Of a stretch of DNA of 64,000 nt, positions 1-64,000 are shown in pieces. The notes beneath the pieces are model-generated. The model saw only the letters and a list, made by a program, of their open reading frames with translations, had not been told where the DNA came from and did not search any database. Both the position numbers and the translations under genes were made by a program. Position 1 is the first letter of the stretch. Each line of letters begins with the position of its first letter. This DNA is from Thelephora terrestris (lineage: Eukaryota; Basidiomycota; Agaricomycetes; Thelephorales; Thelephoraceae): assembly GCA_015956445.1 (NCBI GenBank), contig WIUZ02000010.1:248001-312000 (forward strand), written 5' to 3'.

Positions 1-2821
1 ACAAAGATAACATTGCCGCTTGGAGCCGGGACCTCAATAGGATCCTCCACATCTTCAGCGTACGTTCAGTCAGTCCCGCTTGGCATTTGATAACAACTTC
101 TCTCAGACCGAACTGTCGATCATGCTGGTCGCAGATGGCCATCGAAACACGTCGACAGGTCAAGGAGGTGCTATTGACCAGCATCGAACAGTGAGTACGG
201 CTTTCTATTCGTCGTCAACGAGACGCTGATAGTCTTCGAGACTCAAGCCAGGTCGGTGTTTGTGGAACTCGGAGGCCCATCACTTACCTTTGCGTAGTGT
301 TACTCTGGGAGAATCACCTCCCCCGCCTCCCAGGGCCTGCTTCGGACGTGACGAACTGATTGTGGAAATTGTCGGTCTCACCGAAAACCTCGAACCCGTC
401 GCTCTCATCGGCGCAGGGGGCATCGGAAAAACGTCCATCGCGCTGGCCGTCCTCCACCACGATCGCGTCAAGGACCGGTTTGGCGACAACCGACGATTCC
501 TCCGCTGCGATCGGTTCCCACCTTCGTACCTCCACTTTCTCGCCCGGATCTCCCAAGTTATTGGTGCGGGCGTCGCAAACCCTGAGGATTTGACTCCCTT
601 GCGACCATTTCTATCTTCGAGGGAGATGATCCTGTTCCTCGACAATGCTGAATCTATTCTCGACCCACAGGGAGCGGATTCCCAGAAGATAAAAGCCGTG
701 GTGGAGGAATTGAGCCGGTTCGAGAACATTTGCCTTGGGATTACCTCGCGCATCACCACTGTCCCCCCACACTGCAACCGTCCAGTCGTCCCCACACTGT
801 CGGCAGAATCGGCATGCGACATCTTCTATGCCATCTACACCAACGGCGGACGATCAAACGTCATCAGCGACCTTCTCAGGCAACTAGATTTCCACGCACT
901 CTCAATCACACTGCTTGCTACCACGGCCGCTCAGAACATGTGGGATTACGATCGATTGGCCAAGGAGTGGGATGCACGCCGAGTGCAGGTACTTCAGACA
1001 CCTGACAAAGACAGCCTGGCTGCGACCATTGAACTCTCACTCGGTTCCCCGACATTCCGCCAACTCGTCCCTCCATCAGAACCCCACCGACCCGTCCCTC
1101 GATCAAAATTCCACCGACTTGCTGCTTCCCCAGCCTTCAGCAAATTTATCCCTTCTCCGATCCTCCGCAAACTGGACCCTTCTCCAATCCCCCCCGCAAT
1201 CCCCCCCAGCGCCCGTGAGCTCCTCAAAGTCGTCGCATTCTTTCCGCAAGGGATCGACGAGAAAAACCTCGACTGGTTATTTCCCACGACCCCCAACAGA
1301 AAGGAAATCTTCGACAAATTCTGCGTTCTCTCTTTGACGCACCGAAACAACGGGTTCATCACGATGTTGGCTCCGATCAGAGACTACCTCTGCCCCCTCG
1401 ATCCAGAATCCTCCCCCCTCCTCTGTGCAACCAAGGATCGTTACTTCACCCGGTTGTCAGCTTACCTTGATCCTGATGAACCCGGATTCCGAGAAGCGGA
1501 GTGGATCAAGTCCGAGGATGTAAACGTTGAGCATTTGCTTGATGTCTTTACTTCAATTGATCCGGGCGCTTGTGAGGTCTGGGATGTTTGCTGTCACTTT
1601 ATGGACCACCTCTATTGGCACAAGCCACGGCACACTTTGCTGGGGCCAAAGATTGAAGGCCTCCCCGATGGTCATCAATCTAAGTCTAATTGCTTGTTCA
1701 AGCTCTCGAAGTTGTTTGGATTGATTGGAAATCGGGCAGAAGCAAAGCGACTACTTATTCATACTTTGACGCTCGAGAGGGAGAAGGGGGATGATCTTTG
1801 GGTTGCTCGAACATTGAGGTTCCTATGCGATGTCAATCGGTTACTTGGACTTTACACGGAAGGGATACAGCAAGCGGAGGAAGCATTGGAAATCTATAAA
1901 CGGGGCAGGGACACGATCAATCAAGTGCAATGTTTGAAACAGCTCGCTTGGTTGTTGCGTGACGACGAACAACTCGACGGTGCAGAAAACGCGGCATCAC
2001 GCGCAATCGATCTAATCCCGGAGAAAGGCCAAGAATATCTGCTCTGCGAATCTCATCGCGTTCTTGGCAACATATATCGTGACAAGGGAGAGAAAGAGAA
2101 GGCGTTGGACCAATTCAAGACAGCCCTCCGAATCGCATCCCGCTTCAATTGGCAAGATTCACTATTTTGGATTCATTACAGTATGGCAGAGCTATTCTCG
2201 TCCGAAGGCGAGTTTGGCACTGCAAACACCCACGTTCAACAAGCCAAATCCCACACGGTCGACGATGCATACAACCTCGGTCGCGCGGTCAAATTACAGG
2301 CTCGGCTTCGGCTTCGGCAACATAGGCTAGAAGAGGCGAGATCTGAGGTTTTGGCCGCGCTGGAGGTCTTTGAGAGGCTCGGGGCGGCGAAGGATGCAGG
2401 GGACTGCCGAGAAATCCTCCAAGAAATTGAACAAGCGATCGAAAGCCAGTCTATCTCGGGCAAATCAGATTCCAGTAGTGAGTTTTCCGTACGTGATGCT
2501 GCCTCCCATCCTTGCTGACCCCATCTATAAGCTTAACGTGTAGCACCTGGTGCACAATCTGGCGTCAACTTCCTGACCAAGGAAACCCGGATCCGGACAG
2601 GTGCCTCATTCCCGGACGGAACATTTGTCACTCTTTCTCCTAGACACCCCGTCCATCACACCCGCACATCGTTCCATCTCTTATCATTTCACCGTGTTCA
2701 TCGCTGGCATGTATCATCTTTAAGTAGACCTATTTTCTCTCCTGGCCTTCTTCCTTCTACCTTCCATTCCAAGGCCACCAATGCCAGCCGCACCCGTAAA
2801 CAATCTGACCTGCGATGGTGA
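1..2821 (+). CDS. NLR copy 1 (NB-ARC/NACHT-like + TPR), 5' end outside window
   Basis: Intracellular NLR-type receptor, probably a non-self recognition protein. The window opens inside exon 3 (ends 59). Exon 4 is 107-190, the main exon 248-2477, and the last exon 2544-2821. The main exon encodes Walker A (GAGGIGKTS), Walker B (ILFLDNAESIL) and a sensor-like GITSRITT, then a winged-helix-like part (VVAFFPQGIDEKNLDWLF) and about six TPR-type helical pairs (for example AEEALEIYKR and EKALDQFKTALRIA). The intron at 2478-2543 is GTGAGT...GTGTAG, and its splicing joins a 92-codon exon in frame. A proline-rich repeat insert sits between the ATPase and the winged helix. The 5' half is closest to copy 5 and the 3' half to copy 4. 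The ligand is unknown. The NLR assignment is firm; the last exon is inferred from conserved phase in copies 1, 4 and 5. Confidence 0.88.
1055..1190 (+). repeat. In-frame 27-bp minisatellite inside the NLR coding exon
   Basis: About five degenerate units of 24-30 bp, starting TTCCGCCAACTC, TTCCACCGACTT, TTCAGCAAATTT and CTCCGCAAACTG and ending near CCTTCTCCAATC. They encode a repeating S-x-F/I-x-x-L-x-P-S-P motif. The block lies between the NB-ARC-like region and the winged-helix-like region, where other fungal NLRs that I know run almost directly from one to the other. The same block is present in copies 2 (about 8590), 3 (about 41727), 4 (about 49481) and 5 (about 56850), so it predates the array. 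Confidence 0.7.
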
Positions 2822-5038
2822 GCAGCACATTGAAACCCTTCTGGTCTTACTGCAAGCGTGAGGCCTGTTCTTAGCTTCATCGTGTGATCAGGTCGTCGGT
2901 CGATGTCCACGCGTCTCGGCATTCAACGGACAGAGTTGGTGCACCGGCCTCATGCGCACGGGATGCTGCCAACCAGTGAGGCGGGTCGCCTTGGAGACGA
3001 CATTGTCCCCAGCCTTGTTCTTGAGAAGAAACGGGGTTTCGTCCTGTCTTCAGATAGCTAAGCAAGCATCAATGAACCTCGGGTCGAGGTTAAGTTGCTC
3101 GGGGATAGACACTGTTGATGAGAGCGTAGGAAAAAGAACAGAAGGATCATTGTGCGACGAGACAACCAAGAAAGTATAAAGTAACACACTTGTGAAGATA
3201 ACGAGAAGCAGCAAGATGGACTGGGCGACAGGGGTACATGTATATCCTCTGTGAACCGATCGCGAGACTTGTCACTGAATTGATACAGTGACTCAATGGG
3301 CCCTCTTGTCAGACTCAACAAATTGTACAAGGCCATCGTCACAAAGTGACTCCTTGTCGAATCTACGCTGTCAGCGTGGTGCATCAACAATCGCGTTCAG
3401 TTCGCTTTCTTACTAGTCCTTGTTGAGACTCAGGTTCGTGCCACCCATTTTCTACGTTTTCCTGACGCACCGCAACCCTGGGACACGAAACGAACAGGTA
3501 ACCGCTCCGTTCCTCATCATTCTGCGAGTCGTCAACCAGAGAGCATCAACAGACGATATCACCGCCATTAGGAGCGTCGGTTCAATTCATTTCCAGAGCC
3601 AGGGAGAATCAACGGGCGGCAGTGATACCTTTCCCGACGGAGATTCAACGAATCTGATGGGTACCTTTGAAGGTCCCGTCGTGAGCTCGGCGATGCCCCA
3701 GCATTGATACACCTCCGCGCGGTCGAGACTCTATTCGATCTCCTCTCCGCCAGCCGCCATTCTCATTCACTCTTAATGTTGGAGCAGGCTGACGCTCACA
3801 TTAACTGTCTCACCGCCGCCTCTGAACCTCAATCAAATTTTCACGCATTTTCACGGATTCATGTCATACCAATTTCTATCACATCCATCACTCCGCTCCC
3901 CCTGTGTTTGTCGCCACAATCAGCCATCGAGCATTCACTTGACGATGGACATCTGCCCATATACCCCAAAATCCATTCTCGAAAGCCAGCTGCTCGTCCG
4001 CCCACTCGTAATTTTTGCGCCAGCGTGCGTCCAAGCGAGATGCCGTTGATTAGGCTTTGAGCGGCACGCCCGTCAAACTGTGTGGGTGGGCAACACCCAC
4101 AGCCACTCCAATAGCTCCTCGTGTACTTACACGCTGCAAGCCTTCCCCGGATCATGGGCCTATGGCAGTACGTGCTCCTGCTGCGTATCGATTGTCGTCG
4201 CCCTACATTGGACTTTATCTAATAATCACCCATGCGTCGATACGAGATCTTCCCTCCTGGGGCAGGTTGCTTGCCTGCATCTATACACGGCCAGTCCCAC
4301 CCCGATGTTCTACCAATTAATTCCGGAATCGGTGTATGCAATGCGGAAACTCTAGATATCGAAGAGTGATTATCATCTTGCGACTCCGATGAACATGATA
4401 GTACCGGTCGTGCGATAATAACAGCTGGAAATTGCCAAGGCAAACCCCGCCCTCCCGCCCCCACCCCTGGCAGAGTTTGCGATCAGCCCAGGCCGATTAT
4501 GATATCCTTCCTTCTCTTAAGCGGTCTAGGAGTGGCACCGGGCTCCTGCAAACCTAGAAAGGTGTTTTGGTATTGAATGATAGGGCATGATATTGACTGG
4601 AGACATGAAAAGGAAATACACGAGTGAAGAGCGAGAGAGAAACACAGAGAGTGAGGGGGCGAGGGAAGAAAATGGTACATGGGCAACCTAGGCAGGACAA
4701 CTATGCAGCGAAGAACACAAGTGGATAAAAGCGACAGTATGACCTAGTACACACATATAAATATGAAACGGGGGAGAGTGGGATGATCGCAAAGCATTCG
4801 GGGGGAGAGTCGGCGGAAACGAAGAGAGAATCCACACCGTGCCGGACGGATGGGAGTGATTAGGTCAAAGGCAAGAAGAGGTAACATGAGGTCAGGCAAA
4901 AATGAACAGAAGAGCCCAGGGGAGGGGGGAATAATGGTGTCAAGTCCACGCGTACAAGATCTTCCTGCCCAGGACAGAAGTCGAGAAGACAAAAAAGAGC
5001 AAGGGAAAGGCTCTATGGGACAAGGTAGATTATTCCTT
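2822..5038. other. Array spacer: NLR 3' flank to PP2C 3' flank
   Basis: No complete gene seen. It shares its sequence with the spacers after copies 3, 4 and 5. At about 2960-3200 the - strand carries the relic of a small ORF that is open in the third and fifth spacers (see 43570 and 58685); here the frame has an internal stop. The last 400 bp, next to the PP2C stop, is purine-rich on the + strand and probably PP2C 3' flank. Confidence 0.5.
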
Positions 5039-6134
5039 TCATCCCCTGAGCGGGTCTTCACTCGTATCCATCAAGCCCTCCACCTTCACGACAGGTGCAG
5101 GCAGATCTGATCCCGGCATGCTCTCGAACTGATGTGGCCGCTGCTCCATCGTGGTTCCGTTCGGTGTTGGTTTCGGTGGTGGAGGTGTTTCGGATTTCTG
5201 TGGTGCCGGTAGTTTCGAGGCCAAATCTTGACCAGCATCGGCCTTGACATCGTCGGTGCCCTCGGCCTTCCCGTTAAGCTTCGTTGTGCCGTCTCCATTC
5301 TTACGATCGAGAGCTTCCAATTTTTCTTTGAGGGACCCTCGCGCTGGATTGCCTGTCGCTGGACCATTGTTTCTTCCGACTCCATACGTGCGATACGAAT
5401 TGCCGAAGAACGATGGACCGGGACCGTCCATGTCGTCGTCACTGTCTTCGGACTCGGTGTCGTCACCAAACATCAGGAGGCCATTGTCCGACATGACACC
5501 CGAGCCGGGGTGGAACGAGAGAGATACCACCGGTACCTCCCATGAACCGCGTGAAACCAAAGCCAGGTGATCCAGCAGCATCCCCAAGCCGTGCTTGTCT
5601 GTCCTTTTCCCGAGCCTCCTCCGCGGCTCTCTTCGCCTTGGGCGCCGTCAGCCTGCTCTGTGAATAGAATTGGGGCAGCGTCTCTGGCGTCGGGTGACCG
5701 ACGCGGTTCTTTACGCGCTGGGTAACCCATTCTCTCCAATCGTCCTTGGTCCTGCCATGCAGAATAGCAACGACAAGCATCGTCATGTTATCGCATCCGA
5801 TACCAGCTCCGGATTCAGTGTCGGGTGCCAGGCAAAGTTCGCAAATGATCTCCGCGACTTCTGAAAGTTCCTTTCCCTCCGAAATTAACAGTCGAACCGC
5901 GTCGACACACTGCTGCGATGTCAGACAGTCCCAGATGCCTGTACGCGAGTTAGGTATGGTCCGCAGAGGAGACAGCGTACAAGACACTAACCATCACAAG
6001 CGATGATGAGGAATTCATCCTCTTCCGTTATCTTGTGTTCGATGACCTCGGGGTTTGCAGTGATGACTTGGTCCTCGGCCGAAACGTTGGCGTTCTTCTT
6101 ATACTCGAAATCGCCCAAAGCCCGAGCCAACATA
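5039..6134 (-). pseudogene. PP2C phosphatase 3'-half fragment, unit A
   Basis: Matches the C-terminal half of a fungal Mg/Mn-dependent protein phosphatase of the PP2C (Ptc2/3-like) family. It starts at ARALGDFEYKKN and continues with DQVITANPEVIEH, DEFLIIACDG, GIWDCLTSQQCVD and GIGCDNMTMLVV, which are the family's C-terminal core motifs with the metal-binding DG/D and DN residues. A 51 bp intron (GTTAGTG...ACAG) separates IACDG from IWDC at about 5950. After the core comes an acidic, low-complexity tail. The N-terminal half with the YDGHGG motif is absent. A 4 bp insertion near 5520 (gaga repeated) shifts the tail frame, and a deletion upstream removed the splice acceptor region kept in other units. 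Inference: a passenger fragment duplicated with the NLR gene. Confidence 0.75.
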
Positions 6135-7047
6135 ACCACATCTGAAAAGCCGAACTTCTTGTTCGTGCGACTTGAGGGCCTGGAGTTGATTGGAGTGCCC
6201 AGCTGCGACTTGGCCATCGAGAATTTGCGTTTGTTCCGTGAGGTTGGGCAACCGAGCTCGGAAAACTTGGTGTTTCCTTTGTGAATCGAGCCGGCTGGGC
6301 TGTTAAACCGTACGACTGCAAAGCCCGTGAGTCGCAAGGGACTCGGACACGGAACAGAAACTTACCAGGGGCTGAAGCGTGCTCGATTCCCCGTCCTCTC
6401 ACCCTCACTCGCCATCGTCTCCTTATTTCCTTTCGCTTTTTGGAGTATCGCACCGACACTGGGACCGAACCATTCCAAAATTTCCTGGCGTCCAAGTTCT
6501 CATTCTTCGAAAGATATTCAAGGGTGGAGGGTGTTCAGAACTCACGACCGGAGGTTGGCCTAGCCGTTCGCCATTGCTGGTGATCCCCTAGATTAAGCGA
6601 ACGCGCTCCTATGCTGAACTGGAGGAAATCCGGTTTTGAAGCAGGTGATCGCGACGACGAAGATATGGATCCGGCGATCGAAGTTTGTTCTGGAACTGAT
6701 CCGGCGAGTTAGCCGTTCTTCGTAGAGGAGTTGAGCCTCGTCGTAGGCGTACGTGGTGACGGTGGGACGCATGAAAGTCCGCGTGTACCACTAGTCGTCC
6801 CAAAGTGAGTCGTTCGGCCAGTAGCCCCGAACTGCCGTTAAAATTGGCGGTTTTTGAACAGAGCACCAACACCAACCAATGCCGACCGCTCCGAATTCCT
6901 CAACGAGCGTTTAAGCTTTAAATACCAAGTTCATCGCATGGCTATGCTTACACGAGGCGCGCCACAAGTCATCCCATCCGCTTCGGGCCTTTCCGTGCAG
7001 CAAGTATACCACACACCCTTTCCTCACAGCTACCACGACCGTCAACG
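6135..7047. other. Spacer and NLR copy 2 promoter region
   Basis: No recognisable PP2C N-terminal coding sequence despite the fragment's orientation. The segment is repeated at the same place in all units. The last 200 bp before the ATG is highly conserved between copies 2, 4, 5 and 6 and ends in CAACGATGG, a good start context. It probably holds the shared NLR promoter. A possible TATA-like AAGTATACC lies about 45-50 bp before the ATG. Confidence 0.45.
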
Positions 7048-10000
7048 ATGGCTTCAACTTCACAGAGACATGATGGGCGCGATGGCCTTTCTTCAGCGTT
7101 AGACACTGACATCCAAGTCATAACTCGCGCGAGAGACACCAGTGGTATCCCACCAGCTCAAGATGCGTTCGACTCCGCGGGTGCCCTGCTGACCACAATC
7201 AGAGTACGTTCCCCCCTACTCCGCGGTTGCGAGCTTCAGGCTCACATCCACTCAGGACCCGATGTTCAACAAACAGGAATATGTTGATCTCGGGCGATTG
7301 TGCGCCGGCGTATGCAGAGCTCTCGACCGGGGGTCGAAAGGCAGACGGTTGGACGAAGTCAGTCCGTTGGCGCTCGAGGCAATTGGAGAGTTGACCACGT
7401 GGGTTGAACTGGTGTTGTGGCCGTCGCGTTTTTTGCTCACCGAGTTCTCAATGCAGAACTGTGGCCACAATCCAGAGGGAGATCGTCAAGCTGGGCAAAC
7501 GAAATGCAGCCTCTCAGGTTCTTCACGCAAAGAACGACAAAGATAACATTGCCGCTTGGAGCCGGGACCTCAATAGGATCCTCCACATCTTCAATGTACG
7601 TTCAGTCAGTCCCGCTTGGCATTTGATAACAACCTCTCTCAGACCGAACTGTCGATCATGCTGGTCGCAGATGGCCATCGAAACACGTCGACAGGTCGAG
7701 GAGGTGCTATTGACCAGCATCGAACAGTGAGTACGGCTTTCTATTCGTCGTCAACGAGACGCTGATGGTCTTCGAGACTCAAGCCAGGTCGGTGTTTGTG
7801 CAACTCGGAGGCCCATCGCTTACCTTTGCGTAGTGTTTCTCTGGGAGAATCACCTCCCCCGCCTCCCAGGGCCTGCTTCGGACGTGACAAACTGATTGAG
7901 GAAATCGTCGGTCTCGCCGAAAACCTCGAACCCGTCGCTCTCATCGGTGCAGGGGGCATTGGTCAAACGTCCATCGCGCTGGCTGTCCTCCACCACGATC
8001 GCATCAAGGACCGGTTTGGCGACAACCGGCGCTTCATTCGCTGCGATCGGTTCCCAGCTTCGCACCTCCATTTTCTCGCCCGGATCTCCCAAGTTATTGG
8101 TGCAGGCGTCGAAAACCCTGAGGATTTGACTCCCTTGCGACCATTTCTGTCTTCGAGGGAGATGATCCTATTCCTCGACAACGCTGAATCTATTCTCGAC
8201 CCACAGGGAGCGGATTCCCAGAAGATAACAGCCACGGTGGAGGAATTGAGCCGGTTCAAGAACATCTGCCTTGGAATCACCTCGCGCATCACGACTGTCC
8301 CCCCACACTGCAAGCGTCCAGTCATCCCTACACTGTCAGTGGAATCGGCATGCGAGATCTTTTATGCCATCTACAGCAACGGTGGACGATCAGAGGTCAT
8401 CAGCGACCTTCTCAGACAACTAGATTTCCACGCACTCTCAATCACACTGCTTGCTACCACGGCCGCTCAGAACGTGTGGGATTGCGATCGATTGGCCAAG
8501 GAGTGGGATGCACGCCGAGTGCAGGTACTTCAGACACCTGACAAAGACAGCCTGGCTGCGACCATTGAACTCTCACTCGGTTCCCCGACATTCCGCCAAC
8601 TCGTCCCTCCATCAGAACCCCACCAACCCGTCCCTCGATCAAAATTCCACCGACTTGCTGCTTCCCCAGCCTTCAGCAAATTCATCCCTTCTCCAATCCT
8701 CCGCAAACTGGACCCTTTTCCAATCCCCCGTGAAATCTCCCCCCGCGCCCGTGAGCTCCTCGAAGTTGTCGCATTCTTTCCGCAAGGGATCGACGAGAAA
8801 AACCTCGACTGGTTGTTTCCCACGACCCCCAACAGAAAGGACATCTTTGACAAATTCTGTGTTCTCTCTTTGACGCACCGAAACAACGGGTTCATCACGA
8901 TGTTGGCTCCGATCAGAGACTACCTCTGCCCCCTCGATCCAGAATCTTCCCCCCTCCTCTGTGCAACAAAGCATCATTACTTCACCCGGTTGTCAGTCCA
9001 CCTCGATCCTCACACACCTGAATTCCAAGAAGCAGAGTGGATCAAGTCCGAGGATGTAAACGTTGAGCATTTGCTCGATGTCTTCGTTTCAATTGATCCG
9101 GGCGCTTGCGAGGTCTGGGATGTTTGCTGTCACTTTATGAAGCACCTCTATTGGCACAAGCCACAGAACACTTTGCTAGGGTCGAAGATCGAAGACCTCC
9201 CCGATGGTCATCAATCTAAGGCTAATTGCTTGTTTGAGCTCTCGAGGTTGTTTGGATCAATCGGAAATCGGGCAGAGAAAAAGCGACTACTTACTCATAC
9301 CTTGACACTCCAGAAGGAGAAGGGGGACGATGCTCGGGTTGCTCAAACATTACTGTTCCTATGCGGTGTAAATCGGACGCTTGGACTTTTCACGGAAGGA
9401 ATCCGACAAGCGGAGGAAGCATTGGAAATCTATAAACGGCGCAGGGACACGATCGATCAAGCGCAATGTTTGAATGACCTCGCTTGGTTGTTGCTTGAGG
9501 ACGAACAACTCGACGGTGCAGAAACCGCGGCATCATGCGCAATCGATCTAATACCAGAGAAAGGCCAAGAATTTCTGCTCTCCGAAAGTCATCACACTCT
9601 TGGCAGGATATATCATCGCAAGGGAGAGAAAGAGAAGGCGTTGGACCATTTCGAGACAGCCCTCCAAATCGCATCCCGCTTCAATTGGCAACATTCACTA
9701 TTTTGGATTCGTTACGCCATGGCATTCCTATTCTCGTCTGAAGGCGAGTTTGGCACTGCAAACACCCACATTCAACAAGCCAAATCCCACGCGGTTGACA
9801 ACGCATACGACCTGGGTTTCGCGATGCAACAGCAGGCTCGACTTTGTTTTTGGCAACTTAGGCTGCAAGATCCGAGATCCGAGGGTTTGGCTGCACTGGA
9901 GATTTATGAGAGGCTCGGGGCGGCGAAGGATGCAGGGGACTGCCGAGAACTCCTCCAAGAAATTGAACAAGTGACCCAAAGCCAGTCTGTCTCGGGCAAA

Positions 10001-10117
10001 TCAGATTCCAGTGGTGAGTTTTCCGTACGTGATGCTGCCTCCCATCCTTGCTAACTCATGCAGCATCTCCAAGCTTGTTATGTAGCGCCTGGTGCACCGT
10101 CTGGCTTACCCTCTTGA
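7048..10117 (+). CDS. NLR copy 2 with altered Walker A (K to Q)
   Basis: A complete six-exon gene model with consistent phases: 7048-7203, 7256-7398, 7457-7595, 7643-7726, 7784-10013 and 10086-10117, giving about 927 residues. Exons 1-4 (first ~175 residues) encode a helical N-terminal domain (ARDTSGIPPAQDAF, KQEYVDLGRLCAGVCRALDR), which resembles the four-helix HeLo/MLKL-type domains often found on fungal NLRs; that link is by analogy. Then come the NB region, the proline-rich repeat, the winged-helix-like part and TPRs. The P-loop reads GAGGIGQTS: the invariant lysine codon is CAA at 7964-7966, while copies 1, 3, 4, 5 and 6 have lysine. The protein may therefore not bind or hydrolyse nucleotide normally. 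The last exon is short (stop 10115-10117) because the 3' flank diverges here. Confidence 0.88.
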
Positions 10118-10887
10118 GACGCTAAACATGGACTCGGACAGGCCCCTCGTTCCTGGACGGAATGTCTGTCACTCTCGTTCTCCCAGCACCCCGTCTATCA
10201 TACCATCTATGCGTTATCATTGTACCGCGTTCATCGCAGGCATGTATCATCTTTCAGTAGACTTGTTTCCTCTGCCAGTCTTCTTCCTCCTATTCTTCAT
10301 CCCAGGACCACCAATGCCAGCCGCAGCCGCAACTAATCCGATCCGTGACACCGAGTAGCACATGGAAAAGAATGTTCTATTACTTTGGCCGGATTACAGG
10401 CGCGAGGCTATTTGTAATTGCATTTTATGAAATTGGGTCATCAGGCTGTTCGTCGGTGCCCACGCGTCACGATATTCGACGGGCAGTGTTGACCCACAGG
10501 CCTCATGCGTGCGGGATGCTGCCAACTCAGTATTATGGAAAAGAAAAGTGTGCCTCAGCGTCAATTTGCAGTTCACGACATTCGGCTGACATATCGGCCC
10601 GGAAATGACTCACTTGGCAGGAAGACTCACGTCCGCCTTCTCGTGGGTCAGCCCCGGACAGAATTTGATCCAGCAGGAGCTAGCGGGAGTGACGCGGAGC
10701 GAGCCGGATCTATCTCACGTGAGAAGGTCTAGGCCGCGTCAAGTTCAACATAGATTAACAGAGTAGATAGCATGTGTCCACATCGTTGTCGTGGCTCGTA
10801 TGAATCAATGTAAAATTTGTTCAAGTTTTTTTCTCTCAGGTCCTCCGACGACCTTACGCTTACGCGTGATCCGGCCTGTTCCCCCCA
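10118..10887. other. Diverged NLR 3' flank with a short relic
   Basis: The first 400 bp is a diverged version of the spacer after the other NLR copies. At about 10605-10745 a + frame reads MTHLAGRL...SPGQNLIQQELAGVTRS. The core QNLIQQELAG and its DNA recur in inverted orientation at about 34955-35005, inside a relic gene on the - strand. No complete gene is seen. Homology to the array spacer stops before about 10700. Confidence 0.5.
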
Positions 10888-12761
10888 ATGGATCCTCCCA
10901 AATCTGACCCCCCTCGGCTCACTTGTATGTGTGCAAGGTGTACGCAATATTTACCTGAAGGAAAGGTCGTCCTGCAAAGGACGTGGTATTGGCATAACCC
11001 TGGTGGAAAGAAATCCAAATACGCCCCCCTCACGGCCGAACAGACCCTAGCATTTGATAGGATAGCCGCAATCCAGGACTCTCTCCCTCATCCTAGAAGC
11101 AATGCACGGAAGTGACGTCGTCTGGAAGTCGAAGAAGTCGAAGTTACCCCGCATCCAGCTAAGCGAGCCGCGGGGTCGGGCTCAGTAAGCATGCCCACAC
11201 TGCATATATGCGCCTCAAAAGTACGATACTCATAAAACAATTCATGTAGGGTACTCAGACTCTTATAGAAGTTATTCCTGAGCGTGAAACATCCCCAGAA
11301 ATGGGCCCAGTTTTTCCTCTGCCTGGGCCTGAGCCCGAGAGTCTCCCTCCTCCTCTGATCTCAAGCTGCCCCATCGAAGATACTGGCCAAGATCCTCCTC
11401 CACCCTCCCCTCCACTTGAAGAATCCCATGACAGAGCCCTTGATCCTCCTCCTTCTGGCTTGGACACAGGCCCCGATCCCCCACAGGATGGCGATTCCGG
11501 CGAAACTCCTCCCAGTGATGATGAAGATGACTCTCACATCACGCTGGATAGCATGAAAGAAAACTTCGCGTTCCTCCAGATGGTACGGGAAGCAACCCTA
11601 GAGGCTCAGTTCACTCCGGCTGAGCTCCAGTCCCTCCGGAATCCTGAAGACTCTAAGTTCGCCCCTTCTGACGACAAAGATCTCCTGTTATCTATCAAGT
11701 TCTTTATGTCGACCCTGGACCACCTCACATTGCAAAAGGCTTACACCGAGGCCCGTGAAAACATACTAGATCGTTATCCCGATTCAGGGATGCTATCTTA
11801 CGACCGGGTTAAGCAACTCGTATCTAATCTATCTGGGGTCCTTACTTGGAAACACGACATGCATCAGTCAACCTGGATTTCATCAAATAAGTGAAAATAA
11901 GTGCAAATAAGTGCCAATAAGTGAATAAGTGACGCTTATTTAAGCCAGGGTATTTTAGCGCCCGAAAAATTAGCACAGGAATAAGCGCAAATAAGTGCAA
12001 AAAGTAAAAAGTGATCACGAAATTCACTGATGTGTGTGTCGACTCTTGTGCCGCATTCATGGGTCCATTCGCTCCTCTGGAAAACTGTCCTCGATGTGGC
12101 AAGCCGCGATATGACCAAGAGAAACTCCAGACGTCTGGCGGAAAAGATAAGGTACCTCTGAAATCCTGCACGGCGATACCCCTCGGCCCACAGCTCCAGG
12201 CTTGCTGGAAAAATCCGGAGACTGCCGAAAAAATGTCCTATCGGCGAAAACTCAGGATCTATTGGAGAAGCTTGGCCGTGGTGAGGAATTTGACTATGAC
12301 GACATATTCTGTGGTGAGGATTATCTCAAGGCCGCACAGGAAGGTACCATCAACGAGCACAATATGGTCGTCACACTTTCTCTGGACAGCATGCAATTAT
12401 TTCGCAATAAAAAATCTGATTGCTGGATCTACATCTGGGTCATCCTCAACCTTGCTCCCGACCAACATTACAAGATACGGCACATTCTTCCGGGCGGTGT
12501 CATCCCCGGCCCAAAAAATCCCAAGCACCTTGACTCTTTCCTCTTCCCGGGTCTGGCACACGTCTCTGCCCTTCAAAAGGAAGGGTTACACATCTGGGAC
12601 AGCCTCAATAATACAGCTTTCAAGTCTTTTATCTACGTTCTTCTCGTGCTCATGGATGCCGTTGCCGCTGCTGATGTGAGTGGCGCTGTTGGTCACCACG
12701 GAAAAAAGGGCTGCCGGGTGTTTTGTGGGCTCGCCGGACGAAACAAGCCTGGTGGTCCTTG
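10888..12761 (+). mobile_element. Plavaka/Tnp2-type (CACTA-related) transposase, N-terminal half
   Basis: DNA transposon gene. An N-terminal cysteine motif (TCMCARCTQYLP) is followed by an acidic region, then the typical KQLVSNLSGVLTWKHDM, CVDSCAAFMGPFAPLENCPRCGKPRYD and IPLGPQLQACWKNPETAEKM, then DDIFCGEDYLKA, KKSDCWIYIWVILNLAPD, ILPGGVIPGPKNPKHLD and GHHGKKGCRVFCGLAGR. These strings are characteristic of agaricomycete Plavaka transposases. A reading-frame change at about 12235 (between MSYRR and KTQDLL), a small insertion at 11862-12034, and loss of homology after GGP at 12761 show that it is dead. The C-terminal end of a Plavaka transposase reappears at 24844, so the gene was probably split by what now lies between. 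About 350-400 central residues are not seen. Confidence 0.85.
11862..12034. mobile_element. ~173 bp insertion with AATAAGTG repeats in the transposase
   Basis: Related transposases read WKHDM directly into CVDSCAAF. Here the ATG of the methionine (11859-11861) is followed by 173 extra bases before the TGT of the cysteine. The insert begins CATCAGT and its 3' part contains ACTGATG, a 7 bp inverted pair, and holds at least six direct copies of AATAAGTG/AATAAGCG plus one inverted TTATT. No GT-AG intron fits. It is probably a small non-autonomous element or a local repeat expansion. Confidence 0.5.
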
Positions 12762-14655
12762 TCAGGGCCACTCTTTGCCCTTCAGGTACCAGTGCTGTTG
12801 GTGAGTTGCAACTCCAACCAACAAGAAACGATGGGGCAAAGGGGGAACAACTTCCCTATATCCACCCAAAGTCTACGTGGTCCAAAACGCGATGGACGAG
12901 CGTTCTCCGGTAGGTTGTCCAAATTCACAGCAGGAGTGCCGAGCCTCTATCCGATAGATCCCTATCTTTGTCTGAGGGCAGATATAAGAGCCCGAGGATG
13001 GCGCCTCAAACTGTTGCTTGATCAAGAGAGCGACGAGGAACTCCTTTTCGTAAGCGCGTTCGCCGATTCTTGATGCAAGGCCGAGAGAGGGAGGAGAGCG
13101 AACGTGTTCAAAGAGGTACTCAATAAGCTCTTCAGTGGCCTACAGCAAATACACCGATGCTGCAAGGAGAAGAGGACTTCCCGAGATATCAAAGATAGGG
13201 AATCCTCAGCTACTCTACTGGTACCTATATAGGAGAGTGGCCGGGACAGAGATAATCCTATCTAATAATAACTCGGAGCAAGGAAGGGCCGAGAGTAAGC
13301 CAGAACAGTAAGCGGCCCGGAACATAGAATAGAAATGACAAAGGAATGACTAATGGGTCAGGGTTCGTGAGAAACAAGAAAGGGGTAATGACGTCGTGTG
13401 GGAAAGGAATGACAAGGAATAATATCACATGCGAAGACTGACCAATAGGAGGACGACGCGTCAGCTCGTTCGATCGGGACAACAAAAGACCGAGTGGGGC
13501 TCGAATGTCGAGGCGAATGTATGGGGAGTCTGGTCCGGTGAAACAATGGGCCGATCCAATGGCAAATAGGGTGCGAGCGCTGTTGATAGTCGGATAAAGC
13601 GTAGCGCGAACCGGCCGTTGGATCCATCAAACTCCCTTCTTCTCGAATCAACAAACCCACCAAACAATTACTCCTCCAACCATGCCTATGATTTCCGATC
13701 GTGTCTTCCGTGCCGAGAACAGCACCGCCACCATCGAGTCTGCGGATCCTCGCTCCGTAGGAAACAAGGGTTACTTCCTGCCGAACGCCAATGTGGTGTA
13801 CCCCAGCTATCGAGAGGTGCGACGTCATGTGTCGCCGATTGCTGGCAACAACTGCATTACATTCGCAGATCTTCTCAGCGGCTGATAAGGTGGATGCCTG
13901 ACAACTGGAGGCTACGATTGCCAAGCCTCCCAGCTACCTAACCATGGACGACGAGTTGTGGTATCACAACTTGATCGACCACAAGCTGCAAGAGTCGATG
14001 CGTGGGGTGACGTTCAACACCGAGTTGCGCATGCCATGGGAGACTCCGGTGGTGTCCGCCTTGTGGGGTCTCCTGCAGATGGGGATCTACGATCTGGGGA
14101 ATGGCGAAGGAAGGTGGCCTGGAGCTACCCGCTCTCAACACCACACAGCAGCCGTTGGTCACCGCCTTTGGTTCCTTTTGCGAACGGAACAGAAAGCAGT
14201 GAGTCGATCTGTGCATCCCGCTTGTGGGATAACACTGATTGGCTTGTAGAACGAGCGTTTGAAACATGAGGTGAAGGAAGCGAAGGATGATGCCCGTAGA
14301 ATGTACTCAGAGGCGTTGGACACCAAGAAGACGCTTCTCCTGATGAACGACACACTTTGTGTGACGTTTGAGAGTGAGATGCTGGCAATGCGGGAGGAAC
14401 ACAACCGACTGGTGGAGTCGTTGAAGGAACGGGACGACACCATTCAGCGGGACCTGATCGAGGTCGACCAACGGCTCAACCGTCATAGAAGGGCCCTGAA
14501 TGAGCTGGACACCAAGGTCGGTGCGACTTCTCCTGGTCTTTTAACCAAGAGAGCTCATGCCACTTCTAGGTTGACACCCTGGATGATGCCTTGCCGTTGC
14601 TGGGCGCGCGGGTCGAGTCCATGAGTGAGCGGTTGTGCCACTGCCGAACTCGTTC
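12762..14655 (+). repeat. Outer arm of a large inverted duplication of cargo DNA
   Basis: Reverse complement of about 17427-19321 inside the Mutator-like element, about 90% identical where compared by eye. It starts at GTCAGGGCCACTC, precisely where the Plavaka homology ends, and stops at the left end of the Mutator-like element (14656). It contains the 5' flank of gene X, its TATA-like CTATATAGG (about 13226) and the first exons of gene X. Probably a fragment of a second, older copy of the same cargo-bearing element. Confidence 0.8.
13682..14655 (+). pseudogene. Gene X, truncated outer copy
   Basis: 5' part of the unknown gene X found complete at 16650-18399 on the - strand. It starts MPMISDRVFRAENSTATIES and retains introns at matching places: GTGCGACG...TTCGCAG after YPSYRE, GTGAGTCG...TTGTAG after EQKA, and one after NELDTK. 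Translated parts include MDDELWYHNLIDHKLQESM and a coiled-coil segment (KEAKDDARRMYSEALD). A stop follows KVDA because a codon differs from the inner copy (TGA at about 13898, where the inner copy has CGA). The gene is cut at 14655 by the end of the Mutator-like element. Confidence 0.7.
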
Positions 14656-16258
14656 AGTAGTCCTTATCATAATTGTGTACAATTTACTGCCAGATCTCGT
14701 AAAATTGTAATACTTTAACTCGTAGCGATTACAATGCTCAATGGCATTGCAATGCTGCCTGTGGCAGTTGCAATACCAGCTGCTCGGTACTCCTGATTAG
14801 GCAGGAGCCGACAATGTGGTAGCACCGAGTGACTGGGTGTGCTTATATAAGTGAGCCATGTGATTTTTCCAAAAAAGGAAACTTTGATGGCTTATATAAG
14901 CAGGTCAGGTGACTGAAAAAAGTGGGAGTTGCCGATGTAAGCAGATCATGTGACTGACCAAAAAAGGAAATCTTTGATGGCTTACATAAGCGACTTGAAA
15001 ATGATTTTGGCATTGAACTTCCCAAAGAGGAAATTTTGATGGCTGACATAAGCAGGTCATGTGACTGAAAAAAGTGGGTGTTGCTTATGTAATCAGGTCA
15101 TGTGACCGTCCAAAAAAGGAAAGTTTTGATGGCTTACATAAGTGTCTCAAAATTGCTTTTGGAGGGGTCTTTCCTAAAAAAGAAATTCCTTTTTAGGAAA
15201 TATTTGATGGCTTACATAAGCAGCTCAAAAATGCTTTTCACAAAAATTACCGAAAAAGGAAATTTTCTTTTTGGGAAAGAGTTTCCAAAAAAGGAAATTT
15301 TGATGGCTTACATGAGCAACTCAAAAATGATTTTGGCAAAAATTACCAAAAAAGAAATTTTCCTAAAAAGGAAATTATATGCCAGAAAAATCGGAAAAAT
15401 GCCAGAAAAATCTTAAAAAATACCGAGTGAGGGGGGCCGAGCGAAGCGAGGCCTAGGGAGATGGGCGGGGGCAAAGGGTAGGTGGGGAGGCCACCTTTCT
15501 GCCCTTTCGTCTCTTTATAGCCCAAGAGACTCATCAGTGCCGTTGCCAAGTAAGGAAGAAGTTACCAAATGCGGAGAACAAAGCGGGGTTATGGCTTGCT
15601 ATTGTTCTCCCCGTTGTGGGAACGCGCCGGAGGCGTGTTCCCATCAGAAGCGGATAAGGGGCCTGGGCCTTTGAGGTTGATGAATGTATTGTGATGCCCC
15701 TATCTTAGGGTTCGGATCTGCCGACCCCTATCTGTCACGCTGAAACGCGATCAGTGGAGTTAGAAGCATCAATTCATTACCTAAGCGTCTCTTTTGACAG
15801 TTTCCATCAGAGAAGTGTGATGATCAAAAAGAAGAGAAGACGTGATGCGTGATCAGATCAAAGAAGTTTGATCCGGCGCTTAACTTAATTACGTCTTTGG
15901 CACTTGTTCTATTTTTAGAAATTCCTATTTTTACGAGGGAGGGTAACCGATGTTGGGTTTGACCCCATCCGACTTAAACCCAACGTCGGTTACCCTCCCT
16001 CGTAAAAATAGGAATTTCTAAAAATAGAACAAGTGCCGAAGACGTAATTAAGTTGGACAGACGGCGGTTGCCCATGATAACGCACTAAAAGAAGACTTTT
16101 TGATGTCATCCGTCGTCCGAGGGCTCCGCGCGATGTCCCTCCCTCCCGTCTCTGCTTCAACACGTGTCTGATTCTGCTCGTTTGAGGGGGAAATACCACT
16201 TCCCTCACCCTTACCTTTTAACTTAGTTTTTTTAAATATAACGCAGAGAATTCATGAC
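14656..16258 (+). repeat. Left terminal inverted repeat of the MULE
   Basis: Matches the reverse complement of 23392-24843, apart from a nested element at 15889-16047 and more mismatches inward of about 16150. The outer 700 bp carries a subterminal array: six copies of GATGGCTTACATAAGC or close variants (about 14887, 14976, 15039, 15128, 15207, 15302) alternating with TCATGTGACTGA(AAAAAGTGG). The ATAAGC sites are half-palindromic (GCTTATATAAGC). Such arrays are plausible transposase-binding sites. The 104-codon frame across 15102-15416 is a by-product of these repeats. Confidence 0.85.
15889..16047. mobile_element. Nested 159 bp palindromic TTAA MITE
   Basis: An almost perfect palindrome, TTACGTCTTTGGCACTTG ... 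CAAGTGCCGAAGACGTAA, flanked by TTAA on both sides (15885-15888 and 16048-16051). The right arm of the host element has the empty site AACTTAATTGGACAG at about 23607-23618. TTAA duplication is the piggyBac pattern; the family is inferred from this alone. Arms are about 75 bp with a spacer of a few bases near GACCCCATCC. Confidence 0.8.
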
Positions 16259-16649
16259 AATGATGGATAAAAGAAAAGACATATGGCAGTGCACCTGTGT
16301 CGCCATGTCTTCCTCTCGCCAGGTCTCACTTGCCCCCGACACACCCACGCCAACGTTTCGTTCCAACCCGGTATCCCCCAGGACCCCAAGCCGCACTGTC
16401 AGCGTGCTGAATTTTATTCCCTTCTTGAACCATTTTCGCACCCAACTTTCGCCCACTTTCCTTACCCATACCCCTTTCTTATTTTATCTGTTTCCTTGTC
16501 ACGACTCACACGTCATCAAAAGACACAGACAAAGGCACAGATGATATTACAGCGGGCGAACCCGCAACAAAAACACAAGACGAATGGCCAACGGAGTTGG
16601 ATCCGCACCGACCCTATGGACAGAGACTAACGGGCACCCACTCTAGTCG
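16259..16649. other. MULE interior between left TIR and gene X
   Basis: C/T-rich sequence with no convincing coding frame. It lies downstream of the gene X stop codon and is probably gene X 3' flank. Confidence 0.4.
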
Positions 16650-18399
16650 TCAAGACCTGGTTTGCCAGTACTCCTCAGCACTGGCAATCTCCTCCTCCGT
16701 CTCCTCCGAGGCACTCTCGACGACTTCCTCGTCTACCATCTCGACGACCCGAGCTTCCTCCAGACGATGAGCGACGGCTAGCTGAACTTCGGCGCGCAGG
16801 CGGCTCCTCGCTGAATCGACCGTAGTCTGATCCAGAGTCCTCTGGACTGACCAACCCTCCACTCTCTCGGTCAGTTGAGCCACCAGGCGAACGGCCTCCG
16901 CTGCACGCTGGACCGACAAGAGCGTAAGGTCGGTTAAGCCGTTCACGTCGACGGACTCCACCGGAATCAGCTCGCCGCGATCCACGCGACATTGAAGCAT
17001 CATCGCGTCGGAATAGGGCGGTGGACTCAATGTCTCCACCCTGGCGGACAGCGTCGGGATTACTGGGACGCATGCGGTGGGCTGGACGAAGTGCCCCACG
17101 ATAAGGAACCCAACGACGAGCACGAATAGAACGCTGCCCACGCACCGGCGAGATCGACGGAGGCGGAACTGGAACGGCCACCTCGTTCTCCCCCGCGTAC
17201 TCCAACTCGGGAGAACTGCTAACCGGATTGACGGCCGTCTCCTCGGACGTCTCTCGAACGACCTCCTCCCCGCCATCAGTATGCGCAGGCGTGCGGTACG
17301 ACCCATCGGACGCTAAGAGGGATGTCAGTGGACAAGCAAATATGTCAACCAGCATCCCGACCTATTGGGGAAGCCATCCGATCCGGAATCGACTCGTCCC
17401 CGGACTCGTCGCGGACCGCAGCTACCGAGCGCGTACGGCAGTGGCACAATCGCTCGCTCATCGACTCGACCCGAGCGCCCAGCAACGGCAAGGCGTCATC
17501 CAACGTATCAACCTAGAAGTGGCGTGAGCTCTCCTAGTTAAAGACCAGGAGAAGTCGCACCGACCTTGGTGTCGAGCTCATTCAGAGCCCTTCGATGACG
17601 GTTGAGCCGTCGGTCGACCTCGATCAGGTCTCGTTGGATGGTGTCATCCCTTTCCTTCAGGGACTCCACCAGCCGATTGTGTTCCTCGCGCATCGCCAGC
17701 ATCTCGCTCTCAAACGTCACGCGGAGCGTATCGTTCATCAGGAGGAGTGTTTTCTTCATGTCCAACGCCTCCGAGTACATCCTACGAGCATCGTCCTTCG
17801 CTTCCTTCACCTCGCGCTTCAGCCGCTCATTCTACAGCCAATCAGTGTTATCCCACAAGCGGGATGCACAGATCGACTCACCGCTTTCTGTTCCGTCCTC
17901 AAAAGGAACCAAAGACGGTGACCCACGGCAGCTGTATAGTGTTGGGAGCGAGTCGCTCCAGGCCATCTTCCTTCCCCGTTCCCCAGATCGTAGATCCCCA
18001 TCCGCAGGAGCCCCCACAACGACGAAGCCACCGGAGTCTCATACGGCATGCGTAACTCGGTGTTGAACGTTACCCCTCGCATCGACTCCTGCAGCTTGTG
18101 GTCGATCAAGTTGTGATACCACAACTCGTCGTCCATGGTCAGGTAGCTAGGAGGCTTGGCGATCGTCGCCTCCAGTTGTCGAGCATCCACCTTGTCGGCC
18201 GCTGCGAAGATCTACAAATGCGATGTCAGTTGTTGCCAGCAAACAGCGACACGTGACGCCGCACCTCGCGATAGCTGGGGTACGCCACATTGGCGTTGGG
18301 CAGGAAGTAACTTTTGTTCTGCACGGACCGAGGATCCGCGGACTCGATGGTAGCAGTGCTGTTCTCAGCACGGAAGACACGGTCGGAGATCATGGGCAT
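16650..18399 (-). CDS. Gene X: unknown coiled-coil protein carried by the MULE
   Basis: I do not recognise the family. The ATG is at 18397-18399. Exons are about 18265-18399, 17882-18211, 17565-17831 and from 17512 downward, with GT-AG introns at positions shared with the outer copy. Predicted parts are an N-terminal MPMISDRVFRAENST, a conserved MDDELWYHNLIDHKLQESM and WGLLRMGIYDLGNGEG region, a long charged coiled coil (MLAMREEHNRLVESLKERD, RRALNELDTK), then an acidic proline-rich stretch. A downstream frame ending at 16650 has a hydrophobic run (VLFVLVVGFLIVG) followed by a helical acidic tail (VEMVDEEVVESASEETEEE). How that frame joins the rest was not resolved, so membrane anchoring is only possible. 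It is divergent from gene W across a 0.9 kb region with a TATA-like box. Confidence 0.55.
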
Positions 18400-19321
18400 G
18401 ATGGATGAGTAGTTGTTGGTGGGAGTGTTAGTTTGGAAGAAGGGAGTCTGATGGATCCAACGGCCGGTTCGCGCTACGCTTTATCCGACCATCGACAGCG
18501 CTCGCGTCCTATTCGCCATTGGATCGGACCATCGTTTCACCGGTCCAAGACTCCCCATACATTCGCCCTCAGCACTCAAGCCCCACTCGGTTTTTTGTTG
18601 TCCCGATCGGACGAGCTGACGCGTCGTCCTCTTATTGGTCAGTCTCCACATGTGATATTATCCTTTGTCATTCCTTTCCCACACGACGTCATGACCCCTT
18701 TCTTATTCTCTCACGAACCCCGACCCGTTAGTCATTCTTTTATTGTTTCTATTCTATAACCCGGGCCGCTTACTGTTCTCGCTTACTCTCGGCCCTTCTT
18801 TACTCCGAGTTATTATTAGCTAGGGTTATCTATGTCCCGGCCACTCTCCTATATAGGTACCAGTAGAGTAGCTGAGGACTCCCCATCTTTGATATCTCGG
18901 GAAGTCCTCTTCTCCTTGCAGCATCGGTGTATTTGCTGTAGGCCACTGAAGAGCTTATCGAGTAACTCTCTGAACACGTTCGCTCTCCTCTCTCTCTCAG
19001 CCTTGCATTAAGAATCGGCGAACGCGCTTACGAAAAGGAGTTCCTCGCCGCTCTCTTAATCAAGCACCAGTTTGAGGCGCCATCCTCGGGCTCTTGTATC
19101 TGCCCTCAGAAGACGACAGGGATTTACCTGATAGAGGCTCGGCACTCCTGCTGTGAATTCGGACAACCTACCGGAGAACGCTCGTCCATCGCGTTTTGGA
19201 CCACGTAGACTTTGGGTGGATATAGGGAAGTCGTTCCCCCTTTGCCCCATTGTTTCTTGTTGGTTGGAGTTGCGACTCACCAACAGCACTGGTACCTGAA
19301 GGGCGAAGAGTGGCCCTGACA
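18400..19321. promoter_or_regulatory. Divergent intergenic region between genes X and W
   Basis: Non-coding on inspection. It contains CTCCTATATAGG at about 18847, a TATA-like box also kept in the outer copy (about 13226), and a CT/GA-rich stretch nearby. The region is conserved at about 90% between the two cargo copies, including stretches with no open frame, which fits a shared control region or simple common descent. Confidence 0.35.
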
Positions 19322-20196
19322 CGCACGGCCTCTCGTCGTCCGCTGAACCCGGTTCAGTTCGGTGCAAGACAGCCGTTGCGAGATGACAAAATTTTCGTCC
19401 CATTCAGGATTGCCCTGCGAGAGGCCAAAACTCTCGTCACATTCGTCTACAAGTCCCGCCATTGCCAAGGAAAACTTGTTCCGATTCCCTAGTAAGCTCT
19501 TGATGGTCTCCATTACAATCTTTACTGATTCCCGACAACAGCCCTCGCAACAGTGATGGAGAACCGGTCCCCCCGGCAAAGCTGATAGATCACGTCGAGA
19601 GCAATGGCTGGGATACTAATCCCAATTGCTTCTGTTCCATCCGGGATCAAGAACGAGTTGCGGCCCTCTATGTCCCGAGAAAAATATCTTCCCCAGCCTA
19701 CGGTCAGATGAGCCTCGTTTGCCCCGAGTCTGAGTGCCCTTATTATGGTATATTTCGTCCTTTTCAAATTTCAGAATGTTCACTGACAACATACGTACAG
19801 TAAATATTCAAGAAATGTACGACAATGCAGAGACCCGCCAAACCCTTCTTAGCGTTGAGGACGATGGTAAGGATGCCAACCTTAATAACATGGAACAGCT
19901 ACTAACTTTATTTTTCACTAGCGATTGCATTGCCCCAGTCATCCGGGAAGAAGCGCAAAACTAGAATCCCAAGCTGGGAAGCGCGTGCATCTGGAGTCAT
20001 CCCCGTTGTCAATCAGTTTGACCTGATCTCCAAGCTGTTCAGCCGCATGGGAATTTCTCGTGGCGAATTTGATGCGTTGTTCGTGATCTGCCCGAAGTGC
20101 AACCGTGTCAGCCGTATCCCGCATTCTCAGTGTGTCATCGAAGTTGATGACAACTCTGAGCTAGATGATGACCTGGAGTTTATACTCATGAAGTAG
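19322..20196 (+). CDS. Gene W: GRF-like zinc-binding protein carried by the MULE
   Basis: Small multi-exon gene whose 5' end is uncertain: no ATG was fixed, and it may begin up to 70 bp upstream. An exon ending KLVPIP at 19492 is joined over a 53 bp intron (GTAAGC...CAACAG, with a TACTGAT branch-like site) to PRNSDGEPVPPAKLIDHVE and then CFCSIRDQERVAALYVPRK ... LVCPESECPYYGIF. The C-x-C ... C-x4-C spacing with an aromatic end is like GRF zinc fingers, which bind single-stranded nucleic acid. Another exon ends LLSVEDD, and an intron at 19867-19921 leads to the last exon with FVICPKCNRVSRIPHSQC, a second possible zinc site, and an acidic end. Middle exon borders near 19750-19830 are unresolved. 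The role is unknown; it could assist transposition. Confidence 0.5.
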
Positions 20197-20327
20197 ATCT
20201 TACCACACCTGTTGACGTGTCTTGACAAATATATCACCATTATGTTTTGAACAAAATTTAGTGCCCGAGTGATGTTTCGGTTTAAGAAGACATGGCACAT
20301 CGAAGGAGGGGTCAATTTCATTCTAAG

Positions 20328-23300
20328 TTAAAGAGTACTATATGACTTGATACGCTTTGTACTTTTTTTAGTTTCGGGGGAGGGAGGCAAGAGAGCAAAC
20401 CGTTTTGTGGGCGTTCGGGGAGGCGAGGGGGTACACATCCGGGATTTTGGTGGATCAAGAGTCTGAGTAGCACGCTGATGACCGGCATCTGGCACCATGG
20501 TACTTGGAGGTGGACCCGATGTGAATGTCGTCGACTCGAGTTGATGAGAAAGCATGGAGATGAGACCTGAAAATTCAACATCCATAACCTTCGGTCTGAA
20601 ATCTTGAAGGAGATTTGAGATTCCGTAGAGGTTTGGGAGGGAATTCTTGATGAAGTGATCAAGGCGTTGTTGGTTTTGAATCTCAATCGCATTGCGGTTA
20701 TCCTTGAGCGTTGTATCTGATTCGACGGCCGGGGTCAACTCGGGAATTTCTGGGTCCTCGAGTGCAGTGACACTCTCCTCAAGCTCAGCCTCTTGGTCGA
20801 TTGTTGGGATGAGTGAAATGTCAGGATGATTCGGAGGGGGGAGTGGTACGTGTGTTGATGATTTATGGAGGGTTGGTGGGCAGGTCGCGGACAAAGTATC
20901 TCGGCTGGCAGGTGCTGTTACAGAGTGGTCGTAGTAATGCCCGTACCAACGCTTATTCTTTTCCAATACATGGCAGGCATCTGACTCGCTACCAGGAAAG
21001 TAGAACTCGTGTGTAATTTGACCGCCTTTCGCCCATGAAGTAATCAGGTCACGAAAGGCTCGAAGGTGCTTGCAGGCTCCACCTCGGTTCAACCAGTCAG
21101 CGCAGGTACATGTGGCATGACCAGATGGGTGTGCAGTCAGCCAATAGCGAAGGTGGCCTGGATCACTGACATTGGCACTTGTAGAGGCACAAGTCGCCCA
21201 TAATTTGAATGGCTTCATACTTGGGATTGGCGTGATGAGGCGCAAGCGAATGATGTCCTTCGAAAAGCCGTCCCGGATGGGGTCGGGAGAATACCACGCA
21301 ATGGCAACGGGCGAAACCTGGGTGGTCCTCTCTGCCGCACGAAGCTGTCGCGAAAGTCCATGGACACCCGCAACGTTCGCGAACCGTTCCTTCTTCCATG
21401 TCTCGAATGAGTGAGTGAGGCGGAACTGTGCATAGATGTTGGGCATGATGTACAGGATGAGGCGAAACACAAGGACGTCAAAGCGGAGTTTTCGTCCCGA
21501 CCGTTGCCATTGGCTTATGTGTTTTCGCTTGAGGACTCCGTTGAATGATTCGAGGTGGTTCGTCGTCGGGAGAACATCACCAATGTCGACGCCCAGGACC
21601 TCTGCTGCACGGCTCCTTCCCTCCTCTGACCAGCTGTTCCAGAGCGATTGTGGCATCCAAGTTGCCATAAGGTAGTCGATGTACTTGAGGCCAGCTCGCC
21701 CACTACTCTCACTCTTGGGGTCAGTCAACATATCCTCAAACTTCTTGCATTCGGAACGAAGCTGCTTCAGGGCGGCGTCACGAGTCGTGCATGACAGGAG
21801 GCTATGTAGCATGTCATTCAGCAGCAGTTCTCCGATAAATGAAATATAAAATAGACGTACAATGTATCCAGACTATGGACACAGCCAAGAGCCTTTTCCT
21901 TGAAAAAACTAGTCTCATTCTTTGCGCCGAAGAGGTTGTTCCGCTTATTGGTCCAACACTGCCGCAGGTGAAACCGACATAGAAGGAGGGTGATTTCCGG
22001 CCAGACACTGATCAAGGCACCTCGTTCCTTGGTATCCGTGTCTGTGATTGCAACTGTGGGCTCCAGTTTACCTGGCGCGAATGAACCTTTCCACTTGCTG
22101 AGAAGTTTCATGAGAATCGCGGTGTCGTAACCGGCATGTGTCGCCTTTGCACCAGAGGGAGCCGAAAACAGAAATATTGCAACAGGAACACCATGGTTCC
22201 CCTCGTTTACTCCCATCGCGATCCATACGAGGAGCCTAGAGGCACTTAAACCGAACGTTCCATCGAGGATGAGCTGCCTTTTGTGGACGAATTGGACCGC
22301 GGCAGACCGCATCTCGGGTGTCGATATACATAACTCGAACCGTTCACCTGCTTCCACCCGGGGAGCATAGTGGAAGACGGCCTCTGCAATCGTTGGGTTG
22401 AAGGTCGGGCTCGTGCCTTTCATCCAATTGTCGACATTTGCTTCAGGCTTGACATCGACATTGATACCTTGCAAACGGTAGTAACGGCGGTACAAGCGGC
22501 TGAAGTCTGAACGAAGAAGTTCGTAGCGGTGGTTCGAACGTTCGCTAATATCCCGGTACCGTCCATGCTCGACCCGCCAAACATTCTCGGCCTAAATAGC
22601 GGTGATGCTGATGAAGATGTTAGGCGGCAGGGAACAACGACAGTATCTTAGGGACGTACCTGGCGCCCTGGGATAGTTGCTCAAGGGCAACCTCATAGAC
22701 GTGTTCATGGAGGGGGATTGATGGATACCTGACGAGCGTCGCATTCTGGCACTCGTCATTGTGTTCGAAGTAGCCGATTATCCTCAAGACATTGAGACTA
22801 GATTTGTCGTATGTAATATCTGCATGCGCCCAGCACCCAGTGAAATCGTATGGTGCCTGGCGTGACCACTGATCCTTTGACTGCGAAGACGATCGCTTCT
22901 GTCTCGCCTCGGTGCTGTAACCGCACGAACTGCCAGCAGCCACGTCAAATAGGGATGCTGCAAACAACACTGTTGGCTCTTACCATTGATATAATTTCCT
23001 GCATTTTTTCGCCCAAGAATTGGTCCGCACTGAAGTCCAACGACTCTCAAGGTTGGCAAGTGTATCAGTTGTCAAAGCATGGAGCTTGAGGAATTTTTCT
23101 GCGCGTTGCTGTGATTCTGGGCTTGCTGTGAACTCGTGGTAGACGGTCATGGACTCTTTGTAAAGTTTCTCGATAGCCGACGCCTGTTTCTCGTTGATGA
23201 ACAGGTGACCTATTGATGGCTGGAGTCACATTTGGCACGGTGAGTATGATTCTGATTGAAATTCAAGATCTTTACCTTTGTGTCTCTTCGTGAAGGTGAG

Positions 23301-23650
23301 TATGTGCTCACGAGCACAGGCGCAGCCCTCTGAAGCAAAGGTTGGCAACGACCCCCAAAAACGAACCACAAAAAATTGCCATGATTTTCATTATCCGTGT
23401 TATAATTCTGCGTTATAATTAAAAAAACAAGTTGAAAGGTAGACCATGGGGGAAGTGGTATTTCCTCCTCAAGCAGTAGATTAGAGCGGAACGAGAGACG
23501 TGTTGAAGCAGAGACGGGAGGGATGGACATCGAACGGAGCCCTCGGACGACGGATGACATCAAAAAGTCTTCTTTTATTGCGTCATCATGGGCGACCGCC
23601 GTCTGTCCAATTAAGTTAAGCGCCGGATCAAACTTCTTTGATCTGATCAC
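20328..23650 (-). CDS. MULE transposase with SWIM zinc finger
   Basis: Catalyses cut-and-paste transposition. Main exons: about 20328-21810, 21863-22590, 22660-22925 and at least one or two upstream. An N-terminal zinc-like region (GCWAHADITYDK ... GYFEHNDEC) is followed by the DDE core: LILDGTFGLS (first Asp), PTVAITDTDTKERGAL (second Asp) with CRFHLRQCW, and TTNHLESFNGVLKRKH (Glu). Next comes a SWIM motif, CTCADWLNRGGACKHLRA. Introns include GTACGTCC...TATTTAG at about 22590-22660 and GTACGTCT...ACATAG at about 21815-21862. No break was seen in the core. Upstream exons (LLQRAAPVLVSTYSPS, KQASAIEKLYKESM) run toward, and the longest frame reaches into, the right terminal repeat, so transcription may start inside it. 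The start codon is uncertain. Confidence 0.85.
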
Positions 23651-24843
23651 GCATCACGTCTTCTCTTCTTTTTGATCATCACACTTCTCTGATGGAAACT
23701 GTCAAAAGAGACGCTTAGGTAATGAATTGATGCTTCTAACTCCACTGATCGCGTTTCAGCGTGACAGATAGGGGTCGGCAGATCCGAACCCTAAGATAGG
23801 GGCATCACAATACATTCATCAACCTCAAAGGCCCAGGCCCCTTATCCGCTTCTGATGGGAACACGCCTCCGGCGCGTTCCCACAACGGGGAGAACAATAG
23901 CAAGCCATAACCCCGCTTTGTTCTCCGCATTTGGTAACTTCTTCCTTACTTGGCAACGGCACTGATGAGTCTCTTGGGCTATAAAGAGACGAAAGGGCAG
24001 AAAGGTGGCCTCCCCACCTACCCTTTGCCCCCGCCCATCTCCCTAGGCCTCGCTTCGCTCGGCCCCCCTCACTCGGTATTTTTTAAGATTTTTCTGGCAT
24101 TTTTCCGATTTTTCTGGCATATAATTTCCTTTTTAGGAAAATTTCTTTTTTGGTAATTTTTGCCAAAATCATTTTTGAGTTGCTCATGTAAGCCATCAAA
24201 ATTTCCTTTTTTGGAAACTCTTTCCCAAAAAGAAAATTTCCTTTTTCGGTAATTTTTGTGAAAAGCATTTTTGAGCTGCTTATGTAAGCCATCAAATATT
24301 TCCTAAAAAGGAATTTCTTTTTTAGGAAAGACCCCTCCAAAAGCAATTTTGAGACACTTATGTAAGCCATCAAAACTTTCCTTTTTTGGACGGTCACATG
24401 ACCTGATTACATAAGCAACACCCACTTTTTTCAGTCACATGACCTGCTTATGTCAGCCATCAAAATTTCCTCTTTGGGAAGTTCAATGCCAAAATCATTT
24501 TCAAGTCGCTTATGTAAGCCATCAAAGATTTCCTTTTTTGGTCAGTCACATGATCTGCTTACATCGGCAACTCCCACTTTTTTCAGTCACCTGACCTGCT
24601 TATATAAGCCATCAAAGTTTCCTTTTTTGGAAAAATCACATGGCTCACTTATATAAGCACACCCAGTCACTCGGTGCTACCACATTGTCGGCTCCTGCCT
24701 AATCAGGAGTACCGAGCAGCTGGTATTGCAACTGCCACAGGCAGCATTGCAATGCCATTGAGCATTGTAATCGCTACGAGTTAAAGTATTACAATTTTAC
24801 GAGATCTGGCAGTAAATTGTACACAATTATGATAAGGACTACT
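23392..24843 (-). repeat. Right terminal inverted repeat of the MULE
   Basis: Reverse complement of the left arm without the nested TTAA element. The empty site TTAA is at 23611-23614. The translated repeat frame (24083-24397) is identical to that of the left arm, showing near-zero divergence over that part. It overlaps the probable 5' end of the transposase gene. Confidence 0.85.
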
Positions 24844-25421
24844 GCGGCCCTATCCTCTTTCTGCGGCAGAAAAAAATTCAATCAATGTTTTTTTCCCTAA
24901 TTTAAGGTCTACCTCAAGAGAGACTATCTACCGATGGGCAAGACTCCAGATTCCTAACGGACAAATCGCCCATTCCTTTTGGAAGGAGGCTATCTGTACC
25001 ACAAACGGCGCTCGGACTGATCGCAACGTTAAGGTACGCGATCTGATTCTTACGTCTAACCTTAATTTTACGGCTGACATTGATTTAGATCTCATATCAA
25101 GGAGCCCTTCACCTAGCGGAAATCCAGTTCTACTTCCAGATCGCTTCCGAGGGAGTCAACGAAACCCTCGCCCTCTGTTCACTATATTCCCCAATTGAGG
25201 AAAATATCAGAACTTATTCAAACAACACGCTTAATGTATGTACTTACAATGGACAGTCCGAGTTAGTTGTGGTTCGTGTAAATACTATTATTTCGGTCGT
25301 AGCTATGATACCATTCGGTGAGCAGGGCGAAGGGACTCAAGATTTTTTTTTGGTAGAAAAATTTGCATTAAGCGTAGTAGACACGGGTACGTCGGATACT
25401 TTGGATGATGTAGACGCGTGA
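24844..25421 (+). mobile_element. Plavaka/Tnp2-type transposase, C-terminal end
   Basis: Reads RWARLQIPNGQIAHSFWKE, then TDRNVK, an intron (GTACGCGATC... to about 25087), EIQFYFQIASEGVNETLAL, LCSLYSPIEE, an intron-like gap, SVVAMIPFGEQGEG and FFLVEKFALSVVD. These match the C-terminal end of agaricomycete Plavaka proteins (RLPNGQIARSAWKE, AEVQYYF, SVVAMVPH, FFLVEKPGLDV). It follows immediately after the right end of the MULE and stops just before the Copia element. It is probably the other part of the gene whose N-terminal half ends at 12761. Confidence 0.8.
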
Positions 25422-25430
25422 TCCGAATAT

Positions 25431-25784
25431 TGTTGAACCGAAGGTCTGTGCCCGGCAACGGGTCAACCGGCTCCACCGCTTCGAGCGAGAGCCGATGCCG
25501 GAGAGCGCTGAATAAGCGACCCGAAGAGACGGTGTCACATCAGTGACCCGATCGATCAGTATGACGCGCGCGTGCCTTAAAGCCGCCGCACAGACCATGC
25601 ATCAGTCACACTGTATAGATGTGACATTAATAGAGTAGATAGTATATATACCCCTCATGTGTCCATAGATAAATCAATCGCTTCTCTCTCTCTCTCTCCC
25701 ACTTGCACTACTATATCTTCCCCTCTCAGGTAAGAACTAGAGTACGCCATGTAGTAGTATAGAATATACTCTACCTGCTCAACA
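25431..25784 (+). repeat. Copia left LTR
   Basis: 354 bp, TG...CA ends. It contains a TATATATACC box, a run of CT dinucleotides, and a CAGGTAAG string near the 3' end that could be a splice donor. Confidence 0.95.
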
Positions 25785-26193
25785 GGTTATGAGCCCGGGC
25801 TACGCCCTGTGTTCCAAGCTGCGCCTCTGTGGCTGCGCTGTGAACAGGCTCTAATCTTACCTTAGTGCGCCCTCTGTGGCTGCCACTGCGCTATCCACTG
25901 CGCAGGAAGGGGACTTAGAACAAAAAGTCAAAACCCCAAAAAGGGGATGAAACAGTGACTGGCTAAGCTGAGCACAACACACATTCGTAGACCCCATAAG
26001 GGGAGGGTAGTCGATTAACATCTGCCGACGGTGTGGACTGAGGCAACATGCAATAAACCTCTCACTAAAGTAATCCTTAAAAGGGAAAGGCTAATTCTTC
26101 CCTCTTTCATTGCATTTGGCATAGAAGCGTTCATTAACTAATGACTCTTGTTTTTGGGCGTAGGCACTTCCACCCCCCAAAAACCAAAGAAAC
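25785..26193 (+). other. Copia leader with half-tRNA primer site
   Basis: Starts GGTTATGAGCCC, the complement of the anticodon stem-loop of initiator tRNA-Met (GGGCTCATAACC) and not of its 3' CCA end. Copia elements are known to prime from such an internal tRNA fragment. The rest is leader sequence with no other feature seen. Confidence 0.7.
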
Positions 26194-29100
26194 ATGTCGT
26201 CTCAGCTTACCTCTCTCGTCCCCGTCCTTGAAGGTCCCAATTATCAGCGATGGGCCCCTGCCGTCAGAAGCTTCTTAATGGCACAAGGACAGTGGAGACT
26301 GATGAAGAAGGGAAAGCCTACCAAAACGGTACGACCATATATAGCAGCTGTCCCTGCCACCGATGATGCTGAAGAAATTCCGGCACAGGAGGGAGGTGAA
26401 GACATTGACGAAGATGCGCTCGAAGCGTGGGAGGAAAACAACTCCAAAGCCCTCGGAAATATATTCCTGAGGCTAAGCCCTGACATCCAGGCAAAACACA
26501 AGTCCGAAGAGGACGCTTGGGCCTTGTATCAGGCAATCGATGCGGAATATGGGAAACCCAGCGTGATGGGGATCTATTCAGAGTTCAAAAGCGCTCTGGA
26601 CGTACAGATCCCTGGAAACGCGGACCCCATCCCAGCGATAGATAAAATCATGGCCCATTTTGGTCGACTCGCTGAAGCCAATGCAGCAGTCCCAGATTTC
26701 ATCAAAGCCATGATGATACTCTCCCGGATGCCCCCTGCCTACGATTACCTTGCCCAGATCCTCTGCCAGGCCGACGATATCGGTAAAGTCCAGATCGATG
26801 AGCTGAGGAAAATGGTCAAACTGGCCTGGGAGCAGAAGTCCAGCTCCCGTCGCTCCGGACAACAAGCACAAAAGTTGTCCAACGTACAGTGCGCCCCTGG
26901 GAACCCAAACTTCCAGCAGCAGCAGCAGCAGCACGACGGGAGCCAGCCCCAGGGCCAAGGCCGAGGACGAAACCGCCGAGGACAAAGAGGAGGTCGAGGA
27001 AGATTCCAGCAACAGGCTCAGCAAACTGACGAGTCTCAAATGCCACCTCCCCCTCCACAACCTCCGGTTCCCTCCAGCTCTAACATCTCGGTCTCGGATT
27101 ATGGTTTTGCCTCCATGGCGGCTTTTCCCGTACGCCATCCCCCCGTCCATCGTCAAGGCACAGGGGCCCCTTCCTTCTACCCCTCCGTACAGGAGGCTAG
27201 GGACCTTGCAGCACGCATAAGCGTGAAACCTTCGATCGAGACCCTAAAAAGGCTGGAACGCTCTTATGAGCAGACAATCGATCCTCGCCCCCGCAAAAAG
27301 GCGCGTACCCCGCCGGGCGAGGATGAAGTAAGCCTGGGATGGTCGGATGATGAGATGGATGTTGTCTCCCCTGCGTCGGTTGCCGGTCCGTCTGGCCATG
27401 GTGGAAGGTATGAAACAAATTTAGTGTTGAGTAACGAAACTAACGACTCCACAGCACCTGAAGATAAGTCTAGGTCTTCAGTAGTAGCTTCCAAATATAT
27501 TTGTTTTACCTTGTCTGCCCCGAGTGAAACTGAAGCTGTGTGGATGCTCGATTCTGGAGCATCCCGGCACTTTACTTTTGACATAAACGACTTCGTGGAG
27601 TACGAGGCTATTGAGTCCATTCCTTTAAGAACAGCGACCAGCTTCACGACAATCGTTGGTAAAGGAACAGTGGTCCTCCACATAAACGAAAAGGCCGTTC
27701 GGCTAAGCCCTGTCTATCATGTCCCAGACATCTCCCATAGGCTGCTATCCCTTGGTCAGTTCCTCAAAAGCGGACTCCTCTCGAGGGGGAGTGCTCGCGA
27801 AGTCTCACTCTATGAGGAAGAAACAGAATTTCTTACCTTCCACCCTCGAACCGAGGATGACAGTATTTACGTCATAAAAACTCTCCTCGGAGCGCAACTT
27901 ACTGCTGCTAAAATTGAGACCGTTTATAGTGCTGATTTTGAAATCATGCACCGCCGACTGGCTCACCCCTCAAAAGAAGTGATCCAAAAGGCTGGGAAAC
28001 ATGTCAAGGATTTTCCTCATGTCGAAATCCCAAAAGAGCACCTCTGCACTGGATGTGCGCAAGGAAAGATGACAAATAAAACCTTTCCCCCATCCAACAC
28101 CAGAGCAAGCGCCCCTTTCGAGCTGATCCATTCGGATCTAAAAACCTTCCCCATTGAATCCTATCGCAAGTACAAGTACTCAATCGTCTTCTATGACGAC
28201 TATACCTCACACGCCTGGACCATGAATTTGCGCACTAAGGACGCTGCACTTATGGCTACCAGACACTTCCTGGCTATGGTTGAAACCAAGTACCAGAAGA
28301 GAGTACGTCGATGGATGTCCGATGCCGGGGGAGAATACACGTCCCTAATATTTACAACGATGCTCAAGGAAAAAGGGATTGAGATCCTCCAATCTATTCC
28401 GCATGCACACCAACAAAACGGTCGCGCGGAAAGGATCATTCGAACATTAATGGATAAGGCAGAATCCATGAGACTACAGGCTTGCCTCCCTCAGTCTTGG
28501 TGGGAATTCGCCCTTGACCACGCAACTCACGTTTACAATCGAACGCCGAACCGTCGCCTAAATTGGCAGACTCCATTCCAACTATTAAATGGAAGTAAGC
28601 CTTCAATTGATCACCTTCGGGTCTTCGGCTGCGGAGCCTACGTCTTCATCCCGGAAGAAGTACGGATAAACAAACTCGCGCCCCGATCAGAATTGATGAC
28701 CTACCTGGGTACTCACCCGGGAGGAAAAGGATGGATCTTTATGCGCGGACCCAACAACATCATTTTCTCCGCTGCTCAGGCCACCTTCGACGAGTTGCAC
28801 TTTCCAAAGTGCCCAACTGCCAGTGTGCGGCGAAACACACGGCTGCAATCTACTGCGCCACCCCTACCCAGTCATCACTGTCACAAAGACGGTGACTGCC
28901 AGTGTCCCCTTCCAGGAGGACAAGAGGAAGATGACGCAGCACCCTCAACGTGTCTCAAACCTACCCCCAAGCCTTCATCAAAAGGCAAGGAACGTGCTAT
29001 TGAGCCAGCACCACGGTCGCAGACACCAGTGCAATCTAGAGCGCCCAGTTCGGAGCCGCCGAGATCGCCTACACCCAGCTCTAGCTCTGATTCCGGCCCT

Positions 29101-31086
29101 GAGGATGCACCACCCGCCCCGCCAACGATTATGCCTCCGTCACCTGTTAAGACTCGGAGGCCTCAGCGTGAGCGAAAAGTACCGGCCAAGCCCGGCAATG
29201 TTTACGGTAGTAAGCATCCGGTAGAGATAATTAAGTCTACCCGGCGTATGAAGGATTGGAAGAAGGTTGTCGGAGATTTTTCCGTAGCACCTAGGCGCGG
29301 GCGAAGTTCAGGAGCAGTTCCCGGACCTAGCGCGCAGCCACTTCCTAAGAGAGAGTCCTCCGCTGAGGAAGAGACTGAAGCGGCGTCAGAGTCCGAAGAT
29401 GAGGTTGAGAAATCCGTTGAACCATCCGGGTTCACCACCCCTGAGGAAGACACTGACGCCCTTCTAGCTAGGCTATGCCGGGAAGGGGGAGTAGAACTCC
29501 AAAACCTCTTAATTTCGAAAGCCGTCTCACCAACCGCCAACGAAAAAACTCCAAAAGAATGGAAATACCGAGACATCGCCACACTACCACAGGCAGAGCT
29601 CGAGGAATGGAGGACAGCCTGCAACGAAGAGTTGGAAGCTCTTCGCAGGCGCAAAGTATACAACCTGGTAGAGCGCCCTCGAGGCCGCAAGGTTATCAAA
29701 AACCGCTGGGTATTCGACCAGAAACCAGATGGTCGCAAGAAAGCCCGCTTAGTAGCAAAAGGCTTCTCACAGGTTGAGGGAATGGACTACGATGCCGTGT
29801 TCTCCCCCGTTGTCCGATTCGAAACAGTGCGCCTAATATTTGCAATGGCCGCCCTCGGAGGATGGGCCCTCAAAGGACTTGATGTTCGAAACACGTACCT
29901 ATACGGCGAACTCGACGAGGAAATATACATGGAACAACCAGAGGGATTCGTAGCTCCAGGAAAAGAGACTTATGTTCTCCGCTTAAAGCGTGCCCTCTAC
30001 GGACTGAAACAAGCCGGGCTCGCATGGTGGCGAGCCCTGAAACGGTCCATGGAAAAGCTCGGATTCAAATCCTTGAGCTCAGATGCTGGAATCTTCATCT
30101 ACCAGGATAAAGATGGAAGATTCGTAATTGCGTTAATATACGTAGACGATGCCATCTTTACCGGACCCCACACAGCGCTTACGGAGCAGCTCAAGGGGGA
30201 GTTTATGAAGATATGGGAAACCAGGGATTTAGGGGACCTAACCGATTTCCTCCGCATGAGGATCACCCGACATGGCAGCAAAATCTCCATAGATCAATGC
30301 GCCTACCTTCAAACGGTCCTTGAGCGATGTGGGATGCAAAATGCTAAAGTCGCAGCAACCCCTCTCCCGGCCGGGTATGTGCCGACTCCGTCGACAGAGG
30401 TAACATGCCCGGAAAGACGAAGCAGGTTCCAAACCATAATTGGTTCCTTACTATACCTCATGCTGGATACCCGACCAGATATCGCCTTTGCGGTTACCAA
30501 ACTTGCGCAATATGCTGCAAACCCATCAAAAGAGCACGTCGAGAAAGCGCTGTATATCTGCTGCTATTTAATCGGGACTTCCAAATATCGATTAACTTAC
30601 GACGGAGATTCATGGGAAGGTATCTCAGCCTGTACCGACTCAGACTGGGCTTCAGACCCCACTCAGAGACGATCCCAAAGTGGATACTTTGTCCGAATGG
30701 CAAAAGGACTCATCTCATGGACATCAAGAGCGCAGAAAACCATTGCGCTGTCGTCCACTGAGGCTGAATACATGGCGCTCTCCGATTGTAGCCGCCAAGT
30801 AGTCTGGATGCATACCCTTCTGGGGGAGCTCGGCTATGACCTTAAAGCCATCCCAATCTGCGGAGATAACCAAGGCTCGATCTTTATCGCCTCAAACCCA
30901 GTTACTGAAAAGAGGTCGAAACACATCGACATCCGCTATCATTACATTCGCGAGGTCATCAATGATGGACGCGTGGTAGTGTATTTCATTCCCGGAGATG
31001 ACAATCCCGTGGATCTCCTGACAAAGAACCTTGGAGTCGTCAAACTCAGAAAATTTAGAGATGCCTTAGGCCTTGAATTCTTCTGA
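26194..31086 (+). CDS. Copia Gag-Pol polyprotein, 1630 residues
   Basis: A single open frame holding Gag (about residues 1-320, no obvious CCHC knuckle), a disordered linker, aspartic protease (about 450), the integrase zinc domain (about 585-620) and catalytic core (about 645-745), an acidic proline/serine-rich linker, reverse transcriptase (about 1135-1390) and RNase H (about 1480-1620). Domain order is that of Ty1/copia. Gag and Pol share one frame, as in many fungal copia elements. All parts look present. Confidence 0.95.
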   Translation: MSSQLTSLVPVLEGPNYQRWAPAVRSFLMAQGQWRLMKKGKPTKTVRPYIAAVPATDDAEEIPAQEGGEDIDEDALEAWEENNSKALGNIFLRLSPDIQAKHKSEEDAWALYQAIDAEYGKPSVMGIYSEFKSALDVQIPGNADPIPAIDKIMAHFGRLAEANAAVPDFIKAMMILSRMPPAYDYLAQILCQADDIGKVQIDELRKMVKLAWEQKSSSRRSGQQAQKLSNVQCAPGNPNFQQQQQQHDGSQPQGQGRGRNRRGQRGGRGRFQQQAQQTDESQMPPPPPQPPVPSSSNISVSDYGFASMAAFPVRHPPVHRQGTGAPSFYPSVQEARDLAARISVKPSIETLKRLERSYEQTIDPRPRKKARTPPGEDEVSLGWSDDEMDVVSPASVAGPSGHGGRYETNLVLSNETNDSTAPEDKSRSSVVASKYICFTLSAPSETEAVWMLDSGASRHFTFDINDFVEYEAIESIPLRTATSFTTIVGKGTVVLHINEKAVRLSPVYHVPDISHRLLSLGQFLKSGLLSRGSAREVSLYEEETEFLTFHPRTEDDSIYVIKTLLGAQLTAAKIETVYSADFEIMHRRLAHPSKEVIQKAGKHVKDFPHVEIPKEHLCTGCAQGKMTNKTFPPSNTRASAPFELIHSDLKTFPIESYRKYKYSIVFYDDYTSHAWTMNLRTKDAALMATRHFLAMVETKYQKRVRRWMSDAGGEYTSLIFTTMLKEKGIEILQSIPHAHQQNGRAERIIRTLMDKAESMRLQACLPQSWWEFALDHATHVYNRTPNRRLNWQTPFQLLNGSKPSIDHLRVFGCGAYVFIPEEVRINKLAPRSELMTYLGTHPGGKGWIFMRGPNNIIFSAAQATFDELHFPKCPTASVRRNTRLQSTAPPLPSHHCHKDGDCQCPLPGGQEEDDAAPSTCLKPTPKPSSKGKERAIEPAPRSQTPVQSRAPSSEPPRSPTPSSSSDSGPEDAPPAPPTIMPPSPVKTRRPQRERKVPAKPGNVYGSKHPVEIIKSTRRMKDWKKVVGDFSVAPRRGRSSGAVPGPSAQPLPKRESSAEEETEAASESEDEVEKSVEPSGFTTPEEDTDALLARLCREGGVELQNLLISKAVSPTANEKTPKEWKYRDIATLPQAELEEWRTACNEELEALRRRKVYNLVERPRGRKVIKNRWVFDQKPDGRKKARLVAKGFSQVEGMDYDAVFSPVVRFETVRLIFAMAALGGWALKGLDVRNTYLYGELDEEIYMEQPEGFVAPGKETYVLRLKRALYGLKQAGLAWWRALKRSMEKLGFKSLSSDAGIFIYQDKDGRFVIALIYVDDAIFTGPHTALTEQLKGEFMKIWETRDLGDLTDFLRMRITRHGSKISIDQCAYLQTVLERCGMQNAKVAATPLPAGYVPTPSTEVTCPERRSRFQTIIGSLLYLMLDTRPDIAFAVTKLAQYAANPSKEHVEKALYICCYLIGTSKYRLTYDGDSWEGISACTDSDWASDPTQRRSQSGYFVRMAKGLISWTSRAQKTIALSSTEAEYMALSDCSRQVVWMHTLLGELGYDLKAIPICGDNQGSIFIASNPVTEKRSKHIDIRYHYIREVINDGRVVVYFIPGDDNPVDLLTKNLGVVKLRKFRDALGLEFF

Positions 31087-31162
31087 GCACATACCTCCAA
31101 CTTACTGCAGTCCAGTTCCCACCAATGAAGTTATACAGGGAGCTGTACTTAGTAAGGGGGAG

Positions 31163-31516
31163 TGTTGAACCGAAGGTCTATGCCCGGCAACGGGTCAACC
31201 GGCTCCACCGCTTCGAGCGAGAGCCGATGCCGGAGAGCGCTGAATAAGCGACCCGAAGAGATGGTGTCACATCAGTGACCCGATCGATCAGTATGACGCG
31301 CGCGTGCCTTAAAGCCGCCGCACGGACCATGCATCAGTCACACTGTATAGATGTGACGTTAATAGAGTAGATAGTATATATACCCCTCATGTGTCCATAG
31401 ATAAATCAATCGCTTCTCTCTCTCTCTCTCCCACTTGCACTACTATATCTTCCCCTCTCAGGTAAGAACTAGAGTACGCCATGTAGTAGTATAGAATATA
31501 CTCTACCTGCTCAACA
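31163..31516 (+). repeat. Copia right LTR
   Basis: Same length as the left LTR with about four mismatches. It is followed directly by the AATAT target duplication. Confidence 0.95.
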
Positions 31517-31663
31517 AATATATTGATCGGAGTCGACGCACCTCATTCCGCATAGATTAGATTAATGCAATCGCGCACACCTTCTTTCCTTGGGGTCCCC
31601 ATTAATTTCTCTCTTTCCTCTTTTACCCGACTCCTCTCTTCACCACCACCACCTCTCCATAAA

Positions 31664-33469
31664 ATGTCCTCAAATCCCTTCGCCTTGTCTAGCGACTCAG
31701 ACGGCTCAGACCCGTTCTCATTCGCGTCTCGGTCCCCCCTGGTTCAAAATCAGGATTTTTGTCGACCCCACACGGATATGGGGTCGTCCTCACAGTCATA
31801 CGACCCTGATAGGTTTTTGGACCTACTAGCACGTGTCCAGAGGGGTCATTGGGAATGTACCCCAGTTCCTCAGTATGTTCTCAAAAACTTTGAAAAAAAT
31901 CTGACTTGACCACGTCAAAAGCGGTCGACTCCCTACGGCCCCTTCCCCAAAACACAATCCTTTGATCCCTCTGCAGCTTCCCGCGCGCGGAAGATTCACG
32001 AGGACTACAATCGGCTGAAGCACAAAAACGAGCAATTGTTTTCACACATGCAATCTATGAGGTACGTATTTTTTTCGTGAATATATGCGCCTATATGCGC
32101 GATGATTTAGCTGAATTACATATCTAATCTATCATACAGCAAGTTTTTTGCTCAGACAAACCAGCAACTTGCCGCAATCACGAATGGGATTGCCGATCTC
32201 CCCTCCAGCATCGCCAAATCCCTCGCAGATGTCCTGCCGCCCACTCCATCGTCCAAGCCTGCCCCCAAGGCCCGGGTTCCAGTAGTCCTTATTAGATGTA
32301 GATGCACATTACCACGGTATCTCATATTTGTGCAATCTAGCATGCGGTAGTTTGTGCAATGCTATAGGCATTGCAATTGGGCCTGCAGGTTGTGCAATGC
32401 CGACGATATGGTACTACTGGGTGACTGGGTCAGCTTATATAAGCCAGTCATGTGACTGAAAAAAGTGGATGTTGCTTATATAATCAGATCATGTGACCGA
32501 CCAAAAAAGGAAAGTTTTGATGGCTTACATAAGCAACTCAAAAATGATTTTGGCATCAAAATTTCCTTTTTAGGAAATTTTGATGCCAAAATCATTTTTG
32601 AGTTGCTTATGTAAGCCATCAAAACTTTCCTTTTTTGGTCGGTCACATGATCTGATTATATAAGCAACATCCACTTTTTTCAGTCACATGACTGGCTTAT
32701 ATAAGCTGACCCAGTCACCCAGTAGTACCATATCGTCGGCATTGCACAACCTGCAGGCCCAATTGCAATGCCTATAGCATTGCACAAACTACCGCATGCT
32801 AGATTGCACAAATACGAGATACCGTGGTAATGTGCATCTACATCTAATAAGGACTACTGGTTGTTCAGCAGGGCACCGATATCGATTTGTTGAAGGGAGA
32901 GTTGACCACTCTCAAAGACTTGGTCCGGGCTCTGGTTACTAAGACCGGAGAATTGGAGGACGGTAAGGTAATGAGTAGGGGTTGAAGGTTTTTATTATTT
33001 TCTAACCCTATTCGTTTAGGTTCGCCTTACTCGTCATGTTTCCGAGTTGACCGGAGAAGTCCGGGATCTTCAGAGGAGGTGCAATGAACCGGAGGTCCGA
33101 GTTGAAGAGGAGGAGTTGGAGGTTCCGCATCGAGCCGGGTCACCGATAATTCCCAATCGGGCTGAGTCCCCGCCTGCTCGTTTATTGGTCCGTCACGAGA
33201 ACAGGTTAGTTCCTGTTGATGATGAGGTCATCGAGATCGGGAGCGACGAGTTCTATCAGAACGTAGGAGTCGTCCGTAGGGACACTCCTCGTCCTGAGTT
33301 TGTGTCTACTCCTTGGGGTAGTCGTCGTCAATGGCCTGCCTTGGAGTATGACCCGTACGCCGAGTTCGTTCCTGATAGTGAACCGAACTCTGATACGGAG
33401 CTTCCAGATTACGAGGACCTGTCAGACGTAGACCCGAATGAGATCCGGGAGCAGAACTGGGCGAATTAG
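31664..33469 (+). pseudogene. Gene Y: unknown coiled-coil protein, split by a fold-back element
   Basis: I do not recognise the family. It starts MSSNPFALSSDSDGSDPFSF. A likely 50 bp intron (GTATGTTC...CAAAAG, about 31873-31922) removes an in-frame stop and joins TPVPQ to RSTPYGPFPKTQ. Then come a helical segment (RKIHEDYNRLKHKNEQLF), an intron at about 32061-32140, and SKFFAQTNQQLAAITNG up to KARVP at 32280. The 578 bp fold-back element interrupts here. Coding resumes VVQQGTDIDLLKGELTTLKD, with an intron at about 32967-33019 and a coiled coil (LTRHVSELTGEVRDLQRRC), and ends in an acidic C-terminus (stop 33467-33469). Without the insert the reading continues in frame. The overall plan (short N-terminus, coiled coil, acidic tail) is like gene X, without visible sequence similarity. 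Confidence 0.55.
32281..32858. mobile_element. 578 bp fold-back MITE related to the MULE
   Basis: Two 289 bp arms with about one mismatch between them and no central spacer (centre about 32569). The ends AGTAGTCCTTAT are the same as in the 14656-24843 element. The arms also share CCGACRATRTGGTA, GTGACTGGGT and GCTTATATAAG, TCATGTGACTGAAAAAAGTGG, and TTTTGATGGCTTACATAAGC with its terminal repeats. It is probably a non-autonomous derivative moved by that transposase. No clear target duplication. Very high arm identity points to a recent origin. Confidence 0.85.
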
Positions 33470-34021
33470 GAGTTGGTGAGGGCCGCCTTGGAGACAGTAC
33501 AAAGGATCCGCAGAGATATTGATTAGATAACTCTTTTGTACTGTGGCTCCTTGGAATTAATCTTCTTTCTTGTTTATTGCGCATAATCCATGAGTCGTAA
33601 AACATAATGGTTTTCATAAGTCCAATCCAAGGGTCAGATTAATAAGCCGGTTGACTTCTGCGAGAGGTCAACGCGCGACACTTATTAATACATCCCTTGT
33701 TGTCGGTAGCCTGAATATCTACTAGTCGTCCAGGGGCAACGGAGGGCCAGGTAGGAGGGATCTTTGTATGAAGGTCCGCCGATACATGTTCACGTATTAT
33801 ACCTCGGGTCTTCTGGGGTATCTTGACTAGTAGCACATTCCACGTATTGGACTTTGAATCGTTAAGCATAGGGCATATGGCATAATAAACAGTTTACCGC
33901 CGTGTTTAGGGCAGGGCACCAACTGACTTAGTGGTGATGAGGCGTTAAATAAAGGGGAATAAAAGGGGGTAAACAGTGAAATCATCACATTCCTCGTCCT
34001 CAAATTAATAATCTTGTTCCT
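33470..34021. other. Intergenic, short hairpin only
   Basis: No gene seen. ATTAATAAG at about 33639 pairs with CTTATTAAT at about 33680, with TTGAC/GTCAA inside, forming a 50 bp imperfect hairpin. Confidence 0.4.
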
Positions 34022-34579
34022 CCTACTGGTGCTACAGAGTCTCAGGCTGCTTCCTCTACCGCTTTGACCCTTCCCTCGACTGCTCCTGCCCCCGCGTCCT
34101 CCGATCTTGTCAAGCCGCCTACGTCTGGAGAAACCTCGGCTATCGATCTTGGCGACACATCTGGATCTAGGAACGACGCCGCGCCGACTCCAACAGTTCC
34201 CCAAACCCAGGCTCGCAGTAAAAAATCTCGCAAGTCGGCTCCCAAAAAGGACAAACAGCCCAAGGAGTTGACCGCGTCACAGTAAGTTTTTATTCATTTG
34301 CTCTGCTCTACAGCTATAATAACATGCGGTCTAGAATACTGTGCTACAAAGAATGGCAGAAAACAAATGCCGGTGCCACCGAAGACGCCTTCGCAGAGTA
34401 CTGGAAAACCGTTCCTGCTGCAACCAAGAGGGTAAGTCTCTTATCTCCTCTTCCCTTCATCTTATCTCACTTCGTGATCCTGTCAGAAATACACACTCCA
34501 GGCCAAGAAGCCCGTACATCACTGTTACAACAGCTTCCTTTTATTCGCTAATGTCGCTTCTACAGGTTCCGGTTTCTGA
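34022..34579 (+). CDS. Small HMG-box-like protein, possibly partial
   Basis: A serine/proline/threonine-rich segment ends in a basic stretch (ARSKKSRKSAPKKDKQPKEL) at about 34270. After an intron (GTAAGTTT..., about 34282-34315) comes RILCYKEWQKTNAGATEDAF with AEYWKTVPAATKR. A second 54 bp intron (GTAAGTCT...CTGTCAG, 34430-34484) leads to KYTLQAKKP and a stop at 34577. The pattern (aromatic-K-E-W, acidic turn, YWK, KxxYxxxAKK) resembles HMG-box helices, so DNA binding is possible. No start codon was fixed; the 5' exon may be missing. It could also belong to a mobile element. Confidence 0.4.
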
Positions 34580-34945
34580 GGAGAGTCCGTCCACCTGAGG
34601 CTCTCTTGTCTGTCTTGGAGGCGTGCCTGCGGCCCCCCAGAAAGGGTACCAATATACCGGGACGGCTGTGGTGCGGGTGGGAATAAGCGAGGGGATGACC
34701 CCATTTTGAAAATAGATCAGTGTTGCTGTCCGTCGACTAGAATCGATACCAATAGATTTTTTGTTGCTCCCGCTTGATATGCATAGAACCGTAATTATAT
34801 TAAGATCTATCTAAATCTACCCTGCGCTACGGTCGGACGTCGGGTTACCAGTCCACGCTCCCTCTCGCTCCTTGTCGATCTGCATGGGGCGGGTGCGACT
34901 TTCTGGCTGTTTTTGCAACTCGCATCAACCCGGATCGACCCTGGT
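34580..34945. other. Intergenic, nothing recognised
   Basis: No convincing coding frame or repeat structure seen. Confidence 0.4.
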
Positions 34946-35876
34946 CTACGGATCGCTCCGGTTTGAACCCGCTAGCTCCTGCTGGATCAAATTCTGTCTG
35001 GGGGTCAGCAGCCAAACGCTGAGGCCAAATTCATCATTGTGCCCGTCCCAATGTGACCGAGGGTCCTTTGCGATATTTACCAGAGTATCTCCGAAGGCCG
35101 CCTCTCTCAACTCTGTGTTGAAAGCAGTAGACTCGGGTGAGATGGTCTCGAGCCTGTACAGGTGGATGTGTCTCAGCCGTTTGAAGCCCACACTACTGAG
35201 AGAATATCGTGAGGTGGAACACCCCTGGCAAAGGCGCCGGTGCATCGTGAAAATTCTTTGAGAATACAGTGAGCCTGGGCCCTTCCGGGTAGAACTGATC
35301 GGTCAGGAGCTGCCAAAACCGCAAAATAAATACCAGATCGTTAGAAGGATGAAGCAGCGATGTACTGTACACCAACTGAAATAGTTCGGGAGAAAGAGGG
35401 ACTAGACGTGGGCCAGAGGACTTGATCATACCGCCGCAGCGCATCAGAGACGTCGAGCACGCCGATTGAGTTATTCGGAGGTTCTGGACCTTGGGCAAGG
35501 TGGGCGCATTAAAGGACGACCAGACCACATCGACTCACTGTTCATGAATCGCAAAAGGGGGTTTCATGTCACCACTCTGTGAAACGCCCTCGTACTATCT
35601 CAACAAGGGTCCAGCTTAACGGTGAAGGTTTCTCAATGGCTCTTGTTATCGAGTCACATTCGAGCCTCTCGCCCTCTCGCCGTTGGTCACCATCGCGTAT
35701 TCTAGAAACTTTACCCCGAGACGAGGTGGATGAACGCAAGGAAGGTGGTACAAGTGAAGTGTCTGCGGTCTTTGCGGGCAGTCAACCGGTTTTGCACGAT
35801 CTCCCCGTACCCCCACATGACGGAAAATAGGAGAAGGAGGACTGGGAGCGCAAGGCTCAAGATACAACATAGCATT
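34946..35876 (-). pseudogene. F-box/LRR-like gene relic
   Basis: Fragments on the - strand: QTLHLYHLPCVHPPRLGVKF (about 35790-35740), LPKVQNLRITQSACS and LSPELFQLVYSTSLLHPSND (35528-35193), and FGLSVWLLTPRQNLIQQELAG (35040-34946). Leucine patterns such as LPKVQNLRI and the spread of short hydrophobic repeats are reminiscent of the variable LRR part of basidiomycete F-box proteins. The frame changes several times and no F-box was seen. A piece with QNLIQQELAG recurs inverted at 10605-10745. Confidence 0.35.
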
Positions 35877-36377
35877 CACTGGGGGCAGGGGGACCTGGAA
35901 TCGGTGATTACATGTTGATTACATGGTGAGTTCATGTGCACTTTTCAATGATTGTAATCACCAATTCCAGGTTGATTACATTTCAAATGTTACCTTGACA
36001 TGTAATTCAACTGTGCCCACCAACTCCATCTGAAATTTCCTCAAAATGTTTCTAAGCAATGTTTCCTGAATGTGCCCACTGGGCACATTGTGAAAACATC
36101 TCATGTTTTTGAGCGCATTTAGATTACATCTTAGACAATTGTAAAACATGTTGACTACATTTCAGTATCATTTTTGCCGACAGGTAAAAAACATCCCAGA
36201 AACATTTGTAGATAACATTTGAAATGTAATTGGTGGACATTGGCTGGATTACATGTCAAGGTAACATTTGAAATGTAATCAACCTGGAATCAGCAATTAC
36301 AATTATTGAAAAGTGCACATGAACTCACCGTGTAATTGAGATGTAATCACCGATTCCAGGTGCCCCTGCCCCCAGTG
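35877..36377. mobile_element. 501 bp MITE with CACTG ends and 3-bp target duplication
   Basis: Ends CACTGGGGGCAGG and CCTGCCCCCAGTG; arms of about 150 bp (ACCTGGAATCGGTGATTACAT, GTGCACTTTTCAAT, AAATGTTACCTTGACATGT) are inverted with a few mismatches. It is flanked by ATT on both sides (35874-35876 and 36378-36380). CACT(A/G) ends plus a 3 bp duplication are the CACTA/EnSpm pattern. The interior has no coding frame and is rich in ACATTT/ATTACAT. Confidence 0.85.
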
Positions 36378-36452
36378 ATTGGGTGTATTCTGAACATCAC
36401 AATTGGTATAATGGTTAAGACCGGGTATCATTCATCTACAACTTTCAAGCCC

Positions 36453-37654
36453 TCAGTTCCTTCTCCCCACATCCGTCATTTGTTGCATACGGAGGAAGGA
36501 TAGCGCGCTGGGGGTATACCTCTCCACGAGGCTCCTGAACTCTCCCGTCTCCGAACGGTTTGTCCAAACCAACCTAGACCGCTTCGGCCTCATCGTGAAA
36601 TTATACAACACGCACGCCGTCCATGGGTCCTCTTCAGCAAGGACTGCCCCACGAGGTATAAGGTGGTCGTTTGGCAAGAGCTCGTGATCACAAAGACTCG
36701 CCACTTTGTGTTGGGCCAGGATACGGAACTCGGCTTCTATCCCTGACAGTGGCGGCGGAAGTCAGCAACGGGCATGCAGAGTAGTGCGAAGTGAGGACTC
36801 TCACTCTGCTTTAATTCGTGCTCAAATAGAAGGGCCGTATGATGTGGTCCCTGTGATCCTCGTAGTCCCCCGTTGCAGTAAGCCAGTCTTCCCTTGTTGT
36901 TGCTGTTGTGGTGGAGCACCCCAGCATATGGTCGATTGGCATATATATCGAGTCAGGCTTGAAGAAACTCGAGACAGCAGCGTTGGGTCGTTCATTGTGT
37001 GGCGTGTCGAAGGTGTGGGGAGAGACGGTCAATACAGTGGCTCCCTTTTATTTCCCATACGGTCGCAGTACCTAGTGAGGTCTCAGAACTACACTGATCA
37101 CCGAAGGGCTAACACGGTGGGTCATCCGACGGAAATTCTGGAAGAAGAGAGCGTAACACTTTGGGAGTATGTCTTTCAACGAGCTCCCTGGACTTTTTAT
37201 GTTCTGGCTCCATGCTGTGCCCGATCGCTGCTTGAGCCGGGACAAGACCTCAACCATCCACTCGTTCTCGTGCGAAATCATGGTTTGCCCGTGATTGATG
37301 AAATGGTCGGGTCGCCAGAAATTGTGATAATGGAGGTGGGCCACCTTGTGCGCGGTGACGAGATTGAACTTGCTTTCTGTTTCTGACGGTTTGCTGAACT
37401 TAGTTTGACGAACGGGAAAAGTTCGGAATGTGGGGATCCTTACTGTGCTTCAGGTCAAGCTCGCATACAAAGACCATACGTTGCGACTCGGGTAGCAACA
37501 CGACCCCCGCTTCACCCCAAGCAAGCCTCCCCATCTGGTCCTTGCGGTGATTAAATACCCCACCAAAGGTCTCTCCACTCCGCTCGAAGGATAGGATGTA
37601 TACTGGGTGAGGGTCGAAGGCAAAAGGGGCGGGCAGCGATGCTGAATCGTCCAT
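36453..37654 (-). pseudogene. Tandem pair of relics of one unknown gene
   Basis: Two successive - strand blocks resemble each other. Block 1 (37654 to about 37072) has VFVCELDLKHSKDPHI, then FNLVTAHKVAHLHYHNFW and PDHFINHGQTM. Block 2 (about 37032 to 36453) has LLFEHELKQSESPHFA, then RILAQHKVASLCDHELLP and NDHLIPRGAVL. Shared signatures are ELxLKxSxxPH and HKVAxLxxHxxxPxDHxI. Frames are interrupted by stops in both blocks. I do not recognise the family. Confidence 0.45.
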
Positions 37655-38329
37655 GCGACGGTGGGAACATGTTGTGTAGGATTATTTTGCTAGGGGATAC
37701 AGAAAATGTGGTGACGACGGTGTGCTGAAGTGCATGGGCGAATCCGCCGTTTTGTCAACGCAGGTGCGTTCGAGCAGGATTCTTGGGTAAGGGCCACAAC
37801 AAGAGCAAGGCGAAGGGGAGAATCGACGGGTGGGATGGGTGCCAAGATGAAGGTGCGGACTCAATTACCGATCAGTCGATGAGGTTCGGTGTAGTGATGA
37901 TGGGGTCGGTGATGACATTAATATGTTGAGCTATAGTCAATAGTGCCCCAAGACGGAGGTTCGGTAGGGGGGGTGGCGAATTCAAGGACGCCGGAGAAGC
38001 AAGGGAGTAGGTTTTAGGAGGGGCGGGAAGTGAACCAATCACTGGACGAGGCAATTCCTGGGCTCTGTCGCGGTTTAGATCGATGGCGGTAAAGAGAGCT
38101 CTAACTGGACCAAATGAAGAGGCATAGTGTCACGATCCTACTGCACAAAACACTCCCAGGGGTGAATTTACCACCCCAACGCCCCGCCGTTTTTGCTACT
38201 GCGGTGGCAAGAAACCGTCTCCAAGGTTGAACCTCTTGGTCCCTCAGCCCCTCGGGAAGATCAGTCACGAGCCAGGCGGCCGGCAAGGCGAGAAAGCGCC
38301 CGTAACATTGCCGCTCTTTCAACTTTGGA
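37655..38329. other. Intergenic, nothing recognised
   Basis: No convincing gene. It lies between the relic pair and the point where array homology resumes. Confidence 0.35.
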
Positions 38330-38830
38330 AGGAAACGGTGGACCGTAAACGTGAGCCTCCCGAGTGACCACGTCAGCAGAGCGGATCCTCTTGTCCGTGC
38401 GACTCGAGGGCCTGGAGTGCAACTTGGTCGTCAAGGATTTGGATCTTGTCCGTAATATTCGGCAACCGAGCTCGGAAAACTTGATGTTCCCTTTGAGAAT
38501 CGAGCCGGCTAGGCTGTTGAACCCTACGACTGCAAAGCCCGTGGGTCGCAAGGGACTCGGACAGAGAGGAAACACTCACCAGGGCTGAAATTTGCTGCAT
38601 TCACTGTCCTCTCACCCTCACTCCCTGTTATCTCCCTATTCCCTTCTGCTTTTTGGTGTGTCGCACTGAGACTGGGGCTGGAACATTCAAAGGTTGCCCG
38701 ACGCCCAAGTTCTCGTTCGTCAGAAGATATTCAAGAGTAGAGGGTGTCCAGAGCTCACGACCGGAGGTTGACCTAGCCGTTCGCCATTGCCGGTAGATCC
38801 CCACGATCAAGCGAACGCGCTCCTACTTCC
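38330..38830. repeat. Diverged remnant of the array spacer
   Basis: Same orientation and order as the spacer upstream of the PP2C fragments elsewhere (for example 62090-62580): CGTAAACGTGA, TTGTCCGTGCGACT, GAGGGCCTGGAG, AATCGAGCCGGCTAGGCTG, AGATATTCAAGAGT and GATCAAGCGAACGCGC. It is about 80% similar, clearly older than the spacers of units A, D and E. The PP2C exons themselves are missing here. This marks the right edge of the foreign block in the array. Confidence 0.7.
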
Positions 38831-38934
38831 TATGTTGAGCCAGAGGAAATCCAGAGTCGGAGCAAGTGATCGCGAGGACGGGGGTGTGTCGGATCTGATC
38901 GTCCTCTTGACAAATTCCGACTACATACCGTCAC

Positions 38935-39478
38935 TATGAGAACTTGACTTCCAACTCCCTCGAGCATCATCCAGCTGTAAACCAGGTCGAACATCCACGG
39001 CCTGGATTGCTCGCTGTACGTACCCGTATTCGTCTACCTTCCCGATGCCTAATGAAACACTGGCTTCTATAGCGGGCTAAGCTTCACGACGTGCCTCTCG
39101 AGGATTTTTACCCACCCCGAAGCAGCAGACAATTCAAGGAGACCCTTGAACTGGTGATTGTACGTTCCAAAAATTGCGCCTCTGATTTGGCGAGAAACGA
39201 TTGTCGGCTGCAAGTCCAAGAAATTGCGAAAGGGCTTGAAATCACACCCCCTCAGGTCATCATTTCATGGCACGTTTAACGCGGAGTCGTCGTTTTTCCA
39301 AGAGCGTGCATGAGGGGAGGATCCGGGGAAACTTCGAAGGTATGTTTCGTATCCCATGTTTCGCTGCGGGCTGATCACGGCGTGTCCATGTCATAGTTGT
39401 GACTGCCGCAGGAAGACTTTGATCTTATTGAACGTGCTGCCGTCTCGAAGGCTCCCCAAAGGGTTATCAATCCAAGGT
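38935..39478 (+). pseudogene. Aldo-keto reductase relic
   Basis: Fragments in order: HHPAVNQVEHPRP (compare the family's PAVNQVExHP), VQEIAKGLEITPPQVIISWHV, RGVVVFP, then, in another frame, KSVHEGRIRGNFE; after an intron (GTATGTTT...CATAG) DFDLIERAAVSKAPQRVINP. These are the C-terminal half motifs of aldo-keto reductases (NADPH-dependent carbonyl reduction). A stop follows ISWHV and the frame changes between VVVFP and KSVHEG, so it is not functional. The N-terminal catalytic region is absent. It is missing from the corresponding spacer of the other units. Confidence 0.75.
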
Positions 39479-40164
39479 TCGTGACGAGAGCTGTTGATCA
39501 CAATCATTTGCTGAGTTTCAGGAGCGTAGTAAGGAATGGGGCCTCGACTTCGCATGAACCTCCTGTATGTTCCGGAACTAGAGAGATTACATGCTATCCA
39601 TCATTGCCTCTCTTGCGCGTTTCATGTTTCGAATTAGCTTGTGTTCAACAGTCTGCATATCCACCCGTTCCTCGGTCCTCGCAAGTTGTTGCCAAAGAGA
39701 TATCCGGCATGTAGGGCAAATTGAGAGCCCTCCCCCGCTGTCCATACACTACATTCGTCCCTTCGGTCTACAAGATGTGTTGAGATGCGATTACGCACGT
39801 GCACCACACGTTCACATCTACCATCGAGGATACAGACCGCTGATGGTTCGCATATGGCCTTGGCCGCGCGGTCTTTCTAGAGGAAGGAAACCTTGGAATG
39901 ACTGTCAACAAGTCAGGTAGCTCGACGCCTGGGCGACATTGATGGAACAAGATGAGAGAACAGGAAGGGTTGCTGGCAAAACAAAGAATTTTGGACATTG
40001 ATGAAATACTTACTCACGATTTACAAACATAAAACCTGTGGCGGAACTGATATATGCTTCTTCGGATGGCTGTGCTGCGCCACAGTCGTCCCATCACGTT
40101 CAGGCCTTCCCCCGCAGTACGCCCGCCACACACCCTCTCCCCACACCTACCACAAACATCGAAG
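39479..40164. other. NLR copy 3 upstream region
   Basis: No gene recognised. Only the last 60-100 bp before the ATG resembles the promoter region of the other copies, so copy 3 may be regulated differently. Confidence 0.4.
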
Positions 40165-43100
40165 ATGGCTTCAACTTCCCAGGGACAGAAAGGGCGCAAT
40201 GGTGTTCGCTCGACGTTGAGTGCGGCCATCAAAGTCATAGGCGTTGCGAAGGATGCCTGCCACGGTATTCCGCCAGCTCAAGTCGCTTTTGGGATTGCCG
40301 GCGCCCTCCTGACCATGATTAGGGTATGTTTCCCCAATTCTTCTGCGATGCTTAGTTTTTGATCCACACTCGCTTAGGACTCATTGGCCAACCAACAGGA
40401 TTTCGTCGATCTTGGGCTAGCGTGCGCCCGTGTGTGCAAAGCTCTCGACCGGGGGCTGAAGGGGAGGCAATTAAGCGATCTTAACCCGTCAGTGCTGGAG
40501 GCGATCGAAGAGTTGACTACGTGGGTTGAGCCAGCATTCTGAACGCTGAACGGTTCGCTCATCAAGCTCTCAATCCAGAACCCTGGCCGGGATCCAGAGC
40601 GCAATTGTCAAGCTGGGTAAACGAAACGCGGTCTCTCAAGCCTTCCACGCAAACAGCGACAAGGACAAGATTGCCAGGTGGAATCGGGAACTTGACAGGA
40701 TCCGCCAAATCTTCAGCGTGCGTTCAGTCAATTCTGCTCCCTGTTTGGCATTTGATAAGAGCCCCCCCTCAGCTCGAACTGGAAATCAATAATAACATCC
40801 TACTCACGGATGTGCACCGCAAGGTAATGACAGGTCCGGAGGATGCCATCGGACAAGCTCAATCGGTAAGTACGGCTTTCTATCCGTCATCGACGAGATG
40901 CTGACGACATCCAAGACGCAAACCAGGTCAGTGTTCACGAGAATCGGAGGCGCACCGCTTACATTTGCATAGTGTTCCTCTGGGAGAGTCTCCTCCCCCG
41001 CCTCCCAGGGCCTGCTTCGGACGTGATGAACTGGTTGAGGAGGTGGTCAATTTCGCTGAAAACTTCAAACCCGTCGCTCTCATCGGTGCAGGGGGCATTG
41101 GGAAAACGTCCATCGCGCTGGCTGTCCTCCACCACGATCGCATCAAGGACCGGTTTGGCGACAACCGGCGATTCATCCGCTGTGATCAGTTCCCAGCTTC
41201 ACACCTCCATTTTCTCGCCCGGATCTCCCAAGCCATTGGTGCAGGCGTCGAAAACCCTGAGGATTTGACTCCCTTGCGACCGATCCTGTTCTCGAGGGAG
41301 ATGATCCTGTTTCTCGACAATGCTGAATCCATTCTCGACCCACAGGGAGCGGATTCCCAGAAGATATATGCCGTGGTGGAGGAATTGAGCCGCTTCAAAA
41401 ACATCTGCCTTGGGATCACCTCCCGCATCACCACTATTCCCCCACACTGCAAGCGTCCAATCGTCCCTACGCTGTCAGCGGAATCAGCATGCGAGATCTT
41501 TTATGCCGTCTACACTGACGGAGGACAATCAGACATCATCAGCGACCTTGTGAGGCAACTAGATTTCCACGCGCTGTCAATCACACTGCTTGCTACCACG
41601 GCCTCTCAGAATGGGTGGGATTACGATCGATTGGCCAAGGAGTGGGACGCGCGCCGAGTGCAGGTACTTCGGACGCATCACAACGAGAGTCTGGCTGCAG
41701 CCATCGAGCTCTCACTTGATTCCCCGACATTCCGCCAACTCATCCCTCCATCAGAACCCCACCAACTTGTCCCTCCACCAAAATTCCACCAACTCACTGC
41801 TTCCCCAGCCTTCAGCAAATTTATCCCTTCTCAGATCCCCTGCAAACCGGACCCTTCTCCAATCCCCTGTGAAATCCCCCCCAGTGCCCGTGAGCTCCTC
41901 GAAGTTGTCGCATTCTTTCCACAAGGGATCGACGAGAAAAACCTCAACTGGTTATTTCCCACAACCTCCAACAGAAAGGACATCTTCGACAAATTCTGCA
42001 TTCTCTCTTTGACTCACCGAAACAACGGGTTCATCATGATGTTGGCTCCGATCAGAGACTACCTCTGCCCCCTCAATCCAGAATCCTCCCCCCTCCTCTG
42101 TGCAACAAAGGATCGTTACTTCACCCAGTTGTCAGTTGACCTTGATCCCAGTGAACCTGTATTCCAAGAAGCGGAGTGGATCAAGTCTGAGGATGTAAAC
42201 GTTGAGCACTTGCTCAATGTCTTCATTTCAATCGACCCGAACGCTTGCGGGGTCTGGGTCGCTTGTTATTGCTTTTTGGAGCACCTTTATTGGCACAAGC
42301 CACGGCACACTTTGCTGGGGCCAAAGATTGAAGGCCTCCCCGATGGTCATCAATCTAAGGCTAGATGCTTGTTTGAGCTCTCGAAGTTGTTTGGATCGCT
42401 CGGAAGTCAGGCAGAAGAAAAGCGACTACTTATTCATACTTTGACACTCGAGAGGGAGAAGGGGGATGATGTTTGGGTTGCTCGAACATTGATGTTCCTA
42501 TGCGTTGTCAATCGGGTGCTTGGACTTTACACGGAAGGAATACAACAAGCGGAGGAAGCGTTGGAAATTTACAAATGGCGCAGGGACATGTTCAATCAAG
42601 CACAATGTTTGAATGTCCTCGCTTTGTTGTTGCTTCAGGACGAACAGCTCGACGGTGCAGAAAATGCAGCATCACGCGCAATCAATCTAATCCCAGAGAA
42701 AGGCCAAGAATTTCTGCTCTGTGGAACTCATCGCACTCTTGGCTTGATATATCGTGACAAGGGAGAGAAAGAGAAGGCATTGGACCATTTCGAGACAGCC
42801 CTCCGAATCGCATCCCACTTCAATTGGCAAGTTTCACTATTTTGGATTCATTACGGTATGGCAGAGCTATTCTCGTCCAAAGGCGAGTTTGGCACTGCAA
42901 ACACCCACATTCAACAAGCCAAATCCCACGCGGTCGACAACACATACCACCTGGGTCGCGCGATGCAATTACAGGCTCGACTGTGGTTTCGGCAACGTAA
43001 GCTGGAAGAGGCGAGATCCGAGGGTTTGGCCGCACTGGAGATCTTCGAGAGGCTCGGAGTGGAGGAACAAGAAGGGAACTGCCGAGAATTCCTCAAAAAA

Positions 43101-43322
43101 ACTGAACAGGCGATCACAAGCCAGTCTATCTCGGGCAAATCAGATTCCAGTGGTGAGTTTTCCGTACGTGATGCTGCCTCCCATCCTTGCTGACCCCATC
43201 TATAAGCTTGACGTGTAGCACCTGGTGCACCATCTGGCGTCAACTTCCTGACCAAGGAATCCAGGATCCGGACAGGTGCCTCATTCCCGGACGGAACATT
43301 TGTCACTCTTTCTCCTATGTAG
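40165..43322 (+). CDS. NLR copy 3, most diverged, with a probable splice-site defect
   Basis: Same six-exon plan: 40165-40323, 40378-40520, 40579-40717, 40773-40865, a main exon up to the GTGAGT donor at about 43154, and 43219-43322. The N-terminal helical domain is DACHGIPPAQVAFGIAGALL, DFVDLGLACARVCKALDRG and DKIARWNRELDRIRQIF. The P-loop is intact (GAGGIGKTS). The proline-rich repeat and TPRs are present. In copies 1, 2, 4, 5 and 6 the phase-correct acceptor of the main exon is an AG directly before CCAGG; here that site reads CAAA, and the nearest AG (CCAG) would shift the frame. The last exon ends early (FVTLSPM) because of an extra GT. Divergence from the other copies is highest of all, including the promoter, so it may be the oldest lineage. 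Confidence 0.82.
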
Positions 43323-45797
43323 ACACCCCGTCCATCACACCCGCACATCGTTCCATCTCTTATCATTTCACCGTGTTCATCGCTGGCATGTATCATCTTT
43401 AAGTAGACCTATTTTCTCTCCTGCCCTTCTTCCTTCTACCTTCCATTCCAAGGCCACCAATGCCAGCCGCACCCGTAAACAATCCGACCTGCGATGGTGA
43501 GCAGCACATTGAAACCCTTTTGGTCTTACTGCAAGCGCTCGGAGGCCTGTTCTTAGCTACATCGTGTGATCAGGTTGTCGGTCGATGTCCGCGCGTCCCG
43601 GCATTCAACAGACAGAGTTGGCGCACCGGCCTCATGCGCACGGGATGCTGCCAACCAGTGAGGCGGGTCGCCTTGGAGACGACATTGTCCCCAGCCTTGT
43701 TCTTGAGAAGAAACGGGGTTTCGTCCTGTCTTCGGATAGCTAAGCAAGCATCAATGAACCTCAGGTCGAGGTTAAGTTGCTCGGGGATGGACACTGTTGA
43801 TGAGAGCGTAGGAAAAAGAACAGGAGGATCATTGTGCAACGAAACAACCAAGAAAGTATAAAGTAACGTCCTTGTGAAGATAACGAAAAGCAGCAAGATG
43901 GCGATATTTCAGGGGGTGCGCAGCAGCGCACTGGGCGACAGGGGTACACGTATGTCCTCTGTGAACCGATCGCGAGACTCTCCGCTAATGTCGCTGAATT
44001 GATACGGTGACTCAATGGGCCCTATCGTCAGACTCAGCAAATTGTACAAGGCCATCGTCACCAAGTGACTCCTCGTCGAATCTTGCGCCCCCTACGCTGT
44101 CAGCGTGGTGCATCAACAACCGCGTTCAGCTCGCTCTTCCCAGTGGCCGCTCCTTGTTCAGACTCAGGTTCGTGCCACCCATTTTCTACGCTTTCCTGGT
44201 GCATGGGCCGCAACCCTGGGACACGAAACGAACAGGTAACCGCTCCGTTCCTCATCATTTTATGAGTCATCAACCAGAGAGCATCAACAGACGATTACCA
44301 CCGCCATCAGGACCGTCGGTTCAATTCATTTCCAGAGCCAGGGAGAATCAACGAGCGGCGGTGATACCTTTCCCGACGGAGATTCAACGAATCCAATGGG
44401 TACCTTTGAAGATACCCGTCGTGAGCTCGGCGATGCCCCAGCATTGATATATTCTCCGCACGCTGGTCGAGACTCCATCCAATTCCCTCTCTGCCAGCCG
44501 CCGTTCTCGTCCACTCTCAACGTTGGTGCAGCCTGTCGCTCACATCAACCACCTCACCGCTTCCGAATCCCAATCAGATTTTTACGCATATTCGCGGCTG
44601 CGTATCATACCAATTTTCCATCACATCCGTCACTCCACTCCCCTGTATTTGTCACCACAATCAGCAATCGAGCATTCGCTTGACGATGGACTTCTGCCCA
44701 TATACCCCAAAATTCATTCTCGGAAGCCAGCTGCTCGTCCGCTGAGGTAATCTTTGTGCCAGCATGCGTCCAAGCGAAATGCCGTTGATTACTGTATGTT
44801 TCGAGCGGCACGCCCCTGAAAACTGTGTGGGTGGGCAACACCCACAGCCACTCCAATAGCTGCTTGTGTGCTTACACGCTGCAAGCCTTCCCCGGATCAT
44901 GGGCCTATGGCAGTACGTGCTCCTGCTGCGTATCGATTGTGATCGCCCTACATTTGACGTTATCTAATAATCACACATGCGTCGAAACGAGATCTCCGCT
45001 CCTGGGGCAGGTTGCTTACCTGCAGCTATACACAGCCAGTCCCACCCCGATGTTCCATCAATTAATTCCGATAATGGTGTATGCAACGCGGAAACTTGAG
45101 ATATTGAAGAGCAATTACCATCTTGCGAGTATATTCTCCGATGGATATGATAGTACCGGTCGTGCGATAAGAACAGCTGGAAATTGTGAAGGCAAACCCC
45201 GCCCTCCCGCCCCCACCCCTGACGGAGTTTGCGATCAGCCCAGGCCGATTATGATATCCGTCCTTCTGTTTAGCGGTCTGGGAGTGGCACCGGGCTCCTG
45301 CAAACCTGGAAAGGTGTTTTGGTATTGAATGATAGGGCATGATATTGACTGCAGACAGGAAAAGGAAATACACGAGTGAAGAGCGAGAGACAAACACAGG
45401 GAGTAAGGCCAGGGGCGAGGGAAGAAAATGGTACATGGGCAGCCTAGGCAGGACAACTATGCAGCGAAGAACACACAAGTGGATAAAAGCGACAGTATGA
45501 CCTAGTACACACATATAAATATGAAACGGGGGAGAGTAGGATGGTCGCAAAGCATTCGGGGGGAGAGGCTGCGGAAACGGAGAGAGAATCCACACCGTGC
45601 CGGGCGGATGAGAGTGATTAGGTCAAAGGCAAGAAGAGGTAACATGAGGTCAGGCAAAAATGAACAGAAGAGCGCCAGGGGAGGGGGGAATAATGGTGTC
45701 AAGTCCACGCGTACAAGATCTTCCTGCCCAGGACAGAAGTCGAGAAGACAAAAAAGAGCAAGGGAAAGGCTCTATGGGACAAGGTAGATTATTCCTT
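43323..45797. other. Array spacer after NLR copy 3
   Basis: Same organisation as 2822-5038. It holds the small - strand ORF annotated at 43570-43896; otherwise no gene is recognised. Confidence 0.5.
43570..43896 (-). CDS. Small spacer ORF with a possible membrane helix
   Basis: Unrecognised. An N-terminal hydrophobic run (LLFVIFTRTLLYTFLVV) is followed by SIPEQLNLDLRFIDACLAI and RRQDETPFLLKNKAGDN. A version with few changes is open in the spacer after copy 5 (58685-59011), is interrupted by a stop after copy 1, and is shortened by a deletion after copy 4. No ATG directly precedes the hydrophobic run, so an upstream exon or non-coding status is possible. It might be a relic of a gene that was part of the original unit. 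Confidence 0.3.
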   Translation of the reverse strand: MLLFVIFTRTLLYTFLVVSLHNDPPVLFPTLSSTVSIPEQLNLDLRFIDACLAIRRQDETPFLLKNKAGDNVVSKATRLTGWQHPVRMRPVRQLCLLNAGTRGHRPTT

Positions 45798-46902
45798 TCA
45801 TCCCCTGAGCGGGTCTTCACTCGTATCCATCAAGCCCTCCACCTTCACGACAAGTGCAGGCTGATCTGATCCCGGCATGCTCTCGAACTGATGTGGCCGC
45901 TGCTCCATCGTGGTTCCATTCGGTGTTGGTTTCGGTGGTGGAGGTGTTTCGGATTTCTGTGGTGCGGGTAGTTTCGAAGCCAAATCTTGACCAGCATCGG
46001 CCTTGATATCCTCGGTACCCTCGGCCTTCCCGTTTGGCGAGAGCTTCGTTGTGCCGTCTCCATTCTTACGATCGAGAGCTTCCAATTTTTCTTTGAGGGA
46101 CCCTCGCGCTGGATTGCCTGTCGCTGGACCATTGTTTCTTCCGACTCCATACGTGCGATACGAATTGCCCGAAGAACGATGGACCGGGACCGTCCATGTC
46201 GTCGTCACTGTCTTCGGACTCGGTGTCGTCACCAAACATCAGGAGACCATTGTCCGACATGACACCCGAGCCGGGGTGGAACGAGATACCACCAGTACCT
46301 CCCATGAACCGCGTGAAACCAAAGCCAGGTGATCCAGCAGCATCCCCAAGCCGTGCTTGTCTGTCCTTTTCCCGAGCCTCCTCCGCGGCTCTCTTCGCCT
46401 TGAACGCCGTCAGCCTGCTCTGTGAATAGATTGGGGCAGCGTCTCTGGCGTCGGGTGACCGACGCGGTTCTTTACGCGCTGGGTAACCCATTCTCTCCAA
46501 TCGTCCTTGGTCCTGCCATGCAGAATAGCAACGACAAGCATCGTCATGTTGTCGCATCCGATACCAGCTCCGGATTCAGTGTCGGGTGCCAGGCAAAGTT
46601 CGCAAATGATCTCCGCAACTTCTGAAAGTTCCTTTCCCTCCGAAATCAACAGTCGAACCGCGTCGACACACTGCTGCGATGTCAGACAGTCCCAGATGCC
46701 TGTACACGAGTTAGGTATGGTCCGCAGAGGAGACAGCGTACAAGACACTAACCATCACAAGCGATGATGAGGAATTCATCCTCTTCCGTTATCTTGTGTT
46801 CGATGACCTCGGGGTTTGCAGTGATGACTTGGTCCTCGGCCGAAACATTGGCGTTCTTCTGATACTCGAAGTCGCCCAAAGCCCGAGCCAACGCGAGATT
46901 GC
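45798..46902 (-). pseudogene. PP2C phosphatase 3'-half fragment, unit C
   Basis: Begins at a splice acceptor (CATTCATCAG before GNLALARALGDFEYQKN) with no matching 5' exon, then shows the same PP2C core motifs as unit A up to GCDNMTMLVVAILHGRTKDDW. Two single-base frame changes in the tail (about 46430 in YSQS and 46167 in FFGNSY) break it. The segment 46410-47450 is virtually identical to 53780-54820. Confidence 0.75.
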
Positions 46903-47939
46903 CTGATGAATGAGATGGTTGGAATTCGTGTGTCCGCGACTGGGATCTGATCGTACCGTTCGGCAGCTGTTGAGGACATAGGAAGCAGTCGCGTTCGCTT
47001 CTGGGAGGAGGGCGTGGACCCGTAAACGTGAACGTCCCGAACGACCACATCGGAAAAGCCGATCTTCTTGTTCGTGCGACTTGAGGGCCTGGAGCTAATT
47101 GGAGTGCCCAGCTGCGACTTGGCCATCGAGAATTTGCGTTTGTTCCGTAGGATTCAGCAACCGAGCTCGGAAAGCTTCGTGTTTCCTTTGTGAATCGAGC
47201 CGGCTAGGCTGGTAAACCATACGACTGCAAAGCCCGTGAGTCGCAAGGGACTCGGGCACGGAACAGAAACTTACCAGGGGCTGAAACGTGCTCGATTCCC
47301 CGTCCTCTCACCCTCACTCGCTGTCGTCTCCTTATTTCCTTTCGCTTTTTGGGGTATCGCACCGGCACTGGGACCGAACCATTCCAAAATTTCCTGGCGT
47401 CCAAGTTCTCATTCTTCGAAAGATATTCAAGGGTGGAGGGTGTTCAGAACCCACGACCGGAGGTTGGCCTAGCCATTCGCCATTACTGGTGATCCCCTAG
47501 ATTAAGCGAACGCGCTCCTATGCTGAACTGGAGGAAATCCGGTTTTGAAGCAGGTGATCGCGACGACGAAGATATGGATCCGGCGATCGATGTTTTTTCT
47601 GGAACTGATCCGGCGAGTTAGCCGTTCTTCGTAGAGGAGTTGAGCCTCGTCGTAGGCGTACGTGGTGACGGTGGGACGCATGAAAGTCCGCGGGTCCCAC
47701 TAGTCGTCCCAAAGTGAGTCGTTCGGCCAGTAGCCCTGGATTACCGTTAAAATTGGTGGTTTTTGTACAGAGCACCAATGCCGACCGCTCCGAATTCCTC
47801 AACGAGCGTTTAAGTACCAAGTTCATCGCATGGCTATGCTTACACGAGGCGCGCCACAAGTCATCCCATCCGGTTCGGGCCTTTCCGTGCAGCAAGTATA
47901 CCACACACCCTTTCCTCACAGCTACCACGACCGCCAACG
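46903..47939. other. Spacer and NLR copy 4 promoter region
   Basis: No gene recognised. Its first half is the near-identical duplicate of 54273-54820. The last 200 bp is the conserved NLR upstream region ending CCAACGATGG. Confidence 0.45.
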
Positions 47940-50900
47940 ATGGCTTCAACTTCACAGAGACATGATGGGCGCGATGGCCTTTCTTCAGCGTTAGACACTG
48001 ACATCCAAGTCATAACTCGCGCGAGAGACACCAGTGGTATCCCACCAGCTCAAGATGCGTTCGACTCCGCCGGTGCCCTCCTGACCACAATCAGAGTACG
48101 TTCCCTCCTACTCCGCGGTTGCGAGCTCCAGGCTCACATCCACTCAGGACCCGATGTTCAACAAACAGGAATATGTTGATCTTGGGCGATTGTGCGCCGG
48201 CGTATGCAGAGCTCTCGACCGGGGGTCGAAAGGCAGACGGTTGGACGAAGTCAGTCCGTTGGCGCTCGAGGCAATTGGAGAGTTGACCACGTGGGTTGAA
48301 CCGGTGATGTGGCCGTCGCGTGTTTCGCTCACCGAGTTCTCAATGCAGAACTGTGGCCACAATCCAGAGGGAGATTGTCAAGCTGGGCAAACGAAACACA
48401 GCCTCTCAGGTTCTTCACGCAAAGAACGACAAAGATAACATCGCCGCTTGGAGCCGGGATCTCAATAGGATCCTCCACATCTTCCACGTACGTTCAGTCA
48501 GTCCCGCTTGGCATTTGATAACATCCTCCCTCAGACCGAACTGTCGATCATGCTGGTCGCAGATGGCCATCGAAACACGTCGACAGGTCGAGGAGGTGCT
48601 ATTGAACAGCATCCAACAGTGAGTACGGCTTTCTATTCGTCGTCAACGAGACGCTGATGGTCTTCGAGACTCAAGCCAGGTCGGTGTTTGTGGAACTCGG
48701 AGGCCCATCGCTTACCTTTGCGTAGTGTTTCTCTGGGAGAATCACCTCCCCCGCCTCCCAGGGCCTGCTTCGGACGTGACAAACTGATTGAGGAAATCGT
48801 CGGTCTCGCCGAAAACCTCGAACCTGTCGCTCTCATCGGCGCAGGGGGCATCGGAAAAACATCCATCGCGCTGGCCGTCCTCCATCACGATCGGATCATG
48901 GACAGGTTTGGCGACAACCGGCGATTTATCCGCTGCGATCGGTTCCCAGCCTCGTACCTCCAGTTTCTAGCCCGGATCTCCCAAGTTGTTGGTGCAGGCG
49001 TCGAGAATCCTGAGGATTTGACACCTTTGCGACCATTCCTGGCCTCGAGGGAGATGATCCTGTTCCTCGATAATGCTGAATCCATTCTCGACCCGCAGGG
49101 GAGGGACTCCCGAGAGATATACGCTGCGGTGGAGGAGTTGAGCCGGTTCAAGAACATCTGCCTTGGGATAACCTCGCGCATCACCACTGTACCCTCGTAC
49201 TGCAAGCGTCCAGTCGTCCCCACACTGTCAGCAGAATCAGCATGCGAGATCTTCTATGCCAACCACACCAACGGCGGACGATCAGACATCATCGGCGACC
49301 TTGTGAGGCAACTAGATTTCCACGCGCTCTCGATCACACTGCTTGCTACCACAGCCGCTGAGAACGTATGGGATTACGATCGATTGGCCAAGGAGTGGGA
49401 CGCACGCCGGGTGCAGGTACTTCAGACACATCACAACGAGAGCCTGGCTGCGACCATTGAACTCTCACTCAATTCCCCGACATTCCGCCAACTCGTCCCT
49501 CCATCAGAACCCCACCAACCCGTCCCTCGATCAAAATTCCACCGACTCGCTGCTTCCCCAGCCTTCAGCAAATTTATCCCTTCTCCGATCCTCCGCAAAC
49601 TGGACCCTTCTCCAATCCCCCGTGAAATCTCCCCCAGCGCCCGTGAGCTCCTCGAAGTTGTCGCATTCTTTCCACAAGGGATCGACGAGAAAAACCTCAA
49701 CTGGTTGTTTCCCACGACCCCCAACAGAAAGGAAATCTTTGACAAATTCTGTGTTCTCTCTTTGACGCACCGAAACAACGGGTTCATCACGATGTTGGCT
49801 CCGATCAGAGACTACCTCTGCCCCCTCGATCCAGAATCCTCCCCCCTCCTCTGTGCAACCAAGGATCGTTACTTCACCCGGTTGTCAGCTTACCTTGATC
49901 CTAATGAACCCGGATTCCGAGAAGCGGAGTGGATCAAGTGGGAGGATATAAACGTTGAGCATTTGCTCAATGTTTTCATTTCAATTGATCCGGGCGCTTG
50001 TGAGGTCTGGGATGTTTGCTGTCACTTTATGGACCACCTCTATTGGCACAAGCCACGGCACACTTTGCTGGGGCCAAAGATTGAAGGCCTCCCCGATGGT
50101 CATCAATCTAAGGCTAGATGCTTGTTTGAGCTCTCGAGGTTGTTTGGATTGATTGGAAATCGGGCAGAAGAAAAGCGACTACTTATTCATACTTTGACGC
50201 TCGAGAGGGAGAAGGGGGATGATCTTTGGGTTGCTCGAACATTGAGGTTCCTATGCGATGTCAATCGGTTACTTGGACTTTACACAGAAGGGATACAGCA
50301 AGCGGAGGAAGCATTGGAAATCTATAAACGGGGCAGGGACACGATCAATCAAGTGCAATGTTTGAAACAGCTCGCTTGGTTGTTGCGTGACGACGAACAA
50401 CTCGACGGTGCAGAAAACGCGGCATCACGCGCAATCGATCTAATCCCGGAGAAAGGCCAAGAATATCTGCTCTGCGAATCTCATCGCGTTCTTGGCAACA
50501 TATATCGTGACAAGGGAGAGAAAGAGAAGGCGTTGGACCAATTCAAGACAGCCCTCCGAATCGCATCCCGCTTCAATTGGCAAGATTCACTATTTTGGAT
50601 TCATTACAGTATGGCAGAGCTATTCTCGTCCAAAGGCGAGTTTGGCACTGCAAACACCCACGTTCAACAAGCCAAATCCCACGCGGTCGATGATGCATAC
50701 AACCTCGGTTGCGCGATCGAATTACAGGCTCGGCTTCGGCTTCGGCAACATAGGCTAGAAGAGGCGAGATCTGAGGTTTTGGCCGCACTGGAGATCTACG
50801 AGAGGCTCGGAGCGGCGAAGGATGTTGGGGATTGCAGAGAACTCCTCCAAGAAATTGAACAAGCGATCGAAAGCCAGTCTGTCTCGGGCAAATCAGATTC

Positions 50901-51249
50901 CAGTAGTGAGATTTCCGTACGTGATGCTGCCTCCCATCCTTGCTGACCCCATCTACAAGCTTAACGTGTAGCACCTGGTGCACCATCTGGCGTCAACTTC
51001 CTGACCAAGGAATCCAGGATCCGGACAGGTGCCTCATTCCCGGGCGGAACATTTGTCACTCTTTCTCCTAGACACCCCGTCCATCACACCTGCACATCGT
51101 TCCATCTCTTATCATTTTACCGTGTTCATCGCTGGCATGTATCATCTTTAAGTAGACCTATTTTCTCTCCTGCCCTTCTTCCTTCTACCTTCCATTCCAA
51201 GGCCACCAATGCCAGCCGCACCCGTAAACAACCCGACCTGCGATGGTGA
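47940..51249 (+). CDS. NLR copy 4
   Basis: Complete six-exon gene with the same splice sites as copy 2 and the 92-codon last exon (50972-51249). P-loop GAGGIGKTS, Walker B ILFLDNAESIL. Differences include IMDRFGDNRRFIRCDRFPAS, QGRDSREIYAAVEE and an Asn at ANHTNGG where others have Ile-Tyr-Thr. From about the middle TPRs onward it is nearly identical to copy 1 (KRGRDTINQVQC, LLRDDEQLDGAEN), while its 5' part groups with copy 6 (IMDRFGD). It appears intact and could be functional. Confidence 0.9.
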
Positions 51250-53177
51250 GCAGCACATCAAAACCCTTTTGGTCTTACTGCAAGCGCGAGGCCTGTTCTT
51301 AGCTACATCGTGTGGTCAGGTTGTCGGTCGATGTCCGCGCGTCCCGGCATTCAACAGACAGGGTTGGCGCACCGGCCTCATGCGCACGGGATGCTGCCAA
51401 CCAGTGAGGCAGGTCGCCTTGGAGACCACATTGTCCCCAGCCTTATTTTTGAGAAGAAACGGGGTTTCGTCCTGTCTTCGGATAGCTAAGCAAGCATCAA
51501 TGAACCTCAGGTAAGTTGCTCGGGGATAAACACTGTTGATGAGAGCGTAGTAAGAAGAACAGAAGGATCATTATGCGACGAGACAACCAAGAAAGTATAA
51601 AGCAACGCGCTTGTGAAGATAACGAGAAGCAGCAAGATGGCGATATTTCAGGGGGTGCGCAGCAGCGCACTGGGCGACAGGGGTACATGTATGTCCTCTG
51701 TGAACCGATCGCGAGACTCTCCGCTAATGTCGCTGAATTGATACAGTAACTCAATGGGCCCTCTCATCAGACTCAACAAATTGTACAAGGCCATCGTCAC
51801 CAAGTGACTCCTTGTTGAATCTTGCGCCCCCTACGCTGTCAGCGTGGTGCATCAACAATCGCGTTCAGACTCAGGTTCGTGCCACCCATTTTCTACGCTT
51901 TCCTGGTGCACGGGCCGCAACCCTGGGACACGAAACGAACAGGTAACCGCTCCGTTCCTCATCATTCTGCGAGTCATCAACCAGAGAGCATCAACAGAAG
52001 ATTGCCACCGCCATTAGGAGCGTCGGTTCAATTCATTTCCAGAGCCAGGGAGACTCAACTTGAGCGGCAGTGATACCCTTCCTGAAGGAGATTCAACGAA
52101 TCCGATGGGTACATTTGAAGATACCCGTCGTGAGTTCGGTGATGCGGCAGCATGCGTCCAAGCGAGATGCCGTTGATTAGGCTTCAAGCGGCACGCCCGT
52201 CAAAATTGTGTGGGTGGGTAAAACCCATAACCACCGCAATAGCTCCTCGTGTGCTTACACGCTGCAAGCCTTCCCCGGATCATGGGCCTATGGCAGTACG
52301 TGCTCCTGCTTCGTATATCAATTGTGATCGCCCTCCATTGGACGTTATCTAATAATCACACATGCGTCGATACGAGATCTCTGCTCCTGGGGTGGGTTGC
52401 TTACCTGCAGCTATACACAGCCAGTCCCACCCCGATGTTCTATTCCGGAATCGGTGTATGCAATGCGGAAACTCTAGATATCGAAGAGTAATTATCATCT
52501 TGCGACCATATCCTCTAATAGACATGATAATATCTAATATCGGTCGTGCGACAAGAACAGCTGGAAATCGTGAAGGCAAACCCCGCCCTCCCGCCCCCAC
52601 CCCTGGCGGAGTTTGCGATCAGCCCAGGCCGATTATGATATCCGTCCTTCTGTTTAGCGGTCTGGGAGTGGCACCGGGCTCCTGCAAACCTGGAAAGGTG
52701 TTTTGGTATTGAATGATAGGGCATGATATTGACTGCAGACAGGAAAAGGAAATACACGAGTGAAGAGCGAGAGAGAAACACAGAGAGTGAGGGGGCGAGG
52801 GAAGAAAATGGTACATGGGCAACCTAGGCAGGACAACTATGCAGCGAAGAACACACAAGTGGATTAAAGCGACAGTATGACCTAGTACACACATGTAAAT
52901 ATGAAACGGGGGAGAGCGGGATGATCGCAAAGCATTCGGGGGGAGAGGCGGCGGAAACAAAGAGAGAATCCACACCGTGCCGGGCGGATGAGAGTGATTA
53001 GGCCAAAGGCAACGAGAGGTAACATGAGGTCAGGCAAAAATGAAAAGAAGAGCGCCAGGGGAGGGGGGAATAATGGTGTCAAGTCCACGCGTACAAGATC
53101 TTCCTGCCCAGGACAGAAGTCGAGAAGACAAAAAAGAGCAAGGGAAAGGCTCTATGGGACAAGGTAGATTATTCCTT
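51250..53177. other. Array spacer after NLR copy 4
   Basis: Shorter than the other spacers by about 300-550 bp, with deletions around 51510 and 52140-52150. It contains a damaged version of the small - strand ORF at about 51400-51640. No complete gene. Confidence 0.5.
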
Positions 53178-54272
53178 TCATCCCCTGAGCGGGTCTTCAC
53201 TCGTTTTCATCAAGCCCTCCACCTTCACGACAGGTGCAGGCAGATCTGATCCCGGCATGCTCTCGAACTGATGTGGCCGCTGCTCCATCGTGGTTCCGTT
53301 CGGTGTTGGTTTCGGTGGAGGTGATTCGGATTTCTGTGGTGCCGGTAGTTTCGAGGCCAAATCTTGACCAGCATCGGCCTTGACATCGTCGGTGCCCTCG
53401 GCCTTCCCGTTAAGCTTCGTTGTGCCGTCTCCATTCTTACGATCGAGAGCTTCCAGTTTTTCTTTGAGGGACCCTCGTGCTGGATTGCCTGTCGCTGGAC
53501 CATTGTTTTTTCCAACTCCATACGTGCGATACGAATTGCCGAAGAACGATGGACCGGGACCGTCCATGTCGTCGTCACTGTCTTCGGACTCGGTGTCGTC
53601 ACCAAACATCAGGGGACCGTTGTCCGACATGACACCCGAGCCGGGGTTGAATGAAATACCACCGGTGCCTCTCATGAACCGCGTGAAACCAAAGCCATGT
53701 GATCCAGCAGCATCCCCAAGCCGTGCTTGTCTGTCCTTTTCCCGAGCCTCCTCCGCGGCTCTCTTCGCCTTGAACGCCGTCAGCCTGCTCTGTGAATAGA
53801 TTGGGGCAGCGTCTCTGGCGTCGGGTGACCGACGCGGTTCTTTACGCGCTGGGTAACCCATTCTCTCCAATCGTCCTTGGTCCTGCCATGCAGAATAGCA
53901 ACGACAAGCATCGTCATGTTGTCGCATCCGATACCAGCTCCGGATTCAGTGTCGGGTGCCAGGCAAAGTTCGCAAATGATCTCCGCAACTTCTGAAAGTT
54001 CCTTTCCCTCCGAAATCAACAGTCGAACCGCGTCGACACACTGCTGCGATGTCAGACAGTCCCAGATGCCTGTACACGAGTTAGGTATGGTCCGCAGAGG
54101 AGACAGCGTACAAGACACTAACCATCACAAGCGATGATGAGGAATTCATCCTCTTCCGTTATCTTGTGTTCGATGACCTCGGGGTTTGCAGTGATGACTT
54201 GGTCCTCGGCCGAAACATTGGCGTTCTTCTGATACTCGAAGTCGCCCAAAGCCCGAGCCAACGCGAGATTGC
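53178..54272 (-). pseudogene. PP2C phosphatase 3'-half fragment, unit D
   Basis: Same truncated structure and motifs as unit C. It has one frame change in the tail at about 53800 (shared with unit C) and lacks the one at unit C's 46167. Its upstream kilobase equals that of unit C, showing recent sequence exchange. Confidence 0.75.
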
Positions 54273-55309
54273 CTGATGAATGAGATGGTTGGAATTCGTG
54301 TGTCCGCGACTGGGATCTGATCGTACCGTTCGGCAGCTGTTGAGGACATAGGAAGCAGTCGCGTTCGCTTCTGGGAGGAGGGCGTGGACCCGTAAACGTG
54401 AACGTCCCGAACGACCACATCGGAAAAGCCGATCTTCTTGTTCGTGCGACTTGAGGGCCTGGAGCTAATTGGAGTGCCCAGCTGCGACTTGGCCATCGAG
54501 AATTTGCGTTTGTTCCGTAGGATTCAGCAACCGAGCTCGGAAAGCTTCGTGTTTCCTTTGTGAATCGAGCCGGCTAGGCTGGTAAACCATACGACTGCAA
54601 AGCCCGTGAGTCGCAAGGGACTCGGGCACGGAACAGAAACTTACCAGGGGCTGAAACGTGCTCGATTCCCCGTCCTCTCACCCTCACTCGCTGTCGTCTC
54701 CTTATTTCCTTTCGCTTTTTGGGGTATCGCACCGGCACTGGGACCGAACCATTCCAAAATTTCCTGGCGTCCAAGTTCTCATTCTTCGAAAGATATTCAA
54801 GGGTGGAGGGTGTTCAGAACCCACGACCAGAGGTTGACCTAGCCGTTCGCCATTGCTGGTGATCCCCTAGATTAAGCGAACGCGCTCCTATGCTGAATTG
54901 GAGGAAATCTGGTTTTGAAGCAGGTGATCGCGACGACGAAGATATGGATCCGGCGATCGATGTTTTTTCTGGAACTGATCCGGCGAGTTAGCCGTTCTTC
55001 GTAGAGGAGTTGAGCCTCGTCGTAGGCGTACGTGGTGACGGTGGGACGCATGAAAGTCCCCGTGTATCACTAGTCGTCCCAAAGTGAGTCGTTCGGCCAG
55101 TAGCCCTGAATTACCGTTAAAATTGGCGGTTTTTGAACAGAGCACCAATGCCGACCGCTCCGAATTCCTCAACGAGCGTTTAAGTACCAAGTTCATCGCA
55201 TGGCTATGCTTACACGAGGCGCGCCACAAGTCATCCCATCCGCTTCGGGCCTTGCCACGCAGCAAGTATACCACACACCCTTTCCTCACAGCTACCACGA
55301 TCGTCAACG
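54273..55309. other. Spacer and NLR copy 5 promoter region
   Basis: First half near-identical to 46903-47450. The last 200 bp is the conserved NLR upstream region. No gene recognised. Confidence 0.45.
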
Positions 55310-58300
55310 ATGGCTTCAACTTCACAGAGACATGATGGACGCGATGGCCTTTCTTCAGCGTTAGACACTGACATCCGAGTCATAACTCGCGCGAGAGACA
55401 CCAGTGGTATCCCACCAGCTCAAGATGCGTTCGACTCCGCCGGTGCCCTGCTGACCACAATCAGAGTACGTTCCCTCCTACTCCGCGGTTGCGAGCTCCA
55501 GGCTCACATCCACTCAGGACCCGATGTTCAACAAACAGGAATATGTTGATCTTGGGCGATTGTGCGCCGGCGTATGCAGAGCTCTCGACCGGGGGTCGAA
55601 AGGCAGACGGTTGGACGAAGTCAGTCCGTTGGCGCTCGAGGCAATTGGAGAGTTGACCACGTGGGTTGAACCGGTGATGTGGCCAGGGCGTGTTTCGCTA
55701 ACCGACTTCTCAATGCAGAACTGTGGCCACAATCCAGAGGGAGATTGTCAAGCTGGGCAAACGAAATGCAGCCTCTCAGGTTCTTCACGCACAGAGCGAC
55801 AAAGATAACATTGCCGCTTGGAGCCGGGACCTAAATAGGATCCTCCACATCTTCAACGTACGTTCAGTCAGTCCCGCTTGGCATTTGATAACACCCTCCC
55901 TCAGACCGAACTGTCGATCATGCTGGTCGCAGATGGCCATCGAAACACGTCGACAGGTCAAGGAGGTGCTATTGAACAGCATCCAACAGTGAGTACGGCT
56001 TTCTATTTGTCGTCAACGAGACACTGATAGTCTTCGAGACTCAAGCCAGGTCGGTGTTTGTGAAACTCGGAGGCCCACCGCTTACCTTTGCGTAGTGTTT
56101 CTCTGGGAGAATCACCTCCCCCGCCTCCCAGGGCCTGCTTCGGACGTGACAAACTGATTGAGGAAATCGTCGGTCTCGCCGAAAACCTCGAACCCGTCGC
56201 TCTCATCGGTGCAGGGGGCATCGGAAAAACGTCCATCGCGCTGGCCGTCCTCCACCACGATCGCGTCAAGGACCGGTTTGGCGACAACCGACGATTCCTC
56301 CGCTGCGATCGGTTCCCACCTTCGTACCTCCACTTTCTCGCCCGGATCTCCCAAGTTATTGGTGCGGGCGTCGCAAACCCTGAGGATTTGACTCCCTTGC
56401 GACCATTTCTATCTTCGAGGGAGATGATCCTGTTCCTCGACAATGCTGAATCTATTCTCGACCCACAGGGAGCGGATTCCCAGAAGATAAAAGCCGCGGT
56501 GGAGGAATTGAGCCGGTTCGAGAACATTTGCCTTGGGATTACCTCGCGCATCACCACTGTCCCCCCACACTGCAACCGTCCAGTCGTTCCCACACTGTCG
56601 GCAGAATCGGCATGCGACCTCTTCTATGCCATCTACACCAACGGCGGACGATCAGACGTCATCAGCGACCTTCTCAGACAACTAGATTTCCACGCACTCT
56701 CAATCACACTGCTTGCTACCACGGCCGCTCAGAACATGTGGGATTATGATCGATTGGCCAAGGAGTGGGATGCACGCCGAGTGCAGGTACTTCAGACACC
56801 CGACAAAGACAGCCTGGCTACGACCATTGAACTCTCACTCGGCTCACCGACATTCCGCCAACTCGTCCCTCCATCAGAACCCCACCGACCCGTCCCTCGA
56901 TCGAAATTCCACCGACTCGCTGCTTCCCCAGCCTTCAGCAAATTTATCCCTTCTCGGATCCTCCGCAAACTGGGCCCTTCTCCAATCCCCCGTGAAATCT
57001 CCCCCAGCGCCCGTGAGCTCCTCAAAGTTGTCGCATTCTTTCCACAAGGGATCGACGAGAAAAACCTTGACTGGTTATTTCCCACAACCCCCGACAGAAA
57101 GGAAATCTTTGACAAATTCTGCGTTCTCTCTTTGACGCACCGAAACAACGGGTTCATCACAATGTTGGCTCCGATCAGAGACTACCTCTGCCCCCTCGAT
57201 CCGGAATCCTCCCCCCTCCTCTGTGCAACCAAGGATCGTTACTTCACCCGGTTGTCAGCTTACCTTTATCCTGATAAACCCGGATTCCGAGAAGCGGAGT
57301 GGATCAAGTCCGAGGATGTAAACGTTGAGCATTTGCTTGATGTCTTCATTTCAATCAACCCGGGCGCTTGGGATGTCTGGGATGCTTGTGAACACTTTAT
57401 GAACCACCTCTATTGGCACAAGCCACGGCACACTTTGCTGGGGCCAAAGATTGAAGGCCTCCCCGATGGTCATCAATCTAAGGCTAAATGCTTGTTTGGG
57501 CTCTCGAAGTTGTTTGGATCGCTCGGAAATCGGGCAGAAGAAAAGCGACTACTTGTTCATACTTTGACGCTCGAGAGGGAGAAGGGGGATGATGTTTGGG
57601 TTGCTCGAACATTGAGGTTCCTATGCGATGTCAATCGGTTGCTTGGACTTTACAAGGAAGGAATCCAACAAGCGGAGGAAGCATTGGAAATCTATAAACG
57701 GCGCAGGGACACGATCAATCAAGCGCAATGTTTGAATCAACTCGCTTCGTTATTGCTTGGGGACAAACAACTCGACGCTGCAGAAACCGCGGCATCACAC
57801 GCGATCGATCTAATCCCGGAGAAAGGCCAAGAATCTCTGCTCTGCAAATCTCATCAAGTCCTTGGCTCGATATATCGTGACAGGGGAGAGAAAGAGAAGG
57901 CGTTGGACCATTTCGAGACAGCCCTCCGAATTGCATCCCGCTTCAATTGGCAAAATCCACTATTTTGGATTCATTACCATATGGCAGCACTATTCTCGTC
58001 CGAAGGCGAGTTTGGCAATGCAAACACCCACATTCAACAAGCCAAATCCCACACGGTCGACAACGCATACCTCCTGGGTCGCGCGATGGAACTGCAGGCC
58101 CGACTTTGGTTTCAGCAACGTAAGCTGGAAGAGGCAAAATCCGAGGGTTTGGCCGCACTGGAGATATTCGAGAGGTTCGGAGCGGCGAAGGATGTTGGGG
58201 ATTGCAGAAAACTCCTCCAAGTAATTGAACAAGCGATCGAAAGCCAGTGTATCTCGGGCAAATCAGATTCCAGTGGTGAGTTTTCCGTACGTGATGCTGC

Positions 58301-58618
58301 CTCCCATCCTTGCTGACCCCATCTATAGCTTGACGCGTAGCACCTGGTGCACCGTCTGGCGTCAACTTCCTGACCAAGGAATCCCGGATCCGGACAGGTG
58401 CCTCATTCCCGGGCGGAACATTTGTCACTCTTTCTCCTAGACACCCCGTCCATCACACCCGCACATCGTTCCATCTCTTATCATTTTACCGTGTTCATCG
58501 CTGGCATGTATCATCTTTAAGTAGACCTATTTTCTCTCCTGGCCTTCTTCCTTCTACCTTCCATTCCAAGGCCACCAATGCCAGCCGCACCCGTAAACAA
58601 TCCGACCTGCGATGGTGA
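55310..58618 (+). CDS. NLR copy 5
   Basis: Complete six-exon gene with intact P-loop and Walker B, the same splice sites as copy 2, and a 92-codon last exon (58341-58618). The first half of the main exon is almost identical to copy 1 (VKDRFGDNRRFLRCDRFPPS, GVANPEDL, KKIKAA/VVEE context), while its TPR region differs (LASLLLGDKQLDAAETAA, YHMAALFSSEGEFGNAN). It appears intact. Confidence 0.9.
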
Positions 58619-60879
58619 GCAGCACATTGAAACCCTTCTGGTCTTACTGCAAGCGTGAGACCTGTCCTTAGCTTCATCGTGTGATCAGGTTGTCGGTCGA
58701 TGTCCGTGCGTCCTGGCATTCAACAGACAGAGTTGGCGCACCGGCCTCATGCGCACGGGATGCTGCCAACCATCGAGGCGGGTCGCCTTGGAGACGACAT
58801 TGTCCCCAGCCTTGTTCTTGAGAAGAAACGGGGTTTCGTCCTGTCTACGGATAGCTAAGCAAGCATCAATGAACCTCGGATCGAGGTTAAGTTGCTCGGG
58901 GATGGACACTGTTGATGAGAGCGTAGGAAAAAGAACAGAAGGATCATTGTGCGACGAGACAACCAAGAAAGTATAAAGCAACGCGCTTGTGAAGATAACG
59001 AGAAGCAGCAAGATGGCGATATTTCAGGGGGTGCGCAGCAGCGCACTGGGCGACAGGGGTACATGTATGTCCTCTGTGAACCGATCGCGAGACTCTCCGC
59101 TAATGTCGCTGAATTGATACAGTGACTCAATGGGCCCTATCGTCAGACTCAGCAAATTGTACAAGGCCATCGTCACCAAGTGACTCCTTGTCGAATCTTG
59201 CGCCCCCTACGCTGTCAGCGTGGTGCATCAACAATCGCGTCCAATTCGCTTTCTTCCCAGTCATTATTCAGACTCAGGTTCGTGCCACCCATTTTCTACG
59301 TTTTCCTCATGCACCACAACCCTGGGACATGAATCGAACAGTCCATCGCTCCGTTCTTCATCATTCTGCGAGTGACTCCGAGTCGTCAACCAGAGAGCAT
59401 CAACAGACGATTACCACCGCCATTAGGGCCGTCGGTTCAATTCATTTCCAGAGCCAGGGGGAATCAACGAGTGGCAGTGATACCTTTCCCGACGGAGATT
59501 CAACGAATCCGATGGGTAAGTACCTTTGAAGATACTCGTCGTGAGCTCGGCGATGCCCCAGCATTGATATATTCTCCGCACGCCGGTCGAGACTCTATCC
59601 GATCTCCTCTCCGCCAGCCGCCGTTCTCATTCACTCTTAGCGTTGGAGCCGGCTAACGCTCACATCAAACGTCTCACCGCTTCTGAATCCCAATCCGATT
59701 TTTACGCATATTCGAGGCTGCGTATCATACCTATTTCTCGTCACAATCAGCCATCGAGCATTCGCTTGACGATGGACGTCTGCCCATATACCCCAAAGTT
59801 CAATCTCGGAAGCCAGCTGCTCGTCCGCCGACGTAATTTTTGTGCCAGCATGCGTCCAAGCGAGATGCCGCTGATGAGGCTTCGAGCGGCACGCCCGTGA
59901 AAACTGTGTGGGTGGGTAACACCCACAGCCACTCCAATAGCTCCTCGTGTACTTACACGCTGCAAGCCTTCCCCGGATCATGGGCCTATGGCAGTACGTG
60001 CTCCTGCTTCGTATATCGATTGTTGTCGCCCTACATTGGACGTTATCTAATAATCACACATGCGTCGATACGAGATCTCCGCTCCTGGGGTAGGTTGCTT
60101 ACCTGCATCTATACACGGCCAGTCCCACCCCGATGTTCTATCAATTAATTCCGGAATCGGTGTATGCAATGCGGAAACTCTAGATATCGAAGAGCAATTA
60201 TCATCTTGCGACCATATTCTCCGATGGACATGATAGTACCGGCCGTGCGATGAGAACAGCTGGAAATCGTGAAGGCAAACCCCGCCCTCCCGCCCCCACC
60301 CCTGACGGAGTTTGCGATCACCCAGGCCGATTATGATATCCGTCCTTCTGTTTAGCGGCCTGGGAGTGGCACCGGGCTCCTGCAAACCTAGAAAGGTGTT
60401 TTGGTATTGAATGATAGGGCATGATATTGACTGCAGACAGGAAAAGGAAATACACGAGTGAAGAGCGAGAGACAAACACAGGGAATGAGGCCGGGGGCGA
60501 GGGAAGAAAATGGTACATGGGCAACCTAGGCAGGACAACTATGCAGCGAAGAACACACAAGTGGATGAAAGCGACAGTATGACCTAGTACACACATATAA
60601 ATATGAAACGGGGGAGAGTGGGATGATCGCAAAGCATTCGGGGGGAGAGTCGGCGGAAACGAAGAGAGAATCCACACCGTGCCGGGCGGATGGGAGTGAT
60701 TAGGTCAAAGGCAAGGAGAGGTAACATGAGGTCAGGCAAAAATGAACAGAAGAGCGCCAGGGGAGGGGGGAATAATGGTGTCAAATCCACGCGTACAAGA
60801 TCTTCCTGCCCAGGACAGAAGTCGAGAAGACAAAAAAGAGCAAGGGAAAGGCTCTATGGGACAAGGTAGATTATTCCTT
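58619..60879. other. Array spacer after NLR copy 5
   Basis: Same organisation as 2822-5038, with the small - strand ORF at 58685-59011. No complete gene otherwise. Confidence 0.5.
58685..59011 (-). CDS. Small spacer ORF with a possible membrane helix
   Basis: Counterpart of 43570-43896: hydrophobic LLLVIFTSALLYTFLVVSS, then SIPEQLNLDPRFIDACLAI and RRQDETPFLLKNKAGDN. Open here. An upstream stop lies just before the hydrophobic run, so a start would need an upstream exon. Function unknown. Confidence 0.3.
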   Translation of the reverse strand: MLLLVIFTSALLYTFLVVSSHNDPSVLFPTLSSTVSIPEQLNLDPRFIDACLAIRRQDETPFLLKNKAGDNVVSKATRLDGWQHPVRMRPVRQLCLLNARTHGHRPTT

Positions 60880-61969
60880 TCATCCCCTGAGCGGGTCTTC
60901 ACTCGTATCCATCAAGCCCTCCACCTTCACGATAGGTGCAGGCTGATCTGATCCCGGCATGCTCTCGAACTGATGTGGCCGCTGCTCCATCGTGGTTCCG
61001 TTCGGTGTTGGTTTCGGTGGTGGGAGTGTTTCGGATTTCTGTGGTGCGGGTATTTTCGAAGCCAAATCTTGACCAGCATCGGCCTTGACATCGTCGGTGC
61101 CCTCGGCCTTCCCGTTAAGCTTCGTTGTGCCGTCTCCATTCTTACGATCGAGAGCTTCCAATTTTTCTTTGAGGGACCCTCGTGCTGGATTGCCTGTCGC
61201 TGGACCATTGTTTCTTCCAACTCCATACGTGCGATACGAATTGCCGAAGAACGATGGACCGGGACCGTCCATGTCGTCGTCACTGTCTTCGGACTCGGTG
61301 TCGTCACCAAACATCAGGGGACCGTTGTCCGACATGACACCCGAGCCGGGGTTGAATGAAATACCACCGGTGCCTCTCATGAACCGCGTGAAACCAAAGC
61401 CAGGTGATCCAGCAGCATCTCCAAGCCGTGCTTGTCTGTCCTTTTCCCGAGCCTCCTCCGCGGCTCTCTTCGCCTTGAACGCCGTCAGCCTGCTCTGTGA
61501 ATACAGTTGGGGCAGCGTCTCTGGCGTCGGGTGACCGACGCGGTTCTTTACGCGCTGGGTAACCCATTCTCCCCAATCGTCTTTAGTCCTGCCATGCAGA
61601 ATAGCAACGACAAGCATCGTCATGTTATCGCATCCGATACCAGCTCCGGATTCAGTGTCGGGTGCCAGGCAAAGTTCGCAAATGATCTCCGCAACTTCTG
61701 AAAGTTCCTTTCCTTCCGAAATCAACAGTCGAACCGCGTCGACACACTGCTGCGATGTCAGACAGTCCCAGATGCCTGTACACGATTTAGGTATGGTCCG
61801 CAGAGGAGACAGCGTACAAGACACTAACCATCACAAGCGATGATGAGGAATTCATCCTCTTCCGTTATCTTGTGTTCGATGACCTCGGGGTTTGCAGTAA
61901 TCTCGGCCGAAACATTGGCGTTCTTCTTATACTCGAAGTCGCCCAAAGCCCGAGCCAACGCGAGATTGC
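60880..61969 (-). pseudogene. PP2C phosphatase 3'-half fragment, unit E, most intact
   Basis: Open from the orphan splice acceptor (GNLALARALGDFEYKKN) through the intron at about 61827 to the stop at 60880. An in-frame 9 bp deletion removes DQV before ITANPEVIEH. The core (DEFLIIACDG, GIWDCLTSQQ, GCDNMTMLVV) and acidic tail (DDTESEDSDDDMDGPG) are uninterrupted. With no N-terminal half, it lacks the first metal-binding aspartates and cannot be an active phosphatase alone. It could still be transcribed. Confidence 0.75.
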
Positions 61970-63007
61970 CTGATGAATGAGAGGGTTAGAATCCGTGTGC
62001 GTCCGCGACTGGGATCTGATCGTACCGTTCGGCAGCTGTTGAGGACATAGGAAGCAGTCGCGTTCGCTTCTGGGAGGAGGGCGTGGACCCGTAAACGTGA
62101 ACGTCCCGAATAACCACGTCGGAAAAGCCGATCTTCTTGTTCGTGCGACTTGAGGGCCTGGAGCTGATTGGAGTGCCCAGCTGCGACTTGGCCATCGAGA
62201 ATTTGCATTTGTTCCGTAGGGTTCGGCGAACGAGCTCGGAAAGCTTGGTGTTTCCTTTGTGAATCGAGCCGGCTAGGCTGTTAAACCGCACGACTGCAAA
62301 GCCCGTGAGTCGCAAGGGGCTCGGACACGGTCAGAAACTCACCAGGGGCTGAAACGTGCTCAATTCCCAGTCCTCTCACCCTCACTCGCCGTCGTCTCCT
62401 TATTTCCTTTCGCTTTTTGGAGTATCGCACCGACACTGGGACCGAACCATTCCGAAATTTCCTGGCGTCCAAGTTCTCATTCTTCGAAAGATATTCAAGG
62501 GTGGAGGGTGTTCAGAACTCACGACCGGAGGTTGGCCTAGCCGTTCGCCATTGCTGGTGTTCCCCTAGATTAAGCGAACGCGCTTCTATGCTGAACCGGA
62601 GGAGATCCGGTTTTGAAGCAGGAGAGCGCGACGACGAAGATATGGATCCGGCGATCGAAGTTTGTTCTGGAACTGATCCGGCGAGTTAGCCGTTCTTCGT
62701 AGAGGAGTTGAGCCTCGTCGTAGGCGTACGTGGTGACGGTGGGACGCATGAAAGTCCGCGTGTCCCACTAGTCGTCCCAAAGTGAGTCGTTCGGCCAGTA
62801 GCCCTGAATTACCGTTAAAATTGGCGGTTTTTGAACAGAGCACCAATGCCGACCGCTCCGAATTCCTCAACGAGCGTTTAAGTACCAAGTTCATCGCATG
62901 GCTATGCTTACACGAGGCGCGCCACAAGTCATCCCATCCGGTTCGGGCCTTTCCGTGCAGCAAGTATACCACACACCCTTTCCTCACAGCTACCACGATC
63001 GTCAACG
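61970..63007. other. Spacer and NLR copy 6 promoter region
   Basis: No gene recognised. The conserved NLR upstream region occupies the last 200 bp. Confidence 0.45.
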
Positions 63008-64000
63008 ATGGCTTCAACTTCACAGAGACATGATGGGCGCGATGGCCTTTCTTCAGCGTTAGACACTGACATCCAAGTCATAACTCGCGCGAGAGACACC
63101 AGTGGTATCCCACCAGCTCAAGATGCGCTCGACTCCGCGGGTGCCCTGCTGACCACAATCAGAGTACGTTCCCTCCTACTCCGCGGTTGCGAGCTCCAGG
63201 CTCACATCCACTCAGGACCCGATGTTCAACAAACAGGAATATGTTGATCTTGGGCGATTGTGCGCCGGCGTATGCAGAGCTCTCGACCGGGGGTCGAAAG
63301 GCAGACGGTTGGACGAAGTCAGTCCGTTGGCGCTCGAGGCAATTGGAGAGCTGACCACGTGGGTTGAACTGGTGTTGTGGCCGTCGCGTTTTTTGCTCAC
63401 CGAGTTCTCAATGCAGAACTGTGGCCACAATCCAGAGGGAGATTGTCAAGCTGGGAAAACGAAATGCAGCCTCTCAGGTTCTTCACGCACAGAGCGATAA
63501 AGATAACATCGCCGCTTGGAGCCGGGACCTCAATAGGATCCTCCACATCTTCAATGTACGTTCAGTCAGTCCCGCTTGGCATTTGATAACAACCTCTCTC
63601 AGACCGAACTGTCGATCATGCTGGTCGCAGATGGCCATCGAAACACGTCGACAGGTCAAGGAGGTGCTATTGACCAGCATCGAACAGTGAGTACGGCTTT
63701 CTATTCGTCGTCAACGAGACACTGATAGTCTTCGAGACTCGAGCCAGGTCGGTGTTTGTGAAACTCAGAGGCCCACCGCTTACCTTTGCGTAGTGTTTCT
63801 CTGGGAGAATCACCTCCCCCGCCTCCCAGGGCCTGCTTCGGACGTGACAAACTGATTGAGGAAATCGTCGGTCTCGCCGAAAACCTCGAACCTGTCGCTC
63901 TCATCGGCGCAGGGGGCATCGGAAAAACATCCATCGCGCTGGCTGTCCTCCATCACGATCGGATCATGGACAGGTTTGGCGACAACCGGCGATTTATCCG
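63008..64000 (+). CDS. NLR copy 6, 3' end outside window
   Basis: Exons 1-4 and the start of the main exon, with the same splice sites as copy 2 (acceptor CGAG before CCAGG). N-terminal helical domain as in copies 2, 4 and 5. P-loop GAGGIGKTS. The last visible codons (IMDRFGDNRRFIR) match copy 4. The window ends just after the P-loop. Confidence 0.88.

Follow-up and report, generated by a model that had tools for sequence, protein, structure and literature searches.

Retrotransposons seem only rarely to carry genes within their LTRs. Mouse mammary tumour virus sag, a protein gene of an animal retrovirus, lies within the LTR in sense orientation, and the coding region of HTLV-1 HBZ lies mostly outside the LTR. 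HBZ transcription starts from the 3' LTR (PMC10186651). Among plant Ty3/gypsy elements, Retand, Grande and RIRE2 carry additional antisense ORFs, which are placed between pol and the 3' LTR, one per element; the main text of that report never uses the word 'intron' (PMC11963269). For Penelope elements, an arrangement has been described in which two of the terminal repeats are direct and one is inverted; Pen2a and Pen3a of Adineta vaga also have target-site duplications (TSDs), palindromes where the inverted repeats join and unrelated inserts between the pLTRs (PMC3846280).

In the present study, a window of 64 kb from Thelephora terrestris (GCA_015956445.1, contig WIUZ02000010.1, positions 248,001-312,000 of the forward strand) was analysed, and all coordinates below are those of this window. 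Three elements lie nested in it: a MULE sits within a long hairpin and an LTR within the MULE, the two inserted elements each having their own target duplications. We consider it highly probable that the whole is a nest of hairpin, MULE and chromovirus solo LTR, and that gene X is an antisense LTR gene of the chromovirus. A non-autonomous hairpin, built of inverted pseudo-LTRs from a Penelope-like retroelement, would have come first; a MULE carrying a transposase and gene W would then have inserted into the hairpin, and a chromovirus would finally have inserted into W and left a solo LTR behind. The features are as follows.

12760-14654, plus strand (X on the plus strand): second X-bearing LTR, 89-90% match to 19321-17422.
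14655-16054, no strand: outer hairpin (foldback), with left arm 14655-15960, a 15-nt loop and the start of the second arm 15976-16054 (inverted repeats I1 and I8).
16046-16054, no strand: left copy of the 9-bp MULE duplication AATTAAGTT.
16055-23608, no strand: MULE, ends GGACAGACGG...CCGTCTGTCC, imperfect TIRs of about 200 bp.
16305-20196, plus strand: gene W, which belongs to the MULE, with exons at 16305-16396+19327-19491 (the LTR lies between the two parts), 19542-19747, 19801-19866 and 19922-20196.
16392-16396, no strand: left copy of the 5-bp LTR duplication CGCAC.
16397-19321, plus strand (the gag-pol direction): solo LTR of a Ty3/gypsy chromovirus, 2,925 bp, TGTCAG...CTGACA.
16650-18399, minus strand: gene X, antisense in the LTR, 496 aa, exons 18399-18265, 18211-17882, 17831-17565, 17512-17362, 17312-17224 and 17168-16650.
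18850-18856, plus strand: TATATAG, a possible sense promoter that would be divergent from X, sole match to the pattern in the LTR.
19322-19326, no strand: right copy of the LTR duplication CGCAC.
20328-23225, minus strand: MULE transposase gene, open frames 22980-23225, 22620-22979, 21818-22591 and 20328-21872 (exon-sized, borders approximate).
23609-23617, no strand: right copy of the MULE duplication AATTAAGTT.
23618-24844, no strand: remainder of the second hairpin arm, 100% complementary to 14655-15881.

The long inverted ends described in the earlier note are real: the arms 14655-15890 and 23609-24844 match at 100% over 1,236 bp and hold the GATGGCTTACATAAGC / TCATGTGAC array. Relatives of the hairpin end in CAGTAGTCCTTA, and a 7-bp TSD was found at 6 of the 17 loci tested, the other 11 being without it. 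At the hairpin ends in the window (14655 and 24844) inspection gave no target duplication, and this copy also lacks an RT ORF. Four relatives (L020-L023) have an open frame of 1,037-1,168 aa in which RVT_1 was detected each time (E 2e-6 to 6e-6), at 26.6-27.9 bits, under the Pfam cut-off of 29.6. In L020, two direct terminal repeats and an inverted one occur together with a 7-bp TSD; L021 also has the direct and inverted pLTR layout, but the TSD is absent, and the inverted repeats of both are 1.3-1.4 kb long. The RT motifs of these relatives are, we presume, Penelope-like. Since RVT_1 stayed below the cut-off, the label Penelope-like stands on the layout and on these motifs, by which the outer hairpin appears to be Penelope-like; it is not a MULE. 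A DIRS element or a DNA transposon with 7-bp TSDs was provisionally set aside given the RT frames and the direct and inverted repeat layout. A PDB search using the RT frame of the family gave no match, and no GIY-YIG endonuclease was found by Pfam at E<=0.1 in the four ORFs, which among Penelope elements would be compatible solely with the endonuclease-deficient branch. The family resembles Pen2a and Pen3a in the features given above, and differs in that the four relatives have no Pfam endonuclease domain, in the length of the inverted repeats and in a TSD of 7 bp where present. The second X-bearing LTR is truncated at the left end of the hairpin, and its missing part of about 1 kb is not resumed to the right. 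The Rfam scan of the window and five loci gave a c-myc IRES model in L022 as its sole match, judged spurious.

The MULE measures 7,554 bp, or about 4.6 kb once the inserted LTR is discounted. Only one other copy was found (C60:782844-789697), which is 98.8-99.2% identical, ends at the corresponding inner termini, is flanked by a 9-bp TSD of its own (ATCACTATG), bears neither the long arms nor X, and shows an empty site where the LTR sits in the window. The duplication is 9 bp in both copies, within the 8-11 bp of MULEs. The transposase matches the MULE domain PF10551 (E 6e-9, 36.6 bits against a cut-off of 27.6), which upholds the type given to it before, whereas the SWIM zinc finger also claimed for it is a weak match (15 bits, cut-off 19.6). 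The earlier note had read 14656-24843 as a single large MULE whose array TIRs measure 1.45 kb and in which X and W were accessory or captured genes. The arms, transposase, X and W are indeed contiguous and the arms identical, but the target duplications put the MULE ends at 16055 and 23608, inside the arms, the C60 copy does without arms and X, and arm sequence occurs in 103 matching pieces across the genome against two places for PF10551. Such a single MULE with giant TIRs is extremely unlikely, and was rejected on the inner target duplications together with the C60 copy. The element with the long arms is no MULE, nor is X the cargo of one; capture of X by the MULE was rejected on the empty site and the LTR-borne copies of X. 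As to W, the two divergent genes can both be modelled as spliced, as had been claimed, and W lies within the MULE in both copies, 98% identical between them. Its exon borders were set by eye and agree with the paralogue L043. Exon 1 is uninterrupted in the C60 copy and interrupted by the LTR in the window, so that W is broken here. W had been called GRF-like; it gave no Pfam family at E<=1 and no PDB match at E<=10, and thus the name relies on a CxC..C..C pattern spotted by eye. Elsewhere in the genome W has about 10 paralogous loci, which are about 40% identical to it and match it in their exons; at 4 of the 5 loci read, another repeated gene lies alongside. W is probably a captured gene. That it is instead a true accessory gene of this MULE lineage is possible but doubtful: its presence in both copies with an intact exon 1 in C60, and a distance from the paralogues that points to long residence, agree with this, while the paralogous loci and their repeated neighbour argue against it, as does the finding that PF10551 detects no MULE transposase in the genome beyond the two copies. 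The earlier note had taken full-length family members lacking X and W, with both as single-copy host genes elsewhere, to speak against element genes. The outcome is mixed: X is missing from the C60 copy and W is present there, and neither gene is a single-copy host gene elsewhere, X being highly repeated and W having the paralogues. The element is like other MULEs, gene-capturing ones included, in its transposase domain, 9-bp TSD and extra gene, and unlike them in that just two copies were found and that W retains its introns and stands tail-to-tail with the transposase.

TG..CA ends and a 5-bp TSD were present in 10/10 testable solo LTR copies, the window included. In a full-length relative at C5, X lies on one strand and gag and pol on the other, and in L040 the Pfam domains RT, RNase H, H2C2, SH3, chromodomain and CCHC exceed the cut-off, with the integrase rve at 25.5 bits under its cut-off of 32.6. 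The LTR pair of L040 is 99.9% identical over the 939 bp read, and another pair 99.97% over 2,960 bp. A Ginger-type DNA transposon, considered for the X unit on account of its TGT ends, which we take to be a Ginger-type feature, was rejected by the 5-bp TSDs and the gag-pol element. Gene X, as modelled from the DNA, has an open spliced frame of six predicted exons (five introns) and one hydrophobic helix, and its product may be a membrane-anchored coiled-coil protein. It gave nothing above the cut-off in Pfam, no convincing match in PDB and no relative in the viral contigs scanned; the confidence of the structures predicted for the exon 2 and exon 6 frames is very low, with a mean pLDDT of 39.8 and 42.1. 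The search with exon 2 returned 571 candidates, and 605 in a second family, of which 150 per family were scored. This second chromovirus family, with a pol 78-79% identical, has a diverged homologue, X', at the same location and in the same orientation (34-36% identity, E 4e-19), and its breaks fall at corresponding places, between exons 2 and 3 and between exons 3 and 4. Each of the 11 close pol copies found has exon 2 of X or X', in antisense orientation, on either side. Outside X', the sister LTR aligns with that of X over only 35 bp, and in the portion of it read no TATATAG-type pattern was found. In the single X' copy pair, third-position bias is seen in exons 1, 2 and 4/5 and is absent from the C-terminal frame (10, 17 and 12 of 170). 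X would be a chromovirus gene inside the LTR, upstream of the likely sense promoter and read away from gag-pol; its transcription is predicted to be divergent and its transcript spliced. It would be duplicated into both LTRs at every round and persist in solo LTRs, and we propose that its spliceosomal introns survive because X runs antisense to the RNA template of reverse transcription.

Among 16 chosen copies from one genome, the median dN/dS of X was 0.080 (range 0.020-0.163, 120 pairs). When the frame was shifted by 1 or 2, the ratio was about 1.6, and the antisense frames gave 0.18 in one, which has its wobble positions in common with X, and 1.3 and 2.6 in the others. Compared with the window, 15 copies change by 12-35% at third codon positions and by 0.3-16% at positions 1 and 2; the introns have 1-nt indels, and the exons are free of indels in 12 of the 15 copies and affected in 3. 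That X is a functionless open frame, trapped in the LTR by chance, is very unlikely, for the low dN/dS and the indel-free exons argue against it, as do the survival of a homologue in a sister LTR that is otherwise hardly alignable and the presence of X or X' beside every close pol copy; in its favour are stops in 5 of the 15 copies and the empty Pfam and PDB searches. The abundance of LTR copies (150 scored of 571 candidates, against 3 pol copies at 100%) could mean that X-bearing LTRs spread by themselves as 2.9-kb non-autonomous units, with pol supplied in trans, and are not recombination relics. The intact TSDs of the solo copies agree with this, and so do the private changes of seven close copies (6 solo, 1 from a full element), which are 42 N : 76 S, with few amino-acid changes (neutral expectation 2.35:1, assuming transition weight 4). 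However, LTR-LTR recombination gives the same structure, the copy counts refer to one exon only and are biased to well-preserved copies, and we know of no priming site in a solo LTR; we hold self-spread to be unlikely. The introns of X are less variable than its four-fold sites, a contrast that goes beyond a simple coding model and that CpG effects explain only in part; in the sister pair it is absent in intron 1 (24/99). An improbable but broader reading would make the LTR a dispersed gene, in which an expressible, intron-bearing gene for a membrane protein would be kept in hundreds of solo LTRs and maintained by selection after insertion. X would then work in trans, controlling or aiding the retrotransposon as a counterpart of HBZ, and synonymous sites of the mature mRNA would outpace the introns in divergence because copies evade mRNA-directed silencing.

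The preferred reading, X as an antisense LTR gene of the chromovirus, can be set beside the known systems. X is like sag in its LTR location, sag differing by its sense orientation. With HBZ and related antisense retroviral genes it would share, by prediction, the antisense orientation, spliced forms and LTR-driven expression (PMC10186651), and unlike HBZ it lies entirely inside the LTR with six predicted exons. Like the ORFs of Retand, Grande and RIRE2 (PMC11963269), it is an extra gene opposite gag-pol, retained across copies and with no assigned function; unlike them, it is within the LTR, with two copies in a full element and one in a solo LTR. Among the open-access matches listed, no title or abstract opening describes a spliced antisense gene that lies entirely within an LTR. 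The LTR of an abundant retrotransposon is an unusual place for a conserved, antisense, intron-containing gene, and X may act as an accessory or regulatory factor of the retrotransposon. Its position would explain how introns can pass through reverse transcription in a retrotransposon, and why a gene can outlast the loss of gag-pol. LTR genes also probably account for some of the 'hypothetical proteins' annotated in this genome.

An earlier note had read positions 14656-24843 as one Mutator-like element (MULE) with long array arms and two cargo genes, X and W. The window corresponds to C2:248001-312000 of a 40.6-Mb genome in 60 contigs, which is probably fungal, judging by its STAND/TPR genes, its retrotransposon with a chromodomain and its introns of only some 50 nt. 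The content of the note proved real, as long inverted arms enclose a MULE transposase (PF10551, E 6e-9; a SWIM match of 15 bits is below the cut-off) and both genes are present. However, boundaries and ownership are not as described, and the stretch consists of the following nested layers:

14655-16054 and 23618-24844: outer hairpin
16055-23608: MULE, inserted in the second arm of the hairpin
16048-16247 and 23407-23614: terminal inverted repeat (TIR) of the MULE, imperfect, 85%
16305-20196, + strand: W, a gene of the MULE
16397-19321: solo LTR, inserted in exon 1 of W
16650-18399, - strand: X, a gene inside this LTR

The transposase was detected at two places, in the window and on contig C60, by protein search as well as by the PF10551 model, and neither found a third copy genome-wide. 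Comparison of the two copies gave the limits of the MULE, with termini GGACAGACGG...CCGTCTGTCC. The 9-bp AATTAAGTT flanks the window MULE on both sides at these inner ends (16055/23608); the C60 copy, with 98.8-99.2% identity, has identical ends and ATCACTATG on both sides, and no match to the long hairpin arms was found there. Therefore, the TIR of the MULE is the imperfect repeat, and the long arms cannot be retained as its termini. Furthermore, the C60 MULE runs directly from the sequence preceding 16397 into that following 19321, with only one CGCAC at the junction, an empty site that removes X from the cargo of the MULE. The exon 1 frame of W (MSSSRQV...SRTASR...), uninterrupted in C60, is split by the LTR in the window. 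A 2.2-kb insertion with an apparent 12-bp duplication (one mismatch) lies in the C60 transposase region (C60:784599-786815, within locus L019), and thus neither copy has both genes uninterrupted.

The genome-wide search placed W beside the transposase in both copies, in the same arrangement, and also elsewhere. A degenerate fragment is present on C12 (82% identity with three stops; DNA 89.9% over 725 bp), and about 10 further loci have 34-44% identity, six of which are no more than about 20 kb away from the end of their contig. Another conserved gene adjoins the W-like gene at four of the five loci read (L018, L042-L045, of which L018 and L042 give identical matches), with no Pfam match in the two copies of it that were scanned. 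Exon borders, compared by eye, are common to W and its paralogues. The simplest reading is that the MULE captured W.

The long inverted arms, 14655-15890 and 23609-24844, are perfect complements (100% along 1,236 bp). The outer element is a single hairpin whose arms measure about 1.3 kb, made of 14655-15960, a short loop, and 15976-16054 continuing at 23618-24844. Four related loci hold a frame of 1,037-1,168 aa whose RVT_1 match does not reach the cut-off:

C23:2188800-2197400: L020, hairpin relative with reverse transcriptase (RT) frame
C59:1544300-1552400: L021, the same
C56:2480500-2487500: L022, the same
C23:711000-719000: L023, the same

Five RT places were found genome-wide, and the fifth, at 59% identity, is L062 (C19:330000-337000), near a contig end, in which the frame lies between direct repeats 334 bp or more in length. 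In both L020 and L021, the terminal repeats comprise two direct copies and an inverted one, in agreement with the layout described for Penelope elements in PMC3846280. From these RT frames and repeats, we therefore read the outer element, with moderate confidence, as a hairpin of pseudo-LTR only, from an endonuclease-less Penelope-like family. Six of 17 related loci tested (L020, L026-L029 and L038; L023 and L032 stood outside this test) have a duplication of 7 bp at the CAGTAGTCC end; none was found there in the window copy, L021, L025, L030 and the remaining tested loci, some ends of which were not reached. A small 98% palindrome at 32279-32860 has the same CAGTAGTCC ends, and no target duplication was found around it. 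Both the MULE and the hairpin belong to known element types, of which they are new representatives.

Another X-bearing LTR (12760-14654) stops where the hairpin starts, and its remainder is absent on the right side, with no duplication left. The hairpin is therefore younger than this LTR, unless a rearrangement brought the two together. The order of events is the hairpin, then the MULE into the hairpin, then the second X-bearing LTR into W. Just right of the nest lies a Ty1/copia element (25431-31516), whose 354-bp LTRs are 98% identical and whose open polyprotein frame spans 1,640 aa. Large duplicated segments hold five similar 750-762-aa frames (233-2515, 7766-10051, 40905-43190, 48658-50943 and 56064-58313), a predicted NLR-like gene cluster; the first, the sole one scanned, matches TPR, with nSTAND1 below the cut-off.

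The unit inserted in W is 2,925 bp long, starts with TGTCAG, ends with CTGACA and is flanked on both sides by CGCAC. A perfect 5-bp duplication was seen in all nine further complete solo copies read; L014, L017, L036, L046-L049, L051, L052 and L059 were left out, their LTR copies being incomplete or reaching past the stretch read. On C5, two such units (99.9% identical over the 939 bp of the pair read) surround a 5.9-kb interior with a 535-aa gag frame carrying a zinc knuckle and a 1,263-aa pol frame, in which RT, RNase H, H2C2, Tf2-type SH3 and chromodomain are above the cut-off and rve below. The element is a Ty3/gypsy chromovirus.

Gene X runs opposite to gag-pol and was modelled with six exons and 496 codons. 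Its introns measure 49-55 nt, and inspection by eye gave a plausible branch site for four of the five. When 15 other copies were compared with the window copy, the difference was 12-35% at third codon positions and 0.3-16% at the first two; exon indels were absent in 12 (present in L047, L049 and L050), and 1-nt indels were common in introns. Ten of these copies have no stop, winB and L050 one each, and L046, L047 and L049 two each; counting that of the window, 11 complete LTRs were read, and the frame is broken only in L050. The median dN/dS was 0.080 (range 0.020-0.163; Nei-Gojobori, 120 pairs). As controls, the same codons in frames +1 and +2 had medians near 1.6. Reading them antisense in three frames gave 1.26, 0.18 and 2.58 (0.18 in the frame sharing wobble positions with X), and six frames of the region upstream of X gave 0.61-0.83. 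Private changes in seven close copies (six solo, one of a full element) were 42 amino-acid changing and 76 silent, with 0 stops, against a neutral expectation of 2.35:1 when transitions are assumed to weigh 4, changes before and after insertion not being separable. Four-fold sites of exons 1-4 differ by 19-49% from the window copy, versus 6-13% for introns, L049 and L050 being the exceptions among the 15 copies at 27-29%, and those of exon 6 by only 3-7% in 9 of 11; this pattern may reflect a mosaic or unusual constraint.

A search with the RT region of pol yielded 89 matches, of which 3 were at 100%, 8 at 78-79% and the others at 43% or less. On C12, the sole 78-79% copy whose LTRs were read, the LTR pair is 99.97% identical over 2,960 bp and carries a homologue, X', antisense like X (34-36% identity, E 4e-19). 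The X-X' match opens with the first exon 2 residue and is interrupted where exons 2/3 and 3/4 meet; X' introns were placed by eye at these breaks, and exon 1 by position only. By blastn, the two kinds of LTR share an alignment of just 35 bp, besides which they have a dozen identical bases at their extreme end. For one X' pair (L060 and the LTR nested in L025), changes were counted in exons 1, 2 and 4/5 and in the C-terminal frame. The exons show third-position bias, with 9, 24 and 17 changes at position 3 versus 2, 10 and 7 at position 1. The C-terminal frame has 10, 17 and 12 changes at positions 1, 2 and 3, without such a bias, which leaves the 3' portion of the X' model unsupported. L025:2987-6282 is a hairpin element that itself took in this X'-family LTR. 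Antisense exon 2 of X or X' lies on both sides of 11/11 close pol copies, two tandem copies on C23 sharing one LTR. Exon 2 has 571 candidates for X and 605 for X', of which those beyond the 150 scored per family may include fragments or other-family copies; thus pol-bearing copies, 3 and 8, are a small minority. Among the best 150 scored, 134 and 145 have no stop, shares that are upper estimates because the best copies were scored.

Basic residues precede the single strong hydrophobic segment of X (VGSVLFVLVVGFLIVGHFV, residues 334-352), as would fit a protein anchored in a membrane whose coiled-coil part lies N-terminal to the anchor. The product of X is probably a membrane-anchored coiled-coil accessory protein. 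The sole TATA-like site of the LTR, in gag-pol direction, is at 18850, on the far side of the X start (18399), and none was found by the same pattern in the part of the sister LTR read. U3 may therefore contain X, with transcription of X and gag-pol diverging from a common promoter region; because the genomic RNA has the opposite orientation, splicing would not remove the X introns from it, and they would survive reverse transcription. The role of X might be to help, restrain or disguise the element, and the closest analogy is HBZ-like regulation (PMC10186651). In the plant elements with antisense genes (PMC11963269), these genes are located between pol and the 3' LTR, whereas X is wholly inside the LTR. 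Extra ORFs occur in rotifer LTR elements, where the sole 'antisense' in the main text of PMC5408684 refers to small RNAs, and no closer precedent was among the matches listed in the open-access literature, which included papers on mouse mammary tumour virus and on gene therapy. What is new, as a variation on the antisense genes already known, is a predicted spliced antisense gene wholly within an LTR and common to two retrotransposon families.
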